Part shown: piece by piece, positions 1-43,718 of the stretch
Position numbering within the stretch: position 1 is the first letter of the stretch
How the letters are laid out: every line of letters starts with the position of its first letter
DNA from: Thermoplasmata archaeon
GTDB lineage: Archaea > Thermoplasmatota > Thermoplasmata > Lutacidiplasmatales > UBA184
DNA: 43,718 nucleotides
Reading direction: 5' to 3'
Assembly: GCA_021812305.1 (NCBI GenBank)
Contig: JAKAOB010000003.1
Coordinates: 1 to 43,718 of the forward strand
Translations under genes and position numbers: made by a program
The notes under the pieces: generated by a model
Seen by the model: only the letters and a program-made list of their open reading frames with translations
Database searches by the model: none
What the model was told of the DNA's origin: nothing

Positions 1-553
1 ATCTCGGCGACGGGGAGGGCGGCCCGCCCCGCCCGGTGGGGGCCGACGGCCGGAAGGAGGTCACCTCTGCGTGGAGGACGGGCAGGTGGCGGTGAAGCTG
101 GGCCGTAAGGTCGTGAACGCTGTCCCGGAGTATCGTCCCGTAGAGGTCGATCGACAGGGCATGCTGCCGCTCCCGGTGGGTGCGACGAACGGCGAACTCG
201 AGACGGTTCCCGTGCGGGTCCGCCACGCGGGCCGCCAGCTCGCGGGCCCCCGCCATCGCCTTCCACTCGCTCATACGAAGCGCGTCCAGGAACTGACGCA
301 CCGGCTCCACCTGGGGGCCGCCCGGGACGTGGCGGAGCGGCAGCCAGCCGCCCGGCCGCACCTCCCAGTGTTCGACCCGCCGCCAACCGGCCGCGGAGCA
401 CGCCTCGAGGACCCCGGCGACCAGGGTCAGCAGGTCCCCCTCCTCGATGACCTCCGCCTCGCGGAGGGCCTCCTCGATCGCGCGGAGCCCAGGGATCCGC
501 GTCGTGCGCTCGGTCCCGGGGACGAGGTCGACCTCGACGTGGACGTGCTCCAT
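1..553 (-). CDS. Hypothetical protein, 3' end outside window
   Basis: The minus strand is open from an ATG at 553 to the left edge, giving at least 184 residues of acidic then Arg-rich sequence that starts MEHVHVEVDLVPG. The codon use is typical of this GC-rich chromosome, with G or C at almost every third position, and the opposite frame reads like an antisense shadow. I recognise no domain. The first half contains an amphipathic helix (about residues 24-55) and a W-rich stretch (about 58-75). No signal peptide or membrane segment is visible. The gene is incomplete, so its real length is unknown. About 240 bases separate it from the next gene; I see no RNA gene or clear promoter there. Confidence 0.6.
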   Translation of the reverse strand, partial: MEHVHVEVDLVPGTERTTRIPGLRAIEEALREAEVIEEGDLLTLVAGVLEACSAAGWRRVEHWEVRPGGWLPLRHVPGGPQVEPVRQFLDALRMSEWKAMAGARELAARVADPHGNRLEFAVRRTHRERQHALSIDLYGTILRDSVHDLTAQLHRHLPVLHAEVTSFRPSAPTGRGGPPSPSPR

Positions 554-790
554 CGACCGGTGGGACGGTCGGGTCCCCCGCCCCGCCCCGACGAGCGGCC
601 ACGTCAGGAACGAGACCGGTCCGGTGAGGTCCGGTGCGGAGAGGGGGGGTGTCGCGGGGGCCTGCCGTCGCGTCATCCCCCCGCCTGTCGCACCGCTCCC
701 CTATGATGCTTTGCGGGAGGGACGGGGCGTTCGAAGGAACCCCCGTGCGGGAGGTACACCGCCGGAGCCGTGGCCCTTCCGGTCCGCCCT

Positions 791-1330
791 TCACGCGGGG
801 GCGGTCGGGTCGAACCGCCGGCCGAGGAGGACCTCCCCCCGTACGAGCCGCATCCGGCTGCGCAGCCCCCAGGCGCCGAGGCCGCCCTCGCGGAACCCCG
901 CCTCGTCCCGTTCCACGAGCCGGAACCCGCGGGAACGGAACAGCGCGATCGACGGGGCGTTGTCCGCCTCCGCCGCCGCGAAGACCACCTCGGCTCCGGT
1001 CGAGAGGAAGTGGGCGAGCGCATCGTCGAGGAGGACTCCGCCGATCCCGTGGCGGCGGTGCGCCGCTCCGACGGCCAGGTAGAAGACGTAGCCGGCCTCC
1101 GGGGCCAGCCGGTCGAGCATCGCGACCCCGAGCAGCTCGCCGTTCTTCTCAGCCCCACGCACGAGCGGGACCTCCCGCAAGGTGCGTTTCGCATGCCACC
1201 GATAGTAGCCGTGGAACGACTCCCGCACGAGCGGGATCGCCCGCTCCCGCCCCGGCCCGGTCAAGGTCGAAACGCGGACCTCCGCCGGGGGCGACACGGC
1301 TGCGCGCCCCCACCGGACGGGTGCGCGCAT
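791..1330 (-). CDS. GNAT-family N-acetyltransferase
   Basis: A 179-residue protein with the GNAT fold. The acetyl-CoA-binding motif A is visible at about residues 84-100 (YLAVGAAHRRHGIGGVLL, of the Q/RxxGxG/A type), followed by the usual 'N-APSIALFRSRGFR' strand-helix element near 124-137. It would move an acetyl group from acetyl-CoA to an amine; the substrate cannot be read from sequence. I chose the ATG at 1330; the GTG/CTG codons after it would remove only a short N-terminal tail. The gene is transcribed away from the membrane protein at 1410, so the 79 bases between them must hold both promoters. No partner gene suggests a role. Confidence 0.85.
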   Translation of the reverse strand: MRAPVRWGRAAVSPPAEVRVSTLTGPGRERAIPLVRESFHGYYRWHAKRTLREVPLVRGAEKNGELLGVAMLDRLAPEAGYVFYLAVGAAHRRHGIGGVLLDDALAHFLSTGAEVVFAAAEADNAPSIALFRSRGFRLVERDEAGFREGGLGAWGLRSRMRLVRGEVLLGRRFDPTAPA

Positions 1331-1409
1331 ATCGCTGTCGGTCGCCGGTCGAACCGGTTTCACGCGGCCTACTTGTACTTCGCTCCCCGATGCGGGCCGG
1401 AGGAACCCC

Positions 1410-2273
1410 ATGTCGGCGAACCTTTCGGTCGGGGGACCGAGTCCGCTCGCGGGCAGCCCCACCAGCGCGTGGGGGGCCGGCCATCTCCGCGACGCGCTTC
1501 GAAGCTTCGAAACCCTGCTGCTGATCGCACTGGCCGTCTCGATCGTCGTGGTCGCCCAGGATGCGCTCAGCTGGGCGGGCGTTTTTTCCCTGCACGTCGC
1601 CGCCGGTCCCCGCCCCTTCGCCGACTGGTGGTCGATCGGGGTCGCGGTCGGTCTACAGGTCGCCCTGGGCCTCACGATCGCGATCCTCGTGATCATCGGG
1701 ATCGTGGTCGCCATCACGGGGCTCCTCGCGTGGAGGCGCGGCGTCGCGGCGATGGTTGAGGGAAGTCCCGAGTTCGGACCCGAGCAGGTCGTGGCCACCC
1801 GCAGGGCCCGGGAGGATCACTCGCTCACGCTGTGGCTGTTCCTCGTCTACGTGGTCGTGGCCGCGGCGGTCTCGGCCGCGTTCGCCGGCATCAACGCCAC
1901 CCTCTCGGCCGCCTCCGCGGGCGCGTGGCCCGAGGTCGTCGGCTCGGTCGTGACGGGCGTGGCCACGAGCGGCGTGCTCGTCGCCATCTACTACTTCGGT
2001 GCCCGCCACCTGATCGGCATGATCTACGGGGTCTCGACCCCGAACGGACGCACCCTCCTCGTGCGGGGCCGGGACCGCATGGTCTGGGGAGCCGTCCTCG
2101 GCACGGCCGTCGCACTGGCCCCCTTGACCCGGGTCTTCGACCTGGTGGCCGTGATCTCGCTGGCCGTGATCCTGAGCGGAGCCCGTGATGTCCGAACGGC
2201 GTACGACCTGTGGCTCGCCGGTCACGGCGGATCGGTCGCGCCGACCGGCGGCCCCCTCGCCGTTCCGTCCTGA
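1410..2273 (+). CDS. Polytopic membrane protein, unknown function
   Basis: A 287-residue integral membrane protein with five or six predicted helices: about residues 35-55, 72-105 (long enough for two), 133-155, 168-195 and 225-255. A charged loop of about 30 residues lies between helices at about 108-132, and the C-terminus is a Pro/Gly-rich tail. I recognise no transporter or enzyme motif. The ATG at 1410 follows directly on a divergent acetyltransferase. A second small membrane protein lies downstream in the same direction, about 200 bases away, so they need not be co-transcribed. Confidence 0.75.
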   Translation: MSANLSVGGPSPLAGSPTSAWGAGHLRDALRSFETLLLIALAVSIVVVAQDALSWAGVFSLHVAAGPRPFADWWSIGVAVGLQVALGLTIAILVIIGIVVAITGLLAWRRGVAAMVEGSPEFGPEQVVATRRAREDHSLTLWLFLVYVVVAAAVSAAFAGINATLSAASAGAWPEVVGSVVTGVATSGVLVAIYYFGARHLIGMIYGVSTPNGRTLLVRGRDRMVWGAVLGTAVALAPLTRVFDLVAVISLAVILSGARDVRTAYDLWLAGHGGSVAPTGGPLAVPS

Positions 2274-2695
2274 TCGGGGTGGAGATCGGGCACCGGTCGT
2301 CGTCGACCCGCGGTCGCTCGTCGGGCGAAAGGGCGCCTCCGCGCGCTCGAGGCCCGGTCCCGGATCCGTCGACGTTCGGGACCCCCGGCCGATCGGGGTC
2401 CCCCCCGCTCCCCGAGGTGCGCGCCGGGCGGACGGACCGGTCCGACCGATAATTTAACGGACCCGAGCCCCCCTCCCCTTCCGTCCCGGGAGGGACGACG
2501 ACCGTCAACCTGCGCCTGAGTCTCAGCGTCTTCAAGGTCGGCTTCGCCGTCGAGAGCGCCAGCGGCTTCCTTGCGCTGGCCACCGGGGGGACCGACCTCC
2601 CGCTGCACGGGGACCTGGTCCTGCTCAGCCCCCTGTTCTCGGTCCTTGGGCTCCTGTTCCTGTGGGTCGGCCGCCACGAATGGAACGAGATCCAC

Positions 2696-3154
2696 GTGCG
2701 GCGGGTCGGCCACGCGAACCTCGCCTTCGGGGCCAGCCTGATCGCCGCGGGTCTCGCGGCGGCACCCGTGGCGTACCTGACGCTCGTGGGGGCATCGCCG
2801 GCGCCCGGATGGCTGGCCCTCGAGTTCGGCGGGGCGGTCGCGGCGGTGTTCGCCGTGACGTTCGTGACCTACGCCCTGGTGGCCGCGCACCTGGTGGGTC
2901 GGCCCGGCGAGATCGCGATGGGGCTGGGCCTGGCCTGGGCCGTCATCGTTTCCGCGCTGATCGGGCTCGCCCTGTCTCCGCAGCTCGATGTGATCGTACG
3001 CTCCGTGGCCGCGCGCTCCGTGTCGTTCGCCCCGATCGCCCACCCGATCGCGCTCTTGGACTCCCTGCTCGGCTTCAGCTATCTGGCGTTCTTCGTGGCC
3101 TTCGCCGACGCGCACTACCGGGTCGCCCGGGGCCGGGTCGTCGCTCCGGGATGA
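2696..3154 (+). CDS. Small polytopic membrane protein, start unclear
   Basis: From the GTG at 2696 this is a 152-residue protein with four likely membrane helices (about residues 8-30, 40-65, 74-96 and 120-142). The same frame is open back to a stop at 2450 and clearly codes: residues such as LSLSVFKVGFAVESASGFLA and LLFLWVGRHEWNEIHV add one or two further helices. There is no ATG, GTG or TTG in that extension. A TATA-like AATTTAA lies at 2451-2457 and a GGGAGGG at 2488-2494 stands just before ACG ACG codons at 2495 and 2498. The true start may therefore be a non-standard codon near 2495, giving about 219 residues. Function unknown. Confidence 0.65.
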   Translation: MRRVGHANLAFGASLIAAGLAAAPVAYLTLVGASPAPGWLALEFGGAVAAVFAVTFVTYALVAAHLVGRPGEIAMGLGLAWAVIVSALIGLALSPQLDVIVRSVAARSVSFAPIAHPIALLDSLLGFSYLAFFVAFADAHYRVARGRVVAPG

Positions 3155-3270
3155 CCCGGATGCCGGCGTCGGTCCGGCCCGCAGAGCGCCGGCTTCCGCC
3201 ACCGCGGACGCCGCGTCGTCGAGGTTAAGGGCAGCGATGCTCCTCGCGCCGGGCGGGAGCCCGGGTTCGG

Positions 3271-4680
3271 ATGAAGCCCCGCTGGATCGTGCTCGGTGCG
3301 GCCTCCCTCGCCCTGTTGCTGGCCGTGCCCATCGGGACCACCACGGCCCGCCTGCCGGTTCCCGTGACCCCCTGGGGCCCGGGGTCGACGCACATCAACC
3401 ACGTCATCACGGTCGTGATGGAGAACCGGGTGTACGACACCTACTTCGGCCAGTACTGCACGGTGCTCGGGCCCTACTGCTCCTCGACCGGGAACGGCAT
3501 CCCGCCCGGGACCTGCGTTCCCAACAGCCCCGGCAACGCGTCCGGCCCGTGCACCGTCCCGTTCGCCTTCAACGCGACCCAGCTGCAGACGAACGACATG
3601 GAGCACGACTGGTTGAGCGGGCGCCTCGCGTGGAACAACGGGTCGATGAACGGGTTCTACAACGCCGAGGCCAGCGGATCCGAACCGTTCGGGCACTACA
3701 ACGGCTCCACCATCCCGATCTACTGGGACATGGCGGAGGAGTACGCGATCAGCGACAACCTCTTCGCCGGGAACCTCTCGTACTCGCTCCCGAACCACTG
3801 GGACCTCATCGGCGGCGGCGCGCCCGCGGTCACGGCCTACTCGTACCTCGGCGGGAGCGGGGACCGCGGGCTCTACCTCAACGAGTCGAACGGCACCGCC
3901 ACCGTAGAGGACCTGCTCAACGGCACGGGGATCTCCTGGAAGTACTACGACTGGAGCCTGTGGCCCTACGGCCGCGCGACGCAGAACCTCAACGTCGTCG
4001 GGAACGGGTCGGCGTACAATTACTGGAACCCGATGGCCGCGCGCGCCGAGTCCTACTCGTCCTGGTACGACGCGCACTTCGTCCCGCGCAACGACTTCTT
4101 CTCGGACGCCCGGGACGGAACCCTCCCCGCGATCTCCTGGGTGATCCCGTCCTTCGACGCCTCCGACCACGCGCCGGCCAACGTGTCGGCCGGCGAGGCC
4201 TGGGTCGCGTCGGTCGTCAATGCCGTGGAGGCCTCGCCCGACTGGTCCTCCACCGCGATCTTCATCGTGTGGGACGACTACGGCGGATGGTACGACCATG
4301 TCGCGCCGCCCCGACTGTACGGCAACCTGCTGTCGTTCCGATCCCCGGCGATCGTCATCGGCCCCTACGCCAAGGAGAACTACATCAGCCACACGTTCCT
4401 CGACTTCTTCTCGCTGCTCCACTTCGTCGAGTGGCGCTTCCATCTCGGCTGCCTGACGGCCCTCGACTGCACGGCACCGCTTCCGTTCGACTTCTTCAAC
4501 TTCAACCAGACGGCCCGCGCTCCGTGGTACTTCCCGGTGGACTGGACCCAAGCGACCTATCCGGAGCCATTGCAAGGCGGAGGAAGCCCGCCGCCGACCG
4601 GGCCACCGGGCGAAGGCCCCGTGAACCCGCTTCCGCCGACCCACCTGGTCCGGTACTACCGGCTCATCGATCCGAGCTGA
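3271..4680 (+). CDS. Secreted phosphoesterase (acid phosphatase / phospholipase C family)
   Basis: A 469-residue exported enzyme of the alkaline-phosphatase-like phosphoesterase family (Pfam PF04185 type). An N-terminal signal segment (about residues 5-27) is followed by the family's opening strand, INHVITVVMENRVYDTYFG (about 44-62), where the E-N-R and following hydrophobic-Asp positions match the usual 'VMENRSFDHYFG'. A metal-site segment, IVWDDYGGWYDHVAPP, lies at about 333-348. Asn-X-Ser/Thr sites are frequent, fitting an S-layer-side glycoprotein. It should hydrolyse phosphate esters outside the cell; substrate unknown. The C-terminus is a Pro-rich stretch and no anchor helix is visible. 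Four Cys pairs near residues 67-98 could form disulfides. Confidence 0.85.
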   Translation: MKPRWIVLGAASLALLLAVPIGTTTARLPVPVTPWGPGSTHINHVITVVMENRVYDTYFGQYCTVLGPYCSSTGNGIPPGTCVPNSPGNASGPCTVPFAFNATQLQTNDMEHDWLSGRLAWNNGSMNGFYNAEASGSEPFGHYNGSTIPIYWDMAEEYAISDNLFAGNLSYSLPNHWDLIGGGAPAVTAYSYLGGSGDRGLYLNESNGTATVEDLLNGTGISWKYYDWSLWPYGRATQNLNVVGNGSAYNYWNPMAARAESYSSWYDAHFVPRNDFFSDARDGTLPAISWVIPSFDASDHAPANVSAGEAWVASVVNAVEASPDWSSTAIFIVWDDYGGWYDHVAPPRLYGNLLSFRSPAIVIGPYAKENYISHTFLDFFSLLHFVEWRFHLGCLTALDCTAPLPFDFFNFNQTARAPWYFPVDWTQATYPEPLQGGGSPPPTGPPGEGPVNPLPPTHLVRYYRLIDPS

Positions 4681-4729
4681 AGCGGAGACGGGGCCCGGCG
4701 GCCGAGGGCCCGTTCGGCGTCGGTGGGAG

Positions 4730-4736
4730 ATTTAGA
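4730..4736 (+). promoter_or_regulatory. TATA-like box for the 4759 gene
   Basis: ATTTAGA stands out in GC-rich sequence 28-29 bases before a GTG. That spacing equals the TATA-to-start distance of leaderless archaeal transcripts, so it decides the start codon of the next gene. Confidence 0.5.
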
Positions 4737-4758
4737 CCGGGCCGGCGTGGGGGCCGGT

Positions 4759-4974
4759 GTGACGCCGCGGGAACGCGAACTGCTCACCGGCATGGGCAAC
4801 TGCTTCGAGGCGTGCGGCGCGGACTTCGACGGCACCGTGCGCATGGTCGCCGAGGCTCGCCGCCTCGAGCCGACGGAGGTCCGACGGCTCCTCACCGAGA
4901 TCCGCACGCAGTGTGCCGACGATCCCGAGTTCGTGCGACTGCGCGGACGCCTGCCGCCGGAGTTCCCCCTGTAG
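4759..4974 (+). CDS. Small conserved-looking acidic protein
   Basis: A 71-residue soluble protein starting VTPRERELLTGMGNCFEACG. Earlier GTG codons at 4723 and 4747 are possible, but the TATA-like box at 4730 places a leaderless start at 4759. It contains three Cys (in the GNCFEACG motif and in a later RTQC) and looks all-helical. It is followed after 7 bases by a heme-oxygenase-like protein with its own N-terminal Cys pair, and then by a Ta0938 protein, so the three probably form one transcript. I recognise no family. Confidence 0.55.
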   Translation: MTPRERELLTGMGNCFEACGADFDGTVRMVAEARRLEPTEVRRLLTEIRTQCADDPEFVRLRGRLPPEFPL

Positions 4975-4981
4975 GGAGACG

Positions 4982-5878
4982 ATGACGAAGTGCCCGGCCT
5001 GCCTCGAACGGTTCGGTCCGGACGGGCAGCGGGCCCTCGCCGAGCATCTGGCGACGCGGGCCGGGGCGAGCGACAGCGACCATGTCCGTTGGCTCAACCA
5101 GAACGTGGGCCGCCGCCGCACGGACGCCGCGGGGATCCTCCGGGCCCTCGTCCCGGTCTTCTCGGTCGGCCCCGGGGGCCTCGCCGGTTGGATCCGGGGG
5201 CGGTTCGTCTCGAAGTTCTTCGGGGCCGTGCCGCATCCGTTCGTCGCGGCCCTCCAGCGGCCGGCCCGCCCGGTGCTCTTGGGCTACGTGGTCGAACACC
5301 AGCACTTCCTGCGGCAATGGGTACGATCCTGCGCCCACATCACCGCCGCCACTGACGACCCCGACGTGATCCGCTACGAGCTCGACAACCTCGTCACGGA
5401 GTTCGGTGGCAGCGGCCCCGACCGCCCCTCGCACTACGAGCTCCTCCTGCGCATGGGCGAGGGTCTCGGGCTCCCGCGCGACCGGGTGCTCGCGACGCCC
5501 CCGCTTCCCGCGACCCGGCGGGCGATCGATGGCTGGGAGGCGATCGCACGGAACGAGCCGTGGGTCGAGACCATGGCGGCGATGCATTCGCTCGAGCTCA
5601 TCGCCCACCGGGACCTCGTCCGGGACGGGGCGACCCTGCACTACTTCGACCCCGCGATCCTGGACGACGGCACGCTCGCTTCGGCGGCCCGCGCGTTCCT
5701 GCGCGAGGGGTACGACGCCGACGTCGGCCACTCGGAAGAGGCCCTCGCGCTGATCGCGCGCCACGCAACGGACGCGGCGGCCCGGGAGGATCTCCAGTCG
5801 ACGTTCCTCCGCTCGATCGACCTCTTCGACGACTACCTCATCGCGCGCCTCCAGCGGGCGAACGACTATGCGGCGTAA
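4982..5878 (+). CDS. Heme-oxygenase-like fold (PqqC/TENA-type) protein with N-terminal zinc-finger-like motif
   Basis: A 298-residue protein. The first 45 residues hold a CPAC pair and two His (EHL and DHVRWL), resembling a C2H2 or C-C-H-H metal site. The remainder is helical. Its segment LLGYVVEHQHFLRQW (about 96-110) and the later SHYELLLRMGEGLG and YDADVGHSEEALALI resemble the PqqC/TENA/heme-oxygenase-like superfamily, where His and Glu on such helices bind heme or a di-iron centre. The reaction cannot be assigned. Start at the ATG at 4982, seven bases after the previous stop. It overlaps the next gene by 11 bases, so the two are probably translated together. Confidence 0.6.
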   Translation: MTKCPACLERFGPDGQRALAEHLATRAGASDSDHVRWLNQNVGRRRTDAAGILRALVPVFSVGPGGLAGWIRGRFVSKFFGAVPHPFVAALQRPARPVLLGYVVEHQHFLRQWVRSCAHITAATDDPDVIRYELDNLVTEFGGSGPDRPSHYELLLRMGEGLGLPRDRVLATPPLPATRRAIDGWEAIARNEPWVETMAAMHSLELIAHRDLVRDGATLHYFDPAILDDGTLASAARAFLREGYDADVGHSEEALALIARHATDAAAREDLQSTFLRSIDLFDDYLIARLQRANDYAA

Positions 5879-6176
5879 CTACACCGGCTGCGCGATCTGC
5901 GACTCCACCTGGGGCGACGTCTGGGCCGAGGTCGAGGGCGAGCGCCTGTTCTTCTGCTGCGGGATCTGCGTCACGCAGTTCCGGCATCTGGTCGACCGCA
6001 TCAAGGCGTCCACCGGCTGGCCGACGGTCGACGCGATCGAGATCTCGGGCGACCGGCGCGGCCGTCGGTGCGTGGCCGCCCACGGCGCCGACCGCTTCGG
6101 CTGCTTCGTCGCCTTCAACGCCGACGGCGACGTCCGGGAATTCCGTCCGGAAGCCCCCCCGTCCGTCAGCCGATAG
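5868..6176 (+). CDS. Ta0938-family zinc-binding protein
   Basis: A 102-residue protein that matches the small archaeal Ta0938 family, first seen in Thermoplasma acidophilum, as I remember it: the opening GCAICDSTWGDVWAEVEG and the following LFFCCGICVTQF give two metal-binding Cys pairs. The C-terminal half (about 55-95) looks like a small beta sheet. The function of the family is unknown. It overlaps the preceding heme-oxygenase-like gene by 11 bases, so the two products probably act together. Its end overlaps the 3' end of the convergent oxidase gene by 11 bases. This protein is one of the better hints that the window comes from Thermoplasmatota. Confidence 0.7.
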   Translation: MRRNYTGCAICDSTWGDVWAEVEGERLFFCCGICVTQFRHLVDRIKASTGWPTVDAIEISGDRRGRRCVAAHGADRFGCFVAFNADGDVREFRPEAPPSVSR

Positions 6177-7302
6177 CGTCGGGCACCGATCGGAGCAGTG
6201 TCGCGTCGCACGACGCGAGGTCCGCAATTCCCGCAAGGGCCAAGGTGAGGTCGATTTCGGCGAGAAACCGCTCGACGACCGTCCGGACCCCGTTCTCGCC
6301 CCCGAGCGCCAGCCCCCAGGCGTACGGCCGCCCGAGGAGCACGGCCCGCGCGCCGAGCGCCAGCGCCTTGACCGCGTCCGCGCCCCGGCGGAGCCCGCTG
6401 TCGAAGAGGACGGGGACACGGCCGCCCGCCGCCCGGACGACGCCCGGCAGCGCCGCGAGCGCCGGGATGCTGCCGTCGACCTGACGGCCTCCGTGGTTCG
6501 AGACCACGATCGCCGACGCCCCGACGTCGACCGCCCGCGCGGCGTCCTCCGCGCGGAGGACCCCTTTGAGGACGATCGGGAGGCGGGTGCGCTCGCGCAG
6601 GAAGCCAAGGTCCGGCCAGGTGAGCGTGGGATCGAGCGCCAGCCCGAGGAACTGGGCCGCGGCCCCCGCGGGATCCTCCTCGGGCGGACGCCCCAAGCGG
6701 GAGCGGAAGACCGGGTCGCTCAGATAGTTCGCGACCCCCTCGCCGCGCAGGAACGGCAGGTAGCCGCGCTCGAGGTCCCGCTCCCTCCAGCCGAGCAGCT
6801 TCGTGTCGAGGGTCACGACGATCGCAGCGTGACCCGAGCGCTCCGCCCGGGCGACGAGGCTCGCATTGAGCTCCCGGTCCCGGCTCCAGTAGAGCTGGAA
6901 CCATCGGGGTCCGTCGCCCATCTCACGGGCGACCTCCTCGATCGGATGGGAGGAGGCGCAGCTGAGGACGAACGGGACCCCGACCGCGGCCGCGGCCCGG
7001 GCGGCCGCGAGCTCTCCCTCGGGGTGGACGATCGAGAGCACGCCGATCGGCGCCAGCAGCACGGGCGCCGGTAGCACGCGGCCCAACAGCTCGACGGCCA
7101 GACTCCGACGGTCGACATCGGTCAGCACCCGAGGGAGGATCTCCCACCGATCGAACGCCCGGAGGTTCGCGCGGGCCGTCCGTTCGCCGCCCGCGCCGCC
7201 CGCGACGTAGTCGAACGCCGTCCCGGGCAGTTTCTGCCGCGCGGCCGCCTCGAGCTCTTCGTACGCGAAGGGCAGCGGGGAGCGCTCCCCGCGCAGGTAC
7301 AC
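6166..7302 (-). CDS. FMN-dependent alpha-hydroxy-acid oxidase/dehydrogenase (lactate oxidase family)
   Basis: A TIM-barrel flavoenzyme that oxidises an L-2-hydroxy acid such as lactate to the 2-oxo acid. The FMN-binding and catalytic parts are all visible: LLAPIGV, WFQLYWSRDRE, VVTLDTK, LKGVLRAEDA (FMN-binding Lys) and the catalytic SNHGGRQVDG with its His and Arg, then FDSGLRRGADAVKALALGA. The first canonical start is the GTG at 7302 (378 residues). However, the frame upstream reads YGGFGAEYQSQ, which matches the family N-terminus (a Y-x-x-Y-Q-x-E-I-Y-L-R pattern). A leaderless start at an ATT codon (7356-7354), 29 bases after a CTTATC box, would give 396 residues. Oxidase versus dehydrogenase cannot be separated here. 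Confidence 0.88.
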   Translation of the reverse strand: MYLRGERSPLPFAYEELEAAARQKLPGTAFDYVAGGAGGERTARANLRAFDRWEILPRVLTDVDRRSLAVELLGRVLPAPVLLAPIGVLSIVHPEGELAAARAAAAVGVPFVLSCASSHPIEEVAREMGDGPRWFQLYWSRDRELNASLVARAERSGHAAIVVTLDTKLLGWRERDLERGYLPFLRGEGVANYLSDPVFRSRLGRPPEEDPAGAAAQFLGLALDPTLTWPDLGFLRERTRLPIVLKGVLRAEDAARAVDVGASAIVVSNHGGRQVDGSIPALAALPGVVRAAGGRVPVLFDSGLRRGADAVKALALGARAVLLGRPYAWGLALGGENGVRTVVERFLAEIDLTLALAGIADLASCDATLLRSVPDAIG

Positions 7303-7379
7303 CTGGGACTGGTACTCCGCCCCGAACCCCCCGTAGTCCGCCCGCGCCAGCCGAATCCCCGGAGGGCCAACGCCTCCGA

Positions 7380-7387
7380 CGATAAGG
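7380..7387 (-). promoter_or_regulatory. CTTATC promoter box of the oxidase gene
   Basis: CTTATCG on the minus strand lies in the short gap before the oxidase. Its spacing to the ATT at 7356 (about 29 bases) equals that of the same box ahead of the methyltransferase gene (box at 27890-27896), supporting leaderless transcription. Confidence 0.45.
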
Positions 7388-7441
7388 TAGTTTGTTCGCG
7401 GCCCGGGGCTTTGGCGCCGGCCGGGGGTGCCGGCCGCAGGG

Positions 7442-8200
7442 TCAACGGACGTCGTCCAGGTGGCCCACGAGCGCCTGGGCCGATGGGGCATGGGACCGGT
7501 ACGGGGCGTGGACCGGCCCGAGCGCCTCGGCCAGGATCGGGAACGCACGGCTTGTTCCGATCCGGTCGGCGCCGGCCCGGACCAGCGCTCCGACCTCCGC
7601 AAGGGACCGCACCCCGCCGGTGGCGTCGATGCCCAGGCGGTGGTCGACCGCCGCACGGAGCCGGCGGACATCCTCGACCGAGACCGGGCGGGGACCGCAG
7701 CCCGTGCCGGTCGCGACGAGATCGGCACCGGCGTCCGCGATCAACTGTCCGGCGCGTCCGATCTGCTCGGTCGTAAGGTACCCGGTCTCGACGGTCACCC
7801 GGAACACACGACCGGGAAGCGCGTGGACCCGCTCCGCGGCCGCGCGCAGCTCCGAGGTCACGGGGTCAGAGTCCCGGGAGCGCAGGGCGCCGATGTTCAT
7901 CACGAGGTCGACCTCCTGCGCCCCCGCCGCGAGCGCCTGCTCCACCTCCGCGACCTTCGTGGCCGTCTCCGAGCAGCCGAACGGGTAGCCGGCCACGGTG
8001 CCGATGCGGGTGGCGCTGCCCCGGGCGATGTCGGAGGCCGTGCGGACCCAGAACGGTTCGACCAGGCAGACCGCAAAGCGGTCGGCGATGACGCGGTGAC
8101 AGAACGCCTCGACGTCCTGGACCGTCGCCTCCGGCCGAAGCAGGCGCGGTTCCAAGATGCGGCGGAGGTCCGCGACGCGAAACGGGTGCATGGCCCACAT
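7442..8200 (-). CDS. deoC: Deoxyribose-phosphate aldolase homologue lacking both catalytic lysines
   Basis: A 252-residue TIM barrel clearly of the DeoC family: VAGYPFGCSETATKVAEVEQAL, EVDLVMNIGAL (with the conserved Asp), and the C-terminal GADRIGTS phosphate-binding loop are all present. In active DeoC the Schiff-base Lys lies in a KTSTG motif and a second Lys in a KASGG or KPAGG motif. Here these read VATGTG and IDATGGVR, that is Lys to Ala and Lys to Asp. The normal aldolase chemistry (deoxyribose 5-phosphate to glyceraldehyde 3-phosphate plus acetaldehyde) should therefore be impossible. It may be a paralogue with a new activity or a binding role. Start is the ATG at 8200; a second ATG at 8191 is equally possible. 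A uridine-phosphorylase-type gene lies 5 kb away. Confidence 0.85.
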   Translation of the reverse strand: MWAMHPFRVADLRRILEPRLLRPEATVQDVEAFCHRVIADRFAVCLVEPFWVRTASDIARGSATRIGTVAGYPFGCSETATKVAEVEQALAAGAQEVDLVMNIGALRSRDSDPVTSELRAAAERVHALPGRVFRVTVETGYLTTEQIGRAGQLIADAGADLVATGTGCGPRPVSVEDVRRLRAAVDHRLGIDATGGVRSLAEVGALVRAGADRIGTSRAFPILAEALGPVHAPYRSHAPSAQALVGHLDDVR

Positions 8201-8251
8201 CCGCCCCGAGGAGGGAGCCTCCCGGGGGATGAGTCCGGGGTCAACCGGCGT

Positions 8252-8782
8252 TCACGCCCGGGCCGGTACGCGACGAGGGGGTCGGGCGCCCCCGGGCGCC
8301 CCCGAGCCGCCCGCCGCCCGCCCCCCGTCACGGCGGGCAGCGCGGCCCGCCTCGATGAGCGGGACGACGAGGACCGGGCAGAGCGACTCGTGGACCAGCC
8401 GGCGCGAGGTGCTGCCGAGGGACGGGCGCGTCCCGAAGGAGAGCCCGCGGCCGCCGACGACCATGACGTCCGTGGCCCGCCGGCGCGCGAAGCTTAGCAG
8501 CTCCTCCGCGGGATCTCCCGCGAGGAGTACCGTCTCCACCCGAGGCACGCCCGCCGACCGGGCCTGCCGCTCGGCCGACGAGAGCAGGGCGCGGAGCGCC
8601 TGCTCCTCCCGGGTCGCGGGAACCGCGGCGCGCACCAGGCGCTCGACGGCCCCCGCCCGCACCGGCTGGACCGAGAGGATCGCGAGCTCGGATCCGAAGC
8701 GCGCGGCGAGGTCGATCGCCGCTGCGAGGGCGCGCTGGGCCGGAGCCGAGCCGTCGACCCCTACGAGGATGCGGCGGTACAT
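8252..8782 (-). CDS. Universal stress protein (UspA family)
   Basis: A 176-residue protein of one Usp domain plus a 30-residue Arg/Gly/Pro-rich tail. The domain opens with MYRRILVGVDGSAPAQRAL and closes with the ATP-binding motif VVGGRGLSFGTRPSLGST, the G-2x-G-9x-G-S/T type of ATP-binding Usp proteins, then VLVVP. Such proteins bind ATP and act as stress sensors or chaperone-like regulators in the cytoplasm. It is divergent from the cyclase gene at 8939, with about 155 bases between the starts. The low-complexity basic tail is unusual for the family and could bind nucleic acid or be disordered. Confidence 0.88.
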   Translation of the reverse strand: MYRRILVGVDGSAPAQRALAAAIDLAARFGSELAILSVQPVRAGAVERLVRAAVPATREEQALRALLSSAERQARSAGVPRVETVLLAGDPAEELLSFARRRATDVMVVGGRGLSFGTRPSLGSTSRRLVHESLCPVLVVPLIEAGRAARRDGGRAAGGSGAPGGARPPRRVPARA

Positions 8783-8938
8783 GGTGCCCACCGAGGAGAG
8801 ATGGGGGTTGGCCCAAGAACTGTCCGTCAAATCGGCGAGACCCGTCCGGTCCGCGGGGCCCGTCGAGCCGGGTTTCCGAAGGGTTCTTGGCCGCGGGACC
8901 CGAGTCTCCGCCCGACCGAGGCGACCCGGAGGGTGTCG

Positions 8939-11900
8939 ATGGAGGCGGGGGCGCGGCGCCTCGCCGCGATCATGTTCACCGACATCGTCGGCTACGTCGC
9001 GCTCACGCAGCGCGACGAGGCCGAGGCGCTGCGCCTGCTCGAGGAACACCGCGGCGTGGTCCGCCCCCTGGTGCGCCGCTTCGACGGGACCGAGGTCAAG
9101 ACGCTGGGGGACGGGTTTCTCCTCGAGTTCCCGAGCGCGCTCGACGCGAGCGCGTGCGCGGTCGAGCTGCAGCGCGCGTTCCACGAGCGCCGCCGGGCCC
9201 GCTCGGGCTCGCAGGTCGAGATCCGCATCGGCATCCACGTGGGCGACGTGATCCACCGGGGCGGGGACGTCTACGGCGACACGGTGAATCTCGCCTCCCG
9301 ACTCCAGGGCCTGGCCGAGCCGGGAGGGGTCCTGGTCTCCGGTCCCGTCCATGACCTGGTCCGTGGCCGGCTCGGCGTCGACCTCGTCCGGGTCGGGGCT
9401 CCCGCCCTCAAGAACGTCGAGCTGCCGGTCGAGATCTACCGCCTCGTCTTCCCCTGGGCCGAGGAGTTCCGATCACGGCGCACGCCCCTCGTCGACCGGG
9501 AGACCGAGGTCGCCGCGCTGACCGCGTTCGTTGAGGGCACCGCCCGCGGGGAGGGATCCGTTCTGCTGCTCGTCGGGGACCCCGGACTCGGGAAGAGCCG
9601 CCTTCTCGAGGAGATGGCGGCGATGGCCCGGCGCCACGGCGTTGCGCTGTACGAGGGACGGGGCACGGACATGGACGGAGGGAGCCCGTACGCCCCGTGG
9701 GCCGATCTGCTGCGCAGCGCCATCGAGCGCCTTCCCCCCGCCGCCGTCTTCCGCGTCCTTGGTCCCCACGCACCCGCCGTGGCCCAGCTCGTCCCGGAGC
9801 TCGCCGAGAAGGTGCCGGGGCCGCCGGCCAGCCCCGACCCGTCCCAGGAGCGCCTCCGTTTCCTTGAGGGGATCGCGGGGTTCTTCCGCGACCTGGCCCG
9901 GGAGCGGCCGTCGATCCTCGTCCTCGAGGACCTCGCCGGGGCCGATCCGGCGACGATCCAGCTGCTCCAGCACCTCGCCCGATCCCTCGCGCACCGACCG
10001 CTCGGGGTCGTGGGGGCGGTGCGCGGCTCCGGCCTCACGGACAATCTGCCGCTCGCGCATCTCGTCTCCCGGCTTCGGCGCGAGCCGGGGTTCCGGCTGC
10101 TCCTGCTCGATGCGTTCGACGAGCTCCGCACCGCCCGGATGATCGAGGGCGTCCTGGGCGACAAGAAGGGCGTCTCGGAAGAGTTCCTCGCGCTCGTCCA
10201 CGGGACGACCGGCGGGAACCCCTACTTCATCGAGGAGGTCCTTCGCTCCCTTCTCAAGAGCGGCGCCATCTTCCCGACCGGGAGGAACTGGGGACGTCGC
10301 CCGGTCGCGGAGATCGCGATGCCCGCGACGGTACGAGACGTGCTCCGCGAGCGCCTCGATCGCCTCGACCCCGAGACTCGGGACGTCCTTCGCGCCGCCG
10401 CGGTGCTCGGCACCGAGTTCGACTTCGATCTGCTCCGGCGGCTGACAGGGCTGGATACGGGCACGCTCCTGACGCGGCTCGAGCGGGCGATGCAGGCGAC
10501 GCTCCTGCGCGAGGAACGGCGTCCGGCGCACCGCACGGTCTTTTTGTTCCCGGACCGCCCGGTCCGCGACGCCCTCTACGACGAGCTGAGCCTGGTCCGC
10601 CGCCGGCTGCTCCATCGCGCGGCCGGCGAGGCCATCGAATCTTCGGCCGCCCCGGGGGCGCCCCCGAGCCCCGCGATCCTGGCCCACCACTTCCTCCACG
10701 CGGACGTCCCGGACAAGGCCCTTCGCTATTCGGAGTCGGCCGGGGCGGCCGCCGCCGAGCTCCACGCCCACGAAGCGGCGATCGCCCACTACCGGACCGC
10801 CGTCGACCTCCTCGACGGCCGGGAGGTCGGGGGCCGGAAGTGCCGGGACCTGGCCGCCCTCGGGGATGCGCTGTTCGCGCTCGCGCGGTACGGGGAGGCG
10901 ATCGAGGGCTGGCGCGCCGCCGTGAGCTGCGAGCACGCGAGCCGGGACCCGGCCGGGACGCTGCGCATCTACCGGAAGATCCTCGAAGCCCTCTGGGCGA
11001 TGGACGAAGCGGACGCGTTCCTCGCGACCTACCGGGAAACGCGTCCCGTCGTCGCCGACGCCCCGGACGAGGCGGAGGGGATCCTGCTCGATGCCGAATC
11101 GGCGGGGTTCCTCGCCTGGATGGGCGTCGGGCGGGACGAGGCGCGGGCGGCCCGTGATCGAGCCCTCGAGGCCGCCCGTCGCGTCCGGGTCCCGCACGCG
11201 GAGAGCCTCGCCCTCCTCTCCTCGATCGCCCTCATGTCGATCCGCGAGAAGGACCGCGCGATCGCCGTCGCCCGGGAGTGCCTCGACCGGTCCGCGGGCC
11301 TCCCCGTCCCGGCCGGGGCGGGGAGCGATCTCTACATGGAGGCTTCCGGCATCCTCAGCCTCTTCGAGGGCCGGTGGGCCGAGGTCCAGCGCCGGGAAGA
11401 GGCGGGGATCGTCCTCACCCGCGAGGCCCGCCTCTTCGAGTGGCAGGCGTTCTACGAGGCGATCGCCGCCGACATGGCGTTCTCCCAGGGCCGGGTCGAC
11501 GAGGGACGCGCGCACGTCGACGAGATGATGCGCGTCGTCGAGCGCTTCGAACTCGACCTGAGGACCCCGGAGTTCCTCGCCCTCTCGACCCGCCAGTTCC
11601 TGGACGGGGACCTCGACCAGGCCGAGGCGACCCTCGGGCGCGGGATCCGGTATCTCGAGGGGCGGGCGCCCCGCCACAAGGGTCTCATCGCGTACTACTC
11701 GAACCTCGCCCGACTCCACACCCTGGGACAGCGGCCGGGGGCCGCGCTCGACGCGGCCCACAAGGCGCTCGAGATAGTTCGGCACCACGACTACCCGGTC
11801 GACGAGGCGGCGTCCGTGGCGCTGGCGCTCGACCGGGCCGTCGGGGCGGCCGTGGCGGCGGGCCGGTCGGACGAAGCCCGGGCGGTCGTCGCCGAGGCGC

Positions 11901-12238
11901 GGGGGTTCTCGGACCTCGCCCGGGAGTCGATCATCGCGGCCCTCGTCGACCGGGCGGCCGGTCGTCTCGACCTGGCCGAGGGCAACGGGGCCGAGGCGGC
12001 GGCGCGGTTTTCACGCGCGGCGGAACAGTTCGACGAACGGACGCTCCGCCTCGAGGAGGCGGAGACGTTGCGGCTCCTTTCGGAGGCGGCCGCACGGGCC
12101 GGCGACGGCGCGGGCGCGAAACGGGCCGCCGACCGCGCCCATGCGCTCGACCGGGGCATGGGGGTCGTGGCCCCTGGGGAGGTCCGGGCCGAGACCCCCG
12201 CCGCGCGCGGCCCTACCCCGGCGCTCCCGGCGGCCTGA
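8939..12238 (+). CDS. Class III adenylate/guanylate cyclase fused to an AAA ATPase and TPR region
   Basis: A 1099-residue multidomain protein. Residues 1-165 form a class III cyclase domain: AAIMFTDIVGYVAL gives the first metal-binding Asp, VKTLGDGFLLEF the Lys and second Asp, and YGDTVNLASRL the transition-state Asn/Arg. All catalytic positions look intact, and the Lys suggests ATP as substrate. Residues about 180-480 are a STAND/AAA-type ATPase with Walker A LLVGDPGLGKSRLLEE and a Walker B-like SILVLEDLAGAD. The C-terminal 600 residues are helical TPR-like repeats. This architecture is common in bacteria and uncommon in archaea. A cyclic-nucleotide-binding gene lies 70 bases downstream. Start at the ATG at 8939, directly before MEAGARRLAAIMFTD. 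Confidence 0.9.
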   Translation: MEAGARRLAAIMFTDIVGYVALTQRDEAEALRLLEEHRGVVRPLVRRFDGTEVKTLGDGFLLEFPSALDASACAVELQRAFHERRRARSGSQVEIRIGIHVGDVIHRGGDVYGDTVNLASRLQGLAEPGGVLVSGPVHDLVRGRLGVDLVRVGAPALKNVELPVEIYRLVFPWAEEFRSRRTPLVDRETEVAALTAFVEGTARGEGSVLLLVGDPGLGKSRLLEEMAAMARRHGVALYEGRGTDMDGGSPYAPWADLLRSAIERLPPAAVFRVLGPHAPAVAQLVPELAEKVPGPPASPDPSQERLRFLEGIAGFFRDLARERPSILVLEDLAGADPATIQLLQHLARSLAHRPLGVVGAVRGSGLTDNLPLAHLVSRLRREPGFRLLLLDAFDELRTARMIEGVLGDKKGVSEEFLALVHGTTGGNPYFIEEVLRSLLKSGAIFPTGRNWGRRPVAEIAMPATVRDVLRERLDRLDPETRDVLRAAAVLGTEFDFDLLRRLTGLDTGTLLTRLERAMQATLLREERRPAHRTVFLFPDRPVRDALYDELSLVRRRLLHRAAGEAIESSAAPGAPPSPAILAHHFLHADVPDKALRYSESAGAAAAELHAHEAAIAHYRTAVDLLDGREVGGRKCRDLAALGDALFALARYGEAIEGWRAAVSCEHASRDPAGTLRIYRKILEALWAMDEADAFLATYRETRPVVADAPDEAEGILLDAESAGFLAWMGVGRDEARAARDRALEAARRVRVPHAESLALLSSIALMSIREKDRAIAVARECLDRSAGLPVPAGAGSDLYMEASGILSLFEGRWAEVQRREEAGIVLTREARLFEWQAFYEAIAADMAFSQGRVDEGRAHVDEMMRVVERFELDLRTPEFLALSTRQFLDGDLDQAEATLGRGIRYLEGRAPRHKGLIAYYSNLARLHTLGQRPGAALDAAHKALEIVRHHDYPVDEAASVALALDRAVGAAVAAGRSDEARAVVAEARGFSDLARESIIAALVDRAAGRLDLAEGNGAEAAARFSRAAEQFDERTLRLEEAETLRLLSEAAARAGDGAGAKRAADRAHALDRGMGVVAPGEVRAETPAARGPTPALPAA

Positions 12239-12247
12239 GGCCGCCGG
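12227..12247. other. Perfect hairpin centred on the cyclase stop codon
   Basis: Arms CCGGCGGCC and GGCCGCCGG (9 bp, perfect) flank a 3-base loop that is the TGA stop of the cyclase gene. It could slow ribosomes or polymerase between the cyclase and the downstream gene. There is no T-tract, so it is not a standard archaeal terminator. Confidence 0.45.
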
Positions 12248-12308
12248 GGTGGAGTCCGGCTCACGGCCGGCCTTTATGGGGGCGGCCCGATGGCCCCCCG
12301 AGGGGTCG

Positions 12309-12746
12309 ATGTGCGCCGTTCGAACCGTCCCGCCTTCGACCCTCGAGCTGCTCTCGAGGGTCCCGCTGTTCTCCTCGCTCGACGCCGAGCATCTCCGGAC
12401 GATCCTGCGCACCGGTAAGGAGCGGGACTTCTCCCCGGGCGGGGAGATCGTCCGGGCCGGCGACCGGGGCATCGGGTTCTACCTGCTGCTCAGCGGGGGG
12501 GTGGAGGTGCGGCGGGAGAGCGCGGTCCTCGCGCGCCTCGGCCCCGGCGAGTTCTTCGGGGAGATGGCCCTCTTCGACGACCAGGCCCGGAGCGCCGATG
12601 TCGTCGCCGTGCGCCCGACCCGCTGCCTCGTGCTGAGCCCGTGGGAGTTCTGGAGCGCGGTCGGGAAGGACCCCGTCGTCCTCCGCGCCCTCCTGCGGGA
12701 GACGGTGCGCCGTCTGCGCGGACCCCACGGTTCGCTCAGCGAGTGA
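12309..12746 (+). CDS. Cyclic-nucleotide-binding domain protein
   Basis: A 145-residue protein made of a single cNMP-binding domain: LLSRVPLFSSLDAEHLRTIL at the front, then the beta roll with the phosphate-binding cassette FFGEMALFDDQARSADVVAV. The cassette keeps the Glu and Arg that hold the ribose and cyclic phosphate, so binding of cAMP or cGMP is likely. It lacks a DNA-binding domain and any enzymatic domain, so it would signal by protein contact. It follows the class III cyclase by 70 bases on the same strand, giving a plausible maker-and-receiver pair. Start at the ATG at 12309; a TTTATGG box at about 12272 precedes it. Confidence 0.85.
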   Translation: MCAVRTVPPSTLELLSRVPLFSSLDAEHLRTILRTGKERDFSPGGEIVRAGDRGIGFYLLLSGGVEVRRESAVLARLGPGEFFGEMALFDDQARSADVVAVRPTRCLVLSPWEFWSAVGKDPVVLRALLRETVRRLRGPHGSLSE

Positions 12747-12776
12747 CGTCCGCGCGTCGTGCCCCCGACGGGGCCG

Positions 12777-12935
12777 TCAGGGGACGTCCTCGAACGGCTC
12801 GCCCTCCGACGTCCCGTCCGCGGCGCCGAGCGAGACGTCCGGCCGCACCACGAGGACCACCTCTCGCTCGTTGGCCTTGCGGGTTCCCTTGCGCTTGCGC
12901 TTGGACCGGGAGGTCCGGTGACGGGACTTCGCCAT
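12777..12935 (-). CDS. Small basic protein, 52 residues
   Basis: An ATG at 12935 opens a 52-residue frame. Residues 3-25 are almost entirely Lys, Arg, Ser and Thr, and residues 26-52 are hydrophobic then acidic, ending GEPFEDVP. The sharply two-part composition and GC-rich third positions argue for a real gene. The basic N-terminus suggests binding to nucleic acid or the ribosome; I do not recognise a ribosomal protein family. It sits just upstream of a nucleoside phosphorylase gene on the other side, with both running leftward. Confidence 0.5.
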   Translation of the reverse strand: MAKSRHRTSRSKRKRKGTRKANEREVVLVVRPDVSLGAADGTSEGEPFEDVP

Positions 12936-12992
12936 GGTTGCGTCCGTAGGCTATCGCCGGAGGGTTCGTATAGGGCACGGGTGGAGCGGGCT

Positions 12993-13850
12993 TCACCCGC
13001 CCCGGCGCGCCGTCCGCGGCCGGGTGGGCGCCGGCCGTCGACCGGCCGACGGCCCCTCCGTCGCCCGGTGCCGCAGGGCCTCGTTGGCCACCCGGATCGC
13101 GGGCGACGGGTCCTCGGGGACCGGGCGGCCGTCCTCGCGGTCTCCGTAGACGGTACACAGCGCCCCCGCCTCGATCCCGTAGATGGCCGCGATCGTGAGG
13201 AGGGTCGCGCACTCCATCTCGATGTTGAGGATCCCGAGCTTCCGGAGGAGCGCCGGCATTCGGCGGGCCTCCTCGGGGAGGAACCCGCCGAACCCCGACC
13301 GGCCCTGGTCCAGGTAGAAGCTCCCGACGGTGGCCGTGATCCCGACCCTGTAGCGGAACCGTCCGGCCGCGGCCGCGGACGCCAGCGCACGGAGAAGGGC
13401 GGGCTCGGCGACCGCGGGGTACTCCAGGGGCGCGTACAGGCGGCTCGTGGGGTCAAAGCGCGCCGCGGCGAGGCTGATCGCGAGATCCCCGGTACGCAGC
13501 CGGGGGTCGATGGCACCGCAGCTTCCGACGCGCACGATCCGGCGCACCCCGAGGCGGGCGAGCTCCTCGACCACGATCGCCATGGCGGGGCCGCCGATCC
13601 CCGAGCTCACGACGCCGAGATCGACGCCGCCGTAGCGACCCCGGAAGCTGAGGAACTCCCGGTTCTGGGCGAGCGCCTCGGAGCGGTCCCAGCTCTCGGC
13701 GATGCGGCGGGCCCGGGCCGGGTCGCCGGGGACGAGGACCGAGTCGGGCAGCTCCCCCGGACGGAGTCCCAGGTGGTAGACGCGCTCCTCTCCCCTCGGC
13801 AGGCGGCGTCCGGGCATGCGCTCATCGCCGGGAAGGGCGTTCGGCGGCAT
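12993..13850 (-). CDS. udp: Nucleoside phosphorylase, uridine-phosphorylase type
   Basis: A 285-residue enzyme of the NP-I family. Visible family motifs are VLVPGDPARARRIAE (phosphate-binding Gly-Asp), VVSSGIGGPAMAIVVEELARLG, RVGSCGAI, and LNIEMECATLLTIAA, where the Glu-Met-Glu contacts the ribose. It splits a nucleoside with phosphate to a base and ribose 1-phosphate; the short C-terminal region fits uridine phosphorylase better than PNP, but base preference is not certain. The last 25 residues are an Arg/Pro-rich tail. Start at the ATG at 13850 or 13817. Together with the DeoC homologue it hints at nucleoside salvage, although that DeoC is probably inactive. Confidence 0.83.
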   Translation of the reverse strand: MPPNALPGDERMPGRRLPRGEERVYHLGLRPGELPDSVLVPGDPARARRIAESWDRSEALAQNREFLSFRGRYGGVDLGVVSSGIGGPAMAIVVEELARLGVRRIVRVGSCGAIDPRLRTGDLAISLAAARFDPTSRLYAPLEYPAVAEPALLRALASAAAAGRFRYRVGITATVGSFYLDQGRSGFGGFLPEEARRMPALLRKLGILNIEMECATLLTIAAIYGIEAGALCTVYGDREDGRPVPEDPSPAIRVANEALRHRATEGPSAGRRPAPTRPRTARRGG

Positions 13851-13935
13851 ACGCGTTTCGTGCTCGGAGGCCCACGAACGACGACCGCGTCCGGCATCGG
13901 GAGCCGGTGGCCCCCCGTCCCCGCTCGACGGGGCC

Positions 13936-14790
13936 CTACTGGTGCAGCGTGTAGATCGGGATGGTCGCGAGGAGCGTGATCGGGCTGGCCCCCGTATCGA
14001 GCAACTGGATACTGCAGGCGCCGGGGGTCGTGAAGCACCAGGCGGGGGCGCCGTGGAAATCGTCGAAGTCGGGGTGCCCCCAGTTCGACGCCCGCTCGAT
14101 CGGGCTGGGGGCCTCGAGCACCGATCCCTCGGAGTGGATGTAGAGGACGAAGGTGTCGCCGGGGGCGAGCAGGGTCGCGTTCGGCGTGAGCGTCTGGAAG
14201 AACCCGAGCCGGTTGTAGTAGGTGCTGAACGCCCCGCCGCCGTAGCCGCTCGCGTTGAAGTTCCCGCAGCTGCCGAGCTTCGGCGCGTTCGTGGAGATCG
14301 TCTGGGAGGACCCGGGGAACCACGACATCGACAGCAGCGAGCCCCGGACGAGGTAGGTGGTCATGGGGGTCGGGGTCGAATTGTAGCAGATGAAGTTGAA
14401 CTGGATGTCCGCCAGGGAGATCGGCTGGGTGACCTCGGTGAAGATGATCGCGGTCGCGTTCATCCGGTTGTAGGTGCCGTTGTTGCTGTACTCGCAATCG
14501 TTCCACCACGCGCGCATGTACGTGCTGTAGCGCGGGTCGTGCGAGCCGTTCCCGAGGTAGTAGGTCCACGAGTACGGCAGGTTCGGGTAGCAGTCCGTGG
14601 GGTCGCCCCAGACCGGGTAGCTCACCCCGCCGTGCGCGGCGTAGTAGATGGTGGGCGGCGTGCTCGGGGTCTGGATACGGAACGTCCACAGGACGATGCC
14701 GGCCGCCACGACGATGCCGACCATGAACAGCGTCGCGATGATCGGGGAGACCCCGCGCCGGCGCTGGTGGGAAAAGCGGTGTCGCGGCAT
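13936..14790 (-). CDS. Archaellin/type IV pilin-like secreted protein
   Basis: A 284-residue protein with a class III signal peptide: a short basic N-terminus (HRFSHQRRRG) followed by VSPIIATLFMVGIVVAAGIV. This matches the archaeal pilin N-terminal domain, cut before the hydrophobic helix by the prepilin peptidase. The remaining 230 residues are Asn-, Tyr- and Thr-rich with several Asn-X-Ser/Thr sites and a few Cys, as expected for a glycosylated extracellular domain. It would form or decorate a surface filament. An upstream in-frame ATG at 14817 adds nine residues. No assembly ATPase or peptidase gene is nearby. It is divergent from the anchored protein at 14944. Confidence 0.8.
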   Translation of the reverse strand: MPRHRFSHQRRRGVSPIIATLFMVGIVVAAGIVLWTFRIQTPSTPPTIYYAAHGGVSYPVWGDPTDCYPNLPYSWTYYLGNGSHDPRYSTYMRAWWNDCEYSNNGTYNRMNATAIIFTEVTQPISLADIQFNFICYNSTPTPMTTYLVRGSLLSMSWFPGSSQTISTNAPKLGSCGNFNASGYGGGAFSTYYNRLGFFQTLTPNATLLAPGDTFVLYIHSEGSVLEAPSPIERASNWGHPDFDDFHGAPAWCFTTPGACSIQLLDTGASPITLLATIPIYTLHQ

Positions 14791-14890
14791 TGCGCCGCCG
14801 CGGGCCGCGCTCGCCATGGCGCCCTCGCGGCACGGGGCATCGGCCCGGGGCGCGGGGGTCCGGGGGGCGACTGCGGCACCGCTCACCGAA

Positions 14891-14920
14891 CGTATACTAG
14901 TCTTACAGCAGCCATATAGG
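14891..14920. promoter_or_regulatory. AT-rich divergent promoter region
   Basis: GTATACTAG and CCATATAGG stand in GC-rich surroundings between two divergent surface-protein genes. CATATAG ends about 24 bases before the GTG at 14944, a leaderless spacing for the rightward gene. The leftward gene would need a leader. Confidence 0.5.
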
Positions 14921-14943
14921 CGTTGTCGTCCCATCCGGTTCGG

Positions 14944-15552
14944 GTGGGCGACAGCGATCCCGTCCTCGAGGCGTTCCGGTCCCCCGCCCGCGCCCCGCGG
15001 CGCCGGCCCGCCTACCTGCGGGTCGCCGTGCCGCTCGCCGCGGTGCTCGTGGTGGTCGGCGGGATCGTCGCCTACTCGCTCTCGGTCCGCACCGCACCGA
15101 ACGGTCCGCCCCCTCCGCCCGATCTCAATCCCGCGCGGGACCGCGTCGGCGCCGTCTACGCCCAGGTCGATTACGCCGGGAACGCCTCGGGGTACATCGC
15201 CCTTGCCGAGTCCGGCAACCTCTGCACCCGTTGTCCCCTGGTCCTGCCGACGGACCTCAACGTCTCGCCCCCCCGCGCGGGGTTCTTCGTCTACTTCAAC
15301 GTGACGAACATCGGGACCGACTACCACTCCATCGACACCGTCTCGGTCAACATCACCGGCCCTACGGGCGGGGCGTCGTTCGTCGTCCTGGGTTCGTTCT
15401 GCTGCGCCCCCGGCTACGCGGAGCAGACGGATGCGATCGGGCTCGTGCCGGGGCTCACGATGGGCCTCTCCGTCTACCTCTTCGCGACCGGTCTGCCGGA
15501 GGCGGTGGCGGCCACGTACACGCTCGAGCTCACGCTCCTCAGTTCGGGCTGA
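14944..15552 (+). CDS. Membrane-anchored extracellular protein, unknown
   Basis: A 202-residue protein. A basic N-terminal segment of about 25 residues (RSPARAPRRRPAYLR) precedes one membrane helix (VAVPLAAVLVVVGGIVAYSL). The remainder is a beta-rich external domain with Cys pairs (LCTRC and FCCAPGY) and Asn-linked sites. A TTG 21 bases earlier is also in frame, but the TATA-like box at 14913 favours the GTG at 14944. Divergence from the pilin-like gene suggests the two are made together and may meet at the cell surface. I recognise no family. Confidence 0.7.
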   Translation: MGDSDPVLEAFRSPARAPRRRPAYLRVAVPLAAVLVVVGGIVAYSLSVRTAPNGPPPPPDLNPARDRVGAVYAQVDYAGNASGYIALAESGNLCTRCPLVLPTDLNVSPPRAGFFVYFNVTNIGTDYHSIDTVSVNITGPTGGASFVVLGSFCCAPGYAEQTDAIGLVPGLTMGLSVYLFATGLPEAVAATYTLELTLLSSG

Positions 15553-15637
15553 GGGTTCGCGGGGCGCCCCGTCGAGAATATACACCGTCGGCCGTTGCGC
15601 CCCGCCGCGCGGGTCGTCCGCGCGCGGGAAGGCGGAC

Positions 15638-17074
15638 GTGGGAGGTTCTCGGTACACGCGGACGCCGATCCCCGAGGAGACGAAGGAGGAGCGGGACGCG
15701 GGGTTCGACGAGGTGCTCCGGCCCTACACCGCCGAGGAGGCGGTGCTCGAGGCGCAGCGCTGCCTGAACTGCGCGATGCCCTGGTGCGTGCAGGCCTGCC
15801 CGATCACCCAGGACTGCCGGGGCTACATCCAGCTCCTGGCCCAGCGTCGGTTCGACGACGCCGCCCGACTGACGGTGCGCGACAACCCCCTCGCGACCGT
15901 CCTGTGCAAGACCTGCTACCACTACTGCGAGGACGCCTGCGCGATGGGCGAGCGCGGGGCGCCCATCGCCATCCGCCACCTGAAGCGGGCCTCCGTGGAG
16001 CTCGGACGGTCCGACCTGACCTACACCGGAGTGCCGCGCCGCGGGGAGCGGGTCGCGGTGATCGGGGCGGGGCCGGCGGGGCTCATGGCCGCGTGGGAGC
16101 TCAGCCTGCGGGGCTACTCCGTCACGGTGCTCGAGGAGAAGCCGTTCCTGGGCGGCCAGATGGAGACGATCCCGAGGTACCACCTCCACGGCGACGAGCT
16201 CGACCGCGACCTGGCCCGGGTGCGCGGGCTGGACATCGTCTTCGTGGTGGGCAAGCGCGCCGGGGTCGACTTCACTCCCGAGAGCCTCCTCGCCGAAGGC
16301 CACCTCGCGGTGTACATCGCCATCGGTGCCTCGGACCCGCGCCGGCTCGGCATCCCCGGCGAACAGCTCCCGGGCGTCTACTCGGCGCTGGAGTTCCTCC
16401 TGGCGGTCAACAAGGGACCCGAGGGGGTCCTCGGAAGGAAGGGCCGTACCGTCTGCGTCCTCGGCGGCGGGGACGTGGCGCTCGATGCGGCGCGCTCGAG
16501 CCTTCGCCTCGCCGCGTCCCCGGGGAGCGTCACCCTCCTCTACCGCCAGGGGCCCGAAGCGATGCCGGCGGGCGCAGAGGAGCTGAGGGACGGGACGCTC
16601 GAAGGGGTGCGCTTCGTCTACCGGCGCAGTCCGGTGCGCGTGCTCGGGACGTCGCGGGTCGAGGGCCTGGTCGTTCAGGCGACCCGAGCCGGGCCGGTGG
16701 ACGCGCGGGGCCGGCCGACCGTCGAGGCGGTGCCCGGCTCGGAGGAGACGATCCCCTGCGACACCGTGATCGCCGCCGTGGGGGAGCGCGCGGACCTCTC
16801 CGGGCTCCCGGCCGAGCTCGACCTCAAGGTGAGCGCCCACGGCTGGCCCGAAGGGGGGCGGCCGGACTGGGCCACGGACCTGGACGGCGTCTTCGCCTCC
16901 GGAGGAAAGTCCGTGGTGTACGCCATGGCCGCCGGGTCGGCGGCCGCGGCGGCGATCGACGCCTACATCGCCCGCAAGCTCGGGCGCAGCCCCATCCCCC
17001 GTCCCGAGGCGTTCGGGGGCTCCGCCCCGCCGGCCCTACCCGACGGCTACGGCGGCCCGTCCTGGCACCTGTAG
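15638..17074 (+). CDS. GltD-like FAD/NAD(P)H oxidoreductase with N-terminal Fe-S domain
   Basis: A 478-residue protein like the small subunit of glutamate synthase. Residues about 30-110 form the four-helix Fe-S domain with its Cys sets CLNCAMPWCVQACP and CKTCYHYCEDAC. An FAD-binding Rossmann motif follows (VAVIGAGPAGLMAAWEL), then an NADPH-binding one (VCVLGGGDVALDAARS) and the C-terminal FAD contact DGVFASGG. It moves electrons from NAD(P)H through FAD and Fe-S clusters to a partner. No GltB large subunit is in the window, so the partner could be another protein, as in NfnB or dihydropyrimidine dehydrogenase. The first in-frame canonical start before the domain is the GTG at 15638; a GAATATACA box lies about 60 bases upstream. 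Confidence 0.88.
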   Translation: MGGSRYTRTPIPEETKEERDAGFDEVLRPYTAEEAVLEAQRCLNCAMPWCVQACPITQDCRGYIQLLAQRRFDDAARLTVRDNPLATVLCKTCYHYCEDACAMGERGAPIAIRHLKRASVELGRSDLTYTGVPRRGERVAVIGAGPAGLMAAWELSLRGYSVTVLEEKPFLGGQMETIPRYHLHGDELDRDLARVRGLDIVFVVGKRAGVDFTPESLLAEGHLAVYIAIGASDPRRLGIPGEQLPGVYSALEFLLAVNKGPEGVLGRKGRTVCVLGGGDVALDAARSSLRLAASPGSVTLLYRQGPEAMPAGAEELRDGTLEGVRFVYRRSPVRVLGTSRVEGLVVQATRAGPVDARGRPTVEAVPGSEETIPCDTVIAAVGERADLSGLPAELDLKVSAHGWPEGGRPDWATDLDGVFASGGKSVVYAMAAGSAAAAAIDAYIARKLGRSPIPRPEAFGGSAPPALPDGYGGPSWHL

Positions 17075-17083
17075 CGGAGGGGC

Positions 17084-18136
17084 CTAGCGCCCCTGGGCGA
17101 TCCCGAACCACCGGCGGAAGGCCCGGATGTTGGGGTCGGTGCCGAGGATGAGGAGGGCGTCCCCCTGCCGGAGGACGTCCGTCGGGGGAGGATTGAGGAG
17201 GGTCTCCCAGCTCGGCCCGGAGCTCGCACGGGCGTAGCCGACCAGCAGGCAACCGGAGTGCTCGCGGACCGCGCGCTCGAGCTCGGCGACGGTGCCGCCC
17301 TTGACGGGGGTCCGGGGTCCGAGCAGGAACTCCTGGAGGTCGGCGCCGTAGGCGGCGGCGAGGAGGTCTTCGATCGCGTTCGCGACCTCCGGGCGGAACG
17401 CCGCGTTGGCGCAGAGGCGCCCGCCCATGTCCCCCGGGGTCGCGACGTAGGTGACCCCTGCGGTGCGCATCGTGTCCTTGAGCTCGGGCCGGCTGACGGA
17501 GACGACGACCCGGACGTTGGGGGCGAAGGTCCGCAGGTTGAGGACCGCGATCAGGTTGGCGGTGTCGTCGGGCGTCGCGACGATGACCGCGCGCGCCCGG
17601 TCGGCGTTCGCGCGCTTGAGGATCTCGGTCTCCGCCGGATTGCCGAACGTGACGAAGAGTCGGTCGGCCGGCCCGAGCGAGCGGATGTTGCTCACGTCGT
17701 CGGCGCGGTCGGTGATCACGGCGACGCGCTGCTCCTCGATCAGGAGCTCCCGTGCCGCGGCCGCCCCCACGGAGGAGTAGCCGGCGATGACCGTGTGGTC
17801 GCGGAAGTCCGTGCCGAGGAGCCCGAGCTGCTCGGCCTGCACCTCCGACGCCACGGCGCTGGTGATCACCGCGAGCAGATAACCCAAGAGGAAGATCTGG
17901 ACGAAGGCGACGACGATCGTGAACTCGCGGGCGAAGGTCGTCGTCGGGACCACGTCGCCGTAGCCGATCGTCGCGAGCGTCACGATCGACCAGTAGAAGG
18001 CGCTGAGCGGGGACGTCCCCGGCTGGAGCAGGTAGAAGCCCACCGCGGCGCCGACGTAGACGACCCCGTAGGCCATCAGGAGCTTCCAGGTCCGGCGGAG
18101 GAGGTCGGCGAAGTAGCGGCGACGGCGGCCCGGCAC
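17084..18136 (-). CDS. Potassium channel with RCK (TrkA-N/TrkA-C) domains
   Basis: A 350-residue two-helix K+ channel subunit. Helix 1 is at about residues 18-37. The pore helix and filter FYWSIVTLATIGYGDVVPTT (about 47-66) contain the TIGYGD selectivity sequence. Helix 2 is at about 70-95. A TrkA-N domain starts at about 113; its nucleotide loop reads VIAGYSSVGAAAARELL, a variant of GxGxxG. A TrkA-C domain occupies about 265-345. It lets K+ cross the membrane under control of a cytoplasmic ligand. Its GTG start lies 27 bases after a CTTACC box (18160-18165), so the message is probably leaderless. It is convergent with the flavoprotein gene, 9 bases apart. Confidence 0.92.
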   Translation of the reverse strand: MPGRRRRYFADLLRRTWKLLMAYGVVYVGAAVGFYLLQPGTSPLSAFYWSIVTLATIGYGDVVPTTTFAREFTIVVAFVQIFLLGYLLAVITSAVASEVQAEQLGLLGTDFRDHTVIAGYSSVGAAAARELLIEEQRVAVITDRADDVSNIRSLGPADRLFVTFGNPAETEILKRANADRARAVIVATPDDTANLIAVLNLRTFAPNVRVVVSVSRPELKDTMRTAGVTYVATPGDMGGRLCANAAFRPEVANAIEDLLAAAYGADLQEFLLGPRTPVKGGTVAELERAVREHSGCLLVGYARASSGPSWETLLNPPPTDVLRQGDALLILGTDPNIRAFRRWFGIAQGR

Positions 18137-18159
18137 GGCCGGCGGAACCGGCCGGCAAG

Positions 18160-18165
18160 GTAAGG
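18160..18165 (-). promoter_or_regulatory. CTTACC promoter box of the K+ channel gene
   Basis: CTTACC on the minus strand, 27 bases before the GTG start at 18136, in the same place and of the same form as the CTTATC boxes ahead of other genes in this chromosome. Confidence 0.45.
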
Positions 18166-18254
18166 GTTTGCCGCCGGGTCGCCGCGCCCTCCGAAAGCGA
18201 TCACCGGGTCGCCGGGGCGGGGGGCTCGCCCCGCTCCGGCGCTCGCCCGTGGCC

Positions 18255-19589
18255 TTACTTCGACGGTCGGCGGCGTACGACCAGCGCGTAGCTCACGCCC
18301 ACCGCCACGACGGCCGCCACGACCAGGGCGATCCCCACGTAGAGCCACGGGAAGGCGGACCCGCCCGTCGAGGGGCCGGTGGTGCCGCAGGTGCCCGTGG
18401 TGAGACAGCCGCTCGCCGCCTGCGCGTCGGCGACCGCCATCGGCGCCGCCGCGACCTCGGTGGTGGGCACCCCCGTGCTCGTGGCCGTCGTGCTCGGCGT
18501 CGCGGTCAAGAGGTTCGGGTTGCCCCCCATCTGTTCGCCCATCTCCGGAGCTCCGTCCTCCGTCCCGTAGTAGCTGCTCGCGGCGCGGAGCTGGAACATG
18601 GTGTAGCTCCCGCTGAACTGCACGGCCAGACGGTGGGTCGCAAGGTGGGCAAAGCCGAACGCCTCTCCGTCCCACGGCGCCCCCGACAGGTCGAAGAACC
18701 CGCCGCCGTGCGGCAGGAAGATCACGCCGTCCAGCACGTCGAGCTCGCTGCTGAACTCCAGGGTCACCGCGGGCAGGACCGTCCCGCCGGGGAGGGTCAT
18801 CGTGCCGACGACCGTGCCGTCGACCGAGACGTTCCCCGTGACGTTGAGGCCGCCCAAAGGACTGCCCGCGTCGCTCGTGGTCGTCCCGCTCGCATCGGTC
18901 TTGGAGTAGCTCCACGTGACGGCCCAGGTGCCTCCCCCGGTGTAGGCGCTGGTGGCGTTCCAGCGGTCCCCCACATTGAGAGCAGTCGGGATCAGGCCGA
19001 GGGCGGGGGTGAAGGCGAGATGGGCCGCGGCGGCACCGGTCGCGTTGTACGACTCGGTCACGTGCCGGGTCCCCTGCGGGGTCACCACGGTGACGTTCGC
19101 CGTGGACCCGACGGCCCCGCTCGCCGACGCGGAGGTGTTGAGGACTCCGATCGCCGACACGGCGGTGCCGTCCTCGTAGACGACGGCGTCCCGGGTCAGA
19201 TTGAGGAACCCGACGGCGTGCTCGTACGCGGAGTGGCTCAGCAGGACCTCGACCGTGGGCGAGGTGCAGTCGGGGGAGCAGTACGTCGACGTGAAGGTGG
19301 ACGCGACGGTCCGCTCCACGCTGAGCTGCGTCACGGAGGCGGAGACGTTCGTCCGTTCAAAGATCGTGTACCAGGACATCTCGGCCTGGATGACATGCAC
19401 CCCGTTCGGGGTCGAGACGCTCAGGTTGAACCAGCGCTGCGCGCCGTACGCCCAGGAATCGGAGGGCACGACGGCGGCCGCCGAAGCGCTTTCGGCCGGG
19501 GCAACGATCAGCGAGGGTCCGAGGAACCCGACCATGAGCGCGATCGTGACGACGATCGCGGCCGGGCCGGTCGATGGGGGTGCCAGCAT
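18255..19589 (-). CDS. Secreted, C-terminally anchored surface protein
   Basis: A 444-residue protein. An N-terminal signal segment (about residues 9-38) ends in an Ala/Ser-rich stretch; the middle is a beta-rich, Asn-glycosylation-rich domain. A Ser/Thr/Gly-rich stalk at about 375-410 is followed by a C-terminal membrane helix (WLYVGIALVVAAVVAVGVSY) and a basic tail. The layout is that of an archaeal cell-surface glycoprotein facing outward. I recognise no enzyme motif. It heads a stretch of three surface proteins. Start at the ATG at 19589, about 35 bases after a CTAAATC box. Confidence 0.75.
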   Translation of the reverse strand: MLAPPSTGPAAIVVTIALMVGFLGPSLIVAPAESASAAAVVPSDSWAYGAQRWFNLSVSTPNGVHVIQAEMSWYTIFERTNVSASVTQLSVERTVASTFTSTYCSPDCTSPTVEVLLSHSAYEHAVGFLNLTRDAVVYEDGTAVSAIGVLNTSASASGAVGSTANVTVVTPQGTRHVTESYNATGAAAAHLAFTPALGLIPTALNVGDRWNATSAYTGGGTWAVTWSYSKTDASGTTTSDAGSPLGGLNVTGNVSVDGTVVGTMTLPGGTVLPAVTLEFSSELDVLDGVIFLPHGGGFFDLSGAPWDGEAFGFAHLATHRLAVQFSGSYTMFQLRAASSYYGTEDGAPEMGEQMGGNPNLLTATPSTTATSTGVPTTEVAAAPMAVADAQAASGCLTTGTCGTTGPSTGGSAFPWLYVGIALVVAAVVAVGVSYALVVRRRPSK

Positions 19590-19730
19590 CTTATGTCACC
19601 ACGTGGCCCATTCCCACCGGAGATTTAGGGCGAAAGTTCAGGGGAGTTGACCCCACCGGCCGGGAGCAGGGCTCGGCCGTGCACCCGATCCCCGCCGGAG
19701 CCTGCGCCGACGCTGGCCGCTCACCCCGCT

Positions 19731-22700
19731 CTACCGCCCGGGGGGCGAAGGCGTCGGGGGGCGAAGGCGTCGGCTGGCGAGGTACGCGAGCGCGCCGGCC
19801 GTTGCGGCGCCGGCGAGCACGGCCGTCCCGAGGAGCGCGAGGGTCCCCAGCGCGGGGACGACCGGCGAGCTCCCGGTCGTCCGAGGGACGAACGCGACCG
19901 GCACGACCACCCCCGCGCCCGAGACGGTGAGGGTCCCATGGTCCGGTTGCGGCACGACGCCCGCGGCCACGACCTCGAACGGGTACGTCCCGTTGGGGAG
20001 CCAGGTCCGGACGGCCGTCGTCGTCCCTGCCGTCGCCTGCCCGTCGATCACCACGGTCCAGGGACCGCCGGGGGGCCTCCCCGAGGCAAGGAAGGTGACG
20101 AGATAGAGCGGGAGATGGAACGCCACCACGACCGTCGCGAGCGCCCCGTCGATCGTGACGGTGCCCCCCGAGGGGTCCGCACGATACCCCGCCGGCGGAA
20201 CCACCGCGTAGGAGTAGGTGCCGTTGGCGAACGAGGCGCTCCACGCGACGCCGGTGACCGGGTGCGCCACCCCGTCGACGACCACCGCCCAGGATGCGGC
20301 GGTCGGGAGGCCGTCGCCGAGGAACGTCAGGGGGTACACGGCCGTGACGAACTCAACGTGCACCGAGACGGGCGAGCCGGAGACCCGAAGGACTCCGTGG
20401 TCCGGCACCGGGACAAGCCCCGCCGGGCCATCGACCGCAAAGGAGTAGGTTCCGTTCGCAAGATCGAAGGCGAGGGCGGTCTCGGTGGTCGTCTCGCGCG
20501 TCGAGCCCACGGAGACGGTCCAGAAGGTCGCCGGCGGACGACCCGAGGCGGTAAACTCGATCGGGAAGAGGAACGGGGCGAACGCGACGGGGACGCTCAC
20601 GTTCCCGCCGGCGACAACGATCGTTCCGGCGAACGGCTGGGGCCGGTACCCGGGGACGGAGGGTACCGAGAACTCGTAGCTGCCGTTGGTGACGGCGGCC
20701 GAGAGCGAGGCGGTCGTCCCGCGGAGGGCCACCGTTCCCAGCCGGACGCTCCAGGAGGCCCCGGTCGGAAGCCCGCTCTCCACGAACGCGACCCCGTATT
20801 GGGGGGCCGAGGGCGAGAACCAGAGATAGGTGGTCAGGCTCTGGTGGCAAAGCTGGCCATGACCCGTCCCGTTCGGAGAGTGGTAGCCGGTCGGAGCGAT
20901 CGCCTGGTAGGCGTAGGGGGTGTAGGCCCCGTTGGTCTCGGGCACCGCGAGAGAGGCGGCGGTGGTGAGGTAGCGGCTCCCGTTGAAGTCCACGCCCCAG
21001 CTTACGCCCGGGGGTAACCCCCGCGCGACGAACGTCATCAATGTGAAGGTCCACGGCGCGGCGAGGGGGTAGCGGTCGATCGGGGATCCGCCGGGTCCCA
21101 GCGGGGCGTCCACGATGCCGTCCGGGCCGGACAGGTTCTGGCCGGCCCCACCGTACGCGTCGGGCCCGGTCCAGTTGCTCCAGTAGTTGCCGCCGAGCGG
21201 GTAGCCCCCGTCCCACGGGGAGGCCGCTGCGCCCGGGGCGCCTTCACGGAGAAAACCGCCGTCGGCGACGAAGTTGTTGTGGTAGACGGCATCGCCGGAG
21301 CCGGCCGGAAGGAGGAAGGAAACGGCGTTGGCGAAGAGGTCGTTCGAGGTCCAGGCGGTCGCCGTCGAGTTCCGGGCGGAGAACCCGATCGCGTTGGCCG
21401 AGGCATTATTGTCGGCCAGGACGCCGGCGACCCCGGCGATGAGCTCGATCCCCACGCCGGAGTCGAAGACCCGGTTCGACGTGGCGGTCAGGTTGACGAG
21501 ACCCTCCAGGCGGATGGCCGTCCCCGGCGTTCGCCCGACCCAGTTGCCGGTGACCTGGACCTCGCTCCCGTCGGAGATCTCGATCCCCGGGCCGGCCGTA
21601 CCCACGGCGTAGTTGCCGGCCAGTGTGAGGTCAAGGCACTCGACGGCGCGCAGGCCCGTGCCGGCCGAGGCGTTGACGCTGTTCGCGGAAAGGAGGGTGG
21701 TGATCCCCTGACCGATGTCGATCGCCGCCGAACCTGCCGGCGCGCCGAGGACCTCGCTCGTGCGGATCTGGAGCTCCCGGTCGTTGTGGGTCACGATCCC
21801 CGAGGCGATCGGATAGGAGAGATTGCTGTCGACGACCCACAGACGGTTCGACAGGGTATCGGCGAGGGCCGTGTAGTCGCCGACGGCGTGGTTGCGGTAG
21901 AAGTCGAGTCGGCCGTTCTCCCGGAAGAGAAAGCCGAAGGCCCCGACCGCGCGGATCCCATCGGCGACGTTGTCCGTCACCTGGAGGTTGTGCGACGCCG
22001 AGACGGCGAACCCGACCCGATCGGCCCCGGAGACGTTGTTGCCGGTGAGCGTCCCGTGCGTGCCGAACGCCACCGCGATCCCGGTGCCCTCGGAGCCGGT
22101 CAGGTCATTGTCGGTGAACGCGAACTCCATGAGCTGGTCTCCCCGGATCGCCACCGAGGAGCTCCCGGCCCCGCCGGCCGACCGGAAGTCGCCGCCCGTC
22201 ACGGTGACGTACTCGTCGGACCGCAGGTCGACCGCGGTGCCGGCGCCTTCGGCGCGGTCGCCGCTCAGCAGGACCTGACCGGAGCCATAGATCGCGAAGC
22301 CCACGGACGTCGCGTCGGCGCGGCTGGCCGTGATGGTGACGCCGGTGGAGCCGGAGACGTTGAGCCCGAGGGCGCTGGAACGGGTGGGGGCGGACAGGTC
22401 GCAGCGGTCGATGGAGAGGTCGGTGGCCCCGATCACCCGGACGGCCCCCAGCCCGGCCCCGCGAAGGTCGCTCTGCCCGATCTCGAGGCCGACCACCGAC
22501 GCGGCGTCGACCGCCCACGTGGCCGCTTCGACCCGGGCCCCCGCAACCGACACGGCGTGGGCGCGGTCGACAGCAAGGCCGACCTCCGCGCCGCTCACCG
22601 TCAGGTTCGCGAGGGCGACCGGCCCCGAGTTCGAGATCGCCACTCCGGTCGCCGCGCCCTCGGCCCGGGCGAAGGATACCGTGGCGTTGACCGCACCGAG

Positions 22701-23255
22701 GAGCCGGATCCCCACCGCCCCTCCCGCCGTGACCACGTTTCGGACGATGACGTCCGATGCGTTGAGCACCTCCACCGCGAACGGGCTCGCCGCGGGGGGA
22801 GCGATGGAGAAGTGGCCGCCGTCGAAGCGACTGCCGTTGCGCTCATCCCGAAGGGAGACGTGGAGCGGGCCGGTCAGGGTGTACGTGGATCCTTCGATGG
22901 AGATCGGCGCGGCCGGGTCGCTCAGCGACCCGTTGGCATAGATCGTGAGCCCGCCGTACGCGGTCGTCCCTGCCGGGATCGCCGCGGCCCACCCCGCCCC
23001 GGAGCCGAGGGGGGGTGACGTCTCGCTCAGCGGCGACGAGCCGAACGAGGCAGCGATCAGGAGTCCGCCGGGCAGCACCAGGAGCCCGGCGACCCAGAGG
23101 ACCCACGCCGCGTTCGTCGCTGGGCGGCATCGGTCCCTCGGTGCGCGCGAGGGCGCGGGACGGCGTGCCGAGGGCGGACGTGCCGCTCGGGCGGGCCCGA
23201 AGGTCCCCGGTGAGTCCGGAAGTGCGCTCGGTCCACGGGCCGCGCGTGACGTCAA
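19731..23255 (-). CDS. Giant beta-helix surface protein with five 'GLPxGxxWxV' repeats
   Basis: A 1174-residue anchored surface protein. After an N-terminal hydrophobic helix (about residues 50-73), residues about 95-720 are a right-handed parallel beta-helix of the NosD kind, with many short turns such as 'DNxxTGxxxGIxV' and 'NxVxGAxxVGxxV'. Then come five repeats of about 85 residues, each with a core like GLPTGASWSVRL or GRPPGGPWTVVIDG and a later 'NGTYxFxV' strand, widespread in Thermoplasmata. A C-terminal helix (about 1135-1158) and a basic tail anchor it. It probably binds or cleaves polysaccharide, or serves as an adhesin; no catalytic residues can be assigned. It is divergent from the Kelch-PKD gene, with 190 bases between starts. 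Confidence 0.82.
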   Translation of the reverse strand: MTSRAARGPSALPDSPGTFGPARAARPPSARRPAPSRAPRDRCRPATNAAWVLWVAGLLVLPGGLLIAASFGSSPLSETSPPLGSGAGWAAAIPAGTTAYGGLTIYANGSLSDPAAPISIEGSTYTLTGPLHVSLRDERNGSRFDGGHFSIAPPAASPFAVEVLNASDVIVRNVVTAGGAVGIRLLGAVNATVSFARAEGAATGVAISNSGPVALANLTVSGAEVGLAVDRAHAVSVAGARVEAATWAVDAASVVGLEIGQSDLRGAGLGAVRVIGATDLSIDRCDLSAPTRSSALGLNVSGSTGVTITASRADATSVGFAIYGSGQVLLSGDRAEGAGTAVDLRSDEYVTVTGGDFRSAGGAGSSSVAIRGDQLMEFAFTDNDLTGSEGTGIAVAFGTHGTLTGNNVSGADRVGFAVSASHNLQVTDNVADGIRAVGAFGFLFRENGRLDFYRNHAVGDYTALADTLSNRLWVVDSNLSYPIASGIVTHNDRELQIRTSEVLGAPAGSAAIDIGQGITTLLSANSVNASAGTGLRAVECLDLTLAGNYAVGTAGPGIEISDGSEVQVTGNWVGRTPGTAIRLEGLVNLTATSNRVFDSGVGIELIAGVAGVLADNNASANAIGFSARNSTATAWTSNDLFANAVSFLLPAGSGDAVYHNNFVADGGFLREGAPGAAASPWDGGYPLGGNYWSNWTGPDAYGGAGQNLSGPDGIVDAPLGPGGSPIDRYPLAAPWTFTLMTFVARGLPPGVSWGVDFNGSRYLTTAASLAVPETNGAYTPYAYQAIAPTGYHSPNGTGHGQLCHQSLTTYLWFSPSAPQYGVAFVESGLPTGASWSVRLGTVALRGTTASLSAAVTNGSYEFSVPSVPGYRPQPFAGTIVVAGGNVSVPVAFAPFLFPIEFTASGRPPATFWTVSVGSTRETTTETALAFDLANGTYSFAVDGPAGLVPVPDHGVLRVSGSPVSVHVEFVTAVYPLTFLGDGLPTAASWAVVVDGVAHPVTGVAWSASFANGTYSYAVVPPAGYRADPSGGTVTIDGALATVVVAFHLPLYLVTFLASGRPPGGPWTVVIDGQATAGTTTAVRTWLPNGTYPFEVVAAGVVPQPDHGTLTVSGAGVVVPVAFVPRTTGSSPVVPALGTLALLGTAVLAGAATAGALAYLASRRLRPPTPSPPGR

Positions 23256-23447
23256 CTCTCCCCCCGCCTGCGGCCCCTGCCCGGAGGCCGCGGGTCGCAG
23301 AGGCTCCTCGAACAGAAACGGAGGGGGTCAAGGTCGCTTGACGCGACCGCCCGGCCGGGCCCGCGGGAGCGCGGCCTTCGGCGCGGCGACGATGCGTCAC
23401 CCCTGCTTCACTTGAACTTCTTGCTCCCGGTGTTCGTTCGTCCTCCC

Positions 23448-26400
23448 ATGCCGCCGAGCCATCTGTCGAGCGTACGCTCCGCCTTTTCCCGAACGGCCCG
23501 TGGGAGCTTTCCGTGGGTCCTCGCCGTCCTCTTCGCCCTGCCCCTCGGAGGGCTGCTTCCCGGAGTCGGCCCGGCGACCGTGTCGCCCACCTGGGCGGAC
23601 GGGACCGCCGAAGCCTCCTCCGCGATCGATGCCGCGCCGCCCTCCTCGGCCGATGGGGGGCTCTCCAACGTAGCGTCGGTGAGCGCCGATCCGGCCGTGC
23701 CGGTCCTACCGGCGCGCGGGGGTCCGGGGGGCGGCGGAGGGGGCCATGGCAACGAGACCGCGACCAACGGGACGTGGGTGTCCGTGACGCAGGCCCGCTG
23801 CTGCGGGGGATTCACCTACGATCCGATCATCGGACAAACGGTCCTCTTCGGTGGTGGCGCCGCCGAGGCGCTCGGAGACACCTGGGAGTACCGTGCCGGC
23901 ACGTGGACCCGCGTCCTGATCTCCTCCAGCCTGAGCGTGCACAACAACATCGCCATGACCTACGACCCGCAGGACGGCTACGTCCTTCTCTTCGGCGGGA
24001 TCCGCGGCAACCACTACCTGGCCGAAACCTGGGCGTTCCAGTACGGCGCGTGGACCCTGCTGAGCCCGTCGAACGCCCCGGCGGCGCGCCTCGGGGCCAC
24101 GATGGTCTACGACGCCGCCGCCCGCTCGGTCATCCTCTTCGGCGGGTACGATGGCTCGACCTACTACAACGACACCTGGCGCTACGCCGGCGGCGTGTGG
24201 ACGCCGCTCACGCTTCCGGTCTCGCCGTCCCCTCGGGACAACGCCTCGATGGCCTACGACCCGGTCCAGGGCGCCGTGATCCTCTTCGGTGGCCGCGCGA
24301 GCACGGGGATCCTCGGGGACACCTGGGCCTTCTCGGACGGTGCGTGGGCTCCGCTCGCGCCGACCGCCAACGGAAGCCCGTCGGCCCGGGAGCTCGGCGC
24401 CATGGCCTGGGACGACGGCAGCCAGTCCGTGGTGCTGATGGGCGGGCGCACCCCGACGGGGGTCCTCGGCGATATGTGGACCCTCGCACGCGGCGCCTGG
24501 GCCCCCGGCCCCTCGGGCCCGTCGGCCCGTGCGGGCGCCATGATGACGTACGATGGCGCGGACCGTTACCTCCTCCTCTTCGGCGGGACCACCGGCGGCG
24601 GGGTGCTGGCCGACAGCTGGACCTTCGTCGACGGGGTCTGGACCCGGATCGGTGCGGGCGGCGCGCCGGTCGGGCGCACCGGGGCGAGCCTCGCGATCGA
24701 TCCGCCGACCGGCGATGCGATCCTCTTCGGTGGGTGGGACGGGGCGAGATACCTCGGGGACACCTGGAGCTACTCCGGTGGGAACTGGACCCTCCTGTGC
24801 TCCACGGGCTGCGGGCCCGTGCCGCGGAGCGACGCGGGGTTCACGTACGTCGTGTCGAACTCCACCACCGGGGCGGGCTATCTGCTCCTCTACGGCGGCT
24901 TCAACGGGGCCTTCCTCAACGACACGTGGGCCTTCCGGGCCGGCCAGTGGTCCTCGATCAATGCCACCGGCGCGCCGTCGCCGCGCATGGGGATGGTCCT
25001 CGCCTCCGACGGCGCAGGACCCGTCGCCTTCCTCTACGGCGGGCTCGGTCCCTCCGGCTATCTCGCCGACACCTGGTCGTTCAACGCGACCGACGGGATG
25101 TGGTCCGCGGTATCGAACGCGGGAGGCGGGGGCCCGTACACCCCGGACGCCCGTGCGTTCGCGTCGACGGTCTACGATCCGACGACCGACGCGATCCTCC
25201 TCTTCGGCGGGCGCGACTCGGCAGGATATCTCGGCGACACTTGGGAGATCGACCTTCCCGGCGCCGAGGGCGGGGCGACCTGGAGCGACCCGGTCGTATC
25301 GACCTCGACCCCGCCGGCCCGGGCCAACGCGACCCTCGCGTGGGACGACGACGCCCCGTTCTCCAATGCGCTGCTTCTCGGGGGGACGAGCGGCACCACC
25401 GCGGGCACGGACGTCCTGGACGACATCTGGGTCTTCGCCGCCGGCACCTGGACCCACGTACCGACCCCCCCGGCCGGGGGCATGGGAGGGGAGGAGGCCA
25501 GCTCCCCGGCGCCTCGCACCGGCGCGAGCGCCGTGTACTCGCCGTCGGACGGCTACCTGCTGTTCTTCAGCGGCTTCAACGGCACGGCGATCACGGCCGA
25601 CACCTGGCTCTGGGTGATCTTCCTCGCGCAGCCGGTCGCGAGCCTTGCCCCGGCCGACGCGGGGGTCCCGGTCCTGTTCCACGCCGCGCTGTTCGGCGGC
25701 GTCCAGCCGTACACGTACTATTGGGCGTTCGGTGACGGGGCGACCAGCACCGCCCCCACCCCCAGCCACGCGTTCGCCGCGACGGCCCCGACCCTCTACG
25801 ACGTGTACGTCGTGGTCAACGACTCGGCGGGCAACTCGAGCGCGATGGAGGTTCCGATCGTCGTCCACCCGGGGCTCTCCGCCGTCGCCACCCTCAGCGC
25901 ATCGACCGTCGATGCCGGCGTAGCGGTGACCTTCAGCGCCGAGGTGAGCGGCGGAGCCCCACCCGTCCGCACGACCTGGGGGTTCGGCGACGGAAGCCGT
26001 GGGTTCTCCGCCCGCCTCACCCACGTCTACGCCGTGCCCGGAGACTACTCGATCCGGCTTTGGACGAACAGTTCGGGCGGCGGTGCGCTGGCCCAGACGC
26101 TGGCGCTGACCGTCGTTCCCCGCCCGACCGTGTCGGTCGCGACCTCCCTCGTCGAGACCGATGTCGGTGTGCCCGTTTCGTTCACCGCGACGGTCGCCGA
26201 CGGTGTGGCGCCGCACGCCTTCACCTGGTCGTTCGGCGACGGAGGCACATCGGCCGAGGCGCTCCCCAGCCACGCGTACGCCACGCCGGGGACCTACACC
26301 GTCGACGTGGAGATCACCGACGTGTTCGCTGCGAACGCGAGCGCGATGACGACCGTCCTCGTGAACCCTCGCCCCGCGATCTCCGCGGTCGCGGCGGCCC

Positions 26401-27017
26401 CCGCCATCACCGATGTCGGCTACCCGGTCAGGCTCGAGGCGTCCGGCGCCGGGGGAACCGGAGGGCTGGCCTGGACGTGGACCTTCGGGGACGGGGCGGC
26501 CGCGGCCGGCGCGGCGCCGTCCCACACGTACGCGACGGCCGGATCGTTCCTCGCGCAGGTCTGGGCCAACGATTCGCTGGGCGTCGTTGCCTACGCGAAC
26601 CTCTCGGTCCTGGTCGTCCCCCTGCCGCGGATCACGTCGTTCTCAGCGGACCCCGCGTCGATCCACCTCGGGGAACCGGCGACGCTCTCGGCGGCGGTCG
26701 CGGGGGGCGTCGGCCCCTACACCTACCTCCTGAGCGGGTTGCCCCCGGGCTGCTTGTCGGAGAACACCGACACCGTGTCGTGCCTGCCGAACGCGACCGG
26801 GACGTTCACGGTGACGATGTACGTCTCCGACACGCTCGGGGCGCAGGACTCGGCGGTCCTCACCCTGACCGTCCAGCCCGTGACCACGGAGCCGACCGTC
26901 CTCGGGATGCCGCCGACCTGGGGCTACGTCCTGCTCGGGTTGATCGTGGGGTTCGTGGCACTGGACGTGGTACTCCTCTACACCGTCGTGCGCGGACGCC
27001 GCCGCGGAGGTGCCTGA
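23448..27017 (+). CDS. Kelch-repeat and PKD-domain surface protein
   Basis: A 1189-residue anchored protein. A signal segment (about residues 23-45) is followed by twelve Kelch-type repeats at about 110-735, each ending in a motif like LLFGG followed by 10-20 residues and DTW. Twelve repeats would make two six-bladed propellers. Four PKD domains follow, each with a 'WxFGDG' motif (YWAFGDG, TWGFGDG, TWSFGDG, TWTFGDG), then a fifth Ig-like domain without that motif. A C-terminal helix (WGYVLLGLIVGFVALDVVLLY) and RGRRRGG tail anchor it. Propellers and PKD arrays usually mediate binding outside the cell. I use the ATG at 23448; a TTG at 23412 is in frame but would precede the signal peptide with an extra hydrophobic stretch. 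Confidence 0.87.
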   Translation: MPPSHLSSVRSAFSRTARGSFPWVLAVLFALPLGGLLPGVGPATVSPTWADGTAEASSAIDAAPPSSADGGLSNVASVSADPAVPVLPARGGPGGGGGGHGNETATNGTWVSVTQARCCGGFTYDPIIGQTVLFGGGAAEALGDTWEYRAGTWTRVLISSSLSVHNNIAMTYDPQDGYVLLFGGIRGNHYLAETWAFQYGAWTLLSPSNAPAARLGATMVYDAAARSVILFGGYDGSTYYNDTWRYAGGVWTPLTLPVSPSPRDNASMAYDPVQGAVILFGGRASTGILGDTWAFSDGAWAPLAPTANGSPSARELGAMAWDDGSQSVVLMGGRTPTGVLGDMWTLARGAWAPGPSGPSARAGAMMTYDGADRYLLLFGGTTGGGVLADSWTFVDGVWTRIGAGGAPVGRTGASLAIDPPTGDAILFGGWDGARYLGDTWSYSGGNWTLLCSTGCGPVPRSDAGFTYVVSNSTTGAGYLLLYGGFNGAFLNDTWAFRAGQWSSINATGAPSPRMGMVLASDGAGPVAFLYGGLGPSGYLADTWSFNATDGMWSAVSNAGGGGPYTPDARAFASTVYDPTTDAILLFGGRDSAGYLGDTWEIDLPGAEGGATWSDPVVSTSTPPARANATLAWDDDAPFSNALLLGGTSGTTAGTDVLDDIWVFAAGTWTHVPTPPAGGMGGEEASSPAPRTGASAVYSPSDGYLLFFSGFNGTAITADTWLWVIFLAQPVASLAPADAGVPVLFHAALFGGVQPYTYYWAFGDGATSTAPTPSHAFAATAPTLYDVYVVVNDSAGNSSAMEVPIVVHPGLSAVATLSASTVDAGVAVTFSAEVSGGAPPVRTTWGFGDGSRGFSARLTHVYAVPGDYSIRLWTNSSGGGALAQTLALTVVPRPTVSVATSLVETDVGVPVSFTATVADGVAPHAFTWSFGDGGTSAEALPSHAYATPGTYTVDVEITDVFAANASAMTTVLVNPRPAISAVAAAPAITDVGYPVRLEASGAGGTGGLAWTWTFGDGAAAAGAAPSHTYATAGSFLAQVWANDSLGVVAYANLSVLVVPLPRITSFSADPASIHLGEPATLSAAVAGGVGPYTYLLSGLPPGCLSENTDTVSCLPNATGTFTVTMYVSDTLGAQDSAVLTLTVQPVTTEPTVLGMPPTWGYVLLGLIVGFVALDVVLLYTVVRGRRRGGA

Positions 27018-27129
27018 ACGGGACGGCCGACCCTTCTGCCCCGGCCCAACCGTTTCCGCCGCTACGGGGCGGCCGACCGGGCGGACCGGCGGGGCCGGCC
27101 GGTCCGCGCAAGCGCCGTCGATCTCGGGG

Positions 27130-27867
27130 CTATTTTACCCCGGGCCGCCGGCCGATGTAGAGCCCGCGGTCCCGGTGCCGCCCGGTGAGCACGGCATCGG
27201 CCCGGAAACCGGCGCGTCGGAACGAGCCCAGGACCTCCGCGGGCCGCAGGAGGCGGTTCTCGTGGCGTTCGAGGTAGGTGCGCACGGGGCGCCCGGGGAC
27301 GCCGACGAGGTAGCGCATCTCGATGATCGAGCGCTCCCCTTGACGCCGCGACTCGCTCAGGCGAGCGATCCTCACCTCCGTCCCGTCGTAGGTGAGGAGC
27401 GACACATGGCGTCCCTTCCACCGGTCGGGAAGGATCCAGCCCTCGACCATCGCGACCCCGCCCGGTACGAGATGGGCGAACATCCGGGCCATCGCCCGGT
27501 CGCGGTCGCGACGCGTCGACAGGTAGCCGAAGGCGCCGAAGAGGCAGACGACCGTTTCGAAGGTGCGGCCGAGGTCGAAGCTGCGAAGGTCGCCGCGGAC
27601 GAGCGGGACCCCGCGCCCGAGGGTCCGCCGCGCGACCCGGAGCATCTCGGGACTGAGGTCGACCCCCGCCAGGTCCGGAACGCTCCGGCGGAACTCCGAG
27701 AGGTGCCGTCCGGTCCCACACGCCACGTCGAGGAGCGAGCGGGAGCGGTGGCCCAGGCGGCCCCGGGCCCGGACCAGGATCTCCCGCGCCTCCGCCGCGT
27801 AGTCCTTGCCACCGTAGAGCCGGTCGTAGTAAGGAGCGAGCTCGCGGTAGAGGGCGTGGCCGACCAC
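27130..27867 (-). CDS. Class I SAM-dependent methyltransferase
   Basis: A 245-residue methyltransferase. Motif I is SLLDVACGTGRHLSEF (about residues 44-59), the acidic end of strand 2 is GVDLSPEML, motif II is near GDLRSFDLGRTFETVVCLFG, and motif III is near LVPGGVAMVEG. It transfers methyl from S-adenosylmethionine to an unknown small molecule; the overall pattern is that of the broad Methyltransf_25/11 group. The GTG start at 27867 lies 28 bases after a CTTATC box, fitting a leaderless message. The gene stands alone between the large surface protein (convergent) and AsnA. Confidence 0.86.
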   Translation of the reverse strand: MVGHALYRELAPYYDRLYGGKDYAAEAREILVRARGRLGHRSRSLLDVACGTGRHLSEFRRSVPDLAGVDLSPEMLRVARRTLGRGVPLVRGDLRSFDLGRTFETVVCLFGAFGYLSTRRDRDRAMARMFAHLVPGGVAMVEGWILPDRWKGRHVSLLTYDGTEVRIARLSESRRQGERSIIEMRYLVGVPGRPVRTYLERHENRLLRPAEVLGSFRRAGFRADAVLTGRHRDRGLYIGRRPGVK

Positions 27868-27889
27868 GCCCTCCGATAGGGCCGGCCCG

Positions 27890-27896
27890 CGATAAG
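27890..27896 (-). promoter_or_regulatory. CTTATC promoter box of the methyltransferase gene
   Basis: CCTTATCG on the minus strand 28 bases ahead of the GTG at 27867. It is the clearest example in the window of the box-to-start spacing seen with leaderless archaeal transcripts. Confidence 0.5.
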
Positions 27897-27939
27897 GCCG
27901 ACCGCTCGGCGGCCGGGAGGAGCGCGCCCGCCGACCCGG

Positions 27940-29085
27940 TTAGGTCAGCACGTGGATGTTCTTCCGGGCCGAGATCTCGGTGAGAATCTTCGGCCAGACG
28001 GAGACCGTCACCTCGCCGAGATGCGCCTTTCGCAGCAGGAGCATCTGGGTCCGCGACTGCCCGATCCCGCCGCCGATGCTCAACGGAAGCTCACTGTGGA
28101 GGATCGCCCGGTGGTACCCGTAGTTGAGGAGCTCCAGCTGACCGGCCATCGCGAGCTGGCGGCGCAGGCTTCCCGCGTCGACCCGGATCCCGCCGGACAT
28201 GAGCTCGTGGCGCCGGCGGGTCACGGGATCCCAGACCAGGATGTCCCCATTGAGCCCGTGCATCGGGCGCCCGTCCTCCGATCGGGTTTCCGTCGCCCAG
28301 TCGTCGTAGTCCGCGGCCCGCATCTCGTGCGGCAGCCCGTCGGCCAGCGGCCAGCCGATGCCGAGGATGAACACCGCCGGGTGCTTCTGCAGGAGCGCGG
28401 TCTCGCGCTGCTTGCGGGGAAGGTCGGGGTACTCGGCGAGGAGGTCCTCGGCGTGGACGAAGTGGATCTCCTTCGGCAGGGGGGGATAGCCCGGCTCGGC
28501 GAGCGCCGGGAAGCGCTGCTCGATGTACCGCTGGGCGTCGACGAGGACGGACCAGATCGAGCGGACCGTCGCGCGGAGGTAGTCGAGCGTCCGGTCCTCC
28601 GCGGCGATCGTCTTCTCCCAGTCCCACTGGTCGACGTAGGCGCTGTGGTCGTGGTCGAGGAAGTAGTCCTTCCGGACCGCGCGCATGTCCGTGAGCAGCC
28701 CCTCGCCCCGGGCCATGCCGAACTCCTGGAGGGCGGTCCGCTTCCACTTCGTCGCCGCCTGGACGACCTGGGCCGTCACCGGGTGGCGATCGTGATCGTT
28801 CGAGATGTGGAACTGGACCGGCGTGCGGGAACCGTCCCGGTCGAGGAGGTCGTTGATCCCGCTCTCGGCGGGGACGATCAGCGGCACCGTCACCATCGAG
28901 AGGCCGAGCGCTTGACAGAGGCGCTCTTCGATGTGCTCCTTGAGGTCAAAGATGGCCGCCTGGGTCTCGCGGGGCGTGAGCAGCGGGCGGTAGTCCGAGG
29001 GGAGGCTGCGTTCGACCTCCTCGTAGGTCCCGATCCCCGGGCCCGCGAGGTCGGCGATCTTCTGGGCGCGTTCGGCGGTCGCCAT
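27940..29085 (-). CDS. asnA: Aspartate-ammonia ligase (asparagine synthetase A)
   Basis: A 381-residue class II aminoacyl-tRNA-synthetase-like enzyme that makes asparagine from aspartate, ammonia and ATP. Recognisable AsnA segments are VPLIVPAESGINDLLD, FGMARGEGLLTDMRAVRKD, YVDQWDWEKTI and the C-terminal LSIGGGIGQSRTQMLLL, which carries the ATP-binding Gly and Arg. The usual length is about 330 residues, so this one carries extra sequence, partly in the middle (about 195-260). Start at the ATG at 29085, 32 bases after a CTTATC box, leaving a leader of only a few bases. AsnA is common in bacteria and found in some archaea. Confidence 0.92.
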   Translation of the reverse strand: MATAERAQKIADLAGPGIGTYEEVERSLPSDYRPLLTPRETQAAIFDLKEHIEERLCQALGLSMVTVPLIVPAESGINDLLDRDGSRTPVQFHISNDHDRHPVTAQVVQAATKWKRTALQEFGMARGEGLLTDMRAVRKDYFLDHDHSAYVDQWDWEKTIAAEDRTLDYLRATVRSIWSVLVDAQRYIEQRFPALAEPGYPPLPKEIHFVHAEDLLAEYPDLPRKQRETALLQKHPAVFILGIGWPLADGLPHEMRAADYDDWATETRSEDGRPMHGLNGDILVWDPVTRRRHELMSGGIRVDAGSLRRQLAMAGQLELLNYGYHRAILHSELPLSIGGGIGQSRTQMLLLRKAHLGEVTVSVWPKILTEISARKNIHVLT

Positions 29086-29111
29086 GGTGCCCGGCGATCC
29101 CGATCGGGGCG

Positions 29112-29118
29112 CGATAAG
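29112..29118 (-). promoter_or_regulatory. CTTATC promoter box of asnA
   Basis: GCTTATCG on the minus strand, 32 bases ahead of the asnA ATG, the same box as ahead of the methyltransferase and oxidase genes. Confidence 0.45.
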
Positions 29119-29154
29119 CGCCCCGTCAACTCCTGTGGACCCCGGCGGCCCACC

Positions 29155-29490
29155 TCACCGGCACCGGCCCCCGGCCCGGTGCAGGGGGCGATGGGCCGGC
29201 GGCCGCAGGACCGGCGGACCACCGGTGCGGGCCGGCCGCGCGCACGGCACGTGAGCCCCCGGGCGAAGCACCGGGATCGCGGGGGAGGAGTGCGGCGGGG
29301 GGACGTACGGCTCCGGCACCGGGCGGGACGGGATCGCGCCTCGCCCCTCGGCCCGGGCCGTCGCGATGAGACAGTCGTCCAGGCAGTGCGGGCAGCGAAA
29401 GCGCTGACCGACCGGGACGCTGAGGGAGATCGCCCGGCACTCCGCCCCGGTCTCGTGGCCGCAGCTCGGACAGGGGTGAAGCGGGCGCAT
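29155..29490 (-). CDS. Small zinc-ribbon protein
   Basis: A 111-residue protein starting MRPLHPCPSCGHETGAEC. It has CPSC and CPHC pairs about 27 residues apart, a spacing that fits one zinc ribbon or rubredoxin-like knuckle, plus extra Cys close by. The last 60 residues are Pro/Arg/Gly-rich and probably disordered. Zinc ribbons of this size usually bind nucleic acid or a protein partner; no specific role can be given. The stretch 29491-29758 to its right contains no other gene that I can support. Confidence 0.55.
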   Translation of the reverse strand: MRPLHPCPSCGHETGAECRAISLSVPVGQRFRCPHCLDDCLIATARAEGRGAIPSRPVPEPYVPPPHSSPAIPVLRPGAHVPCARPARTGGPPVLRPPAHRPLHRAGGRCR

Positions 29491-29758
29491 CGAAGCCCGG
29501 AGGAGAGAAGGAGGGGAAGTTCGGACCCTGTCCCACCCGGTCCGTCCCGACCCGCTCCTCCTGCGGATCGCTGGGTCCGGTGTTCCTCGGGTCGAGAACC
29601 TCTCGTCCTTCCCGATCCGCTACCTTGCGCCCGGATAGATATCCGTGAGGTCAAGCCGGGCGGACGCGGGCCGGCCGGCGGTCCGAGGGCCGACCCGCGG
29701 GCCGTCGAGAGCAGTGGACGGAGGCCCTAAGCACGAGCCGGCCGGTGCGGGAGCGACG

Positions 29759-29983
29759 ATGACCGGAGAATCGATGGCGGCCGGGACGACGATGACCTTC
29801 AAGACCCCGGGAACACCGGAAGGGATGCGCCGGGCGATCCTCCTGTCGATCCTGGGGCCGGTCGCGTGGTTGTGCTTTACCCTGGTCTATGTAGGGTTCT
29901 GGGCGCAGGGGTTCACCCTGTTCCAGAGCATCGTGGTCGTCCTGACCTCCCTGGTCGCCCTGGCGGGCGTCATGGGGGGGTAG
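29759..29983 (+). CDS. Small two-helix membrane protein
   Basis: A 74-residue protein from the ATG at 29759: a polar N-terminus of about 25 residues, then helix 1 (ILLSILGPVAWLCFTLVYVG) and helix 2 (FQSIVVVLTSLVALAGVMGG), ending in Gly-Gly-stop. Such two-helix proteins are common and mostly uncharacterised in Thermoplasmata. It has chromosome-like GC-rich codons and is the last gene before base composition drops, so it marks the left shoulder of the island. Confidence 0.6.
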   Translation: MTGESMAAGTTMTFKTPGTPEGMRRAILLSILGPVAWLCFTLVYVGFWAQGFTLFQSIVVVLTSLVALAGVMGG

Positions 29984-30127
29984 TACCATAGGGGGTCGAA
30001 ATGACACCCCCCACCCCTCTCACGAAGCGTCCTTCATCTCAAGGGATTGCCGCAAGCCAGTCCCGTCGCGAGCGAGTGGCTCAACGGGTCAGGCTGGAGG
30101 CGGTTCTTGCCGCGTTCGCCAATGAGC

Positions 30128-33100
30128 CTATGACGGCTCTGGGTCCCAAGCGGTCACGCCGTGAACGCCAAAAGCTAGGGTGAAACGCACTGGGTCGCCA
30201 CGATGCAATGGAACGCTACCTGGCCGTCTCGGATTGAAGAACAAATCCAGCCCGAGATTCGGAACGTTGTGCGGATAAACGGATCCGACGCTTTCGTAGG
30301 TCACTTCCTTAACCCGGCCGGTGAAAATCTTTCGATGGCCGCCCTCCCGGATGAAGTAAAGATATGGGCGTGAAATCAACTTCGGCGTCCCCCTTCGAAT
30401 CTCGCCGAGCAACCGCCTGACCTCCGCGCCTCTTTCTGCGCCGACCAACGCTGTTGCTCGCTGCACCAAGTCAAGCCAACTAAGTTGCCACCGCTTCGGA
30501 TGCTCGGAGCAGGCTCGGCCGATCATATCGGAAAGGATCACCGCCTTAGGGTACGAAGGATTGTCCGCTTTGAGTTCGGTTTCCAGGCTCGCGCGAAAAG
30601 CCGGCACGCACGGACTCTTGGCGCCTACTGCCGCTTCGAGATAGCGCCGGGCGTCTGCTATTCTATTCGACTGCTCCGCTCGCTGATACAATAGGAAATA
30701 CCCAAAACCTGTACCCTGAGACTTGAGCAGACTCTCAGCAAGGGCGTCGTCCAGTTCCCCGGCGTCGTCGGCGAGGCGTGCCATCTGGTCAGTCAGGAAT
30801 GCGTCAGTATTGCCGGACGCCTCCCATCCCTCCTGCAGCACGCCCAGCGCTTCTCCAAGCAACGAAATGCGCTTGGGTCCCTCCGTTCTGCCTGCCAAGT
30901 CACGCAGCACTCGCGCTTCAACGCCGTACGAGTGGGAATTCCATCTGGTCCCCGTCCTCGACTCGCGCAGGAGCTCCCTGATACGAAGGACCTCGGAGGA
31001 CTGTTCGAGACCGGGCAACTCCTTGCCCTCATAGCTCTTCCAAAGAGCGTCGGCGCGAGTCGTCTGAATGATCTCCAGCCGTTCAGTAGGGGGCTCCTCC
31101 ATCCGGGCGAGAGAGATCGCATCGTCCAGCGTCGCCAGCGCAGCGGCGTACTGTCTATCGTCCAGCAGCCTGATTCCCTGATGATGCCGGAGCAGCGAAG
31201 TCATTCCACGCGATTCTAAGCGTTGGAAAAGGTTGAGAATCGTCTGACGATCTGCGATTGTGTCGACTGGGGTCTCCCGCTCCTGCCGGCCAGGTCGGCC
31301 GACAAGAAGGTCGGCCACAAACTGGTGTTCCGCTCCGCTATCCAAATTGACCGCCCCCAGGATAGTCTCCAGCGCAGAGAGGATGGTTGGTCCTCCGCCC
31401 AGCTCCTGTGAAACAAGCTCGCCGAATCTGGAATGGAAAAACGAGACCGTAGGAGTGGGCGGGACCTCATCAACCGTCAAGATTTGGGCACACTCATCTA
31501 TGCGCGTGAACAGCTCTCCGTAGTCACATCTGAGTGCCTTTGCGAGGACTGGGAGCGGGACTGGAGTCCTTCCGAGGGTCGAGAGGAGGGCTAGTCTGAC
31601 TACTGCTTGCGCACCTGCGCTGAGGTTCAAGACCGACTGCCGTGCGATATCTTGGAAACTCTTCCGAGATTCGTCGACCAGTCGGTACATCAACTCGATG
31701 AACGTCCGGTCAGCGCTCACCTGTGATTCGAGTTCCGCGCGCGACCAACGGAAGGGTCGAACTGTTGGATCAAGCTGGTCGACATAGTCCGTGAACGGGC
31801 CAATTTCGTTCGCCTCAATCGAGTCCGGGACCCGAATCTGACAGACTTCGATTCCGAACTCTCGAACGCGATCCGGATCAATCGGCTCATACGCAACCGA
31901 AATCACTAGAACATCCGCAAAACCCCGCCACTGAAGAGAATTGATGAGGCTTCGAGCATTTTCGCCCCGGACCTGATCATCTAACAAGACAGTCAAAAAG
32001 GTCCGCCGATCTTCGCTCGTTGAACGAGCCAACTTACCGAACGCCACAACTGAGTCCTCATCAGGGGTGGCTGCACGCTGTCCGAGTCGAAGCCCGACGG
32101 ATGGAAACTCTCGAACTGCCGAGAATAGTGCCGCGTTGGCAGCGACTGTTTTCCCCGAGCCGGGCCGGCCGTAGAGGTGAATCAGAGCTGGTGGGCGAGG
32201 ATCTAGTGAAACCCACTTTGTAACGAAGGCTCGCTCTTGGCGTATGAGTTCGCGGTTCCACTCGAGTCGGTTCGAGTAAGGGCCTAGCTCGGACGTTCTT
32301 CCTCTGAAGAAATCCTTCGGGGGACACTTCCGTTCGAGCTCCAGCTGGGTGACTGGGTCAAACTGTCGGAGAAGGTCGGTCACCCGAGCCGCGTCTATGG
32401 AAAGGGTTCGGTCTCCAAAGGCGAGAACAAGTTGGGTCTTCTCAACGGTCCTGTCCACTTCCTCAGACAGTCGCCGAGCAAATTCGGCTGCGGGTTCGAC
32501 GATTGGTTCGATTCCTAGGATCCCGAATCGCCGCTTCCTTTCGTCGTTGGGATCGGATCGAAAAAGAGCGCGAATGGGAATCCTAGACCTCGAGGCGAGC
32601 CCTCTGATGACCTCAGCGGACTTTTCGAGGATTCCATCGTCGAAACTGTATCCGATTGCGAGAACCCCAGTGGCACGGACGAACTCGTCCAAGTGCTCGA
32701 ACATCAAATGGTTCTCGCGCTCCTTTCTGGCGATGTCCGCGCTACTGAGCGCCATCTGACCGCCTGAGTCAATTGGCGCCGTTCGGCAGCCCATAATCTT
32801 GAAGATCGGAACCGTTCCGGGGGTGACGAACATCACCCTGCGTGCATCCACGTAGACGATTGGCTTGACCATTCTCCCGTCGCGATAGTGGTCCTCGATC
32901 GCTGTGTCGAAATTAGTCGTGTAGACGGCCGACCAGGGCAGATCCAAGATCGAGCCGAGTTCAGCGCTCGCTCTGACGTTCGCGAGACGCTTTGCTACGG
33001 AAGCATACACCTCGGACCTTCGGCCGAGGCGAATGCAAATGTCATCCAAAGTATTGCGTGGGCTTTCTTGGGCCGGGACTCCCATTTCATTGGCGACCCA

Positions 33101-33214
33101 AGCCGCCAAATCTCCCCATGATGCTCCGCCGGAGTCGGCGGTCATGCCCGCTCCTACAAACAGAACGCCGCCGCCGTTGCGGATGTCCTGCGCGAGAGTA
33201 TCAATCAACCCCAA
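30128..33214 (-). CDS. SIR2-STAND-TPR protein, Avs5/DSR-like anti-phage candidate
   Basis: A 1028-residue protein with clearly lower GC than its left neighbours. Residues 1-240 are a SIR2-like domain: VLFVGAGMTADSGGASWGDL, the catalytic-Asn motif YTTNFDTAIEDHY, and LAIGYSFDDG. The usual K-x-H-G motif with the catalytic His reads FKIMG, so His is replaced by Met. A STAND-type NTPase follows with Walker A LYGRPGSGKTVAAN at about 345-355. The C-terminal 380 residues are TPR-like helices, probably the sensor. Related proteins destroy NAD+ after sensing phage; with this change NADase activity is doubtful. Start is a TTG at 33214, with no better in-frame start upstream. It abuts the casposon polymerase, both leftward. 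Confidence 0.82.
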   Translation of the reverse strand: MGLIDTLAQDIRNGGGVLFVGAGMTADSGGASWGDLAAWVANEMGVPAQESPRNTLDDICIRLGRRSEVYASVAKRLANVRASAELGSILDLPWSAVYTTNFDTAIEDHYRDGRMVKPIVYVDARRVMFVTPGTVPIFKIMGCRTAPIDSGGQMALSSADIARKERENHLMFEHLDEFVRATGVLAIGYSFDDGILEKSAEVIRGLASRSRIPIRALFRSDPNDERKRRFGILGIEPIVEPAAEFARRLSEEVDRTVEKTQLVLAFGDRTLSIDAARVTDLLRQFDPVTQLELERKCPPKDFFRGRTSELGPYSNRLEWNRELIRQERAFVTKWVSLDPRPPALIHLYGRPGSGKTVAANAALFSAVREFPSVGLRLGQRAATPDEDSVVAFGKLARSTSEDRRTFLTVLLDDQVRGENARSLINSLQWRGFADVLVISVAYEPIDPDRVREFGIEVCQIRVPDSIEANEIGPFTDYVDQLDPTVRPFRWSRAELESQVSADRTFIELMYRLVDESRKSFQDIARQSVLNLSAGAQAVVRLALLSTLGRTPVPLPVLAKALRCDYGELFTRIDECAQILTVDEVPPTPTVSFFHSRFGELVSQELGGGPTILSALETILGAVNLDSGAEHQFVADLLVGRPGRQERETPVDTIADRQTILNLFQRLESRGMTSLLRHHQGIRLLDDRQYAAALATLDDAISLARMEEPPTERLEIIQTTRADALWKSYEGKELPGLEQSSEVLRIRELLRESRTGTRWNSHSYGVEARVLRDLAGRTEGPKRISLLGEALGVLQEGWEASGNTDAFLTDQMARLADDAGELDDALAESLLKSQGTGFGYFLLYQRAEQSNRIADARRYLEAAVGAKSPCVPAFRASLETELKADNPSYPKAVILSDMIGRACSEHPKRWQLSWLDLVQRATALVGAERGAEVRRLLGEIRRGTPKLISRPYLYFIREGGHRKIFTGRVKEVTYESVGSVYPHNVPNLGLDLFFNPRRPGSVPLHRGDPVRFTLAFGVHGVTAWDPEPS

Positions 33215-33342
33215 GGCCGTTCCGCCCGATTCGGTCCTAACTGGCGAGAAGCTGCGTGGACTTGAGCCTAGCTGCTGTATCGGATGTATTCCTGAGCCAG
33301 TATCAGGCCCCTTCGCCCCACCGGCGAGGAGGATTCCTTTCC

Positions 33343-36021
33343 CTAGCTGTGGGCGGCTCCGTTCAAGATATGGGCGACCCGCTCGAGCAGCCCTCCCCGG
33401 TACCCCCTCACGACCTCCCCCTTCCTCAGCCTCTTCCTGAGCCTCGCGAAGTTCCTCTTGTCAATCCCATGCTCAGTGGCCCAAGAGAGAGGCAGGGCGA
33501 GGATTCGTTCGGCCCAAGGAACGTAGACCTTCGCCCGTGCTCCGGTCGGACCGACGCCCAGAACCCGGGCTGTCTCGATTCGGTTCGCCTCCTTGCCGAT
33601 CCCGTGGGTCCGGGACCTTCGGACCAGGACGTTCCGCCGAACCATCCGGCCCCCCGCGTCGCGCCCGCATTTCCGGTCCTCGTGCTCCGCGAAAGCCTCG
33701 ACCACTGAGCTCCAGTCTCTCTGACCAGGTAGTCCCATGAGCGCATCCCGGCCTACGGTGTCCTCCTTGGAGAGGTAGGGGACGAGCTCGGATCTCCACC
33801 CATCAACGGCCGCAGACGGCTCGATGTAGCGAGCCGTCATGAACGAGAATGGCCGGATCGACCCGAGGCGTTTCACCCGTGGCAAGAGCATCGGGGTCGA
33901 CAGGGAGAACTGCGCCGTGGCCGGAATCCCGACGAACCGCTTACCCGCACTCGGCCCCTCCTCAATGATCGCCTCCCAGACGTGCGCGATGAACTCCTTC
34001 CGCTCCCCGGCTACCTCGAAGGATCCTAGGCCGTGGTCAGACGCGGATTTCCGAAAGACGTGGGGCCGGCCGTGACGGTCTCGGACGAAGAGGCAGTAGC
34101 GTTTACAGGAGAGGCCATAGAACGATGGGGCGACGGCCGGAGAACCCGCCGGATACTGTTCTCGCGGGGCCTTCTCGCCAGTCTCGTCCTTCAAGAAGTG
34201 GGTCGGGATGGCGTAGGGATTGAGCGAGTCAAAGACCCGAGTGACCTCCGGAGCGATTCGGGAAGGCGTGACGAAGACCGAGTCGGTGTCTTCGTAAACG
34301 ACCTCGCCGCCGTTCGACTGGACAACCACTTCTGCCAAAGCAAGCAGCAGATGCGAGGCGGAGGTGAGGGTCGCCCCGAGGAGCGGGCAGTAGAAGTCGC
34401 CGACCTCCTCCGTCTCAGAGTCCTCCCACTCGAACGGGTCGTCGGTGAGGCCGTGAATCGTTGAGGTGCCGGCCCCTCGCTTCCGGTTCACTTCAACCGA
34501 GATCCCGTAGGCCAGCGCGTTGGAGAGGATCTTCAGCCCTTGGGCGCGAGACTCCCATCCCAGCGTTTTCGTCGCCTTCTCCCGGATGCGCTCCTCGGAG
34601 AGCTTCCGGACCATGTCCTCCTCGGACCCGATGTCGACGCCGAGCAGCCGGATCGGGCGAACTGCCTGCCGGCGGACGGGCTCGAACGTGGTCGCCCGGA
34701 CGATGCGCGGGACCCGGCCCGATTGCAGCTTTGCGGCGATGAGGTCCGGAACCAGGTAACGAAGTGTCGTCCCGGGCTCCGAGGTGACATGATTCCAGCC
34801 GATGGTCGGGGGCTGCGAGGGGTCTCCGTTGTAGGTCGAACGGACTGGGAGAATCTCGCCCCGGGCCTCGACTTCGCAGAGGGTCCACATCCGGAGGTCC
34901 AGCCACGTCTCGCGACGGAGCAGGTCCGCGACTGTCAGGGAGTCCAGCCACGACCGGACCTCCCCAGTGGAATCGCGGGTCCGGAGGCGCTTGCCGGTCA
35001 GGAACTGGTCGGCGGCCAGCAGGCAGTAGAGCGATGGGAACTCGGAGGTGAAATCGAGGACGGCTACGTCAGGGACCTCGCGTCCGGCGACCCGGCACTC
35101 GACCTTACCCGCGTAGAACGCGGACATGACCCACCCGGTCCAGTCCGCCGAAAGCTGGGGTGGCACGATGCCCCGGGCGCGAAGAGCCGCCTTCGCGAGG
35201 GAAGCTGGGGAGAAGAGGCGCGTCGGGTGCTCCTCGACGCCGAAGGCCCGATACCGGGCGACGCACTTCTCGTAGAGCTCGTAGGTGAGAGCCACATCAT
35301 TGAGCGCGTAGTCGAGATACCGGGCGTCGACAGGGCCGTGGTAGTCGGTCCTGGTTTTCTTCCGCGCGCATCCGAACGCAGTCCCCGCGGACTCGAGCGA
35401 GTGCCTCTCGCCCGTCAGCACATGAACGAAGGTCCGCAGGTCCAGGAAGGCTCCTCGATAGCGGCGCCAGCGGTTCTTGGTCCCGGCGAAGGCGATGAAC
35501 GACTTTGTCGAGTCGACGCGTTGGACCCGGATGTTCGGAATGTGCCCGGACTCGGGGTCGGACCGTTGGACGAGTCGGAGCGTGAAGTGCTCCTTAGTCC
35601 CGATCCTCTCCCTGGGGGCCCAGTCGACGGCCAGCCGCGCGAGGTCGAAGGGCAGGTTGAACCCGACGACGATGGCCTGCATCTCGAGCGCCAGGGGGAC
35701 GAAGAGCTTCCGGACGAAGCGGTCGAGCGTGAGCACGTCCGCGTCGTGCGCCTTCGCCCACGCGGCAACCGACCGGGCCTCGGCCTCCGTCAGCCTTCCG
35801 GTGAAGACGATGGTCCGGCAGAGGTGTCCGAGGGCGTACTCGCGGGCGATCCCGAAGCGGAGCTCCTGCTGGAGATCCGTCGTCGTTTCGGTGTCGAGGA
35901 TGAGAACCAGATCGGCGTTGGGGGTCTCCGGTTCGGGGCGCACTCGCTTCGAGGATTGCTTGGGCTTGGAGTGGACCCGAACGTAGACCGGCGGCTCTTC
36001 GAGCGTTGCGGCTGCGTTCAT
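33343..36021 (-). CDS. Casposon family B DNA polymerase with 3'-5' exonuclease
   Basis: An 892-residue family B polymerase. The exonuclease motifs are present: LDTET (D43, E45), GFNLPFD (N122, D126) and YALND (Y238, D242). Polymerase motif A reads VLDFTSEFPSLY (D323), a variant of DxxSLYP. Motif B is K497 in LKILSNALAYG and motif C is YEDTDS (D578, D580). All catalytic carboxylates are retained, so it should copy DNA and proofread. I see no long TPR1/TPR2 insertions of protein-primed polymerases, which fits the second casposon polymerase lineage, from Euryarchaeota. Its ATG overlaps the HNH gene's stop (ATGA). Middle GC content, between host and SIR2 gene. Confidence 0.9.
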   Translation of the reverse strand: MNAAATLEEPPVYVRVHSKPKQSSKRVRPEPETPNADLVLILDTETTTDLQQELRFGIAREYALGHLCRTIVFTGRLTEAEARSVAAWAKAHDADVLTLDRFVRKLFVPLALEMQAIVVGFNLPFDLARLAVDWAPRERIGTKEHFTLRLVQRSDPESGHIPNIRVQRVDSTKSFIAFAGTKNRWRRYRGAFLDLRTFVHVLTGERHSLESAGTAFGCARKKTRTDYHGPVDARYLDYALNDVALTYELYEKCVARYRAFGVEEHPTRLFSPASLAKAALRARGIVPPQLSADWTGWVMSAFYAGKVECRVAGREVPDVAVLDFTSEFPSLYCLLAADQFLTGKRLRTRDSTGEVRSWLDSLTVADLLRRETWLDLRMWTLCEVEARGEILPVRSTYNGDPSQPPTIGWNHVTSEPGTTLRYLVPDLIAAKLQSGRVPRIVRATTFEPVRRQAVRPIRLLGVDIGSEEDMVRKLSEERIREKATKTLGWESRAQGLKILSNALAYGISVEVNRKRGAGTSTIHGLTDDPFEWEDSETEEVGDFYCPLLGATLTSASHLLLALAEVVVQSNGGEVVYEDTDSVFVTPSRIAPEVTRVFDSLNPYAIPTHFLKDETGEKAPREQYPAGSPAVAPSFYGLSCKRYCLFVRDRHGRPHVFRKSASDHGLGSFEVAGERKEFIAHVWEAIIEEGPSAGKRFVGIPATAQFSLSTPMLLPRVKRLGSIRPFSFMTARYIEPSAAVDGWRSELVPYLSKEDTVGRDALMGLPGQRDWSSVVEAFAEHEDRKCGRDAGGRMVRRNVLVRRSRTHGIGKEANRIETARVLGVGPTGARAKVYVPWAERILALPLSWATEHGIDKRNFARLRKRLRKGEVVRGYRGGLLERVAHILNGAAHS

Positions 36022-36452
36022 GCGGTCGCCTTGGCTGCTTCGGCGTACTGCGCTCGGAGCCGTTTTCCGGTCTCGTGGAAGGCGTAACCCTCGAACCGAG
36101 CCCGTTCTTCGCAGAGGTCGCTCAGCCCTCGAAGCACGAAGGTCGCCTTCAGTTCGGGCGGGTTGTTCTCCCGCTCCCAGCGTGGGTCCCAGCCATTCTG
36201 CCGTTCCGATAGCCGATTGTGACAACGCTCGCAGACAGGGACCGTGACCTCCGAGTTGAACTTCCCCGCGATGTGGTGGGCCTGAGTATCGACTCGCGAG
36301 TCGCAGACCGCGCAGCCGTTTGCCCCCTGGGCCCCCGACTTCACCCACTCGACCCACGCCGAAACAGTTCCGATCTGGCGAGGGACCCTGGCCCGGACGC
36401 CTTCGATAGCCCGGCCGAGGTTGGCAGTGGGATCGGGGACCGAGTCGCTCAT
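36018..36452 (-). CDS. HNH endonuclease of the casposon operon
   Basis: A 144-residue HNH nuclease. CAVC (C47, C50) and CERCHNRLSE (C74, C77, H78, N79) form the zinc knuckle, and AHHIAGKF (H59, H60) supplies the catalytic His pair of the beta-beta-alpha-metal fold. It would cut DNA with a divalent metal. HNH nucleases are a common part of casposons, next to the polymerase. The ATG at 36452 overlaps the upstream gene's stop and its own stop overlaps the polymerase start, both as ATGA, so translation is coupled. The C-terminal 45 residues are an alpha-helical tail rich in Arg and Ala. Confidence 0.87.
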   Translation of the reverse strand: MSDSVPDPTANLGRAIEGVRARVPRQIGTVSAWVEWVKSGAQGANGCAVCDSRVDTQAHHIAGKFNSEVTVPVCERCHNRLSERQNGWDPRWERENNPPELKATFVLRGLSDLCEERARFEGYAFHETGKRLRAQYAEAAKATA

Positions 36453-37144
36453 CCGATTTCGTCGGCCTCCTCGGGCTCCGCGTAGAGGTCGCCGAACGCT
36501 CCGAAGTCCGCCTCGGATCGTTCGAGGGCCGCGCGCAACTTCCTGGGGTCGGTTTCGAAGGTGTGGAACTTGCCGGCGACGTCGACGTACGTCCGTCCTT
36601 CGAACTCCTTGAGTCGGCTCGCGTCGCCGGTTTCGAAGTAATGGCGAACGGCGTTCGCGTAGCGAGAGAGCAGCGTCGCCGTCTTCGAGTCGCCGACCAG
36701 GAAGGACCGCCGCGCGCCATGCTCGTAGGTCTGAAGGTATCGCTGGATCCGGTCGGAGCGTGTCGCTACCCAACGGCTTCCGCGCTTCTGGAAGGCCCCG
36801 CTGGCCCTCCGAACGGTCTTGGGCGAGATCCCGGCCTTTCGGGCGAGCTTGGAGAGGGAACCCTCGCCCCGGCGCACCCGAGAGACGACTTCCAAAGCCC
36901 GTTCACGATGAGCCCGTTCGCGTGGGGTAAGCTGGGTAAAGGGAAGACGGAACGCCGGAGCCCGAGGAACAGCCGATAGCGGCCGCTGTTCAGTCCGGGG
37001 GTGCCTTCGGAGCTGACTGAGGGTCGCGGTCGGATACCGGGCGTGGGTTCGGGCGATCCTGGCGGCGTAGGGGGTTCGTTGCGGCTGCCCGGCAGCCCAT
37101 TGCTCGTAGGACGCGTACTTCCGCGAGAAACGGCGGGGAGGCAT
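36449..37144 (-). CDS. Helix-turn-helix protein of the casposon operon
   Basis: A 231-residue basic protein. A helix-turn-helix lies at about residues 95-120 (GSLSKLARKAGISPKTVRRA, of the resolvase/homeodomain-like kind). The region at about 128-190 (RSDRIQRYLQTYEHG, then SRYANAVRHYFETGD) resembles C-terminal domains seen in archaeal mobile-element HTH proteins, though I cannot name the family. It probably binds element DNA, at the ends, at the origin or at its own promoter. Its ATG lies one base after the stop of the 84-residue HTH gene, and its stop overlaps the HNH start, so all four genes form one unit. Confidence 0.7.
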   Translation of the reverse strand: MPPRRFSRKYASYEQWAAGQPQRTPYAARIARTHARYPTATLSQLRRHPRTEQRPLSAVPRAPAFRLPFTQLTPRERAHRERALEVVSRVRRGEGSLSKLARKAGISPKTVRRASGAFQKRGSRWVATRSDRIQRYLQTYEHGARRSFLVGDSKTATLLSRYANAVRHYFETGDASRLKEFEGRTYVDVAGKFHTFETDPRKLRAALERSEADFGAFGDLYAEPEEADEIG

Positions 37145-37145
37145 T

Positions 37146-37400
37146 CTACGCCCCCTCGGCGGGATTGTTCACGGGGTCCGGGGAGTTTCCCACGCCCCCC
37201 CGGGCCCTTTTCGCGGCCCAAGCCGCCCTCCGACATGTCTCGGCCTTCAGGCCGAGCCGCTGAGCGATCTCGGGCCAGGCGGCCCCGGAAGCTCGGAGCG
37301 AAGTGATCTCGCGTAGTTTCTCAGCCGTCACCTTTCGGGGGCGACCCGCTACGGTCCGCACCCTCTCGGGGGGTTCGGCCCCGCTCGCCACGTCGACCAT
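37146..37400 (-). CDS. Small HTH protein, first gene of the casposon operon
   Basis: An 84-residue protein. After an N-terminal tail, GRPRKVTAEKLREITSLRAS and WPEIAQRLGLKAETCRRAAW form a Hin-recombinase-type HTH with the GRP lead-in that inserts into the DNA minor groove. Such small HTH proteins are typical casposon passengers and probably repress the operon they head. The ATG at 37400 faces the divergent gene at 37464, with an AT-rich control region of 63 bases between them. It is followed after one base by the 231-residue HTH gene. Confidence 0.72.
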   Translation of the reverse strand: MVDVASGAEPPERVRTVAGRPRKVTAEKLREITSLRASGAAWPEIAQRLGLKAETCRRAAWAAKRARGGVGNSPDPVNNPAEGA

Positions 37401-37463
37401 TGCCCTCGGTAGGTCTATGTTTCTTCACAGTGCATAAGTAGTATAGTGACGCTACGTGAAATT
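37401..37463. promoter_or_regulatory. Divergent promoter of the casposon operon and the 37464 gene
   Basis: A 63-base gap between two divergent genes, much richer in A and T (CTATGTTTCTTCACAG and GCATAAGTAGTATAGTG) than the coding sequence on both sides. It must hold the promoters of both units and is the natural place for an operator bound by the small HTH protein. I see no clean palindrome. Confidence 0.5.
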
Positions 37464-38225
37464 ATGCCCCGACATAGCTGGTCACCCGAGGAACTGGAGG
37501 ATCGCTTCGTTCCCTGTCTCAAGGACAAGGGCCGGGGCCTGACCTACGGGAAGACGGTCGCAGCCTACGCGGAGCGATGGCGGCCGTGCTCCGATAGGAC
37601 AGCCAAGGCTCACCTCGCGATCCTGGTCCGCGGGATCGGACAAGGGACCGTCAAGGAGATTGGCCGATACCGCGGCCCCGAGGGGTTCCTCTACGGGCTG
37701 CTCAACGAGAAATCGTTCGCAGACGCGAAGGAGGCCGCGGAGATACCGCCGGACTCTACCCCGAAACCTGCCTCTATCGTCCACCTCGGCGGTCCGTATC
37801 ACGATACGCCGATGCGTCTGGAATGGACGAACTGCCCCGTTACGGCGAAGATCGTCCGAACCCAAGTCTGGACCCTCGGGCTTGCCGATTTCATGTCGTG
37901 CCCCATCTGCAACTGGTTCCACTTCCTCGGGGTCAGCCCCAAGATGAAGGACCAACGCGTCTATGCATGGCAGATGGACCCCTTGGTGAATGCCGAGGAA
38001 TACGCGGACTCGCTATCGAGGCTGTTCCGGGGTGACCCTAAGACCTTCCGGCCCCAACCCTCGCGGATCCCTCGGATGCTCGGAGGCGGCCACTACGTCG
38101 GTCTGATGTTCCGCACCTCGTGGGACTACGATCCGATGGAACGCCTCCGAGAGCTGGGGGCCAGAGAGGTGAAGGGGGACCGGCGCAGGAAGGCCAAGGT
38201 ACGGAATTCGCGGTCGAAGGCCTAA
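37464..38225 (+). CDS. Casposon-region protein with HTH-like N-terminus and Cys motifs
   Basis: A 253-residue protein from the ATG at 37464 (a GTG at 37446 is also in frame and adds six residues). The N-terminal 80 residues (WSPEELEDRFVPCLKDKG and RTAKAHLAILVRGI) look like a winged-helix DNA-binding domain. The middle has a possible zinc site (NCPVTAK, then MSCPICNWFHFLG). The C-terminus is strongly basic (KGDRRRKAKVRNSRSKA). It is probably a DNA-binding protein of the element, but I recognise no named family. It is divergent from the HTH-HNH-polymerase operon and convergent with cas1. Confidence 0.65.
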   Translation: MPRHSWSPEELEDRFVPCLKDKGRGLTYGKTVAAYAERWRPCSDRTAKAHLAILVRGIGQGTVKEIGRYRGPEGFLYGLLNEKSFADAKEAAEIPPDSTPKPASIVHLGGPYHDTPMRLEWTNCPVTAKIVRTQVWTLGLADFMSCPICNWFHFLGVSPKMKDQRVYAWQMDPLVNAEEYADSLSRLFRGDPKTFRPQPSRIPRMLGGGHYVGLMFRTSWDYDPMERLRELGAREVKGDRRRKAKVRNSRSKA

Positions 38226-38460
38226 CGCCCGCACTCACCCGCGCCCGCCCCCCGCTCGCACGCGACGCACACGCACGCAGTACACGCACGCGTAGTGGTA
38301 CGCGCAGGGACAGCTACAGGCGAATTCGGTGGGGGCGGAGTCACATAAACATGTACGTAGGAAGTGGCCAGCCCAATCTCGCCGTCTGATATATTAATAT
38401 ATATAGGACGACGAGCGGACCGCGCTCCCTATCATAGGATAAGGCAAGACTGCCCCCGAA
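38226..38460. other. Non-coding gap between convergent genes, with AT-rich tract and short repeats
   Basis: No gene is visible in these 235 bases. They hold a 10-base direct repeat, ACACGCACGC at 38269-38278 and 38282-38291, and a striking AT tract, GATATATTAATATATATAGG at 38388-38407, in otherwise GC-rich sequence. The small palindrome CCTATCATAGG lies near 38428. TAAACATGTAC at 38346-38356 is close to an inverted copy at the right edge of the island (43621-43631). The tract could be a terminator for both convergent genes or a remnant of an element end. Confidence 0.45.
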
Positions 38461-39657
38461 CTATACTATATGGGCGATACGATTCCGTATCTTACCATAT
38501 AGGCGGACCGGCTTCCCCACTGCCGCCCTCCTCTTCATGTCCCATAACCCCGCCTTCGAGATCCCGAGCTTTCGGGCTTCGGCATAGGACATTGCCGCGA
38601 CCCTCTCGGCGATGCCGGTCTCGACGTGGCCGGATTCCCCGGTATGGAACGGAACCGTATGGTGGAGCCTTCCGTTTGGTTTGGTGAGGTACCGGGCAAG
38701 ACCACGGGCAGCCTCGGTAACGAGGGACTCGTAGGAGTAGTTCCGGCCCCCGACCGCCACCTTGCGATTCATGTTGGCCGAGAGGCGGTCGATGAGCGCC
38801 CTAGCGGCGGCCGGCCGGAGTCGGACATGGTAATTCTCGGTCACGATGAAGTCCCGCTTCCGGTCGAGCTTCTTGTCCCGGAGGACTTCGAGGACCGAGA
38901 GGTCTACGAGCCAGCGGAACGGCTCTTGGAGATCGTAGACCAAGGGCAACTTCGCTGGGGATGTCTCATGAAGAAAGCCGATCTCCGGAAGCAAGCCGAC
39001 GGAAACCAAAGAGGATCGGCAAAGGGATTCGAGAAGGGAATAACCGTAGTTGAGCAGGGCATTGGTCGGGTCAGCCGCGGAGTTGTTCCAGGAGCGCTGA
39101 GGGGATCGCCGGGAGACAAAGCCCGCCGCGGGCCATAGGAATTCAACGGCCTTTGTGTACTCCTTCCACCACGCCTGGGCGACTCGGGCCTCGTAGACCC
39201 GAAGATCGTTGAGGGAGCGGCCCTGGTCGGAGCCACCCTCCTTCCGGATGGGGTCCGGTTCGACCGGGAGGGTCCGGCTCAGGTGCTCGGCAAGGGAGAC
39301 GGTCTTCGAGACCTTCTCCCGGATGAACTCGCGGGCGATCCCGAGACGGCTGGCGGGGTTCGAGTAGGCTTGGACCTGAGCGACCCTGAGCTCCCCGTTC
39401 GAGGGCCCCCGGGGCAGGATCGTGGAGAGGACCGTCCCGTTCCAGCGGAGGAGGGTTACGGGCACGTCATGGATCGCGAGGAACCGGAGCGCCTCGAAAC
39501 TGACCGACCCCGCCAGGGAGTCGACGACGACCGAGTCGAAAGGGAGCTGCTGAGGGCGGTAGGACTCCTTTCGACCCTCGGAACGCCAGTCGACTTCGAG
39601 TGTGCGGCCGTTGACTCGTAGGGACGTGCCGAAGCCGTGGAGGAGGAGGGGGCGCAT
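38461..39657 (-). CDS. cas1: Casposase: solo Cas1 integrase with C-terminal HTH
   Basis: A 398-residue Cas1. The catalytic set is intact: E156 in YEARVAQAWW, H230 in GFLHET, and D242/E245 in LVYDLQEPFR, within the familiar DPTNALLNYGYSLLE context. CRISPR Cas1 proteins usually end near residue 330; here another 50-60 residues add a helix-turn-helix (YAEARKLGISKAGLWDMKRR, then a basic tail), a hallmark of casposon Cas1. No cas2 gene and no CRISPR array are present. It should integrate the casposon at a target by nucleophilic attack of the 3' ends. It is convergent with the 37464 gene and divergent from the zinc-ribbon/Cas4-like operon. An inverted repeat covers its start. Confidence 0.92.
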   Translation of the reverse strand: MRPLLLHGFGTSLRVNGRTLEVDWRSEGRKESYRPQQLPFDSVVVDSLAGSVSFEALRFLAIHDVPVTLLRWNGTVLSTILPRGPSNGELRVAQVQAYSNPASRLGIAREFIREKVSKTVSLAEHLSRTLPVEPDPIRKEGGSDQGRSLNDLRVYEARVAQAWWKEYTKAVEFLWPAAGFVSRRSPQRSWNNSAADPTNALLNYGYSLLESLCRSSLVSVGLLPEIGFLHETSPAKLPLVYDLQEPFRWLVDLSVLEVLRDKKLDRKRDFIVTENYHVRLRPAAARALIDRLSANMNRKVAVGGRNYSYESLVTEAARGLARYLTKPNGRLHHTVPFHTGESGHVETGIAERVAAMSYAEARKLGISKAGLWDMKRRAAVGKPVRLYGKIRNRIAHIV

Positions 39658-39688
39658 ATGCTAACAACTGATAGCATACTCCCATATG
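39655..39688. promoter_or_regulatory. Inverted repeat in the cas1 / Cas4-operon divergent region
   Basis: TATGCTA (39657-39663) and TAGCATA (39672-39678) form a perfect 7-bp inverted repeat with an 8-base spacer, bracketed by two copies of CATATG (39655-39660 and 39683-39688). It covers the cas1 start codon and lies 25-60 bases before the divergent zinc-ribbon gene, so it looks like an operator, possibly for one of the element's HTH proteins or Cas1's own HTH domain. It might instead be part of a terminal repeat. Confidence 0.5.
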
Positions 39689-39712
39689 TACTCTCGCAAC
39701 GTACCCTGAGCT

Positions 39713-39874
39713 GTGCCTCGCACGACTTACTCGGTCACCGGGTGGGAGTGCTTGCGGTGCGGGCACAAGTGGGTTCCAAGAATCTCGCGTGAGCCGAAGC
39801 GGTGCCCGGGGTGCAAGAGCCCTTACTGGAATCGCACCCGAACGCATCCGTCGCGGCCCGTCCGTCCGGTATGA
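39713..39874 (+). CDS. Small zinc-ribbon protein heading the Cas4-like operon
   Basis: A 53-residue protein from a GTG. GWECLRCGHKW (C13, C16) and RCPGCKSPYW (C31, C34) make a classic zinc ribbon; the remaining tail is basic and Pro-rich. Similar short ribbons occur widely in archaea as probable DNA- or RNA-binding partners. Its TGA overlaps the ATG of the Cas4-like gene (ATGA), which argues that it is real and co-translated. It may be an adaptor or regulator of the nuclease module. Confidence 0.7.
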   Translation: MPRTTYSVTGWECLRCGHKWVPRISREPKRCPGCKSPYWNRTRTHPSRPVRPV

Positions 39875-40887
39875 CAAACAGCAAGGGATTGCGGCGGAAG
39901 AGTCTCCGTCGCTTTCGTTCAACGAAGTTCGCTAAGGTCGGGGCGAAGGGTCCGACTCCCCGGGTTGGCCGCTTGATCAAGGCGCCAGAACCATCGAATC
40001 CACCGCCAGACTTGCCACTTGGCTCGGACGGGGTCAGCCCGACCGATCTACGCCTCGTTGAGCTCTGCCCATTACAACTCTGGCATGCAGCGCGATGGCC
40101 GTCGGAGACGGCTGCCCCTTCACTGGGCCTGGCGATTGGACAAATCGTGCATGCCGCCAGAGAGGCGATCTCGATGGAGCAGCGAGGAATCTACCTCCAA
40201 GCAGAATCTGAATCCAAGTTATGGAATGAAGACGTTGAGGCGCGGCTGAGAGCGCTGATTGAGTCTACCTTCGAGCGCCACTACTACCTCCATGTCTTCG
40301 GCGACCCGGCCGCTCGGGCAAGGTCAGAATGGACCGGCCGCCTCCTTGGCATGGAACGGGGGAGGGCCGATAGGGCTCGTGACGCTTGGAATCTTGGGCT
40401 GAGGGGCGTCGACCTCGCGAACGCCTGCACACCAGAGCGAACCGAAGCAGAATGGTTCGACTCGGGCCTGAGGATGCACGGATTCTGCGATGAGCTCTGG
40501 CGGGACGGCACGAAGTCCCGGCCTGTCGAGCTAAAGACGAGCCCACCGAATGATGCGAATCGGTCAGCAAACCGGTACCAGGTCGCGGCGTATGCATACT
40601 TGGCTCAGAACGTAGAAGGACTGGTGGTGAGTACGTGCGAAGTGCAATATCTTCGCGAGGGCTCCTCCGACAGATTCAGGTTCGGGCCCGCCTGGGAAGG
40701 TAAAGTGCGTCGGCAAGCCCATCGAGTGATGCTGGTGCGTCACTCGCTGGATCCGCCGACCGGTGCCCCGTCGCCACAAACATGTGGGTGGTGCCCGTTC
40801 CAGCAAGTATGCCCCCAGTCCGCCGCACCGTCGGTTGATGATGCTTTCGCTAGCCTCAAGGTTTTCGACGACTTCGGGGGCCGTTGA
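39871..40887 (+). CDS. Cas4-like PD-(D/E)XK nuclease with 4Fe-4S cysteines
   Basis: A 338-residue nuclease of the Cas4/RecB-nuclease group. C66 (ELCPLQLWH) with C305, C308 and C314 (TCGWCPFQQVC) give the four Fe-S-cluster ligands. The active-site set is H94 (GQIVHAA), D207 (HGFCDELW), E220-x-K222 (VELKT) and Q236 in the RYQVAAYAYL helix. It is expected to trim single-stranded DNA ends. It is longer than CRISPR Cas4 (about 200 residues); the extra part is a basic N-terminal tail and an insert at about 100-190. The ATG at 39871 overlaps the zinc-ribbon stop; its own stop overlaps the TTG of the HerA-type gene. Lower GC than the chromosome. Confidence 0.85.
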   Translation: MTNSKGLRRKSLRRFRSTKFAKVGAKGPTPRVGRLIKAPEPSNPPPDLPLGSDGVSPTDLRLVELCPLQLWHAARWPSETAAPSLGLAIGQIVHAAREAISMEQRGIYLQAESESKLWNEDVEARLRALIESTFERHYYLHVFGDPAARARSEWTGRLLGMERGRADRARDAWNLGLRGVDLANACTPERTEAEWFDSGLRMHGFCDELWRDGTKSRPVELKTSPPNDANRSANRYQVAAYAYLAQNVEGLVVSTCEVQYLREGSSDRFRFGPAWEGKVRRQAHRVMLVRHSLDPPTGAPSPQTCGWCPFQQVCPQSAAPSVDDAFASLKVFDDFGGR

Positions 40888-43157
40888 TTAATGTGACCGC
40901 GAGCGACTGCCGGCAGCAGGCAAGGCGCGTTGCAGAAAGTGTCTGGCGCGCGCTCCATCGGTCTCGGCCCTTGAGTTCAGAAGATGTGCAGCGGAAGGTT
41001 CGGGAAATCGGACTGCTCGAGTCGTCGAGGCTTGGCGAGCCAGATCATGACGCGCTAGCCCAGTTCTGCGAGTGGCTTTCATCGAGGATCATTCAGGAGG
41101 CGGGACCAGCAGGCAAGTATCGACAGCTCGACGTACACCGAGGAGTCGTGAGACTCTTCGGGCAATCCCCTTCCTTCTCCGATCCTGAGTTCGACATAGT
41201 TTCGAACATCGGAAAACAGACTTCGGTGTGGCGGTTCGACTCGGTCGGTAGCAGGCGCGACCTCCATGTCCTGACTCCTGGGACGCTCGAGCGCGTTTCC
41301 AGAGGCACCGAGGGACCTGTCTCGATCACGCAGGTAGTCCTTGGCAACCGGACGCAAGCGCTGCAGGTCGAGTCATTTGTGGCTGCACCCGAGAGGCATG
41401 AATCGCGAGGTGCAAGCGAGCAGGTGAAGGAGGACGCCAGAGATATCCCAGCCAAAGCTTCCGAGAGAAGAAGTCCTCCTGATGACGGCTCGAGGGAAGG
41501 CTCGACTCTCGACTCTGCTGCGAAGTCCCCAGCGGGCGGGGGTAACCGAATCGAAGCTTCACGAGGAAGCGCGAGACAAGTGGACTCAACTCACACCCCT
41601 ACCGAGGACGGGGTGATCGGCGCCATCGGGCCGTCACCGCCGACAATGAGCCGTGCCGGCGGGTATGTTGTAAACGGCATCCTCTATGTGCCCGAGATAC
41701 CGAACATTGCGGTCACGAAAGGGCTCCCGGTTATCGCAGAGTCACATAGCGACCCGTCTAACCCGAAATCTCCGCTCATTCGGGTGTTCGCCCGAATCGG
41801 GCAGACCACGGTCGAAACCTCAAGCACGATTGAGCGAGCTCCAACGAGCACGACGTACGTTGATAGTACGTTCGAGATCTTGCGCGAGGCATACCCTGCG
41901 TCCGAACAGGGCGCCGAGATTCGCCCTTGGACCCCGAAGGCAATGGGAGGTTACCGTCTGCGGTGGCCGCGTACTCAAGACCTTTCCCTGATGGGCTTCC
42001 CCGACTCTGGCGTCTGCCTCGGCTGGCAGGAGGGGGTACCCACAAGGCTCCAGTATTGGTTCCCGGTGGAGGCAATCTACAGATCGCTGTTCGTTGTCGG
42101 AGGAATGGGCGGAGGAAAGACCAACTTCATTTCGTGCCTCGCCCGCGCGATCGCAAACCGAGATCCGGCCGCCTTCCCTCATAGCCTTCGGCCGGCGGTT
42201 GTAATCCTCGATGCTGAGGGCAGAAAGGAGTACGCAGACCTAGCGACCGAAGTCCGGCCCGAGCTTCGCCGCTCCCTCGAGGAGCTCGGAATCGCCCCTC
42301 ACGGCGTGAGGGATTTCAGATACCACTCGATAGGGACGAAGGCTCGAAGCTTCCGGTTTGCAGACATTCCGCCTCAGGATACCGTGGTGTTCCCCGCCAC
42401 GCTTCCGACAAAGTCGGAGAGGGCGTGGATTCAGGGTGCTGAACTCTTCTGGAGGCATGCCCAAGCTGCCCAAAGATCGGTGACGGCGGCCCAGGCGACC
42501 GCTGCCATCGCTGGAGTGAACCTGCCGCTCGGAATCAACACTGCGATGAGAGCAGCAATTGTACGCGCTGCGTCGGATAGCTGCTGGGATGTGTTTGATC
42601 TTCCCGAGACCGAGCCCCTAACTGTGGACGAGCTCCTACAGCCGGGCCGGGTGTCTGTCGTCGATGTGTCCAACCTCCTGGGCGGGGACAGAATCCGCGC
42701 CGCGGGCCTCGCTCTCCTGACACTCTTTGACGTGGCGAAACGCCGGCAGCCGCAGCACCCGTGCCCGATCATCTTGATCGTAGACGAGGCGACGCGCTTG
42801 GTCCCCGCTGGATTTAGCGGCGCGAGCGCCAAGGACTATACCGACAAGATGGGAAAGTGGCTGACAGAGATTCTTCATCGTGGGCGACGCGCGAGCTACG
42901 GTCTCGTCTTGGCAACTCAATACCCCGACGACGTGTTGAGGGGCCTGGCCGACCAGCCCCAGACCAAAGTGGCCTTCGCGCTGGCCCCTCGCTACGACCG
43001 GTGGGTCGACACGAACTTCTCAGACGGTGCGGGTGAACGGCTCCGGGAGCTGGCTTCTCCTGGAGTCGGATACGTGGCCCGCACCGCACGCGTGGAGGGC
43101 GATCCCCAAGGCGTCCCACATCCGGCCACCGTGATTCACTTCCCACAGGTACGGTAG
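40884..43157 (+). CDS. HerA/FtsK-type P-loop ATPase, likely DNA translocase
   Basis: A 757-residue protein. Residues 1-150 are a helical and beta N-terminal domain of unknown kind. Residues about 175-255 are a polar, low-complexity linker. The ATPase has Walker A VVGGMGGGKTNFIS (about 403-416), an acidic VVILDAEGRKEY near 435, Walker B PCPIILIVDEATRLVP (about 627-642), and a late LVLATQYPDDVL with polar sensor residues, in the HerA-FtsK order. It probably forms a hexamer that pumps DNA. HerA ATPases usually pair with a nuclease; here the Cas4-like and NYN genes are the candidates. The TTG at 40884 overlaps the previous stop; a GTG at 40893 is an alternative start. Confidence 0.83.
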   Translation: MINVTASDCRQQARRVAESVWRALHRSRPLSSEDVQRKVREIGLLESSRLGEPDHDALAQFCEWLSSRIIQEAGPAGKYRQLDVHRGVVRLFGQSPSFSDPEFDIVSNIGKQTSVWRFDSVGSRRDLHVLTPGTLERVSRGTEGPVSITQVVLGNRTQALQVESFVAAPERHESRGASEQVKEDARDIPAKASERRSPPDDGSREGSTLDSAAKSPAGGGNRIEASRGSARQVDSTHTPTEDGVIGAIGPSPPTMSRAGGYVVNGILYVPEIPNIAVTKGLPVIAESHSDPSNPKSPLIRVFARIGQTTVETSSTIERAPTSTTYVDSTFEILREAYPASEQGAEIRPWTPKAMGGYRLRWPRTQDLSLMGFPDSGVCLGWQEGVPTRLQYWFPVEAIYRSLFVVGGMGGGKTNFISCLARAIANRDPAAFPHSLRPAVVILDAEGRKEYADLATEVRPELRRSLEELGIAPHGVRDFRYHSIGTKARSFRFADIPPQDTVVFPATLPTKSERAWIQGAELFWRHAQAAQRSVTAAQATAAIAGVNLPLGINTAMRAAIVRAASDSCWDVFDLPETEPLTVDELLQPGRVSVVDVSNLLGGDRIRAAGLALLTLFDVAKRRQPQHPCPIILIVDEATRLVPAGFSGASAKDYTDKMGKWLTEILHRGRRASYGLVLATQYPDDVLRGLADQPQTKVAFALAPRYDRWVDTNFSDGAGERLRELASPGVGYVARTARVEGDPQGVPHPATVIHFPQVR

Positions 43158-43158
43158 A

Positions 43159-43632
43159 ATGCTGGTAACAGAGGACTCACAAGACAGGGTAATGGTCTTC
43201 ATCGATCTTGCAAATGTCCAGCGCTCGGTTCGATCCAAGGAGTCTAGTGGTTTCCGGCTGGATTACTACAGACTAGTGAAGGAGCTCGTCGGCCCACGGC
43301 GGCTAATCGGTGCGTACGTCTTCGATGCAGTCTCCTCGGCAGATCGAACATCTATAGAGCCCAAGAAACGCCTTCACGACGCCCTTCGGTACCTTGGATT
43401 CCGCGTAGTCGCAAGAGAAGTTGCCTTCGAAGAGGAGGGCCAGCAAAAGGAGGTGGATGTCGCCCTCGCCACCGAGATGCTCGTGGCCGCCCTCAGAAAT
43501 GCGTTCGACGTCGCGATTCTTGTTTCCGGAGATCGCGACTTCGTCCCGGCGGTAGAGCGGCTGAGGACAGAGGGAAAGCGCGTCGAGGTTGCCTTCTTTG
43601 GCGGATCGGTTGAAAACGAGGTACGTGTTTAG
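43159..43632 (+). CDS. NYN-domain (LabA-like, PIN-type) nuclease, possibly truncated
   Basis: A 157-residue NYN domain: VMVFIDLANVQ (D16, N19), KEVDVALATEML (D100) and ILVSGDRDFVPAVERL (D125, D127) supply the acidic metal-binding pocket of this RNase-like fold. It starts one base after the HerA-type stop, so it belongs to the same operon. LabA-like proteins normally continue past this point with a last helix of the kind 'L..AAD.FI.L'; here the frame stops right after VEVAFFGGSVENEVRV. That stop is 20 bases from the end of a GC-rich host gene, so the C-terminus may have been cut at an element boundary. It would cut RNA or single-stranded nucleic acid. Confidence 0.85.
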   Translation: MLVTEDSQDRVMVFIDLANVQRSVRSKESSGFRLDYYRLVKELVGPRRLIGAYVFDAVSSADRTSIEPKKRLHDALRYLGFRVVAREVAFEEEGQQKEVDVALATEMLVAALRNAFDVAILVSGDRDFVPAVERLRTEGKRVEVAFFGGSVENEVRV

Positions 43633-43651
43633 CCCCTGACGGAGCGAGCGA

Positions 43652-43718
43652 TCAGGTGAGGGCGGCGTAGAGTCGATCCGCCGGGTTCTCGCCCCGCGCC
43701 CGCCAGCTTCCCATCACG
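43652..43718 (-). CDS. 3' end of a GC-rich chromosomal gene
   Basis: The minus strand from the right edge is open to a TGA at 43654-43652, coding for the last 21 residues of a protein that end with RGENPADRLYAALT. Codon use is the GC-rich host type, unlike the operon to its left. Too little is visible to name it. Its stop lies only 20 bases from the NYN gene's stop, so the island ends directly against the 3' end of a host gene. Casposons are known to favour such sites, for example the end of the EF-2 gene or tRNA genes. Confidence 0.6.
   Translation of the reverse strand, partial: VMGSWRARGENPADRLYAALT

What the first reader, a model, noticed from the sequence alone, without database searches (positions are those of the whole stretch)
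30128..33214. SIR2-STAND-TPR protein whose catalytic His is Met
The SIR2 domain keeps GAG and TTNFD motifs, but the K-x-H-G motif of NAD-degrading defence SIR2 proteins reads K-I-M-G. The codon is ATG in FKIMG at about 32795. In ThsA and DSR proteins this His is needed for NADase activity. Either this protein uses another residue, only binds NAD or a derivative, or is a decayed defence gene with an otherwise intact Walker A and sensor.
Basis: partly seen in the sequence, partly recalled or inferred. Interest (0 to 1): 0.6.

Follow-up and report, generated by a model that had tools for sequence, protein, structure and literature searches.

The report
Archaeal immune-like protein missing catalytic histidine
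A large virus-sensing type of protein, carried by an archaeal jumping element and built like the core of the human antiviral protein SAMD9, has lost the histidine that related proteins use to destroy NAD, and distant archaeal cousins have lost it too while keeping the rest of the protein, so it looks like a working variant and not a broken gene.

Summary
The 1028-aa protein (30128-33214, minus) has SIR2, STAND, TPR and OB/cold-shock-like parts. Its K-x-H-G motif reads K-I-M-G (codon 32792-32794), 40 residues after the catalytic Asn, the same spacing as N112/H152 of ThsA. It is not decay: the best full-length relative, from a Bathyarchaeota MAG (23% identity), also has FKIMG, and two further archaeal relatives have Leu. 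The four form one group in trees (SH-aLRT 99; 97 with the SIR2 domain removed). All four keep GAG, TTNxD, K139, G142, D193 and Walker A. No other His is conserved in the pocket stretch. Most other relatives have His (86 of 103 aligned) or Asn (11). Asn is a published functional variant in Avs5, where Ala or Gln abolish defence. The gene is the first one inside the left terminal repeat of a family-2-like casposon. Predicted models of the window protein and its Met-bearing cousin match human SAMD9 (residues ~389-1589) end to end. Most likely reading: a STAND sensor whose SIR2 pocket still binds NAD or a derivative but no longer turns it over by the usual chemistry. Residual or different catalysis is not excluded. 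New variant of a known kind; no experiment exists.

The parts
30128..33214 (-). SIR2-STAND-TPR-OB protein, 1028 aa, TTG start
   Evidence: full-length homology to L110 and to plasmid proteins L004/L006
32450..33214 (-). SIR2 domain (about aa 1-255)
   Evidence: PF13289 at aa 96-236; model aligns to DSR2, ThsA and KomC SIR2 domains over about aa 1-255, Z 21-25, rmsd 2.6-3.5 for the single-domain rows
32912..32914 (-). Asn101 codon of TTNFD (retained catalytic Asn; equivalent, by motif, of ThsA N112, DSR2 N133, Avs5 N110)
   Evidence: column invariant in 103 of 103
32792..32794 (-). Met141 codon (ATG) where the catalytic His is expected
31415..32320 (-). STAND P-loop NTPase and helical part (about aa 299-600; approximate limits); Walker A GRPGSGKT at 32147-32170
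   Evidence: AAA_22 weak in the window; nSTAND_NTPase5 PF25199 in 3 of 4 members of A6; Walker A
30389..31249 (-). TPR-like helical array (about aa 656-942; approximate limits)
   Evidence: helix pairs in the model; TPR_19 in bacterial relatives
30134..30337 (-). C-terminal OB/cold-shock-like domain (about aa 960-1027)
   Evidence: strand pattern in the model; family profile hits CSD proteins such as UNR/CSDE1, E 5e-6 to 6e-5; CSD PF00313 in L006, E 5e-4, below Pfam's cut-off
29976..30012 (+). left terminal inverted repeat of the casposon
   Evidence: 35 of 37 identical to the TIR of the G056 casposon beside tRNA-Val; best of 100 shuffles 25 of 37
33343..36087 (-). casposon family B DNA polymerase (start uncertain)
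   Evidence: 60-69% identical to PolB of G008 and G056 casposons; weak polymerase hits
36018..36500 (-). HNH-like protein of the casposon
   Evidence: phrog_96 HNH E 0.003; 51-61% identical copies in G008/G056 elements
36449..37144 (-). HTH protein of the casposon
   Evidence: HTH_28 E 4.6e-5; homologues in L033 and L035
37146..37400 (-). second small HTH-like protein
   Evidence: weak HTH hits; homologue in L035
38461..39657 (-). casposase (Cas1-solo)
   Evidence: Cas1 E 5e-48; best PDB match 6opm, the M. mazei casposase, E 3e-66 over aa 1-394
39802..40887 (+). Cas4-like PD-(D/E)XK nuclease, cargo or accessory
40884..43157 (+). HerA-like ATPase, cargo
43159..43632 (+). NYN-domain nuclease, cargo

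Best explanation
A stand-alone antiviral STAND sensor carried as cargo by a casposon. Shown: an intact SIR2-STAND-TPR-OB chain; Met at the catalytic His; Met or Leu in three distant archaeal relatives; the rest of the NAD pocket motifs and Walker A retained; location just inside a casposon end. Inferred: the TPR/OB half senses an infection signal, ATP binding by the STAND domain drives assembly, and the SIR2 domain at the N-terminus binds NAD or an ADP-ribose-type ligand but no longer turns NAD over by the usual His/Asn-assisted chemistry. On this view it works as a ligand-gated assembly or regulatory domain, much as the SIR2-like region of SAMD9 may support the neighbouring effector, with killing done by slow residual turnover or by a partner.
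For: Met/Leu group of four intact proteins with SH-aLRT 99, and 97 without the SIR2 domain; the grouping holds when L148/L149 or the window are left out. Window best full-length match is L110, 23% identity, E 5e-38, also KIMG. GAG, T99, T100, N101, D103, K139, G142, G188, D193 identical in 4 of 4. Walker A in 4 of 4. Mutating the position abolishes or lowers activity in DSR2, FAM118 and PaAvs5 for Ala/Gln. End-to-end structural match to SAMD9: window Z 17.9 over 815 residues; L110 Z 23.7, rmsd 8.3 over 885 residues, Foldseek rank 1, E 2.7e-21. TIR and casposase.
Against: The chain carries no other recognisable effector domain, which argues for a SIR2 domain that still acts. The retained Asn/Asp/Lys could mean catalysis and not only binding. 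No ligand, activity or defence was tested. The window sits on a long branch. No partner gene is conserved: L110 lies between housekeeping-type genes (my reading).
Confidence: 0.45

Rival explanations
1. The SIR2 domain is still an enzyme: Asn101/Asp103 activate water and Met/Leu replaces His because the archaeal enzymes use another substrate (NADP, a nucleotide signal) or a less demanding hydrolysis. The protein depletes or processes a nucleotide on activation, as Avs5 does.
For: Asn, Asp, Lys, Gly and Asp of the pocket are invariant in the Met/Leu group. No other effector domain is seen. PaAvs5 shows that His can be replaced, by Asn. Ser and Cys variants also exist in intact proteins, L097 and L107.
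Against: Ala or Gln at this position abolish PaAvs5 defence; H171A lowers DSR2 activity; H206A/H191A prevent FAM118 activity. Met and Leu cannot hydrogen-bond to the ribose as His or Asn can.
Confidence: 0.35
2. Decayed defence gene: the casposon acquired a normal SIR2-STAND gene that is now drifting.
For: Long end branch of the window row, 3.15. Lower GC3 (0.63) than the casposon core (0.80-0.83 for Cas1 and PolB) suggests recent arrival. Only 1 of 106 genomes of the order holds it.
Against: Full 1028-codon frame; Walker A and all other pocket motifs intact. The same Met in an intact relative with 23% identity and Leu in two more. Neutral joint probability of CAY to ATG with no stop is about 4e-8 or less at the five distances tried.
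Confidence: 0.05
3. The protein works only with a partner enzyme encoded beside it (Cas4-like nuclease, HerA-like ATPase, NYN nuclease), making one multi-gene casposon defence island.
For: HerA, PD-(D/E)XK and NYN genes lie in the same element with similarly low GC3, 0.63-0.68. SIR2 and HerA are partners in a known system (8wld).
Against: The genes lie on the other side of Cas1, about 6.6 kb away and on the other strand. The other three Met/Leu proteins were not shown to have such neighbours; in the flanks of L110 I saw none.
Confidence: 0.1

Closest known systems
SIR2-nSTAND5-TPR-CSD proteins of about 1030 aa on bacterial plasmids and chromosomes (e.g. WP_125320575.1 Vibrio pectenicida, WP_283269499.1 Acinetobacter), annotated only as 'SIR2 family protein'
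   Same: length, domain order and full-length homology
   Different: they carry HG (a Bacteroidota/Ignavibacteriota-rich set carries NG, with one Ser and one Cys); the window and three archaeal relatives carry MG or LG
Avs5 (AVAST type 5, SIR2-STAND)
   Same: N-terminal SIR2, STAND ATPase, C-terminal helical repeats; EfAvs5 9jap is the best profile match in the PDB and the models align to 9jap and 9nc9
   Different: Avs5 is shorter (769-869 aa chains), has NG or HG and has no OB domain reported in the passages read; PADLOC Avs5 model E 0.016 for the window and hits 2 of 41 members
SAMD9/SAMD9L core (animal antiviral factor, with bacterial members)
   Same: SIR2-like, STAND-like P-loop, TPR and a cold-shock-like OB fold in that order (PMC5445408); models align end to end with residues about 389-1589
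   Different: no AlbA/tRNase or SAM part before SIR2; Walker A is G-K-T where SAMD9 has G-G-T/S; sequence similarity to SAMD9 was not seen in the PDB sequence searches listed
ThsA (Thoeris) and DSR2
   Same: SIR2 domain fold and GAG, TTNxD, K-x-x-G motifs
   Different: other C-terminal parts; catalytic His present in both
Family 2 casposons
   Same: Cas1 matched along its length, C-terminal region included, to the M. mazei casposase; PolB, HNH, HTH proteins, TIR; three published casposons encode divergent Sir2-like proteins (PMC4046053)
   Different: here the SIR2 cargo is a 1028-aa STAND protein; the published ones were not compared (names and sequences were not in the passages read)

Membership tests
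SIR2-nSTAND5-TPR-CSD family | SIR2_2 domain at the N-terminus | tested here: met
   PF13289 38.4 bits, cut-off 24.5
SIR2-nSTAND5-TPR-CSD family | nSTAND_NTPase5 P-loop domain | tested here: inconclusive
   3 of 4 members of the Met/Leu alignment hit PF25199; the window itself shows only weak AAA hits but has Walker A
SIR2-nSTAND5-TPR-CSD family | full-length homology including TPR and OB parts | tested here: met
   BLASTP to L110 over aa 11-1019, E 5e-38
Avs5 | match to the Avs5 profile | tested here: not met
   PADLOC Avs5 E 0.016
Avs5 | HG or NG catalytic motif | tested here: not met
   MG; motif requirement from PMC12931631 passages
Avs5 | SIR2-STAND-helical repeat architecture | tested here: met
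   models align to 9jap and 9nc9
ThsA / Thoeris | SIR2 plus SLOG with a TIR-domain partner gene | tested here: not met
   C-terminal part is STAND-TPR-OB; no TIR family appears in the Pfam scan of the ten element ORFs. The SLOG/TIR definition is partly recalled
DSR2 | NCBIfam NF041819 above cut-off | tested here: not met
   12.1 bits against a cut-off of 1400
SAMD9 family | variant SIR2, STAND-like NTPase, TPR, OB core | tested here: met
   end-to-end structural alignment of two models
SAMD9 family | AlbA_2/tRNase domain before SIR2 (lost in some members) | tested here: not met
   SIR2 starts at the N-terminus, so no room for another domain before it
SAMD9 family | Walker A with G-G-T/S | tested here: not met
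   GRPGSGKT; feature from PMC5445408
SAMD9 family | significant sequence similarity to SAMD9 | tested here: inconclusive
   not in the list at E <= 0.001 nor among the best 60 of 674
Family 2 casposon | Cas1-solo with C-terminal HTH, of casposase type | tested here: met
   6opm aligned aa 1-394 to 18-411 of 431; the HTH itself was not modelled
Family 2 casposon | PolB, HNH and two HTH genes | tested here: met
   (HNH and second HTH by weak profiles plus homologues in sister elements)
Family 2 casposon | terminal inverted repeats at both ends | tested here: inconclusive
   left TIR found; no second copy in window or assembly
Family 2 casposon | target site duplication | not testable with these tools
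   right end lies beyond the contig; in the sister element of G008 a 12-bp duplication flanks both TIRs

The most novel reading that the evidence does not exclude
An archaeal lineage of SAMD9-core-like STAND receptors in which the SIR2 domain has been turned, by one ancestral loss of the catalytic His, from a NADase into a nucleotide-gated regulatory domain. It would be a prokaryotic parallel to the SIR2-like part of SAMD9, and at least one member moves between archaea on a casposon.
Probability: 0.3. Interest if true: 0.75.

Novelty: new variant of a known kind. Interest (0 to 1): 0.56.

Why it matters
The His of the HG motif was called absolutely conserved in SIR2 domains until Asn was found to replace it in Avs5 (PMC12931631 passages). 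A conserved hydrophobic replacement would be a third state, and a natural test of whether SIR2 domains in immune STAND proteins can work without NAD hydrolysis. The architecture links archaeal mobile-element cargo to the core of SAMD9, whose SIR2-like domain has an unclear role (PMC12331169 passages). It also shows casposons in this lineage carrying defence-type cargo of different kinds.

Tried and rejected
Degenerate-pattern searches with the window protein alone found no relative in genome contigs (62 stretches matched, none confirmed) or viral contigs (16 stretches, none confirmed). tblastn against phage records found nothing. Whole-genome searches with the full protein: 1 of 106 genomes in the order, the window's own; 3 of 389 in the phylum, of which two are single-domain matches. 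Profile searches with A2 gave 5 of 389 and with A6 2 of 364 in the own phylum; the non-own matches inspected there match only in the SIR2 domain and have HG. These samples overlap.

A replacement His was looked for by alignment. His at aa 109, 169 and 174 are not conserved in the Met/Leu group, and no His column is shared by all or most of the group except column 86, which is His in most of the family but Leu in the window.

Long-branch attraction was considered for the Met/Leu group. Leaving out L148/L149, leaving out the window, or removing the SIR2 domain keeps the grouping. All trees are quick trees with SH-aLRT only; the careful search did not finish.

The residue census is biased. L148 and L149 would not have matched that pattern, so Leu-type members are under-sampled. 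Rows dropped before the counts: L050 and L074 (same records as L004 and L006), and L089 and L108 (under 280 aa); L148, L149, L150, L158 were added. The 55-row tree used proteins of 950 aa or more and dropped L050 and L074. The viral scans gave 14 and 1 further loci, of which only L158 was added to the counts.

The right end of the casposon was sought by inverted repeats, TIR scans and a pattern search of the own genome: only the left TIR exists in the assembly. No tRNA lies in the window, so the insertion site differs from the tRNA-Val sites of the sister elements. The general inverted-repeat listing gave only chance-like pairs.

Kinship of L148/L149 to Bathyarchaeota is inferred from their being drawn from the class of G473, the genome of L110.
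Full report
The sequence. ORF 30128-33214 on the minus strand encodes 1028 aa from a TTG start. It holds a SIR2_2 domain (PF13289, E 1.6e-9). ThsA chains align with it so that K139-I-M-G142 lies under their K-x-H-G without a gap. N101 and M141 are 40 residues apart, as are N112 and H152 of ThsA, the numbers given in passages of PMC11263360. The Met codon is ATG at 32794-32792.

Relatives with the same architecture. tblastn found two full-length proteins of the same size on plasmids of Vibrio pectenicida and Acinetobacter. Pfam gives them SIR2_2, nSTAND_NTPase5 and TPR, and a weak cold-shock domain in one. A pattern scan of 84,980 species genomes with alignment A4 gave 80 kept loci of 229 confirmed ones, and a viral scan gave 16. 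Over 103 proteins (window, 96 loci, 6 plasmid genes) the residue at the His position is His 90, Asn 9, Met 2, Ser 1, Cys 1. After dropping duplicates and short pieces and adding four later finds, 103 proteins give His 86, Asn 11, Met 2, Leu 2, Ser 1, Cys 1.

The second Met. The other Met protein is L110, from a Candidatus Bathyarchaeota MAG (JAOZHZ010000004.1): F-I-F-K-I-M-G-T. It is also the window protein's best full-length match in that set of 103 (BLASTP aa 11-1019, 23% identity, E 5e-38). Searching the class of its genome gave matches in 3 of 256 genomes, its own included. The other two genomes gave L148 and L149, which have F-K-L-L-G; a third protein, L150, has Asn. The phylum search gave the same 3 of 329 genomes. 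The own phylum gave no further member (2 of 364: the window itself and a protein that matches only in its SIR2 domain and has HG).

One loss, kept. In a tree of 55 full-length proteins the two Met and two Leu proteins form one set with SH-aLRT 99. With the SIR2 domain cut off the support is 97, so the shared residue does not make the group. Without L148/L149, window and L110 still pair (95); without the window, L110 stays next to L148/L149 in the drawing. The window branch is long (3.15), so its exact place is unsure. All four have open frames of 1028-1072 aa with Walker A. Positions G21, G23, T99, T100, N101, D103, K139, G142, G188 and D193 are identical in 4 of 4. Position E107 is lost in L148, and Y161 in three of the four. 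A neutral calculation gives at most about 4e-8 for CAY to ATG with an open frame at the five distances tried. Decay is therefore unlikely. No replacement His is shared by the group near the motif.

What the residue does elsewhere. In DSR2, Y134A, D135A or H171A lower NADase activity (passages of PMC11263360). In FAM118A/B, His or Asn to Ala prevents activity, and the His is modelled near the 2' and 3' hydroxyls of the ribose (passages of PMC12700824). In PaAvs5 the motif is NG; Asn is better than His, while Ala and Gln abolish protection, and NG is about as common as HG in Avs5 (passages of PMC12931631). Met or Leu offers no such hydrogen bond. This is the ground for expecting loss of ordinary NADase activity, and it is inference.

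Structure. AlphaFold2 with 41 sequences gave the window model a mean pLDDT of 75.8 and pTM 0.57; L110 with 35 sequences gave 80.5 and 0.68. SIR2 parts match DSR2, ThsA, KomC and Avs5 domains. Over the whole chain the best Foldseek hit of both models is human SAMD9 (E 2.3e-19 and 2.7e-21). VIA-align gives window Z 17.9, rmsd 12.8, 815 aligned; L110 Z 23.7, rmsd 8.3, 885 aligned, to SAMD9 residues about 389-1589. TM-scores of the SAMD9 rows are 0.37-0.51, so relative domain placement differs. SAMD9's described core is AlbA, variant SIR2, STAND-like P-loop, TPR and cold-shock-like OB, with some bacterial members (PMC5445408, passages and section 3 part 1). The window protein lacks the AlbA/tRNase part and keeps the Walker A Lys that SAMD9 has lost. 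PaAvs5 was already noted to resemble SAMD9 (PMC12931631 passages).

Context: a casposon. The Cas1 at 38461-39657 matches the M. mazei casposase 6opm along its length (6OPM named in PMC6977970). PolB, HNH and HTH genes lie between it and the SIR2 gene and have counterparts in G008 and G056. The G008 element (L033) has 37-base TIRs at 4344-4380 and 14164-14200 and a perfect 12-bp target duplication beside tRNA-Val. The window carries a TIR at 29976-30012 that matches the G056 TIR at 35 of 37 positions, against at most 25 in 100 shuffles. So the SIR2-STAND gene is the first gene inside the element, on the PolB side. The right end is beyond the contig. Its GC3 of 0.63 is lower than that of Cas1 and PolB (0.80, 0.83), as for the Cas4-like, HerA and NYN genes, so the cargo probably came from elsewhere. 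The G056 element carries two genes that I read as a type III restriction-modification pair (my reading of the ORFs). Three published casposons encode divergent Sir2-like proteins of unknown activity (PMC4046053 passages).

Verdict. The finding is real and better than it looked: not one odd gene but a small archaeal group with a hydrophobic residue at the SIR2 catalytic His. Most likely it is a SIR2-STAND-TPR-OB sensor whose SIR2 pocket binds a nucleotide and no longer hydrolyses NAD in the usual way (0.45). Retained or altered catalysis is close behind (0.35). It works like Avs5/SAMD9-type sensors but fails tests for membership in Avs5, ThsA and DSR2, and meets only the core architecture of SAMD9. 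I found no paper on Met or Leu at this position in the searches (listings and the passages named above), which hold open-licence papers only. A passage search of PMC10474274 found none of the residue names tried.

Noticed in passing
window 39802-43632: Cas4-like PD-(D/E)XK nuclease, HerA-like ATPase and NYN nuclease in a row with low GC3: a possible second defence module of the same casposon.
   Followed up: partly
L033:4344-14200: Complete casposon in a sister genome with two TIRs and a perfect 12-bp target site duplication at tRNA-Val.
   Followed up: yes
L035:7598-12637: Sister casposon whose Cas1-side cargo reads as a type III restriction-modification pair next to its TIR and tRNA-Val.
   Followed up: partly
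L158:7998-11318: NG-type SIR2-STAND protein of 1106 aa in a viral contig with a Mu-like gene set (transposase A- and B-like proteins, portal and terminase-like ORFs; my reading).
   Followed up: partly
L097:4947-8099 and L107:4938-8114: Ignavibacteria/Ignavibacteriota members with Ser and Cys at the catalytic His position, inside the Asn-type group.
   Followed up: partly
L002:526-2205: Own-phylum protein of 559 aa joining a SIR2 domain (KMHGD) to a weakly matched nucleoside deoxyribosyltransferase-like part.
   Followed up: no
window 23412-27017: Large secreted-looking protein with about eight copies of a roughly 147-base repeat; reads as a Kelch/PKD repeat protein.
   Followed up: no
L150 (G569:C13:16890-19526): One genome of the class of L110's host holds both a Leu-type and an Asn-type SIR2-STAND protein.
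   Followed up: partly

What the first reader, a model, noticed from the sequence alone, without database searches (positions are those of the whole stretch)
33343..39657. A casposon gene set in a GC-rich Thermoplasmatota-like archaeon
Seen: one coupled operon of small HTH, larger HTH, HNH nuclease and family B polymerase, a divergent DNA-binding-type gene, and a solo Cas1 with all catalytic residues (E156, H230, D242/E245) plus a C-terminal HTH. There is no cas2 and no array. Known: this combination defines casposons, Cas1-driven self-replicating transposons seen as ancestors of CRISPR adaptation. Inferred: this is a casposon, probably of the euryarchaeal polymerase type, in a lineage where I am not aware of a described copy. 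The polymerase, HNH and Cas1 all look intact, so it may still be active.
Basis: partly seen in the sequence, partly recalled or inferred. Interest (0 to 1): 0.9.

Follow-up and report, generated by a model that had tools for sequence, protein, structure and literature searches.

The report
Casposon carrying phage-defence genes, unusual site
This is a casposon, a jumping DNA element that moves with the enzyme Cas1 (the ancestor of the CRISPR memory-writing enzyme), found in a GC-rich soil-type archaeon; it is larger than first described, carries phage-defence-like genes, and sits in a protein gene whose end looks like its usual tRNA target.

Summary
The casposon reading is correct, but the coordinates are too narrow. 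Cas1 (38461-39657) groups with casposases, not CRISPR Cas1. It shares a C-terminal HTH with the PolB, and the HTH-HNH-PolB operon matches the casposon of an Aciduliprofundum boonei-sized genome. These are family 2 hallmarks. The element's left end is at 29,977, not 33,343. Synteny with a relative lacking the insert stops exactly there, inside a small membrane-protein gene, and a ~37-bp terminal inverted repeat (TIR) begins. The same TIR, inverted, closes a sister casposon beside tRNA-Val. The element runs off the contig at 43,718, so its right end is not seen. It therefore includes a SIR2-STAND gene and a Cas4-like nuclease/HerA/NYN set. A sister-genus copy is complete (9.9 kb, 37-bp TIRs, 14-bp target duplication at tRNA-Val). 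A second genome shows the opposite junction at the same membrane-protein gene, with an identical 14-bp flank. That site resembles the tRNA-Val 3' end. The host is a Thermoplasmata archaeon; casposons were already known in that phylum, so this is a new member of a known kind. In passing I found a second, protein-primed-polymerase casposon kind in the same order, with 79-bp perfect TIRs.

The parts
29759..29976 (+). host gene (small membrane protein) interrupted by the insertion; lacks the C-terminal part present in relative G066
   Evidence: Homology to G066:C3 ends at 29976; G066 protein continues AAWSWYGLGHKARSLSA; G044 carries the other half next to a TIR
29963..29976 (-). target-site copy (left), CCCATGACGCCCGC read on the minus strand
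   Evidence: Identical 14/14 to the flank at the opposite junction in G044; same length as the true TSD of the complete G008 element
29977..30013 (+). left terminal inverted repeat GGGGTAGTACCATAGGGGGTCGAAATGACACCCCCCA
   Evidence: 34/37 identical, inverted, to the tRNA-Val-side end of the G056 casposon; next best match in that locus 21/37
30128..33214 (-). cargo: SIR2 domain protein with NTPase region (STAND-like, ThsA-type SIR2)
   Evidence: PF13289 1.6e-9; PADLOC ThsA 6.5e-13
33343..36021 (-). casposon PolB with C-terminal HTH
   Evidence: 34% identity, E 1.6e-137 to PolB of the A. boonei-like casposon; 60-70% to G008/G056 elements; HTH shared with Cas1
36018..36452 (-). HNH nuclease
   Evidence: phrog_96 HNH 9e-4; 62/51/32% identical to HNH of G056/G008/A. 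boonei-like casposons
36449..37144 (-). larger HTH protein, conserved casposon gene
   Evidence: 44% to the A. boonei-like element (E 7e-39), 57-62% to G008/G056
37146..37400 (-). small HTH protein
   Evidence: 56% to the equivalent gene of G056; weak HTH Pfam hits
37464..38225 (+). divergent gene, putative DNA-binding protein, function unknown
   Evidence: no family hit; 37% to a gene next to a solo Cas1 in G089
38461..39657 (-). Cas1 casposase with C-terminal HTH
   Evidence: PDB 6opm M. mazei casposase 3.2e-66 over residues 1-394 versus best CRISPR Cas1 3.3e-24; tree
39713..39874 (+). small zinc-ribbon (ZBD) protein
   Evidence: CxxC...CxxC ORF, conserved upstream of cas1 in G022, G046 and others
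39871..40887 (+). cargo: PD-(D/E)XK nuclease, Cas4-like with a 4-Cys pattern
   Evidence: PF12705 2e-12; PF01930 Cas4 25.5 bits, over cut-off 22.7; TIGR00372 below its cut-off
40884..43157 (+). cargo: HerA/FtsK-like ATPase
   Evidence: PADLOC mad8 1e-12, HerA 8e-9
43159..43632 (+). cargo: NYN-domain nuclease
   Evidence: PF01936 1.5e-25

Best explanation
The contig segment from 29,977 to beyond its end at 43,718 is one family 2 casposon. Mechanism by analogy with the A. boonei and M. mazei casposons (inferred steps marked): the Cas1 casposase, bound through its HTH, joins the 3' ends of the TIRs to a ~14-bp target and duplicates it (activity inferred, geometry shown). The element's own PolB would copy it (inferred). 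The HNH nuclease, HTH proteins and zinc ribbon assist or regulate (inferred). The usual target in this order is the 3' end of tRNA-Val genes: acceptor strand CCCA, then 10 nt, then TIR (shown). Here the element entered the 3' end of a membrane-protein gene whose sequence resembles the tRNA-Val end (junction shown, recognition inferred). It carries variable defence-type genes between its core and its ends.
For: Cas1 falls with casposases, split from CRISPR Cas1 at 99/99 support, and its best solved relative is the M. mazei casposase. Cas1 and PolB share a C-terminal HTH (score 75; 0 of 2000 shuffles; best local match of the two whole proteins), a family 2 hallmark (PMC4046053). PolB, HNH and large HTH match, in the same order, the casposon of G138 (1,486,778 bp). 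The left end is fixed by loss of synteny with G066 at 29,976, by the TIR shared with G056 (34/37) and by G044, which has the reciprocal junction and the same 14-bp flank. A close relative, G008:C347 4345-14199, is complete with 35/37 TIRs and a 14-bp TSD at tRNA-Val. Many tRNA-Val genes in the order are followed by such TIRs; the pattern scan gave 42 matches in 31 of 106 genomes versus 4 control matches. GC falls from ~72% to ~60% at 30.0 kb and stays there to the contig end. dN/dS 0.13-0.30 for core genes.
Against: The right TIR and TSD copy are not in the window and the right host flank is not in the assembly, so this copy's full extent is inferred. PolB has no Pfam family match. No within-species comparison of filled and empty sites. 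The genome is a 149-contig draft. dS above 1 is close to saturation.
Confidence: 0.93

Rival explanations
1. The casposon proper ends just right of cas1 (about 39.9 kb), and the nuclease/HerA/NYN genes belong to a pre-existing defence island or to another element inserted next to it.
For: The sequence upstream of cas1 differs in every relative beyond the zinc ribbon; no TIR is seen at the far side.
Against: If the element ended at 39.9 kb, the rest of the membrane-protein gene and the CBS gene of the host locus (present in G066, G044) should follow, and they do not. No TIR-like sequence near 39.9 kb exceeds background. In G056 and G022, 4-5.5 kb of cargo lies between cas1 and the TIR. GC stays low to the contig end. 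Tandem insertions do occur in the order, so this is not excluded.
Confidence: 0.12
2. A domesticated or dead Cas1-solo locus: the genes persist but no longer move.
For: Relics with stop codons and PolB fragments are common in the order; no second copy of the element in this genome.
Against: All core ORFs are intact, active-site residues kept, dN/dS 0.13-0.30, recognisable TIR and a sharp junction, and related copies at different loci.
Confidence: 0.15
3. A CRISPR adaptation module that lost cas2 and the array.
For: Cas1 and a Cas4-like nuclease are adjacent.
Against: Tree places it with casposases at 99/99; HTH domain; PolB; TIR; no cas2 in the genome; no array in 29.5-43.7 kb.
Confidence: 0.01

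Closest known systems
Family 2 casposons (AciBoo-C1 of Aciduliprofundum boonei; M. mazei casposon; Krupovic et al. 2014 PMC4046053; Hickman et al. 2020 PMC6977970; Beguin et al. 2019 PMC6614799)
   Same: Cas1-HTH casposase, PolB with the same HTH, HNH, large HTH protein, TIR, 14-bp target duplications in the closest relatives, tRNA 3'-end targeting in relatives; PolB 34%, Cas1 40%, HTH 44% identity to a genome of A. boonei size.
   Different: tRNA-Val rather than tRNA-Pro (A. boonei) or tRNA-Leu (M. mazei) as main target; this copy lies in a protein gene; defence-type cargo on both sides; cas1 lies on the same strand as the HTH-HNH-PolB operon instead of divergent; GC-rich Thermoplasmata host.
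Family 1 casposons (Nitrosopumilus and relatives; PMC6563490)
   Same: Cas1 plus PolB plus TIR/TSD; protein-coding genes used as targets (EF-2, phosphoribosylamine-glycine ligase); Cas4 homologues as cargo.
   Different: Family 1 Cas1 has no HTH and its polymerase is protein-primed; neither holds for the window element. A family-1-like kind does occur in sister genomes (noticed in passing).
CRISPR Cas1 (adaptation)
   Same: Cas1 fold and active-site residues.
   Different: No Cas2, no array, extra HTH, separate clade.

Membership tests
Family 2 casposon | Cas1 of casposase type with complete active site | tested here: met
   E156/H230/D242/E245 invariant; tree 99/99; 6opm best
Family 2 casposon | HTH domain fused to the C-terminus of Cas1 | tested here: met
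   alignment with 6opm runs through residue 394
Family 2 casposon | Similar HTH at the C-terminus of PolB | tested here: met
   score 75, 0 of 2000 shuffles
Family 2 casposon | PolB of the family 2 casposon lineage | tested here: met
   34% over ~794 residues, E 1.6e-137, to PolB beside the A. boonei-like casposase. No polymerase tree and no test of the PolB3 relation.
Family 2 casposon | HNH nuclease and two HTH proteins | tested here: met
   the small HTH matches only G056, so its orthology to the second family 2 HTH is not settled
Family 2 casposon | Terminal inverted repeats | tested here: inconclusive
   left TIR present and matched by an inverted copy in G056; right TIR lies off the contig; both TIRs present in the close relative G008
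Family 2 casposon | Target-site duplication | tested here: inconclusive
   one copy in the window; identical 14 bp at the reciprocal junction in G044; complete TSDs in G008, G032, G020
Family 2 casposon | No cas2 or CRISPR array | tested here: met
   (draft genome, 79.7% complete)
Family 2 casposon | No other recombinase or transposase | tested here: met
   none among the ten predicted proteins of 30.0-43.7 kb
Family 2 casposon | Integration/excision activity | not testable with these tools
   needs biochemistry or reads
Family 1 casposon | Protein-primed PolB and compact Cas1 | tested here: not met
   Cas1 has an HTH; PolB relates to the family 2 type
CRISPR adaptation module | Cas1 in a CRISPR clade with cas2/array | tested here: not met

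The most novel reading that the evidence does not exclude
Casposons in this GC-rich Thermoplasmata order act as site-specific carriers of phage-defence genes. They insert chiefly at tRNA-Val 3' ends, but also repeatedly at one protein gene whose end mimics tRNA-Val. They coexist there with a second casposon lineage (protein-primed PolB plus HTH-less Cas1) of a type so far reported only from Thaumarchaeota.
Probability: 0.5. Interest if true: 0.68.

Novelty: new member of a known kind. Interest (0 to 1): 0.55.

Why it matters
Casposons are seen as the source of the CRISPR adaptation machinery, but few are known and only two casposases (A. boonei, M. mazei) have been studied in depth. This order supplies a large natural series: intact and decayed copies, tandem arrays, both junctions, several tRNA targets and one protein-gene target. 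That makes target recognition by Cas1 without Cas2 testable by comparison. Defence-type genes were found in five of the better-preserved elements, linking casposons to the spread of immunity genes beyond CRISPR. The coexisting protein-primed kind would extend that type beyond Thaumarchaeota.

Tried and rejected
Generic inverted-repeat search in the window gave only background; the end was found by synteny instead. Search for a right TIR in 30.1-43.7 kb: nothing above the control region. Search for the right host flank in the same genome: absent from the assembly. Phage, plasmid and viral-contig searches for PolB, Cas1 and the second kind: no relatives. AlphaFold model of PolB: mean pLDDT 34, unusable, so no fold search. 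CRISPR origin rejected. The idea that the block is fixed at one locus was rejected: relatives sit at tRNA-Val (CAC, TAC, GAC), other tRNAs and the membrane-protein gene.
Full report
1. Observation. The gene set is real. Reading the minus strand there is a coupled run of small HTH (37146-37400), larger HTH (36449-37144), HNH (36018-36452) and PolB (33343-36021). A divergent gene lies at 37464-38225(+) and Cas1 at 38461-39657(-). Cas1 matches PF01867 at 5e-48 and is the only Cas1 in the 1.87-Mb, 79.7% complete assembly; no Cas2 was found and no array in 29.5-43.7 kb. E156, H230, D242 and E245 are invariant among relatives. PolB has no Pfam match but shows the exo I, A, B and C motifs of family B.

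2. Kinship. The closest solved structure is the M. mazei casposase (6opm, E 3.2e-66 over residues 1-394, HTH included), against 3.3e-24 for the best CRISPR Cas1. In a maximum-likelihood tree of 24 Cas1 sequences all CRISPR Cas1 form one side at 99/99, and the window protein sits with casposases of sister genomes (100/99), then A. boonei-like and M. mazei casposases. Cas1 and PolB end in the same HTH domain (score 75, none of 2000 shuffles; the best local match between the two whole proteins), a hallmark of family 2 (PMC4046053). PolB, HNH and the larger HTH match, in the same order, the genes beside the casposase of G138 (34%, 32%, 44%).

3. Boundaries. The block described is the core of a larger element. 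Window 26.7-29.98 kb is collinear with the relative G066, and homology stops at 29,976, inside a 90-aa membrane-protein gene that is complete in G066. From 29,977 starts GGGGTAGTACCATAGGGGGTCGAAATGACACCCCCCA. The same sequence (34/37; next best match 21/37) lies in inverted orientation at the Cas1-side end of the casposon of G056, 10 nt after a tRNA-Val gene. G044 has a matching TIR on the other side of the same membrane-protein gene, with an identical 14-bp flank CCCATGACGCCCGC. This makes an assembly artefact at this junction unlikely. No right TIR exists in the window and GC stays near 60% to the contig end, against ~72% in the host part. The element therefore runs off the contig and is at least 13.7 kb long; this last step is inference.

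4. Proof of mobility in the nearest relatives. G008:C347 holds a complete element at 4345-14199 with 35/37 TIRs and the 14-bp duplication CCCATCCGAGCTTG at tRNA-Val(CAC); its Cas1 is 78% and its PolB 60% identical to the window's. G032 has a decayed copy with both ends. G020 has two copies in tandem at tRNA-Val(GAC) with the 14-bp CCCATGCCCCCACA repeated. The arrangement GCCCA-N10-GGGGTAGTACCAATT was found 42 times in 31 of 106 genomes of the order, against 4 matches for the reversed control pattern. The 14-bp duplication and the tRNA 3' end agree with experimental work on A. boonei and M. mazei (PMC6614799, PMC6977970). The loci differ between genomes, so the block is not a fixed host locus.

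5. The unusual site. The target in this copy is a protein gene. In G044 the sequence just outside the duplication is CCAGGCCGCGCCCA, 12 of 14 identical to the tRNA-Val(GAC) 3' end; only 3 places in that 10.8-kb contig reach that score, among about 21,600 positions on both strands. The T-loop motif that the A. boonei enzyme needs (PMC6614799) is not present there, so a secondary, tRNA-like target is an inference of moderate strength. Two genomes carry a TIR at this site, so it was used more than once or inherited.

6. Cargo. Left of the core lies a SIR2-STAND protein (ThsA-like SIR2, 6.5e-13). Right of it lie a Cas4-like PD-(D/E)XK nuclease, a HerA-like ATPase and a NYN nuclease. Sister elements carry a type III restriction-modification pair (G056), a type IIG enzyme (G022) and AbiV (G008, G033). 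Restriction and methylase genes in casposons were noted in 2014 (PMC4046053), so this extends a known tendency. Whether these genes defend is untested.

7. State. Core genes show dN/dS of 0.13-0.30 against sister elements (dS above 1, near saturation), so they were kept under selection. Activity is not shown.

8. Novelty. Sister records are named 'Thermoplasmata archaeon'. I found no paper in the held library that describes casposons in this order; most subscription journals are not held.

9. In passing, a second kind of casposon turned up in the same order: Cas1 without HTH, tail to tail with a PF03175 (protein-primed type) polymerase. The copy in G023:C4 has 79-bp perfect TIRs and a 12-14-bp duplication; that in G029 has 72-bp TIRs at 96%. 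It recalls family 1, reported as thaumarchaeal (PMC6563490). I could not compare it with the Nitrosopumilus Cas1.

Noticed in passing
L087 8530-14282 (G023:C4:18529-24281); L083 5318-10078 (G029:C11); also L085, L086, L084, L082: A second casposon kind in the same order: compact Cas1 without HTH plus a DNA_pol_B_2 (protein-primed type) polymerase and small genes upstream, with 79-bp perfect TIRs and a 12-14-bp duplication in G023 and 72-bp TIRs in G029. Resembles family 1, reported only from Thaumarchaeota; its Cas1 groups with casposases.
   Followed up: partly
L083, L084, L085, L086: In G029, G050, G038 and G051 the HTH-less Cas1 lies next to the same host genes (ribbon-helix-helix gene, an adenosyltransferase-like gene, YchF-like GTPase), suggesting a preferred non-tRNA target or vertical inheritance.
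   Followed up: no
G000:C133 (L056 around 6338-7817): A decayed second element in the window's own genome at tRNA-Val(TAC): a different TIR class (GCGCTATACTACGGAGGCCCGTAAGTAGG) with a PolB C-terminal fragment. The same TIR class follows tRNA-Val/Pro/Ile in G040, G058, G067, G039, G048.
   Followed up: partly
L207 6741-9403 (G020:C119): Tandem casposon ends at tRNA-Val(GAC), with TSD CCCATGCCCCCACA on both sides of a 2.65-kb element followed directly by a second TIR.
   Followed up: yes
L095 7215-7350 (G023:C1): Two oppositely oriented casposon ends about 70 bp apart, near a tRNA-Val gene and a PolB fragment: a probable decayed tandem array.
   Followed up: no
window 39713-40887: A Cas4-like nuclease with a 4-Cys pattern, divergent from cas1 with a zinc-ribbon gene between: a Cas1-Cas4-like neighbourhood outside CRISPR.
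   Followed up: partly
window 39657-39680: Palindrome TATGCTA...TAGCATA just upstream of and overlapping the cas1 start, conserved in G022 and G046: a possible operator.
   Followed up: no

What the first reader, a model, noticed from the sequence alone, without database searches (positions are those of the whole stretch)
39713..43632. Four-gene operon: zinc ribbon, Cas4-like nuclease, HerA-type ATPase, NYN nuclease
The four genes overlap or touch (ATGA, TTGA, one-base gap), so they are one functional unit. It joins a 4Fe-4S exonuclease, a DNA pump and an RNase-like fold. Known HerA partners are NurA, SIR2 (Nezha) or DUF4297; I know of no described system with Cas4-like plus HerA plus NYN. The location in a low-GC island beside a casposase and a SIR2-STAND gene suggests anti-element defence or DNA processing for the mobile element. 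The Cas4-like protein lies next to a Cas1, echoing the Cas1-Cas4 partnership of CRISPR adaptation.
Basis: partly seen in the sequence, partly recalled or inferred. Interest (0 to 1): 0.8.

Follow-up and report, generated by a model that had tools for sequence, protein, structure and literature searches.

The report
Nuclease–HerA–NYN module carried by casposon
An archaeal transposon of the casposon class carries, in a slot that related elements fill with other anti-virus genes, an undescribed set of a DNA-cutting enzyme, a DNA motor and an RNA-cutting enzyme; the same set recurs in two Asgard archaea with the cutter and motor fused into one protein, so it is probably a real defence-type machine.

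Summary
The genes are there, with two corrections. (1) The zinc ribbon belongs with the casposase: a sister casposase in the same genus keeps it (85% aa), with the same operator-like palindrome. At the same ATGA junction that element carries an MmeI-type restriction-modification enzyme instead of Cas4-HerA-NYN. Other casposons of the phylum hold restriction or Pbe genes beside Cas1, in two cases inside terminal inverted repeats. (2) The NYN gene is cut by an IS66-type insertion sequence at about 43621, where the contig ends, so the operon's true 3' end is unknown. The Cas4-like (PF12705), HerA, NYN trio is therefore variable cargo in a slot used for defence genes. It recurs: a motif scan of 84,980 genomes gave two hits, a Heimdall- and a Lokiarchaeon, both with an NYN gene followed by one protein that fuses a PF12705 nuclease to the same HerA type (clade support 96/92). 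No Cas1 adjoins the Lokiarchaeal copy. Best reading: a HerA-nuclease complex with an NYN RNase subunit, probably anti-element defence. Parallels are HerA-NurA, DUF4297-HerA and the CRISPR-associated nurA-csm6-herA cluster. Defence itself is untested, and the copy here may be broken.

The parts
29974..30013 (.). Candidate left end of the casposon: G-run followed by TAGTACCATAGGGGGTCGAAATGACACCCCCC, where a small host gene (from about 29760) is cut
   Evidence: Relative G066 has the intact gene at this site; homology stops at 29976. Family-2 casposon ends in G138 and G342 also start with a G-run. No mate found in the window.
30128..33214 (-). SIR2-like domain plus NTPase protein (1028 aa), inside the element next to its left end
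   Evidence: PF13289 1.6e-9; ThsA-type SIR2 6.5e-13
33343..36087 (-). Casposon family-B DNA polymerase
   Evidence: 34% identity, E 8e-130 to the PolB of the G138 casposon; nothing in Pfam
36018..37400 (-). Casposon HNH nuclease and two helix-turn-helix proteins
   Evidence: HNH 7e-15 and HTH 7e-39 to the G138 casposon
38461..39657 (-). Casposase (Cas1 with C-terminal extension)
   Evidence: PF01867 5e-48; 40% identity to the G138 casposase over residues 1-394
39657..39678 (.). Operator-like inverted repeat TATGCTA-N8-TAGCATA between the divergent casposase and zinc-ribbon genes
   Evidence: Same arms and spacing in G046
39713..39874 (+). Zinc-ribbon protein (53 aa), a companion of the casposase rather than of the trio
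   Evidence: 85% aa beside the casposase of G046, 62% beside that of G034
39871..40887 (+). Cas4-like PD-(D/E)XK nuclease (338 aa), 4Fe-4S-type cysteines present
   Evidence: PF12705 1.9e-12, PF01930 1.3e-5; residues
40884..43157 (+). HerA/FtsK-type ATPase with a long N-terminal region (757 aa)
   Evidence: Closest relatives are two Asgard nuclease-HerA fusions (BLASTP E 3e-36 and 4e-32; clade 96/92); Foldseek to HerA-NurA, DUF4297-HerA and SIR2-HerA
43159..43620 (+). NYN-domain RNase-like gene, 3' end missing
   Evidence: PF01936 1.5e-25, profile positions 1-126 of 145
43621..43718 (.). End of an IS66-type insertion sequence inserted in the NYN gene; contig ends inside it

Best explanation
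The Cas4-like, HerA and NYN genes form one machine carried as exchangeable cargo by a family-2 casposon. Inferred mechanism: the ATPase forms a HerA-type hexamer that encircles and translocates double-stranded DNA. The PD-(D/E)XK nuclease docks on it and degrades invading DNA, as NurA or DUF4297 do on their HerA. The NYN subunit adds an RNase activity (transcript destruction, or tRNA/mRNA cleavage that halts the cell). The most likely use is defence against viruses or rival elements, to the benefit of casposon and host. Shown: gene order, cargo-slot position, recurrence of the three domains, the nuclease-HerA fusion, intact nuclease and ATPase motifs. Inferred: complex formation, substrates, RNase role, defence. 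The zinc ribbon belongs to the casposase and shares a divergent operator-like region with it, so the cargo may be expressed from the casposon's own promoter. This copy may be impaired by the IS66 insertion.
For: (1) Recurrence and fusion: Heimdallarchaeota L142 and Lokiarchaeota L147 have an NYN gene followed by a PF12705 nuclease fused to this HerA type (PF11977 1.4e-12; PF12705 3e-8; Cas4 models 4e-4; fusions 55% identical; NYNs 48% identical). (2) The window HerA groups with these two (96/92; BLASTP 124-137 bits against 63 or less for other HerAs). (3) Cargo slot: after the same zinc ribbon and ATGA junction, G046 has an MmeI-type IIG enzyme (PADLOC E=0); G001 has PbeA/PbeC divergent from Cas1; G342 has type IV and type IIG enzymes; G138 has an N6 methyltransferase. 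In G138 and G342 that cargo lies inside the terminal inverted repeats. (4) The modelled HerA core matches HerA-NurA and the antiphage HerA complexes. (5) Precedents: DUF4297-HerA cleaves dsDNA and resists phage (PMC11291478); nurA-csm6-herA cluster near CRISPR arrays (PMC3396285).
Against: The Lokiarchaeal neighbourhood shows no defence genes (TPR proteins); the Heimdall contig is too short to judge. Only three examples are known, from a motif scan that can find only relatives keeping HRGR[RK]..[FY]G...TQ. Nuclease and NYN of the window and of Asgard are not alignable by BLASTP and the NYNs belong to different Pfam families (PF01936, PF11977), so either could have been recruited independently. 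The window HerA has a long branch. The AlphaFold model of the nuclease is poor (pLDDT 43). The NYN gene is truncated here.
Confidence: 0.5

Rival explanations
1. DNA-end processing or repair machine, a HerA-NurA analogue in which a PF12705 nuclease replaces NurA: it resects DNA ends for recombination, or handles casposon termini and replication intermediates; NYN is an accessory or structural PIN-fold subunit.
For: HerA-NurA is the best structural match. The Asgard copy in Lokiarchaeota stands alone, without defence genes. Casposons are known to carry exonucleases and a HerA-like helicase (PMC4046053).
Against: The sister element has a restriction enzyme in the same slot, and the trio is absent from the other sampled casposons, so it is not needed for transposition. 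An RNase-type NYN is not expected in end resection.
Confidence: 0.25
2. Cas4-Cas1 partnership: the nuclease trims casposon ends or captured DNA for the neighbouring casposase, as Cas4 does in CRISPR adaptation; HerA and NYN assist.
For: Adjacency to the casposase and an operator-like palindrome between the two transcription units; Cas4-like motifs intact.
Against: Other casposons of the phylum lack the nuclease. The closest HerA relatives carry the nuclease fused to HerA, with no Cas1 beside it in L147. Sequence is below the Cas4 equivalog cut-off.
Confidence: 0.08
3. A DNA-packaging or conjugation motor of a virus-like element, with associated nucleases.
For: HerA/FtsK-type ATPases also pump viral and plasmid DNA; weak PDB sequence matches to the STIV B204 packaging ATPase.
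Against: No relatives in IMG/VR scans, phage records or PLSDB; no capsid or secretion genes recognised near it.
Confidence: 0.05
4. In this genome the operon is a decaying remnant without function, its NYN gene broken by IS66.
For: IS66-type end inside the NYN frame; related casposons in G046 and G034 are partly decayed.
Against: Nuclease and HerA frames are long, open and keep their catalytic motifs.
Confidence: 0.3

Closest known systems
HerA-NurA (archaeal end-resection complex)
   Same: HerA-type hexamer motor paired with a DNA nuclease; best structural match of the window HerA
   Different: The partner is PF12705/Cas4-like, not NurA; an NYN gene is added; different HerA clade; carried on a casposon
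DUF4297-HerA and SIR2-HerA (Nezha) antiphage systems
   Same: HerA motor with an effector encoded next to it; DUF4297-HerA cleaves dsDNA (PMC11291478)
   Different: Neither DUF4297 nor SIR2 is in the trio; effector is Cas4-like plus NYN. A separate SIR2-NTPase gene lies about 6.5 kb away on the other strand
CRISPR-associated nurA-csm6-herA cluster of Thermoproteales (PMC3396285)
   Same: Same logic: DNA nuclease + HerA + an RNase-type protein
   Different: NurA and Csm6 are replaced by a PF12705 nuclease and NYN; casposon or stand-alone context, not CRISPR
HerA/FtsK 'capture' systems such as DndH and BRC (PMC10853773, PMC12839542)
   Same: HerA/FtsK domain combined with nucleases, proposed to intercept invading DNA
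   Different: No ORC/Cdc6, PglZ, DUF4007 or wHTH partners; NYN and Cas4 are not mentioned as parts in those papers
Family-2 casposons (AciBoo-C1 and relatives; PMC4046053)
   Same: PolB, HNH, HTH and Cas1 with C-terminal extension; defence-like cargo
   Different: Reported cargo includes one HerA-like helicase and one Cas4-SF1 helicase fusion, in separate elements, but not this trio
UvrD-Cas4 and COG1205-Cas4 pairs (PMC5704561)
   Same: PF12705 Cas4-like nuclease fused to or encoded with a motor in defence contexts
   Different: Motor is SF1/SF2 helicase, not HerA; no NYN

Membership tests
Family-2 casposon | Cas1 plus PolB, HNH and HTH genes | tested here: met
   tblastn to the G138 casposon: PolB 8e-130, HNH 7e-15, HTH 7e-39, Cas1 8e-105
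Family-2 casposon | Terminal inverted repeats and 14-15 bp target-site duplication | tested here: inconclusive
   Left end located by comparison with the uninterrupted site in G066; right end not on the contig; no mate found
CRISPR-type Cas4 | TIGR00372 equivalog cut-off | tested here: not met
   48.3 bits against 65; PF01930 just over cut-off
CRISPR-type Cas4 | RecB-like motifs and four cluster cysteines | tested here: met
   C66, H94, D207, E220/K222, Q237, C305/C308/C314
CRISPR-type Cas4 | CRISPR adaptation context (cas1, cas2, array) | tested here: not met
   Only Cas1 hit in the roughly 80%-complete assembly is the casposase; cas2 and arrays not searched
HerA-NurA | HerA-type ATPase | tested here: met
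   Walker A/B and conserved motifs, Foldseek E 4e-15
HerA-NurA | NurA nuclease partner | tested here: not met
   Partner matches PF12705; no NurA match in Pfam for any gene of the trio
Nezha / DUF4297-HerA | SIR2 or DUF4297 gene in the HerA operon | tested here: not met
   Pfam and PADLOC on the operon; the SIR2 gene is separate
HerA-associated trio shared with Asgard archaea | PF12705 nuclease + this HerA clade + NYN/PIN gene together | tested here: met
   L142, L147 and window
Antiphage defence system | Protection against viruses | not testable with these tools
   needs an experiment

The most novel reading that the evidence does not exclude
An undescribed archaeal immune machine in which a dedicated HerA subfamily carries a PD-(D/E)XK DNase (separate or fused) together with an NYN RNase, so that one motor couples destruction of invading DNA with RNA cleavage. 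It occurs in Asgard archaea, the closest archaeal relatives of eukaryotes, and is spread in Thermoplasmatota by casposons whose casposase-flanking slot exchanges whole defence systems.
Probability: 0.3. Interest if true: 0.8.

Novelty: new variant of a known kind. Interest (0 to 1): 0.62.

Why it matters
HerA-based defence is a growing class, and each new partner tells how the motor is put to use. A fused nuclease-HerA protein with an NYN companion in Asgard archaea, and the split form on a casposon, give a testable system. The comparison also suggests that Cas1 transposons of this phylum carry a cargo slot for defence genes beside the casposase (restriction enzymes, Pbe, now Cas4-HerA-NYN). 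That bears on how casposons travel and on how Cas1 came to be associated with immunity.

Tried and rejected
Full-length relatives of HerA, Cas4-like or NYN by single-sequence search: HerA none in 106 order genomes and only generic HerA cores in 389 phylum genomes; Cas4 only weak matches, two of them housekeeping RecB-like genes next to a TFB-like gene; none in IMG/VR, genome contigs, PLSDB. PADLOC 'mad8' as a lead: that model hits 388 of 389 genomes and all 14 controls, so it is only a general HerA profile here. Neighbourhood of the next-nearest HerAs (L025-L027, L034): a different conserved set without Cas4 or NYN. Casposon right end inside the window: no significant inverted repeat. Right host flank of the insertion site in the own genome: not assembled. 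Far end of the IS66 copy: not found. AlphaFold of the Cas4-like protein: unusable.

Full report
What was checked. The window is the whole of contig C141 of a 1.87-Mb, 149-contig archaeal assembly, probably of the phylum Thermoplasmatota: G138, in the same class, is a single 1,486,778-bp contig whose casposon gene content fits AciBoo-C1 of Aciduliprofundum boonei (inference). The four frames exist as described: zinc ribbon 39713-39874, Cas4-like 39871-40887, HerA-type 40884-43157, NYN 43159-43632. The Cas4-like protein keeps the RecB-like motifs and four cysteines, and the HerA keeps Walker A and B.

First correction: the NYN end. The last 99 bases of the contig are identical to the last 99 bases of contig C7, where they follow a GNAT gene instead. 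They are 95% identical to a copy beside transposases in G065. The reverse-strand frame there ends in VMGSWRARGENPADRLYAALT, like the end of an IS66 transposase in G104 (LLSVLGTWKLRGENPATQLYATLS; PF03050 3e-36). An IS66-type element thus interrupts the NYN gene at about 43621, the residues after that point come from the IS, and the assembly stops inside it. The far end of the IS was not found.

Second correction: the zinc ribbon. The closest casposase found (G046, 83% aa over the first 160 residues) has the same divergent zinc ribbon (85% aa) and the same inverted repeat TATGCTA-N8-TAGCATA between the two genes. G034, a decayed element, also keeps the pair. Neither has Cas4, HerA or NYN. In G046 the gene joined to the zinc ribbon by the same ATGA overlap is an 826-aa MmeI-type IIG restriction-modification enzyme.

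The setting. The island starts at about 29976, where a small host gene that is intact in G066 is cut. GC falls from 0.72 to 0.62 there. It holds a SIR2-NTPase gene, PolB, HNH, two HTH genes and Cas1; PolB, HNH, one HTH and Cas1 match the G138 casposon. Casposons with Sir2-like proteins, methyltransferases and a restriction endonuclease have been reported (PMC4046053). In related elements the flank of Cas1 carries PbeA/PbeC (G001), type IV plus type IIG enzymes (G342) or an N6 methyltransferase (G138). In G342 and G138 inverted repeats with direct repeats outside them enclose that cargo. So the Cas4-HerA-NYN genes occupy a position used for exchangeable defence-type cargo. That they lie inside the casposon is inferred, because the right end is not on the contig.

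Recurrence. Single-sequence searches found only generic HerA cores. A degenerate DNA pattern for the motif HRGR[RK]xx[FY]G...TQ scanned over 84,980 genomes gave exactly two hits, in a Heimdallarchaeote and a Lokiarchaeote. Both encode an NYN protein (Zc3h12a-like, PF11977 1.4e-12 for the Heimdall copy) followed by a 765- or 779-aa protein with an N-terminal PF12705 nuclease domain (3e-8 in the Heimdall copy; Cas4 models at 4e-4 in the Loki copy) fused to the HerA domain. PF12705 is also the best family of the window nuclease. The window HerA matches these at 124-137 bits, against 63 bits or less for other HerAs of its phylum, and the three form one clade (96/92) in a 23-sequence tree. Long branches are a caution. 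The nucleases and the NYNs of window and Asgard are too diverged to align by BLASTP. No Cas1 adjoins the Lokiarchaeal copy; the Heimdall contig is only 3.2 kb.

How it most likely works. The HerA core models as HerA, and Foldseek returns HerA-NurA of Thermococcus, Sulfolobus HerA, DUF4297-HerA and SIR2-HerA. The fusion makes a nuclease-loaded HerA hexamer likely (inferred). NYN proteins are PIN-fold RNases (family knowledge). The CRISPR-associated nurA-csm6-herA cluster (PMC3396285) has the same three-part logic, and DUF4297-HerA shows that a nuclease on HerA can defend against phage (PMC11291478). Defence is therefore the best guess (about 0.5), with DNA-end processing as the main rival (0.25). 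The Lokiarchaeal neighbourhood gives no support for either.

Novelty. No description of nuclease + HerA + NYN was found in the papers searched. The library holds open-licence papers only, so this is not proof of absence. I file it as a new variant of the known HerA-nuclease kind.

Noticed in passing
L025, L026, L027, L034 (HerA ORF at L034:8631-10199): The next-nearest HerA group of the phylum sits in a conserved gene set: a roughly 350-aa unknown protein, HerA, an SMC-like ABC ATPase of about 700 aa and, where the contig allows, a roughly 300-aa unknown; the two unknowns have no Pfam or PADLOC match. Possibly another undescribed HerA system.
   Followed up: partly
L135:10126-16207 (G001:C20): A casposase with PbeA/PbeC genes on its divergent side and HEAT-repeat-like proteins on its downstream side.
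   Followed up: partly
L139:2885-14670 (G342:C41): Apparently complete casposon with about 48-bp TIRs and repeat CCCATTAATTATTT, carrying a type IV restriction enzyme and a type IIG enzyme next to Cas1.
   Followed up: partly
30128-33214: SIR2-like plus NTPase protein (1028 aa, ThsA-type SIR2 domain) at the left end of the same element: a second likely defence cargo.
   Followed up: partly
37446-38225: 259-aa plus-strand ORF between the HTH genes and Cas1 with no family match.
   Followed up: no
43620-43718 and G000:C7:8254-8352: Two contigs of the assembly end in the same 99 bases of an IS66-type end, typical of an assembly break at a repeat.
   Followed up: yes
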